Shown: positions 1 through 36,677 of the stretch, piece by piece
Numbering within the stretch: the stretch's first letter is position 1
How the letters are laid out: every line of letters starts with the position of its first letter
Source of the DNA: Arcicella sp.
Lineage (GTDB): Bacteria > Bacteroidota > Bacteroidia > Cytophagales > Spirosomataceae
DNA: 36,677 bases
Direction: 5' to 3'
NCBI GenBank assembly: GCA_025354645.1
Contig: JANXML010000085.1
Coordinates: forward strand, 1 to 36,677
The notes under the pieces: generated by a model
Told to the model about the DNA's origin: nothing
What the model saw: the letters and a program-made list of their open reading frames with translations, nothing else
Databases searched by the model: none
Position numbers and translations under genes: made by a program

Positions 1-1
1 T

Positions 2-121
2 AATTGGATTCAACAAAAAACAAATATTCACATTGCCTCAAAAGTCAGGTCTGAAAATGGACTATTCGTCCATATTTACGCTAAATTGGTTGCGGCTGTC
101 CTACTTTTACTTGATTTTTAA
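2..121 (+). CDS. C-terminal tail of an unidentified ORF entering from the left edge
   Basis: An open frame runs in from the left edge and stops at 119-121 after 39 codons. The residues (starting NWIQQKTNIHIAS and ending LVAAVLLLLDF) form a polar stretch followed by a hydrophobic end. I do not recognise the family with confidence. The end resembles tails of some IS-encoded transposases, but that is only an impression. It could equally be chance reading through non-coding DNA. Confidence 0.3.
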   Translation, partial: NWIQQKTNIHIASKVRSENGLFVHIYAKLVAAVLLLLDF

Positions 122-431
122 CCCGTAATTCGCATAAGTTATGGAAGTTTATCCCGTTTTTAAATAATATTTTGCTCTGTATGTCCAGTAGTAAGGGAAT
201 TTTGCCCCAAATTTAAGTGACTCGCTATTGTTATAAAAACCTCAGATTAAGCGTTTGCAAATTCTATTGAAGAAACATCATATTTTAGGAAACTGATGTA
301 ACAATTTAGAAGTGTTAAAATTGTTACATCAGATTCTCTACTTTTTACAGTCAATTTCACGGCATCTGATATAAATATTCGAGCAATGAGATTCAAAATC
401 ATTCAGTACGAAAACTTATTTTCTAATTCCA
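122..431. other. Intergenic region downstream of the MetE-like gene
   Basis: No convincing gene is seen in this 310-bp stretch. It holds one strong inverted repeat at 293-332, listed separately. The open frame starting at 386 on the plus strand is antisense to the MetE-like gene end and looks like chance. Confidence 0.6.
293..332. terminator. Perfect 15-bp inverted repeat, possible terminator of the minus-strand operon
   Basis: The arms CTGATGTAACAATTT (293-307) and AAATTGTTACATCAG (318-332) pair perfectly around a 10-nt loop. It lies about 100 bp past the stop of the last minus-strand operon gene. Neither side has a clean T-run, so it may be a weak or protein-dependent terminator, an mRNA-stabilising hairpin or a binding site. 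Confidence 0.45.
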
Positions 432-1574
432 CTACCACAAACGCTTACTCGCAATTGCGGCACCTTCTGCCATGGCGGCTAATTTGGCGTAAACAATATT
501 TTCATCAACCGCACCAAAACCTGCGAAGGTTGAGAATCCGCAATCCGTTCCTGCAATTACACGCTCTCTGCCCACAATATTTGTGAAAGTTTCAATGCGT
601 TGAGCCACGAGTTCTGGATGTTCAATAAAATTGGAGGTCGAATCTAAAACGCCTGGAATCAAGATTTTATCATCAGGAATTTTTGTATCTCTAAAAACCG
701 TCCACTCGTGGGCGTGACGGGGGTTTGCGGTTTCAAAAAGAAGTCCTTGTGGTTTGGCTCTAAGGGCAATCGGCAACACCATACTCATTGGTGCGTCATG
801 GTGATGTGGTCCTTCGTAATTACCAAAACAAACGTGCATTCTCACTCTGTCCGCAGGAATATTTCTGAGGGCGTGGTTCAAAACTTCGATGTGCTGATTT
901 GCCAAACGAATATAATCTTCGTCGGTATCATTTTTAAACATCATGTGTTTTCCCAAACCAATATCGGGCGAATCTAACTGCAAAACGTATCCAGCCGCCA
1001 CAATTGCCTCATATTCAGGACGCATCGCCTCGGCAAGTGCTTCCAAATATTCGTCTTTTGTTTTGTAATGATTATTGGGTAAAAATAAGGCAATAACCCC
1101 AGGCGAAGCAGCATTCATGAAGGTATCATAAGGTCGATGGGCGGCAATGGCGGCGTTGAAATTTGCCACATCGTCTTCGAGCGGAATCGTACTTTTTACC
1201 TCAATTTTACCAACACAACAAGGTCTTGAATAACTTGGCGTTCCTCCACCTTTGGCTGCACGTTGCATAAATTCTGGATAATCTTCCAAATCGCTCGGTG
1301 GATTGCGTGGACTATCGCCCTCAAAACCTGTGATACGGTCTTTGATATAAGTTGAATAGCTAATTTTACTCATTTCGCCATCACTCACAATATCCACGCC
1401 CGCTTGCACTTGACGAGCAACAACGCTATCAACTGCCGCTTTAATGGTTTCGTTAAAGAGTTGATTATCAACGTCTTCGTTGCGTTCTTTGGCAAAAACC
1501 AAATCGGTAACGGCTTTTGAGCGGGGCAAACTGCCAACGTGTGTAGTTAAAATTCTGTCGGTACTGATTAGCAT
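432..1574 (-). CDS. MetE-like (cobalamin-independent methionine synthase C-terminal family) zinc methyltransferase
   Basis: 380 aa, the length of the stand-alone catalytic half of MetE rather than the ~750-aa enzyme. The zinc ligands of the family are in place: H247 and C249 (MHVCFGNYEG), E281 (LLFETANPR) and C345 (GTDCGFST). The N-terminus RILTTHVGSLPRS is also typical. The family moves alkyl or methyl groups to or from thiols; members include methionine synthases and epoxyalkane:coenzyme M transferase. The gene is the last of the minus-strand catabolic operon, about 160 bp after the short-chain dehydrogenase, so I infer a role on the operon substrate, such as methyl removal or thiol addition, rather than housekeeping methionine synthesis. 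The acceptor thiol and the substrate are unknown. It would act in the cytoplasm. The family call is firm and the role is not. Confidence 0.85.
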   Translation of the reverse strand: MLISTDRILTTHVGSLPRSKAVTDLVFAKERNEDVDNQLFNETIKAAVDSVVARQVQAGVDIVSDGEMSKISYSTYIKDRITGFEGDSPRNPPSDLEDYPEFMQRAAKGGGTPSYSRPCCVGKIEVKSTIPLEDDVANFNAAIAAHRPYDTFMNAASPGVIALFLPNNHYKTKDEYLEALAEAMRPEYEAIVAAGYVLQLDSPDIGLGKHMMFKNDTDEDYIRLANQHIEVLNHALRNIPADRVRMHVCFGNYEGPHHHDAPMSMVLPIALRAKPQGLLFETANPRHAHEWTVFRDTKIPDDKILIPGVLDSTSNFIEHPELVAQRIETFTNIVGRERVIAGTDCGFSTFAGFGAVDENIVYAKLAAMAEGAAIASKRLW

Positions 1575-1732
1575 ATTTTTATTTCTTTAATTGATTTTTA
1601 TAAATAAGTTTTGACGATTATAATTTTTAAAATAGCTAATGTTTTTAACTGCTATCTATGATAAACTAAATTCTGATTATAAAGTAAATGTCACTCAGCC
1701 GATAGCTGACAACCAACTACCGAAAGCCCTTC
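1575..1732. repeat. Intergenic gap with a partial copy of the GCCGATAGCTGA repeat
   Basis: Around 1696-1728 the words CAGCCGATAGCTGACAA and CCGAAAGCC occur. They closely resemble the repeat words in the gap before the aldolase gene (7597-7704: CAGCCGATAGCTGAAAGCC). This looks like a partial copy of a short interspersed intergenic repeat. The rest of the gap is AT-rich without visible genes. Confidence 0.5.
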
Positions 1733-2533
1733 CTACAACAACTCCCTCCCACCATCAACTGGGAAAATACAGCCCGTTGAAAACGTAAAATTTTGAGCAA
1801 TCGCAACAACGGCTTTGGCAACATCTTGGGCTTCTGCAAAACGGTTTAACGGTGTTTTATTGATTTGTTCTTGTAAATAACTTTCAGGAGAACGAGCCGC
1901 ATATTCGCCCATAACCCAGCCTGGCGACAATGAAACTACCCGAATTTGCGGAGCTAATGCCCGACCCAATGAGCGAGTCATTGAATCTATCGCCGCTTTT
2001 GAGGCACAATAAGCTACGTTACTTCCCACGCCAGTTCGTCCTGCGATGGACGAAATATTTATCACAATAGACTGATTACCAAGCAATAACAAAGACTTAA
2101 AAGCCCGAACCATCGCAAAAGAACCCCTAACATTGGTTTGCATGATTTGGTCAAACAGTTCATCGTCCAAAGCATCCAAATCTGCATGAGCAACGGGTTT
2201 GGTTATTCCTGCATTATTAACCAAAATATCTAATCGACCATATTTTTCTTTGACAAATTCAGACATTTCTTTCAGCGATTCACTATCGGTTACGCTGGCT
2301 TTGTACATTGAATGACCTTCTCCTTCAAGGCTATCAAACGTTTTTTGGGCTTTTTCTTGATTGCTCTGGTAATTAACAATTACCTGATAACCAGCACTTG
2401 CCAAAACCCGACAAATTTCTGAACCAATACCTCCGCCTCCACCTGTAACCAAAGCCCCCCGAAGCGTCGGTCGCCCCGCCCCCACAGGGAGAGCTTTTGG
2501 TTCGCTTATATTTTCGGGGATTTCAGATTTCAT
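1733..2533 (-). CDS. Short-chain dehydrogenase/reductase (SDR) with an unusual N-terminal extension
   Basis: 266 aa. The Rossmann cofactor motif is TGGGGGIG (30-37), NNAG lies at 106-109, and the catalytic Ser/Tyr/Lys are S161 or S162, Y175 and K179 (YCASK). The C-terminal PVDGG is typical of classical SDRs. It should oxidise a hydroxyl or reduce a carbonyl with NAD(P) in the cytoplasm. In the operon it lies about 90 bp after the HisD-like dehydrogenase, so the two probably act on neighbouring hydroxyls of one substrate. The first ~26 residues precede the normal SDR start and are encoded by a GC-rich repeat-like stretch (about 2458-2505). No ATG lies between the annotated start and the Rossmann fold, so I kept this start. 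The substrate is unknown. Confidence 0.88.
   Translation of the reverse strand: MKSEIPENISEPKALPVGAGRPTLRGALVTGGGGGIGSEICRVLASAGYQVIVNYQSNQEKAQKTFDSLEGEGHSMYKASVTDSESLKEMSEFVKEKYGRLDILVNNAGITKPVAHADLDALDDELFDQIMQTNVRGSFAMVRAFKSLLLLGNQSIVINISSIAGRTGVGSNVAYCASKAAIDSMTRSLGRALAPQIRVVSLSPGWVMGEYAARSPESYLQEQINKTPLNRFAEAQDVAKAVVAIAQNFTFSTGCIFPVDGGRELL
2458..2505 (-). repeat. GC-rich REP-like sequence inside the start of the SDR gene
   Basis: A stretch rich in C/G runs encodes roughly the residues KALPVGAGRPTLRG of the SDR. Its composition is unlike the surrounding AT-rich DNA and resembles the other G/C-run repeat at 2604-2623 in the same intergenic neighbourhood. I read it as an interspersed REP-like repeat that has been captured into the reading frame. 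Confidence 0.4.
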
Positions 2534-2603
2534 AATTGTATTTTCAATTTTTTTGTTTTACTTAAATCTGGGGTTAATATTACATAACTTATAAGACTAA
2601 ATT

Positions 2604-2623
2604 CCCCCTCTGGGGGTTAGGGG
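2604..2623 (-). terminator. CCCCC-AGA-GGGGG hairpin after the HisD-like gene
   Basis: Right after the HisD-like stop codon the minus strand carries CCCCC AGA GGGGG with further G/C runs around it, followed by AATTTAG. It can fold as a short strong hairpin. G/C-run repeats of this look are common between Bacteroidota genes, so it may be a REP-like repeat rather than a terminator. The operon clearly continues into the SDR. Confidence 0.4.
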
Positions 2624-2624
2624 G

Positions 2625-3920
2625 CTATTTCTTCAACCTTCTAACCCTAATATCTGCTTGCTCTTGATGCCCCGCAAAGTGTTCTAAATTACAAAGTCTT
2701 GAACAATATTCACCAATCATTACGCTGGCTTCGTCCGTCAAAATGCGTTGATACGAATGCGTTTTGATGAATTTTCCAACCCACAAACCACCCGTATAAC
2801 GCCCTGCACGCTTGGTTGGTAAAGTATGATTAGTACCAATTACTTTATCGCCATAACTAACATTGGTTCTTGCACCCAAAAACAAAGCTCCGTAATTGGT
2901 CATATTTTTGAAAAAATAATCATCGTCATCGGTCATTATTTGCACGTGTTCGCTACAAATTCGCTCCGATTCTGCCAACATTTCTTCTTTGGTATCGCAA
3001 AGAATAATTTCGCCATAATCTTGCCAAGCCACACTCGCTATATCTCTGGTATTGAGGCGTTTAAGTACATTTTCAATTTGTGCTGGCAATTCTTCGGCAA
3101 TTTTTTTGCTGTTCGTAATACACACCACGGGCGAATTTGGTCCGTGTTCGGCTTGCCCCAATAAATCAACGGCAACCAATTCACTGTCAACCGTATCATC
3201 ACAAATCACCATCGTTTCCGTTGGTCCTGCCAATAAATCAATGCCCACACGCCCAAATAACTGTCGTTTGGCTTCTGCCACATAAGCATTTCCTGGACCA
3301 ACGAGCATATCTACCGCAATGACGGCATCGTTATCCGCATCAGCTTCTGCCCCAAGTGCCATCAAAGCAACCGCTTGAATTCCACCCAAAACATAAATTT
3401 CGTCTGCACCCGCCAAATGCTGTGCGGCAACGATTGCAGCGGCTGGTTTGCCTTCATACGGTGGAGCACACGCAATTACGTGCTTCACACCCGCCACTTT
3501 TGCCGTCAAAATTCCCATGTGTGCCGATGCCAATAATGGATATTTACCGCCTGGAACATAAGCACCAACCCGATTCATCGGAATGTTTTTATGCCCTAAA
3601 ATAACGCCTGGCAAAGTTTCAACTTCCACATCTCGCAAACCCATCATCTGAATTTGAGCAAAACGCTTGATTTGCGTTTGAGCAAACTGAATATCCTCAA
3701 TATCTTGTGCCGTGAGGCTATCAATGCAAGCCTGAATTTCTGCCTGCGTGAGTTTAAACGAAGTCGGATTCCATTTATCAAACTTGGTGCTGTAATCACG
3801 AATTGCTTCCCAACCACGGGTTTCAATATCAGCCAAAATATTTTCTACCGTAACGATAACCTGTTGGTTTATTTCCTTTCTTTCTTGGGCAGGTTTGCCC
3901 GTTTTGATGTATTGTATCAT
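2625..3920 (-). CDS. Histidinol-dehydrogenase-like NAD-dependent dehydrogenase, probably catabolic
   Basis: 431 aa, full length for the HisD family. Counted from the start, all catalytic positions of E. coli HisD have counterparts: zinc ligands Q256, H259 (GQAEHG), D358 (SYGDK) and H418 (AGHQE), the catalytic pair E324-H325 (CSEHVQI), and E413. The fold signature GTNHTLPT is present. The surroundings contain no other his genes. Instead it sits 6 nt after the symporter in a SusCD-linked catabolic operon. HisD-family enzymes with other substrates are known, for example HpsN, which oxidises the primary alcohol of dihydroxypropanesulfonate to the carboxylate. By analogy this one probably performs a four-electron alcohol-to-acid oxidation of the imported compound. 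Conserved zinc chemistry does not exclude true histidinol activity. The substrate is open. Confidence 0.85.
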
Positions 3921-3926
3921 TATTTT

Positions 3927-5516
3927 TTATTTTCCGATGTAATATAAAAATACGCAAACCACTAAGAAATAAGCGATTAACAGGTAAGACTTATTCTCAA
4001 ATTTTCCAGGAATAACGTAATAACCCTCTTCTGTTTCTGATAATTTGTTATCAATAAAATATTGTTTTTGACCTTTTACCGTAAATTTTTCGATGCCAAC
4101 GGGTTTTTTACCAACCACGAAACTGGCAGCATAGCCAACGGAAGTCGTAACGATAAAACCAAACAAACTATACCACATCCAAAAAATATCCGTAAAAGTA
4201 GCGATCAAAAGAACGACCACGATGCCCAAAATTAGTCCAATATTTACGCCTTGTTCGTTAGTTCGTGAAGTAAAAATTCCCAAAATAAAAACACTAATCG
4301 TTGAACCAACTGTATAAGAACCGTATTTACTGATGGCTTCCAAAAGGCTGAGGTTATTGTTTTGCGACATTAAAACAGCCACCAGAGCCAAAATTCCCCC
4401 AAAAACAAATGTCGAAATTTTGGCAACTCGCATTTTTGTTTCTTCCGATGCAGATTTATTAATAGCTTTTTCGTAAATATCTTTTACATAAACCGTAGCC
4501 ATCGAATTGAGCGAAGCAACCATACTACCAATGCCCGCCGCAAAAATTGCCGCAACGATTAGCCCCAAAAAACCACTCGGAACGTTATCCAAAAATGTTA
4601 CGTAAACGTCGTTTGGTTTCTCGAATGTTTTGCCGTTATAAAACACATAAAGTATCAAACCCAACGCCAAAAACAAAAGCATTTGGGCAACGATCACAAA
4701 ACCCGTCGAGAAAAGCGATAATTTAAGATTTCTCATACTCTTGGCAGCTAACATCCGCTGAACTTGGGCTTGATTACCCCCAAAATAAGAAATGTGCAAA
4801 ATCAATCCGCCAATAATTCCCGCCCAAAGTGTGTTTGGGGTTGTGAAATCCATCGTGAAATTAATGGCTTTTAGTTTACCCGCTTTATGGACAATATCGT
4901 AGGCTTCGGGTAGCGAAACAGGCAATTTTGTAATCGCAATATAAAAGGAAGTAATGATGCCAACCCAAAGAATGGCAATCTGCAAAACATCAATCCAAAT
5001 CACCGCTGTGAGTCCGCCGAGGGTAGTTACGAAGATGGCGAAGGTCATTATTAGAATGGTAATCGTAATATCCAATCCCGTGATGTGCGACAACACAATG
5101 GACGGTGCAAGAATCACAACCCCCATGATTGTCAGGAGTTTAAACAAAAAAGTTGCCGCCAAAAGTGTGCGAGACAACGACCCAAAACGTCCTTCAACGT
5201 ATTCATAAATGGAGACAACGCCACTGTTATAAAAAAACGGCACAAGCGTTCCTCCAATAAACCACATGACAATTGGGATGTTGAGCGTGAGAACAATTGG
5301 GGCTAAACCCGAGGTGTAAGCCCAACCTGGGGCTCCAATAAACGTAACGGCACTTACCTGAGTGGCAATGACCGAACCCGCAATTGCCCACCAAGCAAAC
5401 TCTTTTCCACCCGAAAAATACTCATCGGAAGTGCTGGTTTTTTTATTCAAAAAGATACCAAAGGCGAGCGTTCCCACGAAATAAATTCCCGCAATAATCC
5501 AATCTAATGCTGCCAT
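3927..5516 (-). CDS. Sodium:solute symporter (SSS family)
   Basis: 529 aa and very hydrophobic, with about 13 predicted membrane segments. The start (LDWIIAGIYFVGTLAFGIFL) followed by SGGKEFAWWAIAGSVIAT matches the first helices of the SSS family. Later GGLTAVIWIDVLQ and the loop with NSMATVYVKDIY also fit. It would import a small solute with sodium across the inner membrane. Its start codon overlaps the stop of the four-domain SnoaL-like gene (TGATG), and the HisD-like gene follows after 6 nt, so translation is probably coupled. It should carry the compound that the SusCD pair brings into the periplasm. SSS members transport sugars, carboxylates, amino acids or nucleosides, so the family does not name the substrate. 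Confidence 0.92.
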   Translation of the reverse strand: MAALDWIIAGIYFVGTLAFGIFLNKKTSTSDEYFSGGKEFAWWAIAGSVIATQVSAVTFIGAPGWAYTSGLAPIVLTLNIPIVMWFIGGTLVPFFYNSGVVSIYEYVEGRFGSLSRTLLAATFLFKLLTIMGVVILAPSIVLSHITGLDITITILIMTFAIFVTTLGGLTAVIWIDVLQIAILWVGIITSFYIAITKLPVSLPEAYDIVHKAGKLKAINFTMDFTTPNTLWAGIIGGLILHISYFGGNQAQVQRMLAAKSMRNLKLSLFSTGFVIVAQMLLFLALGLILYVFYNGKTFEKPNDVYVTFLDNVPSGFLGLIVAAIFAAGIGSMVASLNSMATVYVKDIYEKAINKSASEETKMRVAKISTFVFGGILALVAVLMSQNNNLSLLEAISKYGSYTVGSTISVFILGIFTSRTNEQGVNIGLILGIVVVLLIATFTDIFWMWYSLFGFIVTTSVGYAASFVVGKKPVGIEKFTVKGQKQYFIDNKLSETEEGYYVIPGKFENKSYLLIAYFLVVCVFLYYIGK

Positions 5517-7558
5517 CAGTGTGTTTTTTGTTTTAGCATTTCAAAAACGTCAATATCAAGTTGCAAAAGCAAATCAATTTTATCAATAAAGACCCAGTTT
5601 TCTTTGAGTATATTCCCTTCACGAGACCACCAATCCATCACTCGCATCGTAATTTTGCGGTCAGTTTTTGGAATTCCCATCCAATCATCGCCACCGTGAG
5701 TGGCATAAATACTGGGCCAACCCGTTGAACAAGCGTAGAAACCATCACCAAAACGAGCTTTATGATTTCCGCCTTTTCTATCTGGAAATCCTTTCAAAAA
5801 CGGTTTTTGGTGATATTCTTGAAAACCCTTTAATCCACGAGTTGAACCCGTGCCACCTGGACCGTACCACATCATATTAGGATGCCAAAACTTGTGCATT
5901 TCCATTGTTTCGAGGTCTTTTCCATTGAATTTCATCAAGCCTTTAATCATATCTTCGATTAATTGCAACGATTTTTTACCTTCTTCGGGGTTAATTGGAT
6001 AAGTCAAAATACCATCGCCTTTGGCTGGTCCTGGAATGAGAATTTCAACGGCACGATTTGGAAATAAATTAATTCCCGCCTGTTTCATCAAATCAAGCAT
6101 ATCCAAAATGCAGTATGCCGTTTGAATTTTTCCGTCTTTTATTTCGTAAAAAAGCCCGTATCTGATAAACGTAACTTGATTATTTGGTTTAATTCCAAGC
6201 CATTCTTGCTCAAAAGTTCCCGTTAAATTTCCCGTAATACTCACCCAGTCTTTATCTTGAAAATTACCCGCCATCAAAATGTACGGATCTTCTGTAATAT
6301 CAGGAAAAGCGTTAATTAATGGCTTCCAAAATTGGTTAATTATGGCATCAACTCCTTTTAATTCATCAAAAGGTTTTGAGCCATTCCAAGAAATATCGGC
6401 TGAAAAATAAGTGTTTAAAACCGTTTCAAGCCCTTTTTTATTAGCAATTGCTGAATTGGTATCAGCAATAAATTGAGCAACAAAGGCTTTATTTTTTTCG
6501 TGAATTGAAAGCGGTTTGACAGCCGTTTGAGTTTCAGAAATTGGCGTTGCGTGAATCTGACAAAGTACATCGAAAGCATCAAAAACGTCCCATTGGGTTT
6601 TGATTTTACCATCAACCACGATAAAATGGCTAATGCCCAAAATATCAACGGCTTTGCCCGATGGCGTTCCAAAAAAACCGTTTCCACTGTGCAAACCCGT
6701 GAGTCGCCAACGCACGGCAACTTCATCTTGTTGTTCGCCAACATTGGTCATCACTCGCTCAACTTGCAGATTTCCTTGCGGTATTGAAGCATATAAATTG
6801 ATCAAAAAGCTCTGAATCTGAGCCGTACCACGATAATCTTGTTCGCAAATCCCGTGAACCGTTGCCGTTGGCTGATAATAATCTGAAACTTGGTTAAAAT
6901 AACGTCCATTCCAAACGTTTTCAAACAGATTATAAACTAACGTTCCGCTGTCTTTTTCGTTATTTTCTTTTAAAATCGGATTCGTTTGTCCTACTCTGTT
7001 TTCAGCAATATGTGGAGCTGAAAAAAGTGGTTTATTTTTGTATCTCGTTGATTGTTTTGCCAATGCAACTGGGTCATAGCCAAGCTGTTGAATGAGGTGA
7101 AGATTATCTCTTACCAACCACTCTTCTTCAATTTTATTGTTTGAAACAATGCAATCGGCGATGGTTCGGAAGAATGCTTTTTTGCCCGTTGGAAGTCCAA
7201 AAGCGGAGTTGCCTAAATTGGTTGCCGTTGAGCCAATACGATGCGAAGTATAAAACTTTGAGCCTTGTTCTTCCGACCAAATAACGGCTTCCCCCACCAA
7301 TCTGCGGTCTGGGAAACCGTGTAAAGTTTCCATTGTTCCTGCAACCACTGGATTAATGCCATGAATGGTTGTTGCACCCGTAAAAAGCGTAATACCCTCA
7401 GTATAAGTATCATAGATAGCACCAATGCCTCGCTCTTCCCAAATTTCGTGGGTAATTTTAAGGATATAATCTACAATATCGTTGTATTTTGGGTCAAAAC
7501 CAACGAGTTCTTGTTTAGTGCCGTCAAGTTGTTTGGTTGAATAAAAAATCGAATTCAT
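5516..7558 (-). CDS. Protein with four tandem SnoaL/NTF2-like domains
   Basis: 680 aa with no signal peptide. I see four repeats of a SnoaL-like (NTF2 fold) module: roughly 25-180 (HEIWEERGIGAIYDTY...TLHGFPDRR), 205-340 (VWNGRYFNQVSDYYQPTA...GTPSGKAVDILGI), 350-500 (YFSADISWNGSKPFDELKG...NAFPDITEDPY) and 525-675 (HKFWHPNMMWYGPGG...LKGFPDRKGG). The recurring features are a helix pair, a tryptophan/tyrosine-rich strand near 'WNG' or 'WYGPGG', the F-PD motif and a late strand with D/W residues. Single SnoaL-type proteins are 120-150 aa cyclases, isomerases or hydrolases; two-domain forms also occur. Four in one chain is unusual. It is the longest enzyme of the catabolic operon, lies between the aldolase and the symporter, and overlaps the symporter start. 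I infer it processes pathway intermediates; the reaction is unknown. Confidence 0.8.
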   Translation of the reverse strand: MNSIFYSTKQLDGTKQELVGFDPKYNDIVDYILKITHEIWEERGIGAIYDTYTEGITLFTGATTIHGINPVVAGTMETLHGFPDRRLVGEAVIWSEEQGSKFYTSHRIGSTATNLGNSAFGLPTGKKAFFRTIADCIVSNNKIEEEWLVRDNLHLIQQLGYDPVALAKQSTRYKNKPLFSAPHIAENRVGQTNPILKENNEKDSGTLVYNLFENVWNGRYFNQVSDYYQPTATVHGICEQDYRGTAQIQSFLINLYASIPQGNLQVERVMTNVGEQQDEVAVRWRLTGLHSGNGFFGTPSGKAVDILGISHFIVVDGKIKTQWDVFDAFDVLCQIHATPISETQTAVKPLSIHEKNKAFVAQFIADTNSAIANKKGLETVLNTYFSADISWNGSKPFDELKGVDAIINQFWKPLINAFPDITEDPYILMAGNFQDKDWVSITGNLTGTFEQEWLGIKPNNQVTFIRYGLFYEIKDGKIQTAYCILDMLDLMKQAGINLFPNRAVEILIPGPAKGDGILTYPINPEEGKKSLQLIEDMIKGLMKFNGKDLETMEMHKFWHPNMMWYGPGGTGSTRGLKGFQEYHQKPFLKGFPDRKGGNHKARFGDGFYACSTGWPSIYATHGGDDWMGIPKTDRKITMRVMDWWSREGNILKENWVFIDKIDLLLQLDIDVFEMLKQKTH

Positions 7559-7704
7559 TTCAGTTTTATAAAGAAGAAGGACTGTTTAATAGATATCAGC
7601 TGTTGGCTTTCGGCTCTCAGCTTTCGGCTATCAGCTAACATAAAAATTGTATTCAAATTAAGTGTAACACAGCCGACAGCCGATAGCTGAAAGCCAACAG
7701 CCGA
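7559..7704. repeat. Inverted copies of a short interspersed repeat between aldolase and SnoaL genes
   Basis: The left arm at about 7597-7637 (CAGCTGTTGGCTTTCGGC then TCAGCTTTCGGCTATCAGCT) and the right arm at about 7671-7704 (CAGCCGATAGCTGAAAGCC then AACAGCCG) are near-complementary around a ~33-nt AT-rich loop. The RNA would form a long hairpin in the middle of the operon. A partial third copy lies at 1696-1728. The words GCCGATAGCTGA and AAAGCC recur within each arm, as expected for a repeat family that expands by short units. Confidence 0.65.
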
Positions 7705-8466
7705 TTAATTTCTCAATTCTTTGACCAATTGCGTTGCATATTCACTCAAAATCATGCTGTCAGATTTAAGGGTAATGAATCGAAAACCTTGTTGCATGAG
7801 TTGTTTACATTCAGTAACTGACGTTGAAAAAATACCTGGAATAACGTTGTATTTTTGGCAAGTTTCCACGATGGTTTTTAGGGCAGCGTCAATGATTGGT
7901 TGCGTATTTTGGTCGGCGGTTACTTTTCCAGTTAATGATAAAAGTAAATCTGCTGAACCAACAAAAATGGAATCCAAGCCTTTTACCGAGGCAATTTCTT
8001 CAATATTTGCCAAGGCTTCGGCAGTTTCTACCATTGCCATTGTGATAATTTCATCGTTGGCGTGCAATCCATAATCGGCTCCTCCATAAACTCTGGCTCT
8101 GGTTGGACCAAAACTTCGATAACCAAACGGAGGATATTTACAAGCATTTACAAAAGATTCGCACTGAGTTTTATTATCAATCATCGGACAAATCATTCCA
8201 TAAGCACCGCCATCGAGCAACCTCATTATTTGACCTGGTTCGTTCCAATTTGAACGAGCAATTGGAACAGTTTCGGTTGTCGAAATGGCTTGTAACAACT
8301 GAATAGCGGTTTCCATGCTGTGCAAACCGTGTTGCATATCAACCGTTACACTGTCCCAACCAGCGTGAGCCATCAACTCTGCCGACCAGCTACTCGGGAT
8401 GTGCAACCAACCGTTTAAGACCGTTCCGCCCGCTTGCCAAATTTGCTTTATTCTGTTTTTACGCAT
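7705..8466 (-). CDS. HpcH/HpaI-family class II aldolase
   Basis: 253 aa, the usual length. Residues matching HpaI-type pyruvate aldolases are H46 (DMQHG, catalytic base), R71 (ARSNWNE, carboxylate-binding), and metal ligands E147 (MVETAEAL) and D173 (GSADLL). The motif YPPFGYRSFGPTRA is typical. These enzymes cleave 4-hydroxy-2-oxo acids to pyruvate and an aldehyde using a divalent metal; relatives include RhmA and GarL. It overlaps the alpha/beta hydrolase gene by 8 nt, so it is part of the operon, and I infer it is the carbon-carbon cleaving step that yields pyruvate for central metabolism. Which oxo-acid it uses cannot be read. The downstream gap contains a large inverted repeat that may trim or stabilise the mRNA. 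Confidence 0.9.
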   Translation of the reverse strand: MRKNRIKQIWQAGGTVLNGWLHIPSSWSAELMAHAGWDSVTVDMQHGLHSMETAIQLLQAISTTETVPIARSNWNEPGQIMRLLDGGAYGMICPMIDNKTQCESFVNACKYPPFGYRSFGPTRARVYGGADYGLHANDEIITMAMVETAEALANIEEIASVKGLDSIFVGSADLLLSLTGKVTADQNTQPIIDAALKTIVETCQKYNVIPGIFSTSVTECKQLMQQGFRFITLKSDSMILSEYATQLVKELRN

Positions 8467-9175
8467 TGTTATTTGCTGTGTTCAACCACCAATTTCTAAT
8501 CACATCATTCAATATTTCGGGTTGTTCTAATGGCGTTAAATGTCCACATTCTTCAAGAATTTTCAACTCCGAATTAGGAATTAATTGAGCCATTTCTTCG
8601 TGTAAAGTTGGCGGACAAATTCGATCTTCACGACCCGTTATAATTAATGTTGGACAATTTATTTTTGGCAAATCATTTCTACTATCTGGACGACCGAGTT
8701 GGGCTTTCACTTGATTTTTAAAACCTATTTCACCCACATTCAACGCCATATTTAATACTTTTTCTCTAATTTCAATATTTTTTGCATGACTCGGATGCAA
8801 CATACTTTCTTTGGTAAAGTCGGTCGTGATTTTTCTAAAATCACCAGTTTCTACCATTTTTAAATACTTTTTTTGGCTTGCAATGGTCGCTTCACTCGGT
8901 GCTTTATAATTGGTATTCAGCAAAATGAGTTTGCTGATTCTTTGAGGTGCTTGCCTCATCATTTCAAAAGCAATAATTCCTCCGTAAGAAAAACCCATTA
9001 ATGCAAAATTCCCTTCAATTTCTGATAAAATCAAAGTTGCCATTTCAGCCAAATTATCACAACGACTGCAATCAACGGCTTGGCAATTTGCCAAGTCTGA
9101 AATGCCTATCTTTTGATTTTCAAACAAACTGACATCGCACAACGTCCCAGGAATCATCACAAGGGTTTCTTTCAC
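8459..9175 (-). CDS. Alpha/beta-hydrolase fold protein
   Basis: 238 aa. Nucleophile elbow GFSYGG (S63), acid D183 in GREDRICPP and His H211 in ECGHLTPLEQP form the catalytic triad, and the oxyanion stretch is IPGTLCD (8-14). Such enzymes hydrolyse esters, lactones, thioesters or C-C bonds of diketones. It has no signal peptide, so it is cytoplasmic. It overlaps the cupin by 4 nt upstream and the aldolase by 8 nt downstream, so it is tightly coupled within the catabolic operon. Ring-opening of a lactone or cleavage of a 1,3-diketone before the aldolase step would fit. The exact substrate is unknown. Confidence 0.88.
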   Translation of the reverse strand: MKETLVMIPGTLCDVSLFENQKIGISDLANCQAVDCSRCDNLAEMATLILSEIEGNFALMGFSYGGIIAFEMMRQAPQRISKLILLNTNYKAPSEATIASQKKYLKMVETGDFRKITTDFTKESMLHPSHAKNIEIREKVLNMALNVGEIGFKNQVKAQLGRPDSRNDLPKINCPTLIITGREDRICPPTLHEEMAQLIPNSELKILEECGHLTPLEQPEILNDVIRNWWLNTANNNA

Positions 9176-9843
9176 TTTTTTGGAATGGGCGAAAATTCTT
9201 GCAAAGTCATTCCTTCAATTTCTTCAAAAGATTTATTGAGTTTCTCGTGCAAATCTTTATCCACGGCATCGCCATTTTCTGGTTTTACCATTCTTCCTTT
9301 ATCATTTGCCATAAAACCAAAACCAGCCGCTGCATTTTCAACAATCGGAGACCAATATGGGTCTTTGCCTTCATAAACTTTGTGAGATTCTAAGACGGCA
9401 AAGAACCACGCAATTTCATCACTGGCATTTTCAAAACGACGATACACGCCTGGGGGTAATGAAATAACATCCCATTCGTTCAACAAAAAACTACCGTCAC
9501 CTTCGGGTGTAGTGGGGTTTGGGTCATTCGACCAAAAGAATCTCCATGAGCCTTTCAGTGGCACAAACATTTCAATATAATCGTGGGTATGCCAGTGTGG
9601 ACCGTTGCCAGGAGGAGCCCAAGCCATGCCAATCTGAAAATTATGTGGGCTTGAAATTGCCCTTTGGTTTTCGTAAGCGGGGTTTTCAGCAGCCGTGTCG
9701 CCCACGATGGCATAATTCATGCGGTAGTGGTTGGGTAACACACTGTCAATAAACATCAACGGAATTCCATTTTGCTTATATTTATCAAAATAGGCAACTC
9801 CCGCTGCCATTGATTCTTGGGTTTGTTTTGGATGTTCAGCCAT
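9172..9843 (-). CDS. Cupin-domain protein
   Basis: 223 aa. The cupin metal site is clear: GPHWHTHDYIEMFVPLKG gives H83, H85 or H87, and E91, followed by the second cupin motif around SLPPGVYRRFENAS, where the family's last histidine is replaced or shifted (an arginine is seen). The flanking N-terminal ~60 residues and C-terminal ~70 residues are extra. Cupins of this type act as dioxygenases, isomerases, lyases or binding proteins. It is the first cytoplasmic gene after susD, separated from it by a 72-bp gap with a hairpin, and overlaps the alpha/beta hydrolase by 4 nt (ATGA). I infer an enzymatic step on the imported compound; the reaction cannot be named. Confidence 0.8.
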   Translation of the reverse strand: MAEHPKQTQESMAAGVAYFDKYKQNGIPLMFIDSVLPNHYRMNYAIVGDTAAENPAYENQRAISSPHNFQIGMAWAPPGNGPHWHTHDYIEMFVPLKGSWRFFWSNDPNPTTPEGDGSFLLNEWDVISLPPGVYRRFENASDEIAWFFAVLESHKVYEGKDPYWSPIVENAAAGFGFMANDKGRMVKPENGDAVDKDLHEKLNKSFEEIEGMTLQEFSPIPKK

Positions 9844-9867
9844 ATTGAAATGAGGATTATATACAAA

Positions 9868-9894
9868 GACTCACGCATTATTAGTACGTGAGTC
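9868..9894 (-). terminator. Hairpin between susD and the cupin gene, possible attenuator
   Basis: GACTCACG (9868-9875) and CGTGAGTC (9887-9894) form a perfect 8-bp stem with an 11-nt loop. On the minus strand it is followed by TTTGTATAT. It sits between the susD stop and the cupin start, so it could partly end transcription and make the SusCD genes more strongly expressed than the enzymes downstream. Confidence 0.5.
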
Positions 9895-9915
9895 CTTTGA
9901 AATTTTACTTAAATT

Positions 9916-11373
9916 TTAGTTCTGGTACCAATGTTTAGCCGTAATAATATCGCCGCCGATATTACCAATTCCAGCTTTGTAATTATTAGCATTAATTGAC
10001 TGTTCCAAGGTTGGATAAAATACTCTTGTTGGGAATTTGCCACCTGTTTGAATTGATGCGGCAGGTCCGATGTTTAACTTTGGTAAGCCCGTCCTTTTAG
10101 TTTCGCCCCATGATTCCACGGTATTGTTCATGTAAAAAGACATCCATTTTTGATCCATCAAACGCTCCATTGTGTTGTTCCACGCCACGGTTGGTTGTGC
10201 AAAAAATCCAGCAGGAACGGTTATTTTCCAATAGTCAAAATTGGCAGTAATTCCTTTTTCATAAAACGTTTTGGCTTCGCCCGAAATCCAGCCTTTCATG
10301 GCTGCTTCTGCTAAAATGAACTGAACTTCTGAATAACTCATGATGGTATAATCCAATAAACCTTGATCAATAGTAAAACGTTTTGTCAATGAAGACGTAC
10401 GTTGATCAGCATCACCATTTGTTGATTGTGCTATTTCACGAGTTGTACCACTCGTCACGCCAACATGATTAGGATACTTGGCGGCATCGGTTGGTTTTAC
10501 GCAAAAGAAATCGAGGCGTGGATCGTTCGATGGTTGCAACAATGCTACCATTCTTACCGATGGGCTTATTCCCGTTAATGAAGTTGGATTTAGCGCTGAT
10601 ACTACTGATACGTTGGGAGCAACACCTGGAAAATCATAGATTCCAGCTTCGGCATTGTTCGTAATGATTGGATAAGTTACTGGATCAGCAATCATTTTCT
10701 TGATTTCAGCGGCTGCATTGACCTCTGTTCTGTTCGATAAACGTAACAAATAACGCAAACGCAGTGAATTAGCAAGTTTTTTCCATTTAGTTGCATCACC
10801 TTTAAAAAGTACATCACCTCCCAAAGTAAATTTGGCATTCACATCCAAAAGGGTGTTGGCACGGTCTAAATCTTTCAAAATGTTCACGTAAATATCTTGC
10901 TGTTTGCTATATGATGGATTAATGTTACCGTCACCTTTTCCAGCATCCGCATAAGGAGCATCAACCCATAACTCAGTTGCGGTTGCGGCATAATACGAAT
11001 TAAGAATTAACCCTGCGGCAACGTAAGCGTTCAGTTTTTGGCTTTCAGCAACGGCAATCATATCGTTTGAGTTGCGGATTGCGGCATAATTTGTACGCCA
11101 AATTCCTGCAAAATAGTCTTGTCCCGTTGAGAAATCATAGGCATCCAATTGATTATCGTTACGGCGAACCACATATTGCATAATTTGGTCGGTGAGCCAT
11201 GTTTGAAGCAACATATGTGAATTAATCGGTTCAAAAATTACACTTGGCAACAATGAACCCACACTTTTTTGCGTTGGAGCATTATTATTTTTGTTAATTT
11301 TTTCAAAATCATCCGTACAACTAACCAAAAGCGTCAGTACGAGCAGGGGGATATATAATTTATGAAATTTCAT
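9916..11373 (-). CDS. susD-like: SusD-like outer-membrane nutrient-binding lipoprotein (SusD-like_2 type)
   Basis: I chose the ATG at 11373, 21 codons inside the longest frame, because it gives a lipoprotein signal peptide: MKFHKLYIP then LLVLTLLVSC, with the lipidated Cys at 19 followed by TDDF, an acidic patch typical of surface-exposed Bacteroidota lipoproteins. The mature start DFEKINKNNNAPT and later YYAATATELWVDAPYADA match the SusD/RagB branch that pairs with SusC proteins having short N-termini. 485 aa is the normal length. It should sit as a lid on the SusC barrel and capture the substrate. It follows susC after a 151-bp gap with a hairpin and precedes the enzyme genes. The ligand is unknown. 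Confidence 0.92.
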   Translation of the reverse strand: MKFHKLYIPLLVLTLLVSCTDDFEKINKNNNAPTQKSVGSLLPSVIFEPINSHMLLQTWLTDQIMQYVVRRNDNQLDAYDFSTGQDYFAGIWRTNYAAIRNSNDMIAVAESQKLNAYVAAGLILNSYYAATATELWVDAPYADAGKGDGNINPSYSKQQDIYVNILKDLDRANTLLDVNAKFTLGGDVLFKGDATKWKKLANSLRLRYLLRLSNRTEVNAAAEIKKMIADPVTYPIITNNAEAGIYDFPGVAPNVSVVSALNPTSLTGISPSVRMVALLQPSNDPRLDFFCVKPTDAAKYPNHVGVTSGTTREIAQSTNGDADQRTSSLTKRFTIDQGLLDYTIMSYSEVQFILAEAAMKGWISGEAKTFYEKGITANFDYWKITVPAGFFAQPTVAWNNTMERLMDQKWMSFYMNNTVESWGETKRTGLPKLNIGPAASIQTGGKFPTRVFYPTLEQSINANNYKAGIGNIGGDIITAKHWYQN

Positions 11374-11420
11374 CTTTTTTGGTTTTAGTAAGTAGGGGTT
11401 AGATTTTAGTTGTTCGAGAA

Positions 11421-11461
11421 TGGTGCTGTAACACATTGATAATCAATAAATCACAGCACCA
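11421..11461 (-). promoter_or_regulatory. Intergenic hairpin between susC and susD
   Basis: TGGTGCTGT (11421-11429) and ACAGCACCA (11453-11461) pair perfectly, and the 23-nt loop itself contains ATTGAT-A-ATCAAT. No T-run follows. In the susC-susD mRNA this would be a two-tiered stem-loop ahead of susD, likely affecting mRNA processing or relative SusC/SusD output. Confidence 0.5.
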
Positions 11462-11524
11462 GCTCAATATAAAATAGTTTCAAACCCGTACTCGGAATTA
11501 ATAAAATATTGGATACAGGTCGTT

Positions 11525-14500
11525 TTAAAATCCAACCGTTAAATTGAAGCCATAAGTACGGGTATTTGGCAATTGCCCAGCCTCGAAACCTGGAACCAAT
11601 GTACCACCATTAAGTACAAATGATTCTGGATTTAATTGTTGTACAAAACTATCCTTTGTCCAAGTGTATAAATTTCTTCCAAAAATAGAAATGTCAGCAC
11701 GGGCAATTGGCAACTTAGGGAAGTAACTTTTCAAATTAAACCCGATGGAAACCTCACGGACTTTCAAGAATGTTGCATCATAAGTATTTGCACCAATGTT
11801 GGTGGCAAGGAAATAGTTTCGGTAATAGTTTTGTCCTGTACTCGTGATGGTGTTTGGTGAAAATGAGTTATCAGGATTTTGAATCACACCAGCGGGTACG
11901 AAAAGATTTTCACGATTTGGAAGAGATGCTTCAATCACACCAGCACGATACATGATGGCACTTGTATAACTGTAAATTGATCCTCCGTTACGATAATCCA
12001 AGAAAGCACGCAAATTAATGTTCTTGTATGTGAAACCATTTATGATTCCCATGGTCCAGTCTGGATTATAGTTACCAATCAGCGAGATATTTGTATTAAC
12101 CCGTGGCACAACCGTTGTTCCAGATTTGTCATAAATGATTTGACCATCAGGAGAGCGAGCAAAGTCTCTACCATAAATATCACCCATACGACCGCCCACA
12201 CGTGCTTCAACGGTTCCGCCCGATGGACCTTGACCAATAACAAACGTGTTAACACCAGGGGCTAATTCTTCAACCGTACCACGATTGCGGGCATAGTTGA
12301 GTGTTAAATCCCAAGCAAAGTCACGAGTTTTGACTGGTTGGGTTCTCACCAAAAACTCAACACCTTGATTGCGAATTTTTCCTGCATTGATCAACACACT
12401 TGATGCACCAGATGATTGACTGATAGACGCTTGAAGAATTTGATCAATCGTTAAATTATTGTAATAATTGGCTTCAAGAGACAAACGATTTTTGAAAAAC
12501 TTGATTTCTGTTCCAAGTTCAAACGCCGTTGTTCTTTCTGGTCTTAGATTAGTATTTGGCAATAATGGTTGATTGGTAACCGAACTTGGCAAAGTACCAA
12601 AATTGAATACACGCTCCGTTAATAATGGATCAGTATCATTACCCGTTGCGGCTAAACTACTGCGTAATTGAGCAAAGGAGATGAATGATGGCATTTTAAC
12701 CATTTCTGAAATAATAGCACTCACCCCAACCGATGGATAAAAGAATGAATTATTATTCAATGGAAGCGTTGAAGACCAGTCATTACGACCTGTTACGTCT
12801 AAATAAATTTTACTGTCATAATCAAATCTCGCTGACCCATAAACACTGTTAATGCGTTTTCCAGAATCAGTTTGACGTAAAACTGGTCTATCAGCGGCAT
12901 TACCCATATTATATACACCTATTATACCAAGATTATTAGTCTGTTGTGTAATGTTTGAGGATGTTTGATCCATACGGTTTGCACCTGCATCTATTCTGAA
13001 TCCAATTTTAGAGTTCACCTTACCGTCATAACTCAAAAGTATGTCAGTATTTTGTTCTTGAAATAAGATACTTTGCTCACGGTACATTCCTTTGAGAAAG
13101 TTGTTCTGACCAGATGCACGACGTGAACGACGACGGTCACTATAACTATCAATTCCCGTTCTGACCATCAAAGATAGATTATCACTGATTTGGTAGTTTG
13201 CTCTAATATTACCGAATAGGCGGTTTCTGCTAAAAGCATTCAAGTTTTCATTGACAATTAAATATGGATTAGTTCCAAACGATAAATAATAGTTTGGAGT
13301 AACTCCTTCTTGTCCTGGTAACCAATAATCACGGTAATCGTTGTAATCGTAATTACTCATTGACCATGTCATATTGTACATAACACTTTGAGGAGCAAAA
13401 CCTATGGCTGGAACATTATCTGCACCACTTTTAACATAATTTGCAGATACATCAACGGTTAAACGGTCAGTTATTTGAGCGTCTAATTTTAAACCTACGT
13501 TGTATTTTTGGTAATCTGTGTTTGGTACAAAGCCTTTTTTGTTCAAACTACCGAACGATATACGTGCCGATACTTTTTCATTTGACATTGAAAGAGCCAA
13601 ATTGTTATTGATGCTTGTTCCCGTATTGAAGAAATTTTTACGGTTCGCTTTGAACGAATAAGGCGTTGCTTCGGCGTTTGGATTTTGGAGTGTGGTTTGA
13701 GCGACCAATTGTCCCTCATTCAATGCTCCATAATTACCACCCCAATCTCTACGGAAGGCGTTATCAAATCCTCCACCATATTTTGTTTGTTCTTGCCAAA
13801 AATAAGAAACCTCTTCACGTGATCCGCCCGTGGTGAATGTTATGCCAATTCCTTCTTTATCACGACCCGACTTTGTTCTGATGACCAAAGCACCGTTTGC
13901 GGCACGAGTACCATAAAGTGCAGCGGCTTTTGGTCCTTTCAGTACCGATATGTCCAAAATATCATCGGGATTAACGTCCGTCAAACCATTACCATAATCA
14001 GTTGGTAAATCTGCATTATCCAAAGATGCACCACCAACACCATCTAAGTTGTTAGAAACCACTACACCGTCAATTACAATAAGTGGTTGATTACGGTTGA
14101 TGTTAAGCGATGTTTCACCTCTCAATACAATTCTCGAAGATGATACACCAGAACTATTATTTGTTCCAATATTCAAACCTGGAACTCGTCCTGCCAATTG
14201 TTGGGCAATGTCTCCAACTCTGGCTTGATTAACTTCTTTGCTTTCCAATCGCTGAGTTGCGTAGGACAATTGTGATTTTTTGCCTTCGATACCAAGGGCT
14301 GTTACCACAACTTCGCTTAGTTGAGTCACATCAGCTTCCAAAGCAACGTTGATTTTGTTGCTGTTTGTCAAAACAACGGTTTTCTTTGTATAACCAACAA
14401 AACTGAAAGTAATGGATTTTGCGTCGTTGGGTACGGTGAATGTGAATGTACCGTTGGCTTGGGTGGTGGTGCCTTTGTTTGTGCCAGTCAATGAGACGTT

Positions 14501-14617
14501 TACACCAGGGAGGGCTTCTTGGGTTTTGGCATCAACTATGCTTCCAGTGACGTTTCGCTGTGCAATAGCGAATTGACCAAAAAGCATGAGAGCCAATACA
14601 AGTAGTTTTGTTTTCAT
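11525..14617 (-). CDS. susC-like: SusC/RagA-family TonB-linked outer-membrane transporter
   Basis: 1030 aa. Signal peptide MKTKLLVLALMLFGQFAIAQ. Residues 22-95 are a carboxypeptidase-D-like regulatory (CNA-B type) domain with GSIVDAKTQEALPGVNV and FSFVGYTKK. The TonB-box-like LSEVVVTALGIEGKKS follows at about 100-115, then the plug (about 120-250: GRVPGLNIGT, VIDGVVV, ISVLKGPKAAALYGTRAANGAL) and the beta-barrel, ending with the aromatic C-terminus GFNLTVGF needed for barrel assembly. It lacks the STN signalling domain found in the other SusC here, which fits control by the neighbouring ROK regulator instead of a sigma/anti-sigma pair. It imports the operon substrate with TonB energy. The annotated ATG gives an intact signal peptide. 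Confidence 0.95.
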   Translation of the reverse strand: MKTKLLVLALMLFGQFAIAQRNVTGSIVDAKTQEALPGVNVSLTGTNKGTTTQANGTFTFTVPNDAKSITFSFVGYTKKTVVLTNSNKINVALEADVTQLSEVVVTALGIEGKKSQLSYATQRLESKEVNQARVGDIAQQLAGRVPGLNIGTNNSSGVSSSRIVLRGETSLNINRNQPLIVIDGVVVSNNLDGVGGASLDNADLPTDYGNGLTDVNPDDILDISVLKGPKAAALYGTRAANGALVIRTKSGRDKEGIGITFTTGGSREEVSYFWQEQTKYGGGFDNAFRRDWGGNYGALNEGQLVAQTTLQNPNAEATPYSFKANRKNFFNTGTSINNNLALSMSNEKVSARISFGSLNKKGFVPNTDYQKYNVGLKLDAQITDRLTVDVSANYVKSGADNVPAIGFAPQSVMYNMTWSMSNYDYNDYRDYWLPGQEGVTPNYYLSFGTNPYLIVNENLNAFSRNRLFGNIRANYQISDNLSLMVRTGIDSYSDRRRSRRASGQNNFLKGMYREQSILFQEQNTDILLSYDGKVNSKIGFRIDAGANRMDQTSSNITQQTNNLGIIGVYNMGNAADRPVLRQTDSGKRINSVYGSARFDYDSKIYLDVTGRNDWSSTLPLNNNSFFYPSVGVSAIISEMVKMPSFISFAQLRSSLAATGNDTDPLLTERVFNFGTLPSSVTNQPLLPNTNLRPERTTAFELGTEIKFFKNRLSLEANYYNNLTIDQILQASISQSSGASSVLINAGKIRNQGVEFLVRTQPVKTRDFAWDLTLNYARNRGTVEELAPGVNTFVIGQGPSGGTVEARVGGRMGDIYGRDFARSPDGQIIYDKSGTTVVPRVNTNISLIGNYNPDWTMGIINGFTYKNINLRAFLDYRNGGSIYSYTSAIMYRAGVIEASLPNRENLFVPAGVIQNPDNSFSPNTITSTGQNYYRNYFLATNIGANTYDATFLKVREVSIGFNLKSYFPKLPIARADISIFGRNLYTWTKDSFVQQLNPESFVLNGGTLVPGFEAGQLPNTRTYGFNLTVGF

Positions 14618-14680
14618 ATCAATATATAATAAATGGTTGGTAAAATTGGATTTATGAATGATTTTAAGACGAAATCATGT

Positions 14681-14725
14681 GTTAATCATAATTGTTTTAA
14701 TATACTTGGAGCAATTATGATTAAC
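14681..14725. promoter_or_regulatory. 14-bp perfect inverted repeat upstream of susC, candidate ROK operator
   Basis: GTTAATCATAATTG (14681-14694) and CAATTATGATTAAC (14712-14725) pair perfectly across a 17-nt spacer. It lies 64 bp before the susC ATG, in the ROK/susC gap. The arm ends GTTA/TAAC are shared with the neighbouring palindrome at 14746-14767, suggesting two sites for one regulator. It could also fold as a leader hairpin. Confidence 0.6.
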
Positions 14726-14745
14726 ATTTATAAAAGAAGGGTCAA

Positions 14746-14767
14746 GTTAGTAAAATATTTTATTAAC
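14746..14767. promoter_or_regulatory. 22-bp palindrome GTTAGTAAAAT/ATTTTATTAAC, candidate ROK operator
   Basis: Ten of eleven base pairs are symmetric, with GTTA and TAAC ends. The layout (GTTAGT at one end, TTAAC at the other) recalls the GTTAGT...ACTAAC operators of XylR, a ROK repressor. It lies just beyond the 3' end of the ROK gene and upstream of susC, downstream of a possible -7 box (TAAATTTG on the minus strand, 14780-14787), where binding would block transcription. Confidence 0.6.
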
Positions 14768-14779
14768 TTAAAACTGTAA

Positions 14780-14787
14780 CAAATTTA
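14780..14787 (-). promoter_or_regulatory. Possible Bacteroidota -7 box of the susC operon
   Basis: The minus strand reads TAAATTTG, an exact TAnnTTTG match. No good TTTG -33 box is found at the usual ~20-nt distance, only a one-mismatch version. The implied start is near 14773, immediately before the 22-bp palindrome. Confidence 0.35.
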
Positions 14788-14845
14788 TTTTATGAATATT
14801 TTGAAATCAGTAATTAATTATTTGGTAGAACACTAAAATACATAG

Positions 14846-16069
14846 TTAATATTTGGTCAAATCGTAATTTTTAAAAATCATAGCAGCCGCAGCCTTTGAA
14901 CTAAAATAACGACCCAAATTTGATACTTCCACTCGGCAATTGGCGAGAGAGTCAATGAGACTGGTCTTTTTTAAACCCATTTTAAGAGCATCAATGTAAA
15001 AATCTTGAATCATTACTATTTCACCGCTGAGAACAATCAAATCTGGGTTTACTAAATTAACAATATTGCCAAGTGCCTGCCCTAATTTATCAGCTTGGTT
15101 TAGTACGAGTTTGAGAGCAAGGGAATCACCGTTTAACACTGCTTTCAATACATCGTGATATTGATAGGAGTCAGCATTTTCTACCTGAAAATAGTTAGAA
15201 ATTTCACCTTGCGTGAGGGCTTCTTTGAGGTCAGTTTGTAAAGCCCCACCAGAAACTTCGGTTTCTAAGCATCCTTTTTTACCGCACACACAAAGTCTTC
15301 CAAGCGTAGCAAACTGCAAATGTCCAAATTCCCCCGCTTGACCCGTGCCACCCACAATTATCTTTCCGTTTAAGATTACACTCATCCCAATACTGCGGCT
15401 CACTTTCACAATCAACACGTTTTCAGTGCCTTGTGCTTTGCCCATAACTTGCTCGGCTATGCCAATGGCTCGGGTATCCGTATCAACAATGACGGGTATT
15501 TTAAGGACGTTTTCTAAGTATTTTTTAAACGAAATACCCATAAAATTAAAGTATTTTGTTTCGCCCGTGTGGACATTAACCGTACCAGCAAGTCCAACGC
15601 CCAAACCGATAATTTGGTCGTTTTTTAGTTGATTTTTGTCAATTGCAGATTTGATAAAAGAAACAACATCTTGCAGTCCTTCGGGTGTATTTTCTAAGGT
15701 AAATTGGTTGTTGCTTGTTTCAAATAAAACCTCAGAATCTATCCGTACAATGCTTACGTGAATGAATTTAAGTAATATCTCCACGCCAATGGCATAAAAA
15801 CGTTCCTTATTCAAACCGTAAAATTCAGGACGGCGACCGTTTTCGGTTTCCTTTTTTCCTTCTTCAACAAGGTATTTTTTCTCGACAAGCGTTCTGACCA
15901 ATATTGTACAAGTAGGAACGCTTATTTTGACGTATTCAGCAATATCTGGAATCGTGAAAGCGGAGTCAGACTTGGATAAACACCGAACAATATTTTTGAA
16001 TAATTTTTGTTTTCGTTTTTCGGTATGATCATTGGCTTCTTTAAGCGGCGAGTTGAGGATGTTCACCAT
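14846..16069 (-). CDS. ROK-family transcriptional repressor
   Basis: 407 aa, a typical ROK regulator (NagC/XylR/Mlc type). Residues about 20-80 are a winged helix-turn-helix (TIPDIAEYVKISVPTCTILVRTLVEKKYL). The ROK sugar-kinase-like part follows, with GLGVGLAGTV, the DTDTRA stretch at the position of the kinase NDAN motif (the aspartate is kept), GEFGH, and the zinc motif CVCGKKGCLE. Its ligands are usually sugars or sugar phosphates, released from DNA on binding. It is transcribed in the same direction as susC, 228 bp upstream, and two palindromes fill that gap, so it most likely represses the whole catabolic operon. An IS element starts 117 bp upstream of its start codon. Regulator identity is firm; the inducer is unknown, but ROK membership hints at a sugar-like compound. 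Confidence 0.9.
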   Translation of the reverse strand: MVNILNSPLKEANDHTEKRKQKLFKNIVRCLSKSDSAFTIPDIAEYVKISVPTCTILVRTLVEKKYLVEEGKKETENGRRPEFYGLNKERFYAIGVEILLKFIHVSIVRIDSEVLFETSNNQFTLENTPEGLQDVVSFIKSAIDKNQLKNDQIIGLGVGLAGTVNVHTGETKYFNFMGISFKKYLENVLKIPVIVDTDTRAIGIAEQVMGKAQGTENVLIVKVSRSIGMSVILNGKIIVGGTGQAGEFGHLQFATLGRLCVCGKKGCLETEVSGGALQTDLKEALTQGEISNYFQVENADSYQYHDVLKAVLNGDSLALKLVLNQADKLGQALGNIVNLVNPDLIVLSGEIVMIQDFYIDALKMGLKKTSLIDSLANCRVEVSNLGRYFSSKAAAAMIFKNYDLTKY

Positions 16070-16176
16070 TATTTGAAAGGGTTTAATAAATTGCGAAATA
16101 ATATTTTCTTATTTTTTGATATATTAATTTGTGCCTCTTCATTTGCAAAACTAAAAAGCATAAATTAAAATCTATT

Positions 16177-17369
16177 AAAAATTAACTGAGTATATGTCAA
16201 AACTTTGAAAAGAGCCGAGCAATTCGTAATATGAGTTTACCAAGACACATAAAACAAGTTGCACTGGCTCATGGAGGATAAAAATACAACCATTGATTTA
16301 CAATTACAAGATTTTTTACCGTGGCATAAAACTCGTTTAAAGTTTCTTAACTTATTTATTGTTTCATTAATTCGTAATAGAAACATTAGTTAAAGTAAAA
16401 ATGCAACTACCCTTAATAACCGAGAAACTTGTACAAATCTTCGACTGGACGTCCCCGCAGGATTCAGCGTTTTTTTACTGATTTTCCCATTGATTTTGAT
16501 ATAATTGCTCACTTTTTAGTAGCTATTATTCCCATTAAAGGTCCTCATCAACTGAGTTTGGATAGAACCAATTGGAAGTTTGCGGGCATCAATTTTAACA
16601 TTTTGTGTCTAACAATAGTAGCTGATAATGTAATTCTTCCCATTCTTTGGACTATGTTAGACAAACGTGGTAATTAAAATGGGGACACCCAGTCCAAGAA
16701 GAGCGTAAGTTACTCATATTAAGATATATACATTTATTCGGATTAGATTCTATCGATTGTATTATTGCTGATAGAGAATTTATTGGACAAGAATGGTTTA
16801 GATTCTTGATTAATAATCCTATCAAATTTTATCTCCGTATGAGAGAAAATTTGTTTGTCTCTCATAAAGGGCGAATATTGAAAGTTTCTTGGCTTTTTAA
16901 CAATCTACCCCTCAATACAACTCGTCAAATTGATAAGCCAATTTTAATTGGTGATCATTGGGTCTATTTGACGGGCATGAAAATTATTAACAAAAAAGGA
17001 AATATAGAATTTGTCATTGTTGCCACTTATCATTATGATTCGCAAACCCTGCAGGTATACGCTAAAAGATGGACAATTGAATGTTTCTTCAAGGCAATAA
17101 AAACCGCAGGTTTCAATCTGGAAGATGCTCATTTAAAAGACCAAAAACGCCTTGAAAAGCTGTTAGCGGTCATTGCCATTGCTTTTGTTTGGGTGTATTT
17201 GATTGGTGAATATGAAAATCAACAGAAACCTATCCCTATTTTAGCTCATAAAAGACGAGCTTTTAGTATTTTTAGATACGGATTAGATCATTTTATAAAA
17301 GCATTAATATTTGATAATCAAATAATTAAACATTACTTATAACTTTTGACACGTACTTAGAAAAATTAA
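16177..17369. mobile_element. IS4-type insertion sequence with 9-bp target duplication, transposase dead
   Basis: The element spans 16186-17360 (1175 bp). The left end CTGAGTATATGTCAAAACTT (16186-16205) and the reverse complement of the right end CTAAGTACGTGTCAAAAGTT (17341-17360) match at 16 of 20 positions. The direct repeat AAAAATTAA flanks it perfectly (16177-16185 and 17361-17369), a 9-bp target duplication as common in IS4-type elements. The internal transposase is broken. The element sits between the start of the ROK gene and the ECF sigma gene and so separates two divergent regulons. Confidence 0.85.
16271..17342 (+). pseudogene. Disrupted IS4-family DDE transposase
   Basis: Three frames carry parts of one protein. 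Part A starts at 16271 (MEDKNTTIDLQLQDFLPW) and hits a stop at 16391-16393, after which NATTLNNRE continues in the same frame. A frameshift near 16430-16450 leads to part B (RIQRFFTDFPIDFD, then SLDRTNWKFAG with the first catalytic Asp), which ends at a stop at 16675-16677. A second frameshift near 16695-16702 leads to part C (CIIADREFIGQEW with the second Asp, then YAKRWTIECFFKAIKTAGF with the Glu and the YREK-like signature), ending at 17342. So at least two stops and two frameshifts have killed it. All three DDE residues can still be read. Confidence 0.88.
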
Positions 17370-17524
17370 ATAATTTTTATGACTATACTAAGGGTATTAT
17401 TTTTATTTCTTGTCACAATAATAAGCCAAGGTTAAAAATTGACTTTTCGTAGGCAATTGTAGTCACCTCCATAAAACATTTGTTATTCTTTAAATACAAC
17501 TCAATTTTCTTAAAAATCGCTTAT

Positions 17525-18184
17525 ATGTCAGAAAGTATAAAGCACGCCTTTAATGAGAATTTACCCAAAATTCGACTTGTAGATGAAAATAGCGTTCAAG
17601 GAAAAATCACTGATGCTGAAATATTTATTAGACAGGCTTTCCAAGACGATGCGGCAAAAGGATATGAATTGCTTTTTAGGCGTTATCACCGTGCTTTGTG
17701 TAGTCATGCGGTTCGTTTTGTTTACTCAAAAGAAACCGCCGAAGACATTGTGGAAGATGTATTTTTGAATTTTTGGAATCAACAATTACAGTCAAAAATT
17801 ACTACTTCATTCAGGGCATATCTCTACGTTTCGGTGCGTAATCGGGCTTTCAATTATTTACGCTGGGAATTTAAAAACGATTCCGATATTGATGAAATTC
17901 CAGAAATTATGTTGAATCAAGTGTTAGAAGAAACGCCCCAAACGATGCTTCAATACGATGAACTTTTTGATAAAATAGAGAAAAGTATTACGACTCTTCC
18001 GCCCCAGTGCCAACGAGTATTTTTGATGAGCCGTTTTGAAAATAAAAAGAATAGAGAAATTGCGGAGGAATTAGAAATAGCCCTAAAAACGGTTGAATCG
18101 CACCTTGTGAAAGCTCTTGCTCAAATGAAAAGTTCATTGGAAGGTTATTTACTTTCGACATTATTGATTTTTTGTATCCTCTAA
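17525..18184 (+). CDS. ECF RNA polymerase sigma-70 factor (FecI-like)
   Basis: 219 aa from the ATG at 17525 (MSESIKHAFNEN). The longest frame begins 45 nt earlier but adds an atypical hydrophobic lead. Region 2 is at about 45-110 (GYELLFRRYHRALCSHAVRFV, ETAEDIVEDVFLNFW) and region 4 at about 140-200 (LPPQCQRVFLMSRFENKKNREIAEELEIALKTVESHL, a clear helix-turn-helix). It is the first gene of a classical Bacteroidota trans-envelope signalling cascade: FecR anti-sigma follows after 33 nt and then the SusC with an STN domain. When the SusC binds its glycan, FecR releases the sigma factor, which transcribes this locus. The gene starts 164 bp after the end of the IS element. The last ~15 residues are unusually hydrophobic. 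Confidence 0.92.
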   Translation: MSESIKHAFNENLPKIRLVDENSVQGKITDAEIFIRQAFQDDAAKGYELLFRRYHRALCSHAVRFVYSKETAEDIVEDVFLNFWNQQLQSKITTSFRAYLYVSVRNRAFNYLRWEFKNDSDIDEIPEIMLNQVLEETPQTMLQYDELFDKIEKSITTLPPQCQRVFLMSRFENKKNREIAEELEIALKTVESHLVKALAQMKSSLEGYLLSTLLIFCIL

Positions 18185-18217
18185 ATAGATTAATCTGTCC
18201 AATAAAACGCATTTAAA

Positions 18218-19210
18218 ATGAACCAATCTGTTAATAAAAATATACTGTTTGAGTGTTTCTCGGGTCGGGCAACTCCCTTGCAAAAAAAACTAATTGAACA
18301 ATGGCTTCTTGAAGACAACAACCGTGAAATATATTATGAATGGTTGGATGAATGGGAAAAACAATCGCTTCAATTAGTGAATGATACGAATAGGTCTTTT
18401 GAAAAATTAATGGCTAAAATTTCAAAAAATCAAGAAATAATGTTCGTTTCAGACGAAGTTACGTTCCAAAAAATTCGATTAAAAAAACGTTTTGTTGTTG
18501 CCATAGCCGCATCGTTTTTACTGCTTTTATCGGTAGTATTTTTAACAAAAGATTACCTGTTTTATCAGCATTTTGAAACCAATTTTGGGGAAACCCAAAA
18601 AGTGAAATTACCCGATAATAGTGAGGTTACTTTAAATGCAAAATCAACCTTAAAATTTGCCCGATTTGGTTTTAATGATGATGTCAGAGAAGTATATTTA
18701 ACGGGAGAAGCCAGTTTTACGGTGAAGCATACGATTGATAATCAGCGGTTTGTGGTAAAAACTGACAAAAATTTTGAAGTGGAAGTTTTAGGAACTGAGT
18801 TCAATGTGAATGTTCGACAAACGGAAGCAAAAGTGGTATTGAACAAAGGAAAAGTGCAGTTTAATTATCAAGAAGGAAAAACTGCTAAACAAATAACAAT
18901 GAAACCAGGAGATTTGATAACACTGGATTCGACTGGACACGCCAATCTAAAACAAATACCTAAACCACAAATTTATTCGGCTTGGAAAGACCACCGTTTT
19001 ATTTTTGAACAAACTCCCATGCGAGAAGTAGCCACGATGATTCAAGAAAACTTCGGTTTAAAAATCGAATTTCGGGAAGAAATTTTGTCAAGAAAAACCA
19101 TTTCGGGGGCTTTTCACGCTGAAAATGCGGATGAATTACTCCAAGTAATTTCAGAACTTTTAGAAATTAATTTCAACCGCCAAAACAACAACGTAATCTT
19201 TTTTGAATAA
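18218..19210 (+). CDS. FecR-family anti-sigma factor
   Basis: 330 aa. The cytoplasmic part (1-88) contains a helical sigma-binding region (FECFSGRATPLQKKLIEQWL). One membrane helix lies at about 91-108 (VVAIAASFLLLLSVVFL). The periplasmic FecR domain follows (about 115-220: LPDNSEVTLNAKSTLKF, VYLTGEASFTVKH, VLGTEFNVNV, VVLNKGKVQF) and then the DUF4974-type C-terminal domain (about 255-325: RFIFEQTPMREVATMIQENFGL) that contacts the STN domain of the partner SusC. It holds the preceding sigma factor inactive until the outer-membrane receptor signals. It sits 33 nt after the sigma gene and about 20 nt before the susC ATG, clearly one operon. Confidence 0.93.
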   Translation: MNQSVNKNILFECFSGRATPLQKKLIEQWLLEDNNREIYYEWLDEWEKQSLQLVNDTNRSFEKLMAKISKNQEIMFVSDEVTFQKIRLKKRFVVAIAASFLLLLSVVFLTKDYLFYQHFETNFGETQKVKLPDNSEVTLNAKSTLKFARFGFNDDVREVYLTGEASFTVKHTIDNQRFVVKTDKNFEVEVLGTEFNVNVRQTEAKVVLNKGKVQFNYQEGKTAKQITMKPGDLITLDSTGHANLKQIPKPQIYSAWKDHRFIFEQTPMREVATMIQENFGLKIEFREEILSRKTISGAFHAENADELLQVISELLEINFNRQNNNVIFFE

Positions 19211-19229
19211 TTTAAAACAACCAATTGAT

Positions 19230-22200
19230 ATGATACAAAAATTACAATTTCCTAACAAAATCTTTTGCTCTTTCGTTATCCTATTTTTTCTGCAAAGTTC
19301 AACTTTTGCTCAAATGATAGCGTATGCAAAACTTCAAACGCCAATTCGGGCTGAAAATTCAAGCAACATAACGCTTAAAAATGCTCTTGAAAATCTGAAA
19401 TCACACTATAAAATTGATATTCTGTTTGAAGATAAAATGGTTAATGGATTAACTATTTCAACGAATATTATCAACTATGATTCAAAATTTGAGAAAAATT
19501 TGAACAGTATTTTGCAACTTTTGAAGCTACGATACAAAAAAATCAAGGACGGGTCGTATCTAATTCTTAACGAAAAAAAGAAAAAAGATTCGGCTCTGAT
19601 AGATGCTCAATTTCAAGAAAAAACTCCCTCAATTACGCCCAATCAAATGATTCAGTCGAATGAAACAAAAACAGTGGGAAGTAATAATTTGCTTGAAAGC
19701 ACAGCAAGGATGGGTATGGTGGAGCAAATTGTCACAGGTAAAGTAACTGATTCTGAAACTAATCAAGGTTTGCCAGGTGTGAATATCGCCATCAAAGGCA
19801 CAACCACGGGAACCTCAACTGATGGTGCTGGAAATTATCGTTTATCAGTTCCAAAAGAAAAATCTATTTTGGTTTTTAGCTACGTGGGCTATCTAAGTCA
19901 AGATGTTGCTATTGCCAACCGAACCACCATCAACGTTTCGATGGTTACTGACAATCAAACGCTTTCAGAAGTAGTGGTTGTGGGTTATGGTAATCAAGAA
20001 CGTAAAGATGTTACAGGAGCGGTGGCAACCATCAAAACTCAGAATCTCAAAGACTTACCCGTAACCAGTATTGACCAAAAATTGGCTGGTCAAGTGGCTG
20101 GTGTGCAAGTAAATCAGATTTCGGGAGCACCAGGTTCTGCCCCTGTTATTCGTATTCGGGGGTCGGGTTCGTTGGGTGCGGGCGATGACCCGCTGTATGT
20201 GATTGATGGGTTTCCAGTGACCAATTATTTCAGTAAATTTTCCAATCCATTAAGCACTATTTCGCCCGATGATATTGAATCAATCTCTATTCTAAAAGAT
20301 GCCTCTTCAACAGCAATTTATGGGTCAAGAGGTTCAAATGGCGTTATTTTGATTACTACCAAAAAAGGAAAAACAGGAGCGGCAAACATCGAATTTAGTG
20401 CTTACACGGGTATTCAAACCATTGCCGAACGCAACCGAGTAACGATGCTTACTTCTGAACAATTTGCCCAAAATCGGATTGATGGAGCCACGCAATTAGC
20501 TGGTATCAGAGGTCTTCCTTTCAATATAACCAATGTGGCAGAAATTTACAGAAATCCATCAGCCTTAGGAAGAGGCACGGATTGGTTCAGAGAATTGACC
20601 CGTGATAATGCACCCATGCAAAATTATAATTTGAGCATCACCAAAGGTTCTGAAACCCTCCGTTCTGCCATTTCAGTTGGATATTTTAATCAACAAGGTA
20701 CTTTGTTGAACAATGATTTTCAACGGTTCACCATGCGGGCAAATATTGATGCTAATTTAAGCAAAACCATCACCGTAGGATTAAATATTGCTCCTTCTTT
20801 CTCAATTAGAAATTTGGTGGAAGCCGAGGGGCATTTTGACCAAGGAATTATTACACAAGCCTATCTGAACAGTCCGTTGCCATCAGTTTATCAAGCAGAC
20901 GGTAGTTTCACGCCAAACGTTACTTCGCCAGGAATTTTTAACAATGCTAATCCTGTGAATATGTTGGTGAATACGAAACGACTCGCTAACAATTTTCGGA
21001 GTCTCGCCAATACATATTTGAGCATTGAAATTATCCCAAATTTAACGTTCAGAACGACTTTCAATGCGGATATTATGTTTGATACCCAAGATAATTTTAT
21101 CCCATCTTTTGTCGGTAGTTTCCGTAATCCACCGCCCGTTCCAGCAAGAGGAAATAATTATTCGGCTCGAACTTTCAACTGGCTCACGGAAAATACACTT
21201 TCTTATTCAAAAACGCTCAAAGACCATCGTATGACGGGTTTATTGGGTTATTCAGTACAAAAAGAAGTGAGTAATAATTTCTTCGTAAACGGAAATGGTT
21301 ACGCTGATGATGTAATTCAAACCATTGGGGCGGCTCTACCAATCGGCGTAACGGCTGGAACGGGTAATCCAACCAGTACGGGCGTTGGTTTTGGAAGTAG
21401 TAATAATGTTGGAAATGGCAATGGAATCGGTAGTGGTAAGTCTGCCTTAATTTCTTATTATGGTCGTGTAACGTATGCTTTCAAAGACAAATATTTATTC
21501 AATATAGCAGTTCGGACGGACGGTTCTTCAAAATTTGGGTCAGAAAATCGCTGGGGAACATTTCCATCGGCTTCGGTTGGTTGGAGAATTTCGGAAGAAG
21601 GGTTTTTCCCAAAAGGCGATGTGGTTAATGACCTAAAAATACGTGCAAGTTTTGGTTTAGCGGGTAATAATAACATTGGAAATTTTACAGCATTACAACT
21701 CTTAGGACTTGATAATTACGTAATTGGCGGTAGAATTACCACGGGACAAGCCTTAAATTCACTCGGAAATTTGAACTTAGGTTGGGAGCAATCAAAACAA
21801 ACCGATATTGGTTTAGATGCTTCGTTATTGAAAGGAAAAATCAATTTAGTAGTTGAATATTATGAGCGATTCACGCAAAGTATGCTCCAAAACATTGATA
21901 TACCTGCTTCTTCGGGCTTTTTGACTTCATTTACCAATCTTGGGAACGTTAGAAACCGAGGTGTAGAAATTTCGATAAATAGCCGAAATATCAACAAAGG
22001 AAAATTTCACTGGGACACCGATTTTAACATTTCATTCAACCGAAACAATGTTATTAATTTGGGTAATCGGGCGAGAATCATATCGGGAGAAAACAATAGT
22101 AATGTAACCGTTGTGGATCAACCGATGGGAATGTTTTACGGATATAAAAAAGCGGGAGGTTTCTTTACGTCAGCCGATGATTTAGCAAAATTTCCTCGTA

Positions 22201-22796
22201 ATGCGGCTCAAACTATCGGCAGTATTAAATTTCAAGACATCAATGGAGATGGAAAAATTGATGGCAACGACCTAACCGTTGTTGGAAATCCTTACGCAGA
22301 TTTTACTTGGGGTATGACTAACCGCATTACCTACGGAGATTTAGATTTTTCAGTATTGGTGAATGGTTCGCAAGGCGGACAAATCTATGATTTTTACAAA
22401 CGATTTGCCTACAATCAAGATGGCGTTTTCAATCTTCATGCGGATGTTTTGGGGGCGTATAAAGACGTAAATAATCAAGGAAGTGGCAATGTGCAAAGTA
22501 CAGGTTCGGCTTTGGCGGGTGATTCATTTTCAAGAAATGCCAGTGACGCTTGGATTCAGGACGGTTCTTATATGGTGGTTAGAAACGCAACATTGGGTTA
22601 TAATTTCAAACCAAAAAAGTACGTAAAAGGATTCCGTTTGTATTTCTCTGGACAGAATTTATTGACCCTCACGGGCTATAAAGGCGGGTTTCCAGAAGTT
22701 GGATTTAACGGCTCAAATTCATTAGCCCCAGGGGTAAATTATGGTAGTTATCCAATCGCTGCCACTTATACCCTCGGATTTAATTGTAAATTTTAA
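19230..22796 (+). CDS. susC-like: SusC-family TonB-linked transporter with STN signalling domain
   Basis: 1188 aa from the ATG at 19230; an upstream TTG at 19203 overlaps the fecR stop and is less likely because the ATG gives a good signal peptide (KIFCSFVILFFLQSSTFAQ). Residues about 40-115 form a secretin/TonB short N-terminal (STN) domain (NITLKNALENLKSHYKIDILFED). Next come the CarboxypepD-reg-like domain (VTGKVTDSETNQGLPGVNIAIKGT), a TonB-box region (LSEVVVVGYGNQERKDVTGAV), the plug (LAGQVAGVQVNQISGAPG, SISILKDASSTAIYGSRGSNGVIL) and the barrel ending in FNCKF. It both imports a glycan fragment and signals through FecR. Its partner susD follows 12 nt later. The substrate is probably rhamnose-containing, judged only from the downstream hydrolase. 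Confidence 0.95.
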   Translation: MIQKLQFPNKIFCSFVILFFLQSSTFAQMIAYAKLQTPIRAENSSNITLKNALENLKSHYKIDILFEDKMVNGLTISTNIINYDSKFEKNLNSILQLLKLRYKKIKDGSYLILNEKKKKDSALIDAQFQEKTPSITPNQMIQSNETKTVGSNNLLESTARMGMVEQIVTGKVTDSETNQGLPGVNIAIKGTTTGTSTDGAGNYRLSVPKEKSILVFSYVGYLSQDVAIANRTTINVSMVTDNQTLSEVVVVGYGNQERKDVTGAVATIKTQNLKDLPVTSIDQKLAGQVAGVQVNQISGAPGSAPVIRIRGSGSLGAGDDPLYVIDGFPVTNYFSKFSNPLSTISPDDIESISILKDASSTAIYGSRGSNGVILITTKKGKTGAANIEFSAYTGIQTIAERNRVTMLTSEQFAQNRIDGATQLAGIRGLPFNITNVAEIYRNPSALGRGTDWFRELTRDNAPMQNYNLSITKGSETLRSAISVGYFNQQGTLLNNDFQRFTMRANIDANLSKTITVGLNIAPSFSIRNLVEAEGHFDQGIITQAYLNSPLPSVYQADGSFTPNVTSPGIFNNANPVNMLVNTKRLANNFRSLANTYLSIEIIPNLTFRTTFNADIMFDTQDNFIPSFVGSFRNPPPVPARGNNYSARTFNWLTENTLSYSKTLKDHRMTGLLGYSVQKEVSNNFFVNGNGYADDVIQTIGAALPIGVTAGTGNPTSTGVGFGSSNNVGNGNGIGSGKSALISYYGRVTYAFKDKYLFNIAVRTDGSSKFGSENRWGTFPSASVGWRISEEGFFPKGDVVNDLKIRASFGLAGNNNIGNFTALQLLGLDNYVIGGRITTGQALNSLGNLNLGWEQSKQTDIGLDASLLKGKINLVVEYYERFTQSMLQNIDIPASSGFLTSFTNLGNVRNRGVEISINSRNINKGKFHWDTDFNISFNRNNVINLGNRARIISGENNSNVTVVDQPMGMFYGYKKAGGFFTSADDLAKFPRNAAQTIGSIKFQDINGDGKIDGNDLTVVGNPYADFTWGMTNRITYGDLDFSVLVNGSQGGQIYDFYKRFAYNQDGVFNLHADVLGAYKDVNNQGSGNVQSTGSALAGDSFSRNASDAWIQDGSYMVVRNATLGYNFKPKKYVKGFRLYFSGQNLLTLTGYKGGFPEVGFNGSNSLAPGVNYGSYPIAATYTLGFNCKF

Positions 22797-22808
22797 TCAA
22801 GAAACAAC

Positions 22809-24275
22809 ATGAAAAAAATAATTATATTCTTACTCACGCTTACGTTAGTTTCTTGCAAGGATAATTTCCTCGAATTAACGCCCGACACGAACGGTTCGGT
22901 AGGTAATTTTTACCAAACCAAAGACCAATTTATCCAAGCCATTAATTCGGCTTATTCGCCCCTGCAAGGCATTTACAACAATAATATGTGGCTTTTTGCG
23001 GAAGTTCGTTCGGATAATACTTCTTATCAATTAAACACGGGCGACCGTTCTGGAACAGTACGGGAGGAAATTGATGAATTCCGTGATAACGACCAAAATG
23101 CCAATTTTCAGACGTTTTTTAATAGTAGTTATCAAGGAATTGGTCGTTGTAATTTGTTATTAACCAAGATTCAAACCGCAACTTTTGACCAAGCATCTCG
23201 CAATCAAATTGAAGGGGAAGCTCGTTTTTTGAGGGCTTTTTATTATTTCAATTTAACCAGAATTTTTGGCGATGTCCCTTTGATTTTGAAGGAAGTAAGC
23301 TCACCCGAGGAAGCCTTTGCAACCGCAACCCGTATTCCAGAAGCCCAAGTTTTAACGTCTATAGTTGAAGATTTAAAGGCTGCCATTGCAAAGTTACCCG
23401 CAAAATATACTGCCTTAGATATTGGAAGAGCCTCATCGGGTGCGGCAAAAGCCATTTTGGGAGAAGTATATATGTCGCAAAAAAATTACGCTACCGCAAC
23501 CGAGATTTTAAGAGGAATTGAAGCCGATGGTGGGTATTCATTAAACGCAAATTATGCCGATAACTTCAAACGAAAAAATACTTCGGAATCAATTTTTGAA
23601 GTACAGTTTGCCGAAGGTGTGGGTAATAAATGGAGTACATTTATTTATTCTTTTGCTCCTTTTAACTCTGGAACCTTGGCAACGGGCTATGCCCTCGGGG
23701 CTGGTTCGGCGGCGGGTTGGAACATTCCTACGCAAGATTTAATCAATGCTTATGAGCCAACAGACAGGCGTTTTGTTGCTTCTGTCAATCAAAATTTTAC
23801 CGACCCTACTTCCAAAAGAGTTATTCCCTTTATCCAAAAATATTCAAATCCGCCCTATTTAGAGCGTTTTAATACGGGAGATAACTTTATTGTTTCTCGA
23901 TTGGCGGATGTTTTGTTAATGCAAGCCGAAGCCTTGAACGAAGCAAGTTTCCCAAATGCGGATGCTTTCACTTTACTCAATCGGGTGCGAACAAGGGCGG
24001 GACTTCCTTCAAAAACTTCCAATAATACGGATGCCAAATTAAGAGTGGCTTCACAAGCAGAATTTAGAACGTCAATCGCTCAGGAACGTAGAATTGAATT
24101 AGCTTTTGAAAATCATCGTTGGTTTGATTTGGTTAGAACGGGGCAAGCAATTCCAGTAATGACGGCTCATGCAGCGGCTGAAAAATCCTTGAAAAGTTAT
24201 ATTTTGCCAAATTCTTTTATTACTATTCCGTTGAAATTTCCTTATCCATTTAGGGAGACACAGATTACGAAGTAG
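22809..24275 (+). CDS. susD-like: SusD/RagB-family outer-membrane glycan-binding lipoprotein
   Basis: 488 aa. Lipoprotein signal peptide MKKIIIFLLTLTLVSC with the lipid Cys at 16, followed by KDNF, which resembles Bacteroidota lipoprotein export signals for surface display. The mature start FLELTPDTNGSVGNFYQTKDQFIQAINSAY matches the SusD N-terminal family; LRAFYYFNLTRIFGDVPLI is the classic TPR helix and ERRIELAFENHRWFDLVRTG is the conserved C-terminal motif. It is a different branch from the SusD at 9916-11373. It is 12 nt after its susC and should form the SusCD complex with it on the cell surface. It is followed by a hairpin and the GH106-like gene. Confidence 0.95.
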   Translation: MKKIIIFLLTLTLVSCKDNFLELTPDTNGSVGNFYQTKDQFIQAINSAYSPLQGIYNNNMWLFAEVRSDNTSYQLNTGDRSGTVREEIDEFRDNDQNANFQTFFNSSYQGIGRCNLLLTKIQTATFDQASRNQIEGEARFLRAFYYFNLTRIFGDVPLILKEVSSPEEAFATATRIPEAQVLTSIVEDLKAAIAKLPAKYTALDIGRASSGAAKAILGEVYMSQKNYATATEILRGIEADGGYSLNANYADNFKRKNTSESIFEVQFAEGVGNKWSTFIYSFAPFNSGTLATGYALGAGSAAGWNIPTQDLINAYEPTDRRFVASVNQNFTDPTSKRVIPFIQKYSNPPYLERFNTGDNFIVSRLADVLLMQAEALNEASFPNADAFTLLNRVRTRAGLPSKTSNNTDAKLRVASQAEFRTSIAQERRIELAFENHRWFDLVRTGQAIPVMTAHAAAEKSLKSYILPNSFITIPLKFPYPFRETQITK

Positions 24276-24320
24276 CGTTTGTGGTTCAATCACAATTTCC
24301 ACGATGATTAATGTCAAACT

Positions 24321-24353
24321 AACGTCGGGGAGGCTTTGAGCCTCCCCGACGTT
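24321..24353 (+). terminator. Perfect 15-bp hairpin between susD and the GH106-like gene
   Basis: AACGTCGGGGAGGCT (24321-24335) and AGCCTCCCCGACGTT (24339-24353) form a perfect GC-rich stem with a 3-nt loop. There is no T-run after it (GATATAAAA), so it may be an mRNA-processing or partial-termination hairpin, or a dispersed REP-like palindrome, rather than a full terminator. It would raise the level of susCD mRNA relative to the hydrolase. Confidence 0.65.
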
Positions 24354-24377
24354 GATATAAAATAACATTCCTAAATC

Positions 24378-27203
24378 ATGAAAACAACCCTCCAAATCCT
24401 ATTTTTTCTACTTTTTTGCCAAATCGCATCAGCCCAAATATCTAATAAAACTTTTCAAAATCCGCCTTCACAATACGGGATTCGGTGTTGGTGGTGGTGG
24501 CTCAATGGCAATGTGACCAAAGAGGTAATTACCAGAGATTTAGAAGAAATGAAAGCCAAAGGTTTCAGTGGAGCGTGTATTTTTGATGCGGGCGGACAAA
24601 ATCAGCGGGGCAACGGTAATGTACCAGAAGGGCCATTGTGGGGTTCGCCCGAATGGCGAGCATTGTATTTACACGCCATCAACGAAGCCGACCGATTGGG
24701 TTTGGTGATGGCACTAAGTATTCAAAGCGGTTGGAATTTGGGTGGTCCAGACATCACTTCTGCCGAAGCTGCCAAACAAGTTGTTTTCTCTGAAATAAAC
24801 GTAAAAGGTGGCACTAATATCCAGCAAATTTTACCTCAACCCAAAGGAAACGAAGGATTTTATCAAGATATTACTGTATTAGCAATTCCCACAAAAAACA
24901 CCTATAATCGCTTGAAAATCAGAGGTTTTGAGAATAAAGCCGCTACCCAAGAAGTAGGTTGGTCTGTTCCCGAAACTCGCCCACTTTTAACCGATACCAC
25001 CGCAACCGAAGGAGAAGAAGATGCCAAATTAAGCGAAGTTTTAGACCTTTCAAAAGAAGTGAAAAATGGGATTTTAAATTGGAATGCTCCCGCAGGAGAC
25101 TGGACAATTATTCGCTTTGGCTATGCTCCAACGGGTAGAGATGTTTCAACTTCGAGCGGTAAATGGAAAGGTTTGGTGATTGATTATACGAGCGAAAAAC
25201 ATTTCAATCGCTATTGGGACACTAATGTTGAACCATTATTGAAAATGATTGGCAATAAGGCGGGCAAAACGCTGAAATATTTACAAACGGATAGTTTTGA
25301 AGCGGGTGGCATGAATTGGTCGGACAAATTTGAGGACGAATTTAAGAAACGTCGTGGGTACGACCCCTTGCCTTATTTACCAATTTTAGCGGGAAAAATT
25401 ATCGAAAATCGAGAAGCAAGCAATCGCTTTTTGACGGATTTACGCAAGACATTGAGCGATTGTATTTCGGATAATCATTACAGAGTATTTGCCCAACGTG
25501 CCAGACAGTACGGAATGGGAATTCAACCCGAATCGGCGGGACCACACGCAGGACCTTTTGATGGATTGAAAAACTACGGACACTCGGAGATTATGATGTC
25601 AGAATTTTGGTCGCCATCGCCACACCGCTCGGCGGATATTGACCGTTTTTTTGTGAAGCAAGCCGCCAGTGCTGCCAAGATATTTAACAAACAACTCGTT
25701 GGTGCTGAGTCGTTTACAACCATCGGGCCACACTGGAACGATGTAATTTGGACGGATATGAAACCATCAGCCGACCATGAATTTTGTGCAGGATTGAACT
25801 TGGTTTATCTACATACTTTCACTTGTTCGCCCAAAGAAATGGGTTTGCCTGGGCAAGAATATTTTGCGGGAACGCACTTTAATCCAAACGTTACTTGGTG
25901 GAATTATTCAACGGCTTTTATTAAATATCTAACCAGAATTCAATATTTAATGCAATCGGGGACGGCAATTGCGGATGTTTTGTATTATTACGGCGACCAC
26001 ATTCCCAACATTGGAAGGTATAAAGATGATGACCCCGCCAAATCACTCCCTGATTACGATTATGATTTAATTAATGAAGATAAACTGATGGATTTATCCG
26101 TTAAAGATGGCAAAATTTTCCTTCCTCATGGCGTTTCCTATCACGTTTTGGCATTACCTAACCACAAAGTATTGTCTTTGAAAGCCTTGCGAAAAGTGAA
26201 AGAATTATTGGAAAATGGAGCAACAATTATTGGCGAAAAACCCTTATCAACTGCCAGTTTAGTGGGCGGTTCGGAAGCGGAAACAGAACTGAAAAACATT
26301 ACTGAACAATTATGGAAAGTGGGGGTGAATAGCATTCGCCCACTCACTGCAAAAGCGGCTTTGAAAAATAAGGGAATTCTACCCGATTGTGAATTCATCC
26401 AAAAACCAATGAATAAAACTTTTGATTACATTCACCGCCAAGCTGAAAACGTTGATTATTATTTTATCAGCAATCAAAACAAAGAATCGTTATCGTTGAA
26501 AGCCGCTTTCAGAATTATTGGAAAACAACCCGAGATTTGGGATGCTGTAACGGGTGAAATTCGTAACTCAACTAATTTTTACGAAGAAAAAGGGAGGACT
26601 TTTATTGATTTATCTTTCAATCCCAATGGGTCGGTTTTTGTAGTTTTCAGAGATAAAATTTCTGTAAGTAAAAGTGAAAATAAAAAATCTAATAAACTGA
26701 TTTATAATGTTTTACAACTAATATCAACGCCTTGGGATGTTGATTTTGACGTAAAATGGGGTGGTAAAAACATCAAAATGGATTCACTCGTGAGTTGGAC
26801 GAACCGACCAGAGGAAGGCATTAAATTTTATTCAGGTACGGCAATTTATAAGACCAAATTCGATGTTTTTAACGTCGGCAAGGTTCTGAACCTTGACAAC
26901 ATTCAATTAGATTTAGGTATTGTAAAAGACGTTGGCATTGCCAAAGTGAAGTTGAATGGTAAAGATTTAGGGATTCTGTGGTGTCCACCTTACCAAGTTT
27001 CAGTGAAGAATTTATTGAAAGAAAAAGGAAATATTCTTGAAATTGAAGTGGTAAATACTTGGCGAAACCGTTTAATTGGCGACCGTGGCAAACCACAAAA
27101 TGAACGATTTACCAAAACAAATGTCACCATAAAACCAGATTGGAAATTAGAACCTTCGGGATTATTGGGACCAGTTCAATTATTGAAAGCATCAGAACAA
27201 TGA
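24378..27203 (+). CDS. GH106-like glycoside hydrolase (alpha-L-rhamnosidase family)
   Basis: 941 aa. Signal peptide MKTTLQILFFLLFCQIASAQ directs it to the periplasm or beyond. The start of the mature protein, IRCWWWWLNGNVTKEVITRDLEEMKAKGFSGACIFDAGG, is the hallmark of GH106 enzymes and relatives. The catalytic region continues with YLQTDSFEAGGMNWSD (about 310), GMGIQPESAGPHAGPFDG, HSEIMMSEFW and QLVGAESFTTIGPHW, where several acidic residues are candidates for catalysis and calcium binding. The C-terminal ~150 residues form a galactose-binding-like beta-sandwich (LDLGIVKDVGIAKVKLNGKDLGILWCPPYQVSV). GH106 members remove L-rhamnose from pectic and other glycans. It lies in the ECF/SusCD locus and its stop overlaps the next start (ATGA). 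The family is confident; the exact linkage and the sugar are not. Confidence 0.8.
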   Translation: MKTTLQILFFLLFCQIASAQISNKTFQNPPSQYGIRCWWWWLNGNVTKEVITRDLEEMKAKGFSGACIFDAGGQNQRGNGNVPEGPLWGSPEWRALYLHAINEADRLGLVMALSIQSGWNLGGPDITSAEAAKQVVFSEINVKGGTNIQQILPQPKGNEGFYQDITVLAIPTKNTYNRLKIRGFENKAATQEVGWSVPETRPLLTDTTATEGEEDAKLSEVLDLSKEVKNGILNWNAPAGDWTIIRFGYAPTGRDVSTSSGKWKGLVIDYTSEKHFNRYWDTNVEPLLKMIGNKAGKTLKYLQTDSFEAGGMNWSDKFEDEFKKRRGYDPLPYLPILAGKIIENREASNRFLTDLRKTLSDCISDNHYRVFAQRARQYGMGIQPESAGPHAGPFDGLKNYGHSEIMMSEFWSPSPHRSADIDRFFVKQAASAAKIFNKQLVGAESFTTIGPHWNDVIWTDMKPSADHEFCAGLNLVYLHTFTCSPKEMGLPGQEYFAGTHFNPNVTWWNYSTAFIKYLTRIQYLMQSGTAIADVLYYYGDHIPNIGRYKDDDPAKSLPDYDYDLINEDKLMDLSVKDGKIFLPHGVSYHVLALPNHKVLSLKALRKVKELLENGATIIGEKPLSTASLVGGSEAETELKNITEQLWKVGVNSIRPLTAKAALKNKGILPDCEFIQKPMNKTFDYIHRQAENVDYYFISNQNKESLSLKAAFRIIGKQPEIWDAVTGEIRNSTNFYEEKGRTFIDLSFNPNGSVFVVFRDKISVSKSENKKSNKLIYNVLQLISTPWDVDFDVKWGGKNIKMDSLVSWTNRPEEGIKFYSGTAIYKTKFDVFNVGKVLNLDNIQLDLGIVKDVGIAKVKLNGKDLGILWCPPYQVSVKNLLKEKGNILEIEVVNTWRNRLIGDRGKPQNERFTKTNVTIKPDWKLEPSGLLGPVQLLKASEQ

Positions 27204-27421
27204 AACAAAAATATCCATTAAAAATAGGTTTATTTGGGATTGGCTTGGAAGCCTATTGGAGTCAATTTAGCGGTTTGCAGGCTCGTTTAGAGGGTTATGT
27301 AGAAATTGTAGCCCCAAAATTAAGCTCTTTTGATGCCGAAGTAATAAATTTAGGCTTGATTGATACACCCCAAAAAGCGGTTTAGGCAGGGCATCAATTT
27401 AGGCAAGTTGATATTGGTTGA
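27200..27421 (+). pseudogene. Truncated L-fucose/L-arabinose-isomerase-like gene
   Basis: The ATG at 27200 overlaps the GH106-like stop. The frame reads MKQKYPLKIGLFGIGLEAYW, then LEGYVEIVAPKLSSFDAEVINLGLIDTPQKAV, which I recognise as the N-terminus of the Bacteroidota L-fucose/L-arabinose isomerase family (normally about 450-500 aa). A stop at 27383-27385 follows, but the same frame continues in family style (AGHQFRQVDIG) until a second stop at 27419-27421. After that no similarity can be followed. So the gene carries a nonsense change and has lost about 85% of its length. It marks the broken right end of the polysaccharide-utilisation locus. An intact version would convert the released deoxy-sugar or pentose to its ketose. 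Confidence 0.7.
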
Positions 27422-27659
27422 AAGTCCCTTATTGGGATCAAAATTACATAGCATCCTGTAAGTCGCTTATTGTTAGCAATTTACAAGGTATTTTTACGCT
27501 ACATTTTTATATTTCCAAGCCATTATTTTATCAATATAAAGGCGTAATTTGTTCTTATTGAGCAACTTGCGGAAAGTCGCCCGGGTTAAGTTATATTCTC
27601 ACATTATGTTCACATAATGCAAAATATCTGCCATAGAGTTCCTAATTACTGCTATTATT
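27422..27659. other. Junction region between broken isomerase and deletion-derivative element
   Basis: No convincing gene. At about 27459-27487 there is GTAAGTCGC...TTTAC, a weak inverted motif, and at 27602-27619 CATTATG-TTCA-CATAATG, a small palindrome. This stretch replaces the rest of the isomerase gene, so it probably came in with the recombination that cut the locus. Confidence 0.45.
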
Positions 27660-28155
27660 GAGTGCATCAAAAAGTGTGGGGCAAATGATTTTTTCGCTAA
27701 TTTGATAGGGTAAAATTCTCCCAAAAATGAAAGCCAAAGCCGAGAAGAAATCACGTGAAGAAATCTCAGATCCCAAAACTGCAATTTATCTTTTCAAAAT
27801 CTATCTTTTGAATATTTCTCCCATGATTTATAGACGTTTCAAAGTCAAAGGGGACGCCCATTTAGGTTTTATTGTCAATTACAGTGACAGTTATCATTAT
27901 GGTGAAACGATAACCACGAGTTTTATTGAATCAACCGTAAATTATGTAATAGCCAAAAGGTTTGCAAAAAAAAATATATGCAATGGACAAAGAAGGGAAC
28001 TCACCTGCTCCTTCAAGCCAGAACGAAAGTATTAAACAATGATTGGGAAGATGAATTTAGGAAAAAATATCCCAAATTTAGAGCAACAAAGCCTTTAAAT
28101 GAACCAGATGAAATCAAATTGTCGGCATGATTGCCCCACACTTTTTGATGCACTC
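27660..28155. mobile_element. 496-bp non-autonomous IS remnant with perfect 25-bp terminal inverted repeats
   Basis: The left end (27660-27684, beginning GAGTGCATCAAAAAGTG) and right end (28131-28155, reverse complement of the same) match at 25 of 25 positions. Inside is one chimeric broken reading frame, listed separately. Perfect ends around a wrecked gene are typical of an internal-deletion derivative (MITE-like) that could still be mobilised by a full-length relative elsewhere. I could not find a target-site duplication just outside the repeats. Confidence 0.8.
27727..28130 (+). pseudogene. Fused remnant: pRiA4b ORF-3-like N-terminus joined to a transposase C-terminus
   Basis: Starting at 27727 the first ~44 residues (KTAIYLFKIYLLNISPMIYRR, then FKVKGDAHL) look like the beginning of plasmid pRiA4b ORF-3-family proteins. 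From about 27865 the frame changes character to NYSDSYHYGETITTSFIEST, then VNYVIAKRFAKK, which resembles the tail of an ISKra4/ISNCY-type transposase. A run of nine A (27966-27974) then marks a frameshift, and the tail goes on in the next frame as MQWTKKGTHLLLQARTKVLN, then NDWEDEFRKKYPKFR, to a stop at 28128-28130. So two neighbouring IS genes were joined by an internal deletion and the product was later frameshifted. It is not expected to be functional. The transposase family name is from memory of the tail motif. Confidence 0.65.
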
Positions 28156-28178
28156 CACATCCGTCACCTGAACTAAGA

Positions 28179-28346
28179 ATGGAAAAATTATATGAACGAC
28201 TTTATTTGGATACTGATGATAAAGAATTAGTTGATGAAATAAAACGGTTTGGGAATGCAATTCAATATATCGTAAAATCTCTTTGGATAATAAATAAAGT
28301 AGAAATATTTAAAGCAATTAATAATTTTAAACTCAGCAATTCTTAA
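28179..28346 (+). CDS. Small hypothetical protein of 55 aa
   Basis: An ATG frame of 55 codons (starting MEKLYERLYLDTDDKEL, with a helical middle EIKRFGNAIQYIVKSLW) lies just after the right inverted repeat and convergent with the DnaE-like gene. It is mostly alpha-helical by composition with a short hydrophobic stretch. I do not recognise it and see no strong ribosome-binding site. It could be the end of a gene cut by the mobile element, or chance. Confidence 0.35.
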   Translation: MEKLYERLYLDTDDKELVDEIKRFGNAIQYIVKSLWIINKVEIFKAINNFKLSNS

Positions 28347-28398
28347 CTAAATCAAACTCTTTTATTTACAACTTAAATACTAAAATTCACAAATCAAA

Positions 28399-31320
28399 CT
28401 ATCCATTCCTCGGGTCCATCATAAACGCCATCCGATTCATCCAAGTCACTTGCAAAGCAAAGTGACCAAACTCCTCCGTAACTTTTCCACGCAAGTGATA
28501 AATACCTCCTCCACGGAAAGGAAAGACAACCAATGATTTAGGAAAATGCACTGTATCAAAATACTCGCCATGTTCATCTACAAAATAACCAAAAGCCATC
28601 CGTTCACCTTTCTTTGTCCAAGTAGGTTTAAGTGTAATTAAATAACCAAGCATTTCAACCGTTTTTCCAAAACCTAAATGTAAATTCTTAGCAAAACAAT
28701 AAGTCTCTACTTTATCATGTAGCATTTTATAAGGACTACACAATGGGAAACCTAATAATTCAAATTCATCATAAGCATCTTCTAAATCTGAGTGTATCAG
28801 TTCAGGAAAAGCATAGTCAAAATCTTCAACCTCAAATATTTTGGTCATTACAGGAATTAATTTCCTGCCATTTACCAACAAATGGGCTTTCCAAAGTAAT
28901 TCCTTTTTTCCTTCTCCAAACCACCTAAAAGCACCAATCCGAATCAAAATAATTAACTGTTCTAATCCAGCGGGTACACGCTTACAAAAATTATCAAAAG
29001 AAAAGAAAGGTCCTTTTTTACGTTCCTCAACAATGGCAAAACACAATTTACTCTCCAATGATTTAATATGAATAAATCCTAACATGACTACCTTTCCACA
29101 AATTGAAGTATTATATTGACACGAATTAATTTCAGGTAACTCCACAAACGCACCAGCTCGTTTTAATTCATGAATATAAAATTCAGTTCGATAGAATCCA
29201 CCAAAATTATTAATTACCGCCACCATAAACTCCAAGGGATAATAGGTCTTCAAATACAAACTTTGGTAACTTTCCACGGCATAACTTGCAGAATGTGCTT
29301 TTGAAAAACTATATCCTGCAAAACTCTCAATTTGTCTCCACACCTCACGATAAATCTCTTCTGGATAACCTTTTTCTTGACAATTAGTATGAAACTTTTC
29401 CACAATTTTCTCAAATTCTGAACGTGACCGATACTTACCAGACATCGCACGTCGTAACACATCTGCCTCCGCCAAGGTCAATCCAGCAAAATGATGAGCC
29501 ACTTTTATCACATCTTCTTGATAAACCATCACACCATAAGTTTCTTCCAAAAGTTCTTTCATCTTTGGATGAATATATACAACCTCCGAAGGTTTATGAT
29601 GATATTTTATAAACGTTGCCATCATGCCAGAACTCGCAACGCCAGGGCGAATAATCGAACTCGCTGCCACCAGAGTTAAGTAATTGTCACATTCCAATTT
29701 CCATATCAACTGTCGCATTGCTGGCGACTCAATATAAAAACATCCCATCGTTTCGTGGCTTTTCAATTGTGCTTGAATCTTAGGGTCAGTCTTGAATTTC
29801 TGAACCGCATGAACATCAACATTCACTTGTCGATTTTGCCAAATAATTTCTACCGATTCTTTGATATGTCCTAAACCTCTTTGCGACAACACATCAAATT
29901 TAGAAAAACCAATGTCTTCACATACATACATATCAAACTCACAAATCGGAAATCCTTTGGGCATTGGTTGCAAAGCCGTATAGTGCGAAAGAGGTCGTTC
30001 CGAAATCATAATTCCACCAGCATGAATTGACAAATAATTAGGAAAATTTTCCATCAATTTTCCGTATTTCATTATCAAATCAAGGTACTCGCCATTTTGA
30101 GGAGTCCTACGATTATCTACCAAAGCATCAATATCTGGTTTCGGTAAACCAAAAACTTTACCTAATTCTCGATAAGCCGAACGGTCTTTGAAAGTGACGT
30201 ATGTTGCCAGAAGGCAAACGTAATTTGGTCCATATCTTTTAAAGATATAATCAATGATTTCATCACGTTCGTCCCATGAAAAATCAATATCAAAGTCAGG
30301 GGGTGATGTCCTACTTGGATTAATAAACCGTTCAAAATATAAGTCTAATTCAATCGGATCCACATCTGTAATACCAATACAGTACGCCACAATCGAATTT
30401 GCACCAGAGCCACGACCAATATGATAATATCCTCTCGACTGTGCATACCGAATAATATCATGCGTTATCAAAAAATATGAACAAAAACTTAATTCACTAA
30501 TTACTTTTAACTCATGCTCAATTCGTTTTTTAGCTTCAATGTGATTAGAACCATATCTATTTATCAATCCATCATAAGCAATCTTTTTCAACAAAGCCAA
30601 ATCATCAACTTTTGAAGTCGTAAATACTACTTTATTTTTAGGTTGATTAAAATCAAATTCAAAACTACACTTTTCCAGAATTCTTTGTGAATTAGAAATA
30701 ATCTCAGGGTAATTTCTAAGATTATTCACAAGAATTTCTTCCGAATAAAAAACTTCATCCTCACAAGCCTCAACCGACTTAGGTAATTTACTCAGCAAAC
30801 TATTTTTATCAATTGCACGTAAAAGCCGATGAACACTATGACCTCTTTTATTGAAAAAAGTTATTGGTTGTAACAACACAAAGTCTTGGTAATCAATCCT
30901 ATACAGTTTGGTAAGTTCATTTAATCGAATGCCAATAATACCACTTGGATATGATAATAATTTATTTCTTTTCTGAAAAGGAAAAATCACAAATACCTCA
31001 TTAAATAATGGCGGGATTTCTGGAAAATCTTTCTTCGATAAATGATGTTCAGTTCTAAAACTATTTATCTCCGCAAAACCACAATGATTCTTTGCCAAGC
31101 ATACGTAAAGCAAATCATCATCATTCCGAAATTCAACGCCAATCACGGGTTCAATGCCAGCCTTGCAACATAAAGCCACAAAATCAAAGACTGCGGAGGT
31201 AGTATTTATATCCGTTAAGGCAAGTTTCTTTATACCATTATCAACGGCACAATTAACCAATTCCTCAATAGAAATCGTGCCATAGCGGAGGCTATAAAAA
31301 GTATGACAGTTCAAGTACAT
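28399..31320 (-). CDS. dnaE2-like: DnaE-type error-prone DNA polymerase III alpha subunit (accessory copy)
   Basis: 973 aa, shorter than a replicative DnaE (~1160-1500 aa) and in the range of DnaE2/ImuC-type polymerases. The N-terminal PHP domain (about 1-65) reads LNCHTFYSLRYGT...ALTDINTTSAVFDF; the first PHP histidine is replaced by Asn, so its metal site is likely degenerate. The C-family palm motifs are intact: PDFDIDFSWDERDEIIDY (about 338-356, two catalytic Asp) and SKFDVLSQRGL (third Asp). GRGSGANSIVAYCIGIT and VYQEDVIKVAH are further signatures, and an OB-like segment ends the protein. It starts 3 nt after the dinB stop, so the two polymerases are co-translated. It should do translesion or mutagenic synthesis under control of the divergent LexA-like repressor. 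No imuA/imuB is adjacent, which differs from the proteobacterial cassette. Confidence 0.9.
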   Translation of the reverse strand: MYLNCHTFYSLRYGTISIEELVNCAVDNGIKKLALTDINTTSAVFDFVALCCKAGIEPVIGVEFRNDDDLLYVCLAKNHCGFAEINSFRTEHHLSKKDFPEIPPLFNEVFVIFPFQKRNKLLSYPSGIIGIRLNELTKLYRIDYQDFVLLQPITFFNKRGHSVHRLLRAIDKNSLLSKLPKSVEACEDEVFYSEEILVNNLRNYPEIISNSQRILEKCSFEFDFNQPKNKVVFTTSKVDDLALLKKIAYDGLINRYGSNHIEAKKRIEHELKVISELSFCSYFLITHDIIRYAQSRGYYHIGRGSGANSIVAYCIGITDVDPIELDLYFERFINPSRTSPPDFDIDFSWDERDEIIDYIFKRYGPNYVCLLATYVTFKDRSAYRELGKVFGLPKPDIDALVDNRRTPQNGEYLDLIMKYGKLMENFPNYLSIHAGGIMISERPLSHYTALQPMPKGFPICEFDMYVCEDIGFSKFDVLSQRGLGHIKESVEIIWQNRQVNVDVHAVQKFKTDPKIQAQLKSHETMGCFYIESPAMRQLIWKLECDNYLTLVAASSIIRPGVASSGMMATFIKYHHKPSEVVYIHPKMKELLEETYGVMVYQEDVIKVAHHFAGLTLAEADVLRRAMSGKYRSRSEFEKIVEKFHTNCQEKGYPEEIYREVWRQIESFAGYSFSKAHSASYAVESYQSLYLKTYYPLEFMVAVINNFGGFYRTEFYIHELKRAGAFVELPEINSCQYNTSICGKVVMLGFIHIKSLESKLCFAIVEERKKGPFFSFDNFCKRVPAGLEQLIILIRIGAFRWFGEGKKELLWKAHLLVNGRKLIPVMTKIFEVEDFDYAFPELIHSDLEDAYDEFELLGFPLCSPYKMLHDKVETYCFAKNLHLGFGKTVEMLGYLITLKPTWTKKGERMAFGYFVDEHGEYFDTVHFPKSLVVFPFRGGGIYHLRGKVTEEFGHFALQVTWMNRMAFMMDPRNG

Positions 31321-31323
31321 TTT

Positions 31324-32493
31324 TTACATGAGTAAAGGGTTACGTTTATTCAAATCAACATTTAAAGCTCTTCCAATGGCATTCGTTCCGTATCTATCTC
31401 TAATTTTATCCATGGCATGATATAAAGGGGCAACCTTATAACCACCATCAAATAAATTCAATTGCTCAGTTCCACGAACCAATTTATTAAACCTAACGCC
31501 AATTAATCGAATCAATAATCGCCGCTCATAAAGTCGTTCAAATAGCTCTAAAACGTGCTTCATCAAAACCATATCAGAAGCCGACATCTGAATATTAAGT
31601 TGCCTTGTAAAGGTTTGAAAATCACTATACCTAACTTTGATAGTCACACAACAAGTACAAAAACCACTTTTCCGCAAATCATAACAAAGTTCTTCCACTA
31701 ATTTTATCAAAACACGTCTCAGAAAATCAATGTCAGTAGTGTCTTTCTCAAAAGTAATTTCCTTCGAAGCAGACTTTGGGTCATGGTAAGGTATAATAGG
31801 ACTATCATCAATACCATTAGCACGTTGCCACAGAGTAGTACCTAACTTTCCAAAAGTTCTTTCTAATAATTTTAAAGGCATTTTACTTAATACGCCAATA
31901 TTATTAATTCCCATATTCCGCAAAGTTTGGGTAGTAATTTTGCCACATAATGGAATTTTATCAACTGAAAGCGGAGCTAAAAAATCTTTCTCATGCCCAT
32001 GAAATATCTGTAACTGTCCAGCTGGTTTTGCCTCATTAGTTGCCATTTTGGAAACCGTTTTGTTTATCGACAATCCAAGACTAATACTTAATCCAGTTTC
32101 TTTAACCACTTTGGTACGCAACTCTTTAACAAACTTCCATGCACCGAAATACCGTTCCATGCCAGTCATATCCAGATAAAATTCATCAATGCTTGCTTTC
32201 TCAACTACAGGAGCAGTATCGACCATAATCTCAGTTACAATAGAAGAATGCTGACTATACGCTTCAAAATCACCTCTCAAAATGATCGCATCTGGACAAA
32301 GCTGTCTCGCTATTTTCATAGGCATAGCCGAACGAACACCAAAAACTCTTGTTTCATAACTACATGCTGCCACAACACCACGGTCACTACCACCACCAAC
32401 AATCACAGGTTTTCCATTCAGCCGACTGTCTCGCAGACGTTCAACTGATACGAAAAAACTGTCTAAATCCATGTGAGCAACAGAACGATTCAT
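31324..32493 (-). CDS. dinB-like: Y-family DNA polymerase (DinB/ImuB-like) with a beta-clamp motif
   Basis: 389 aa. Catalytic residues of Y-family polymerases are present: D9 (HMDLDSFF) and D103-E104 (SIDEFYLD). The dNTP-sensing SYETRVFGVRSAMP and thumb helix-hairpin-helix (about 180-230) are normal, so it should be an active polymerase, unlike ImuB, which lacks the acidic triad. The C-terminal QLNLF (344-348) is a standard sliding-clamp-binding motif. It is the first gene of a two-gene operon with the DnaE-type polymerase (3-nt gap) and is divergent from the LexA-like repressor. The 15-bp word CGATTCATTTTTGAG at its start recurs before the repressor gene, suggesting shared operators. Its role would be bypass of DNA lesions with low fidelity. 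Confidence 0.93.
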   Translation of the reverse strand: MNRSVAHMDLDSFFVSVERLRDSRLNGKPVIVGGGSDRGVVAACSYETRVFGVRSAMPMKIARQLCPDAIILRGDFEAYSQHSSIVTEIMVDTAPVVEKASIDEFYLDMTGMERYFGAWKFVKELRTKVVKETGLSISLGLSINKTVSKMATNEAKPAGQLQIFHGHEKDFLAPLSVDKIPLCGKITTQTLRNMGINNIGVLSKMPLKLLERTFGKLGTTLWQRANGIDDSPIIPYHDPKSASKEITFEKDTTDIDFLRRVLIKLVEELCYDLRKSGFCTCCVTIKVRYSDFQTFTRQLNIQMSASDMVLMKHVLELFERLYERRLLIRLIGVRFNKLVRGTEQLNLFDGGYKVAPLYHAMDKIRDRYGTNAIGRALNVDLNKRNPLLM

Positions 32494-32505
32494 TTTTGAG
32501 ATTAA

Positions 32506-32537
32506 TTTGTTTTAAAAGTCCATTTTTAGTATTTTTG
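32506..32537 (+). promoter_or_regulatory. Bacteroidota-type promoter for the LexA-like gene
   Basis: TTTG at 32506-32509, a 20-nt spacer, then TATTTTTG at 32530-32537 fits the TTTG-N(19-21)-TAnnTTTG consensus. The transcript would start near 32544 and have a ~95-nt leader carrying the inverted operator pair. Confidence 0.5.
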
Positions 32538-32571
32538 TTATATAAATAAGACAAAAACTACAAATTTGAGC

Positions 32572-32579
32572 CAAATTTA
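32572..32579 (-). promoter_or_regulatory. Possible -7 box for the dinB-dnaE operon
   Basis: The minus strand reads TAAATTTG, an exact TAnnTTTG match, about 79 nt before the dinB ATG. The nearest TTTG for a -33 box lies 15 nt away, which is shorter than usual. It faces the repressor promoter, so the two promoters overlap. Confidence 0.4.
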
Positions 32580-32638
32580 ATAATAAAAATGAACCAAACA
32601 AGAATATACGATTCATTTTTAAGACAAATATTTTAATT

Positions 32639-33334
32639 ATGATAACAAAATTGAGTCAAAATTTATTTTGGTTGAGAAATAACTTCGATAAAGAGAAAAT
32701 TTCTCAGGAAGAAATGTCTAAAGGATTAGGCATTACAAAACCAACCTATGCGAGATATGAGAAGGGGTTAAATGAACCTAAATTAGAAGATATTTTAAAA
32801 ATGTCGGATGTTTTTGGCATGACTACTGACCAATTACTAAAAGAAGATGTTTCAATTAAAAAGCCAAATTTTGAAAATGACAAATTAAGAATCTTAGCAT
32901 CTACCGTCAACTCTCAAAATGAAGATAATATAGAGCTTGTTTCAATAAAAGCAGCCGCAGGTTATCGAGGAGGATTTGGAGATATAAATTTTATTGAGAC
33001 ACTGCCAGTATTCCAAGTTCCATTTTTATCAAAAGATAAGAAATACAGAGTATTTCAGATTGAAGGAGATTCTATGTTACCATTAAGATCAGGTTCAATG
33101 GTATTCGCAGAATATATTGAAGATTGGAGAAACATAAAGAATGGAACAGTCTGTATTATCGTGACCAGAGAAGAGGGAATCGTACTTAAATCAGTAATCA
33201 ATTTTTTAAATGATAAGAATTTATTAATTCTTAAATCAAAAAATGAAATATATGATCCATACGCAGTAATGGGGGAAGAAATAAACGAAATATGGAAATT
33301 TGTTGGATTTTACAACAATGAATTTCCAACCTAA
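32639..33334 (+). CDS. LexA/CI-like self-cleaving repressor (XRE helix-turn-helix plus S24 peptidase)
   Basis: 231 aa. An XRE-type helix-turn-helix at about 5-65 (ISQEEMSKGLGITKPTYARYE) is followed by an S24/LexA-like peptidase domain. The catalytic dyad is S145 (IEGDSMLPL) and K184 (GIVLKSVIN), and the likely self-cleavage bond is A107-G108 (KAAAGYRGG). The XRE head makes it closer to phage CI or Bacteroidota S24 regulators than to LexA proper, which has a winged helix. It is divergent from dinB-dnaE with 145 bp between, so it most likely represses the mutagenesis operon and itself, and is inactivated by RecA-stimulated self-cleavage after DNA damage. A decayed nuclease gene follows after 16 nt. 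Confidence 0.92.
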   Translation: MITKLSQNLFWLRNNFDKEKISQEEMSKGLGITKPTYARYEKGLNEPKLEDILKMSDVFGMTTDQLLKEDVSIKKPNFENDKLRILASTVNSQNEDNIELVSIKAAAGYRGGFGDINFIETLPVFQVPFLSKDKKYRVFQIEGDSMLPLRSGSMVFAEYIEDWRNIKNGTVCIIVTREEGIVLKSVINFLNDKNLLILKSKNEIYDPYAVMGEEINEIWKFVGFYNNEFPT

Positions 33335-33350
33335 TACTAACATTTAACGC

Positions 33351-33695
33351 ATGAAAAAGATATTCATATTCCTTTTAATATTATTTGTATCAAGCTGTAA
33401 AATAGAAAGAATACCAACACCAGTAACCAATTTAAGTGTACATCTAAAACTTGGTAATCCAACAAATGCCAACACAGAACCAGATAATTATTTACTCGTA
33501 AAGCCACAATACACACTTTCATACAGTAAAACCAAAGCACACGCCAATTGGGTTTCTTGGGAATTGACAAAATCATACCTTGGGATAGCAGATTGCTAAA
33601 ACGTCTTTCGTCCAGACCATACACTACAAGCCGACAACTAAAAAGTCGCAACGAAAGATTACACAAATTCAGGCTTTGACCGTGGACATCTTTGA
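33351..33695 (+). pseudogene. Decayed DNA/RNA non-specific endonuclease lipoprotein gene
   Basis: The ATG at 33351 starts a lipoprotein signal peptide (MKKIFIFLLILFVSSC, Cys 16), followed by LGNPTNANTEPDNYLLVKPQYTLSYSKTKA and NWVSWELTKSYLG, which match the N-terminus of secreted NUC-type nucleases. The first stop is at 33597-33599. Beyond it the same frame keeps the family signature: FRPDHTLQADN, stop (33639-33641), KVATKDYTNSGFDRGHL with the catalytic DRGH motif, then a stop at 33693-33695. Everything past this is missing. The frame is intact but three nonsense codons and a truncation have inactivated it. It would have been co-transcribed with the LexA-like repressor, 16 nt upstream. A hairpin follows. 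Confidence 0.8.
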
Positions 33696-33698
33696 GAT

Positions 33699-33733
33699 GT
33701 GGTTTAAAAAAGCGGCACACTTTTTTGAACCAC
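33699..33733 (+). terminator. 14-bp hairpin after the nuclease remnant
   Basis: GTGGTTTAAAAAAG (33699-33712) and CTTTTTTGAACCAC (33720-33733) pair with one G-T position around a 7-nt loop, and TTTATAT follows. It is a plausible terminator for the repressor transcript, and lies exactly where the nuclease homology ends. Confidence 0.6.
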
Positions 33734-33860
33734 TTTATATACCATGAATAAGAATTTTCTTTAAATTATGAACTCAGTCTTCTTTAGACTTTAAAATATT
33801 TTACTTTTGTTCGGACATATACGTCGTTTAATGACCAATCTACCCAGTTCCTACAAAATT

Positions 33861-34826
33861 TTAAAGTCCTAATTTCATCCCTGCGTTATGCTTTTTAATA
33901 TTTTCAATCCGTGTATATCGTTGAATCATTGCCGAAGTTTTATGTTTGGATTGTCGCATAATTTCTGAATCGTCAGCTCCATTTATTTTGGCTATCGTGA
34001 TAAAAGAAGCACGTAATGAATGGGCAGAAAACTCTTCGCCAAAATAAGTTTTTACTAAATCATTTACTGTTTTATCGGTTAATCTATCGGTTGTTATTTT
34101 GTCACCTTTTCGTACTCTCACAAACAGAGCATCCGATGATTTCTCTAATCTTTCTATCCATTTTTGAAGCGTTCTGATTGAGCATAAAACCGCTTCGGGA
34201 CTGTAAAAAATGGCTTTTTCTTCGTAATCCCCATATTGATTTGTTTTAGATTTTTGTAGAGAAACAATTAATCCATCATCCGTAAAATTTAAGTCTTCAA
34301 CATTCAATGCCACCAATTCTGATCTCCTAAATGCACCCGTAAATCCCAAAAGCAAGATTGCTTTATTTCTCAGATTTGCATTTAATTCAGTATCAAAATC
34401 ACGCAATAATTGCTTTAAAATATGGAGTTTAAAAGCGGGAGCTTGTTTTTGTCTAATGCCTTTTGTTCGTTTAATTCCTTCCATTACAACCCTAAAAATT
34501 CGATTTTGGGTTGGAGTATCTAAATTATTTACTTGGTGCAATTTTGAAATTGCTGCCAACCTTCGGTTAATTGTTGCCCATTTACAAGAATCTGCCAAAT
34601 GAGAAACGTAAGCCGCCAAGGTTTCGGGCGAAACTGGAAATGGAACCTGCCCATTGATTTCACACCAATCGTTGAAATTTTGTAAATCAGATTTGTATGC
34701 TCGTTGCGTATTGACCGCACCTGCTAATCCTAACCGTCCGTACTCATTTACTTTCTCTCTTAAATCTATTGGTAATCCAATATTGGTAGAATTTACCTGG
34801 ACTGGAAAATTTGTGTTCATTTGCAA
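33861..34826 (-). CDS. Tyrosine recombinase / integrase
   Basis: 321 aa. An N-terminal SAM-like core-binding domain (about 25-125: NTQRAYKSDLQNFNDWC) precedes the catalytic domain with R167 (TGAFRRSEL), K194 (KSKTNQYG), H269 and R272 (SAHSLRASF), H295 (QSKHKTSAM) and nucleophile Y304 (QRYTR). All active residues are present, so it should be functional. It may integrate or resolve a mobile element or resolve plasmid dimers. It is convergent with the repressor unit and divergent from parA. A dyad at 34916-34946 upstream could be its binding site. It is of the type often found on Bacteroidota plasmids and genomic islands rather than the XerC/XerD pair. Confidence 0.93.
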   Translation of the reverse strand: MQMNTNFPVQVNSTNIGLPIDLREKVNEYGRLGLAGAVNTQRAYKSDLQNFNDWCEINGQVPFPVSPETLAAYVSHLADSCKWATINRRLAAISKLHQVNNLDTPTQNRIFRVVMEGIKRTKGIRQKQAPAFKLHILKQLLRDFDTELNANLRNKAILLLGFTGAFRRSELVALNVEDLNFTDDGLIVSLQKSKTNQYGDYEEKAIFYSPEAVLCSIRTLQKWIERLEKSSDALFVRVRKGDKITTDRLTDKTVNDLVKTYFGEEFSAHSLRASFITIAKINGADDSEIMRQSKHKTSAMIQRYTRIENIKKHNAGMKLGL

Positions 34827-34915
34827 TTTGATTTATTACTTACGATAAGGTTTACTTATCAAAAGTAATAAATTCCATTAGAAAAACGCTAATATTTTCT
34901 TTTTTTCTTGAACTT

Positions 34916-34946
34916 GTACACTTCGAGAATTTAATATTCTGTGTAC
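34916..34946. promoter_or_regulatory. Dyad GTACAC...GTGTAC upstream of the integrase, possible recombinase site
   Basis: GTACAC (34916-34921) and GTGTAC (34941-34946) are the outer arms, with an inner AGAAT-TTA-ATATTCT symmetry. The layout of two inverted arms around a short centre resembles core sites of tyrosine recombinases. It lies 90 bp before the integrase start. This is a guess from shape only. Confidence 0.35.
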
Positions 34947-35083
34947 GGTTTCAATAAAAAATAAATATTCAATTCTCAGAGCGTTCAATTTTATAAATAT
35001 AGACATGAAATTTCAAATATTTTAAGATAAATATCTGATTATCATAAAGTTATGTATTTTCATTTTAAAAATATTCATAATTT

Positions 35084-35112
35084 TTTTCCTTCATAAATAT
35101 TATGAAGGAAAA
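35084..35112. promoter_or_regulatory. Perfect 13-bp inverted repeat upstream of parA
   Basis: TTTTCCTTCATAA (35084-35096) and TTATGAAGGAAAA (35100-35112) form a perfect dyad with a 3-nt centre, just upstream of the predicted parA promoter. It could be an operator for the DNA-binding ParA, a centromere-like ParB site, or an att or terminator structure. Confidence 0.55.
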
Positions 35113-35126
35113 TAAATATTGCAGTT

Positions 35127-35160
35127 TTTGGGTATTTTATTACCATTTTTTGTATATTTG
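35127..35160 (+). promoter_or_regulatory. Bacteroidota-type promoter for parA
   Basis: TTTG at 35127-35130 and TATATTTG at 35153-35160 (exact TAnnTTTG) are separated by 22 nt. The word TTTGGGTATT occurs at 35127-35136 and again at 35157-35166, 30 bp (about three DNA turns) apart, and GGTATTTTATTACC (35131-35144) is a small palindrome. Both repeats overlap promoter elements, consistent with autoregulation. Confidence 0.5.
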
Positions 35161-35184
35161 GGTATTATTAAAACCCTTACAAAA

Positions 35185-36141
35185 ATGATAACCCAAGAGC
35201 TTGCCCTAAAATTTCTCAGACATAATCCTTCCCTTTTGATTAGTTCCTTAGAAAAAGAAGCGGGAATTCCCCGCCAGACTTTGACCAGAGCCTTAAATGA
35301 AAACAGGGCAATTTCCTCAAAAAATTTAGAACTACTCCTTCCAATATTGTCAAAATATGGTTACTCTCCAACGCTTTATCAAAATGCACGAGTAATTTCT
35401 GTGGTCAATCATAAAGGCGGAGTGGGCAAAACAACTACTACGGCTTCGCTTGGAGAAGCACTTGCAAAGAGAGGATTTAAGGTTTTGTTGATAGATTTGG
35501 ATCCACAGGGAAATCTTAGTCAAATTCTGGGCGTGGATGCACCAGAAATACAAGTAGCTGATTCTCTGATAGATAACAAAGAATTTCCAGTAGTTAATAT
35601 TGAAGAAAATTTAGATTTATCACCTTCTGATATTGAATTAGCCAACGTTGAAATGCGTTTCCATGAACTAACGGGGGGGGAATTTCGTCTTAAAAATCGA
35701 ATTGCTCATTTATTGGTTAAATACGATTACATTATAATTGATTGCCCACCATCGCTAAATAAACTCACACTTTCAGCAATGGCAGCTTCCACGAGTTGTA
35801 TAATTCCATTGCTTCCCGAAATGTCCGCAGTGAAAGGATTGAACTCAATTTGGGGGAAAATCATGGAAATAAGAAGAGATTTAAACGCTGCCTTACAAAT
35901 TGATGGTGTTGTTTTTACGATGGTCAAAAAAAATACGGTTCACGATGGAATCAAGGTATATGTTAAAGATGAAATCAAGAATATTAAAATTTTTGATGCC
36001 GAGATTAGGCATTTAATTGATTTTCAGAAATCTCAAATTGCCCAAAACGCTATTTCCAAATTCTCACAAGATTCGGAAGCGGCAAAATGTTACTCAGAAT
36101 TTTGTGATGAATACATTACTTACCTTCAAATTGTAAAATAA
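35185..36141 (+). CDS. parA: ParA-family partition ATPase with N-terminal helix-turn-helix
   Basis: 318 aa from the ATG at 35185. The longest frame starts at a TTG 66 nt earlier, but that lead lies over the promoter elements. Residues about 15-60 form a helix-turn-helix-like region (SLEKEAGIPRQTLTRALNEN). The deviant Walker A motif KGGVGKTTTT (77-86) follows, then LLIDLDPQGNLS and the Walker B-like YIIIDCPPSLN. This two-part layout is that of large plasmid ParA (type Ia) proteins, which both segregate DNA and repress their own operon. The parB gene follows 4 nt later. A run of eight G at 35673-35680 lies in the coding frame without breaking it. The presence of parAB with its own promoter suggests a plasmid or a self-maintaining island. 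Confidence 0.93.
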   Translation: MITQELALKFLRHNPSLLISSLEKEAGIPRQTLTRALNENRAISSKNLELLLPILSKYGYSPTLYQNARVISVVNHKGGVGKTTTTASLGEALAKRGFKVLLIDLDPQGNLSQILGVDAPEIQVADSLIDNKEFPVVNIEENLDLSPSDIELANVEMRFHELTGGEFRLKNRIAHLLVKYDYIIIDCPPSLNKLTLSAMAASTSCIIPLLPEMSAVKGLNSIWGKIMEIRRDLNAALQIDGVVFTMVKKNTVHDGIKVYVKDEIKNIKIFDAEIRHLIDFQKSQIAQNAISKFSQDSEAAKCYSEFCDEYITYLQIVK

Positions 36142-36145
36142 TAAG

Positions 36146-36677
36146 ATGAAAACGGACATCAGAAATATTCTCGCTACCAAAACCAAGCAAGCCCTTTCAA
36201 GTAACATACTAAACGCCAGCAATATTCGTCAAAATATTATCATTTTAGACGAACTCAGGAATTTTATTCCACCCCTTTCTACGGATGAATATGCTCAATT
36301 AGAATCAAATATTTTGCAGCACGGTTGTCAGACTCCCATCCAAGTATGGCAAACTACTAAGAAAAATTTAGATTTACCTTTCGAGAAAGAAGATGATTTG
36401 GCTTACGTTTTGGTTGATGGACACAATCGTCACAAAATTTGTTCGCAACATAACCTCCCTTTTGAAGTATATGTCTTGTCTTTTGACTCCCAAAAAGATG
36501 CCAAAGATTACATGATTAACTTGCAATTGGGTAGAAGAAATCTAAGCCAAAATCAAACTTCTTATTTCCGAGGGTTACGTTATAACAATGAAAAAGCCGA
36601 TAAATCGGACAATTTGTTAACAAATTTCCCGAAGGGTCAAAATGACCCTTCGGGAAATGAAGGACAAAGAATTGATA
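36146..36677 (+). CDS. parB: ParB-family protein, cut by the window end
   Basis: 177 codons are visible and the frame is open at the edge. The ParB N-terminal nuclease-like fold is seen from about 25 on: NIIILDELRNFIPPLS (contact region), ESNILQHGCQTPIQVW and the signature VLVDGHNRHKIC, followed by INLQLGRRNLSQNQTSYFRGLRYN, which begins the helical DNA-binding part. It starts 4 nt after parA, so the two are co-translated and form a partition unit. It would bind centromere-like sites and CTP or related nucleotides as family members do. A 16-bp perfect hairpin lies inside its coding sequence near the edge. The C-terminal part and the dimerisation domain are outside the window. Confidence 0.88.
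   Translation, partial: MKTDIRNILATKTKQALSSNILNASNIRQNIIILDELRNFIPPLSTDEYAQLESNILQHGCQTPIQVWQTTKKNLDLPFEKEDDLAYVLVDGHNRHKICSQHNLPFEVYVLSFDSQKDAKDYMINLQLGRRNLSQNQTSYFRGLRYNNEKADKSDNLLTNFPKGQNDPSGNEGQRID
36624..36658. repeat. Perfect 16-bp palindrome inside parB
   Basis: The arms ATTTCCCGAAGGGTCA (36624-36639) and TGACCCTTCGGGAAAT (36643-36658) are perfectly complementary around AAA. It is GC-richer than the surroundings and is translated in frame as about NFPKGQNDPSGN. It could be a parS-type site, a REP-like insertion, or a linker-encoding hairpin. Confidence 0.6.

Follow-up and report, generated by a model that had tools for sequence, protein, structure and literature searches.

The locus and its genes

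The window, by which is meant the whole stretch of DNA analysed here (36,677 nucleotides), is one contig of a source genome of 5.36 Mb in 392 contigs, and the part of interest comprises ten open frames on the minus strand between positions 432 and 14617, together with a further frame on the same strand at 14846–16069, which encodes a ROK-family repressor-like regulator (PF00480, 167 bits; a NagC-like model remains below its cut-off). Reading downwards from this regulator, the ten genes encode a SusC-type TonB-dependent receptor (11525–14617; SusC parts were recognised in the Pfam search), a SusD-like lipoprotein of the SusD-like_2 type (9916–11436; PF12771, 291 bits), a cupin with an HxH-x3-E metal motif (9172–9843; a weak Pfam match of 20 bits, the cut-off being 27.2), a PcaD-like alpha/beta hydrolase recognised by Pfam (8459–9175), an HpcH/HpaI class II aldolase (7705–8466), a four-domain SnoaL protein (5516–7558; four PF07366 stretches), a sodium/solute symporter of the SSS family (3927–5516; PF00474 (SSF), with TIGR00813 at 247 bits, above its cut-off of 184), a HisD-like dehydrogenase (2625–3920; PF00815), a short-chain dehydrogenase or SDR (1733–2533; TGxxxGIG and YxxxK are both present) and a MetE-like, single-barrel zinc thiol methyltransferase, which is proposed to act as a demethylase (432–1574; PF01717, 51 bits). 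These positions and families, obtained from the open-frame listing and from Pfam and NCBIfam searches, agree with those given in an earlier note on this DNA.

The earlier note also described the genes as tightly packed, which holds only in part: there are overlaps of 1, 8 and 4 bases at three joins and a gap of just 6 bases at one, but the remaining six joins, including that to the ROK gene, are gaps of 72–228 bases, so that the arrangement is better described as one directon with some wider gaps. Counts of promoter-like and terminator-like signals are near expectation (61 against 51.6, sd 8.1, and 19 against 15.6, sd 3.3, in shuffled sequence). The description of the catalytic residues as intact is borne out by the active-site motifs found in the SDR (TGGGGGIG and YCASK), the hydrolase (GFSYG, GRED and GHL), the aldolase (ARSN, ETAEA and GSADL), the HisD-like enzyme (GQAEH, SEH, GDK and GHQ) and the MetE-like protein (HVCF, ETAN and TDCGF), all of them motifs of the kind expected in active enzymes.

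Recurrence of the gene set in other genomes

Related loci were collected by scanning a collection of species genomes with six peptide patterns taken from the SnoaL protein alone, an approach that reaches closer relatives only, and the presence of the other genes in the 47 loci so obtained, several of which are cut by contig ends, was then scored by tblastn at 1e-8. The SnoaL protein of the window is a fusion equivalent to two double-domain proteins, referred to here as SnoN (residues 1–345) and SnoC (346–680), which in most of the relatives seen are encoded by separate genes; these were found in 41 and 42 of the 47 loci respectively, followed by the SDR (33) and the HisD-like gene (29), then HpaI (21), the cupin and the hydrolase (18 each), and the MetE-like and SSS genes (14 each), while SusC, SusD and ROK were each found just once. 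Since a HisD-like protein with at least 55% identity is encoded in 28 of the 47 loci, although these were fetched by SnoaL alone, the co-occurrence of these genes goes beyond chance. None of the cluster genes was found in 22 control loci, a weak control in that 73 kb was searched as against 749 kb.

The closest counterpart is a locus in a Cytophagales metagenome-assembled genome (MAG), L024, where all 11 genes, from ROK to MetE, are present in identical order at 67–97% identity. Within the Bacteroidota, however, such loci are rare: the 680-residue SnoaL protein finds matches at an E-value of 0.001 or better in 20 of 395 sampled genomes, all of them weak other than that in its own genome (the best of the others is 2.7e-7), and the MetE-like protein finds a match at 1e-20 in its own genome only (1/395). 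In a FastTree tree of the HisD-like proteins the window protein groups with that of L024 and then with four from Caulobacterales MAGs (L033, L034, L036 and L037), with weak support (0.676). Taken together, this rarity and the placement in the tree suggest horizontal gain, and on such sequence evidence the block has probably been spread horizontally. The neighbourhood search that the earlier note had called for thus found the set conserved, though mostly outside the Bacteroidota.

SnoaL and HisD-like genes accompanied by varying parts of the eight-enzyme set occur in Bacteroidota, Pseudomonadota, Chloroflexota, Actinomycetota, Bacillota and Deinococcota, and SnoaL and MetE-like parts are present in haloarchaea; the whole set or a large part of it is plasmid-borne in Octadecabacter, Ruegeria, Priestia, Deinococcus and Marinovum. 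The breadth over six phyla suggests that the substrate is a common nutrient. A SnoC profile finds 5 of 200 genomes in the order of a betaproteobacterial MAG (G395), 13 of 249 in the class of G398 and 2 of 199 in the order of G397, the centre genome being included in each case, and four further genomes belonging to the same order as G395 all contain the MetE, HisD, SDR, SnoN, SnoC, cupin and alpha/beta hydrolase genes. Amino-acid-related neighbours are seen in L031, L039, L043, L074 and L081, each kind being isolated. A serine dehydratase was considered as a general partner and rejected, as it occurs only in L039 and L043/G395 and is absent from stretches L132–L139 of the four further genomes; so too was a C-N hydrolase beside the cluster of Ruegeria L072, where the amidohydrolase gene proved to be fuconolactonase-like (109 bits, cut-off 400).

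As to transport, the label "SusCD-linked" used in the earlier note applies, among the 47 SnoaL-fetched loci, to L024 and not to the others, which have sugar-type ABC genes, TonB receptors, MFS or SSS genes in place of SusCD; SusC/D is a lineage-specific transporter of this set. One LacI-type sequence group lies near the cluster in 36 of 53 loci (L024–L076), three of its members (L026, L057 and L066) being verified as LacI by Pfam, and the one ABC binding protein tested, that of Ruegeria L072, resembles binders of sugars and polyols (5iai, 1eu8, 7nbz and 4rya). The sugar-type ABC genes, the LacI regulators and the likeness of this binding protein together make the case for a sugar- or polyol-like substrate.

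The enzymes and their apparent replacements

For the HisD-like dehydrogenase the most useful comparison is with histidinol dehydrogenase (HisD) and with HpsN, the DHPS 3-dehydrogenase of Cupriavidus pinatubonensis, both of which carry out alcohol-to-acid oxidation within one enzyme. HisD-type enzymes hold the carbinol or amine of the substrate and its imidazole or sulfonate on zinc, and the two can be told apart by a motif that reads G-S-A-P-L in HisD and G-R-Y-A/S-H, with a sulfonate-binding His, in HpsN (PMC11382572). The window protein clearly belongs to this superfamily, having the zinc ligands Q256, H259, D358 and H418 and the catalytic pair E324 and H325, all of which are retained in 33 of 33 relatives, and it shares with HpsN not only these ligands and the Glu-His pair but also a Lys after the zinc Asp (the Lys353 equivalent, present in all 33 cluster proteins). 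Its motif, however, is G-K-Y-P-L, and the 33 cluster proteins, window included, conform to G-[K/R/E/Q]-[Y/F]-P-[L/M]; neither the biosynthetic G-S-A-P-L nor G-R-Y-A/S-H with its sulfonate-binding His is present in the window protein, which differs from HpsN also in its gene company. Identity to its 32 cluster relatives is 96.5% for L024 and 59.5–67.1% for 28 others, leaving three outliers at 38.1–47.0% (L051, the second copy in L066, and L074).

A second and canonical HisD is encoded elsewhere in the same genome (contig C61, 552 bits), with the motif G-T-A-P-L and 30.6% identity to the window protein, implying that the window copy is not needed for histidine. As the window protein nevertheless exceeds the TIGR00069 cut-off (414 against 244 bits) while carrying G-K-Y-P-L, that model alone would misname it. 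By the motif test the HisD-like enzyme is, as judged from sequence, a third class beside HisD and HpsN.

The same evidence bears on the suggestion in the earlier note that the compound might be sulfonated, and on the rival reading in which the cluster, with a dehydrogenase of the HpsN type at its core, would serve a pathway like those for DHPS or sulfoquinovose. The best PDB matches of the HisD-like protein are indeed DHPS dehydrogenases (8v35 and 8wwe), and retention of the Lys353 equivalent in 33 of 33 proteins agrees with this; but the position of the sulfonate-binding His126 is occupied by L or M in all 33, and the Xsc matches in the window's own genome are all below cut-off. The single PF04295 match in that genome, a 553-residue frame, is presumably of the altronate-dehydratase type, which again does not help the sulfonate reading. 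In view of the motif and of the lack of any Xsc match over cut-off in this genome, a sulfonate pathway is disfavoured and must be considered very improbable.

Turning to the SnoaL protein, membership of the superfamily is clear (PF07366, 164 against 28.4 bits), and for the C-terminal half a model with a pLDDT of 93.5 agrees with the fold: as modelled, the first domain of SnoC matches 2gey with Z 17.7 and rmsd 2.0 over 133 aligned residues, and 3kkg with Z 17.7 and rmsd 3.1 over 143. Two Asp residues of the SnoC half, D141 and D297, are invariant among 32 sequences. The fold is thus held in common with SnoaL-family polyketide cyclases and epoxide hydrolases (2gey, 3kkg, MonBI), but unlike those enzymes the window protein consists of double-domain pairs in what is predicted from its neighbours to be a catabolic setting, and it must be remembered that likeness of fold does not reveal the reaction.

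The zinc ligands of MetE are His-x-Cys, Glu and Cys, and the MetE-like protein has the corresponding residues H247, C249, E281 and C345, retained in 17 of 17 relatives. With MetE and core-MetE it shares PF01717 and this ligand pattern; unlike MetE, it has only 380 residues, lies below every curated cut-off (TIGR01371, 30.5 against 930 bits) and is found in a catabolic cluster, and it does not qualify as a MetE methionine synthase. The MetE-like gene is missing from the stretch in 33 loci, and of 26 such genomes searched, 13 have it elsewhere (best match per genome 57–68% identical) and 13 yield no match, the latter including three of Halobacillus as well as Exilibacterium, Acidaminobacter, Roseateles and Saccharospirillum.

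An alternative for the same proposed role is offered by corrinoid O-demethylase systems, which consist of a URO-D-type methyltransferase, a corrinoid protein and RACo and belong to a protein family unrelated to the MetE-like one. Such systems are absent from the window, but URO-D family genes adjoin the same SnoaL genes in five loci (L031, L051, L052, L120 and L182), with a B12-binding protein beside them in the first four and RACo in L051, L052 and L120, while MTHFR-family genes occur in L051, L054, L056, L060 and L120. Membership of the URO-D family alone is no proof of methyltransferase activity, and for the L052 protein the nearest NCBIfam models, of the MtaA and CmuA types, score far below cut-off (45 against 235 bits). 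An apparent exchange of the MetE-like enzyme for a corrinoid methyltransferase is therefore suggested by gene content, but a clean replacement was rejected, as it fits only the L031 and L051 genomes, and G398 and G414 hold both. Among the 13 genomes without a MetE-like match, the fetched stretch has URO-D only in L031 and L051 and MTHFR in L060, and for this reason demethylation is not established as general.

Similar apparent exchanges, again seen at the level of gene content, affect other members of the set. An RraA-like gene is present where HpaI was not found (L062, L063, L071 and L072), lying at the operon end in these and two further Rhodobacterales loci (L082 and L085); reading RraA as a CHA aldolase was tried and rejected, its PDB and NCBIfam matches being weak (27 bits for L072, cut-off 304). 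SMP-30 is present and the alpha/beta hydrolase absent in L045, L057, L061 and L070, and in Halobacillus L027–L029 and in L169 an Fe-ADH and an ALDH gene lie between SnoN and the cupin gene in a stretch that lacks the HisD-like gene. Together with the MetE-like/corrinoid case, these apparent swaps (HpaI for RraA, hydrolase for SMP-30, HisD-like for Fe-ADH plus ALDH) provide hints at the steps of the pathway.

The aldolase belongs to superfamily PF03328 (110 bits; PDB relatives 7o5i and 6r62), in line with the pyruvate-type aldolase claimed earlier, but it is far from the HpaI, GarL and RhmA equivalogs (158 against 369, 125 against 407 and 106 against 441 bits); likewise the hydrolase, whose Ser-Asp-His motifs are present, does not qualify as a PcaD enol-lactonase (81 against 256 bits). 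IolN, a 3-dehydro-scyllo-inosose hydrolase, belongs to the inositol-diketone hydrolase pathway, and an IolN-like relative occurs in four related clusters: the creatininase-family gene of L120 is best matched by the IolN model (172 bits; creatininase, 85 bits), and its relatives are common to L031, L051, L120 and L182, at 61–66% identity to the L051 copy. Unlike that pathway the window has an alpha/beta hydrolase, and even in L120 the IolN cut-off (245) is not reached. The SDRs of other loci are 25 to 81% identical to that of the window and may be non-orthologous to it. In the cupin the first motif is canonical (HTHDYIEMFVPLKG), the second has Arg instead of His, and H85, H87, E91 and R135 are invariant in an alignment of 17 rows (A1); its model is poor (pLDDT 62.9), matching only generic cupins.

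Proposed pathway, rival substrates and significance

The explanation favoured here, at slightly better than even confidence, is that the block is an operon for the breakdown of a small compound that resembles a sugar or cyclitol and bears an O-methyl (or, less probably, an N- or S-methyl) group. From what is observed, namely the gene set, its recurrence and the motifs, we infer the individual reactions and their order, including the role of SnoaL and pyruvate as product, and the class of substrate. In such a scheme SusCD and the SSS symporter would import the compound and ROK would sense it; the MetE-like enzyme would pass the methyl group of the compound to the one-carbon pool; the SDR would oxidise an alcohol, either secondary or on a ring, giving a ketone or a lactone; a CH2OH beside a carbinol would be taken to COOH by the HisD-like enzyme in a single four-electron step; the SnoaL pair would catalyse acid-base reactions of the ring, whether elimination, hydration or cleavage of a C-N or C-O bond; the alpha/beta hydrolase would open a lactone or cyclic diketone; and the HpaI aldolase would yield pyruvate together with either an aldehyde or a keto acid. 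No step in this course is given to the cupin. That none of the curated cut-offs of the HpaI, PcaD, IolN or MetE models is reached counts against this explanation.

The set would thus ask four things of its substrate: a methyl group, at least for many of the carriers; a CH2OH beside a carbinol; a cyclic diketone or else a lactone; and an intermediate that is a 4-hydroxy-2-oxo acid. On paper, mycosporines and gadusols match all four, and O-methyl sugars nearly as well.

Mycosporines, which serve cyanobacteria, algae and fungi as sunscreens against UV light, carry the grouping HOCH2-C(OH)-CH2-C=O. Catabolism of mycosporines or mycosporine-like amino acids (gadusol) would be a special case of the favoured explanation: SnoaL would strip amino substituents, the MetE-like or corrinoid enzyme would take the ring O-methyl, the HisD-like enzyme would oxidise the hydroxymethyl group borne by the tertiary carbinol, the hydrolase (in other loci an IolN-like one) would open the ring of the cyclic 1,3-diketone, and the resulting 4-hydroxy-2-oxo acid would be cut to pyruvate by the aldolase. 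The grouping resembles the arrangement of zinc-bound substrate described for HisD-type enzymes (PMC11382572), and Microcystis cultures release shinorine and porphyra-334 (PMC12405062). Also in favour are the joint occurrence of IolN-like and URO-D genes in L031, L051, L120 and L182, a serine dehydratase gene that immediately follows SnoC in both L039 and L043, two M19 dipeptidases in L031, a CN-hydrolase in Deinococcus L081, an amidase in L074 and the weak CHA aldolase match in L072 noted above. However, the M19 dipeptidases are confined to L031 and its overlapping stretch, the SMP-30, FucI-like, fuconolactonase-like and malate-racemase-like neighbours point equally to sugars or sugar acids, and no direct link to mycosporines was found in any analysis; among the matches listed from the open-licence literature, no title is on a mycosporine degradation pathway. 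We regard this reading as possible, if rather unlikely.

A further rival is that an O-methyl hexose or glycoside is degraded oxidatively, in a course where the SDR would form a lactone to be opened by the hydrolase or SMP-30, the HisD-like enzyme would yield an aldarate, SnoaL would dehydrate it and HpaI would cut the product in the manner of GarL. A CUT1-type binding protein, the LacI and ROK regulators, and the SMP-30 and fuconolactonase-like genes all fit, as do the aldo/keto reductase, FucU and fuconolactonase-like genes adjoining the cluster in L126 and UxuA and UxaC adjoining L059. Yet no sugar-acid dehydratase of known family was seen to recur with the set, glycoside hydrolases are not among the recurrent groups inspected by eye, and the IolN-like hydrolase would be left unexplained, making this too a doubtful candidate.

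Whichever compound is involved, the earlier view of a catabolic module of unusual composition for a small sugar-like, probably methylated compound is supported, with the addition that it recurs across phyla. Within the open-licence literature no named pathway was found for this enzyme set, nor any report joining SnoaL or an ester cyclase with histidinol dehydrogenase in a catabolic cluster, nor one combining histidinol dehydrogenase, cobalamin-independent methionine synthase and a cupin; the novelty lies in a catabolic operon whose recurring cross-phylum enzyme set has no pathway named in that literature. Public annotation assigns pieces of the cluster to histidine biosynthesis, methionine synthase and polyketide cyclase, names that mislead. 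If the explanation favoured here is true, the cluster would instead represent a third class of HisD-like dehydrogenase and possibly a zinc demethylase that works without cobalamin, and SnoaL proteins would have a role in catabolism.

Other genes in the window

Two features lie beyond the ROK regulator on the plus strand, i.e. opposite to the catabolic cluster: a second SusCD block (17480-27203), which includes a sigma factor, a FecR anti-sigma factor and a GH106 alpha-L-rhamnosidase, and, between the two SusCD blocks, one frame that matches a DDE transposase (16806-17342). Further along, at 28399-33334, a DnaE-type polymerase (973 aa), a Y-family polymerase and an HTH/S24 regulator adjoin one another, a trio that we take to resemble a DnaE2-ImuB mutagenesis cassette.

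Neighbours of the cluster in other genomes

At several loci carrying relatives of the cluster genes, the cluster is adjoined by further genes. These are the hexuronate genes UxuA and UxaC at L059 (15704-19229), frames that resemble them (as judged by eye) at L064, and genes for an aldo/keto reductase, a FucU-family protein and a fuconolactonase-like protein at L126 (10445-12698). In the Marinovum algicola plasmid pMaD9 (L085), a block annotated as DMSP breakdown, with DmdA, lies a few genes from the cluster. At two Rhodobacterales loci (L066, 11174-12541, and L122, 3680) an extra, more distant HisD-like gene (44-46%) is found close to the cluster.

MetE-like genes in other settings

In the haloarchaeal Halobellus limi plasmid (L073, 8596-14989), five consecutive ester-cyclase genes are followed by a MetE-like gene (42%), i.e. 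a relative of the proposed demethylase of the window. The Sphingobium sp. RAC03 plasmid (L086, 8995-10508) carries a MetE-like gene (49%) together with one NTF2-like gene, and close to these are a glycine-cleavage-T-barrel gene and MTHFR; this pair may have a role in other demethylation settings.
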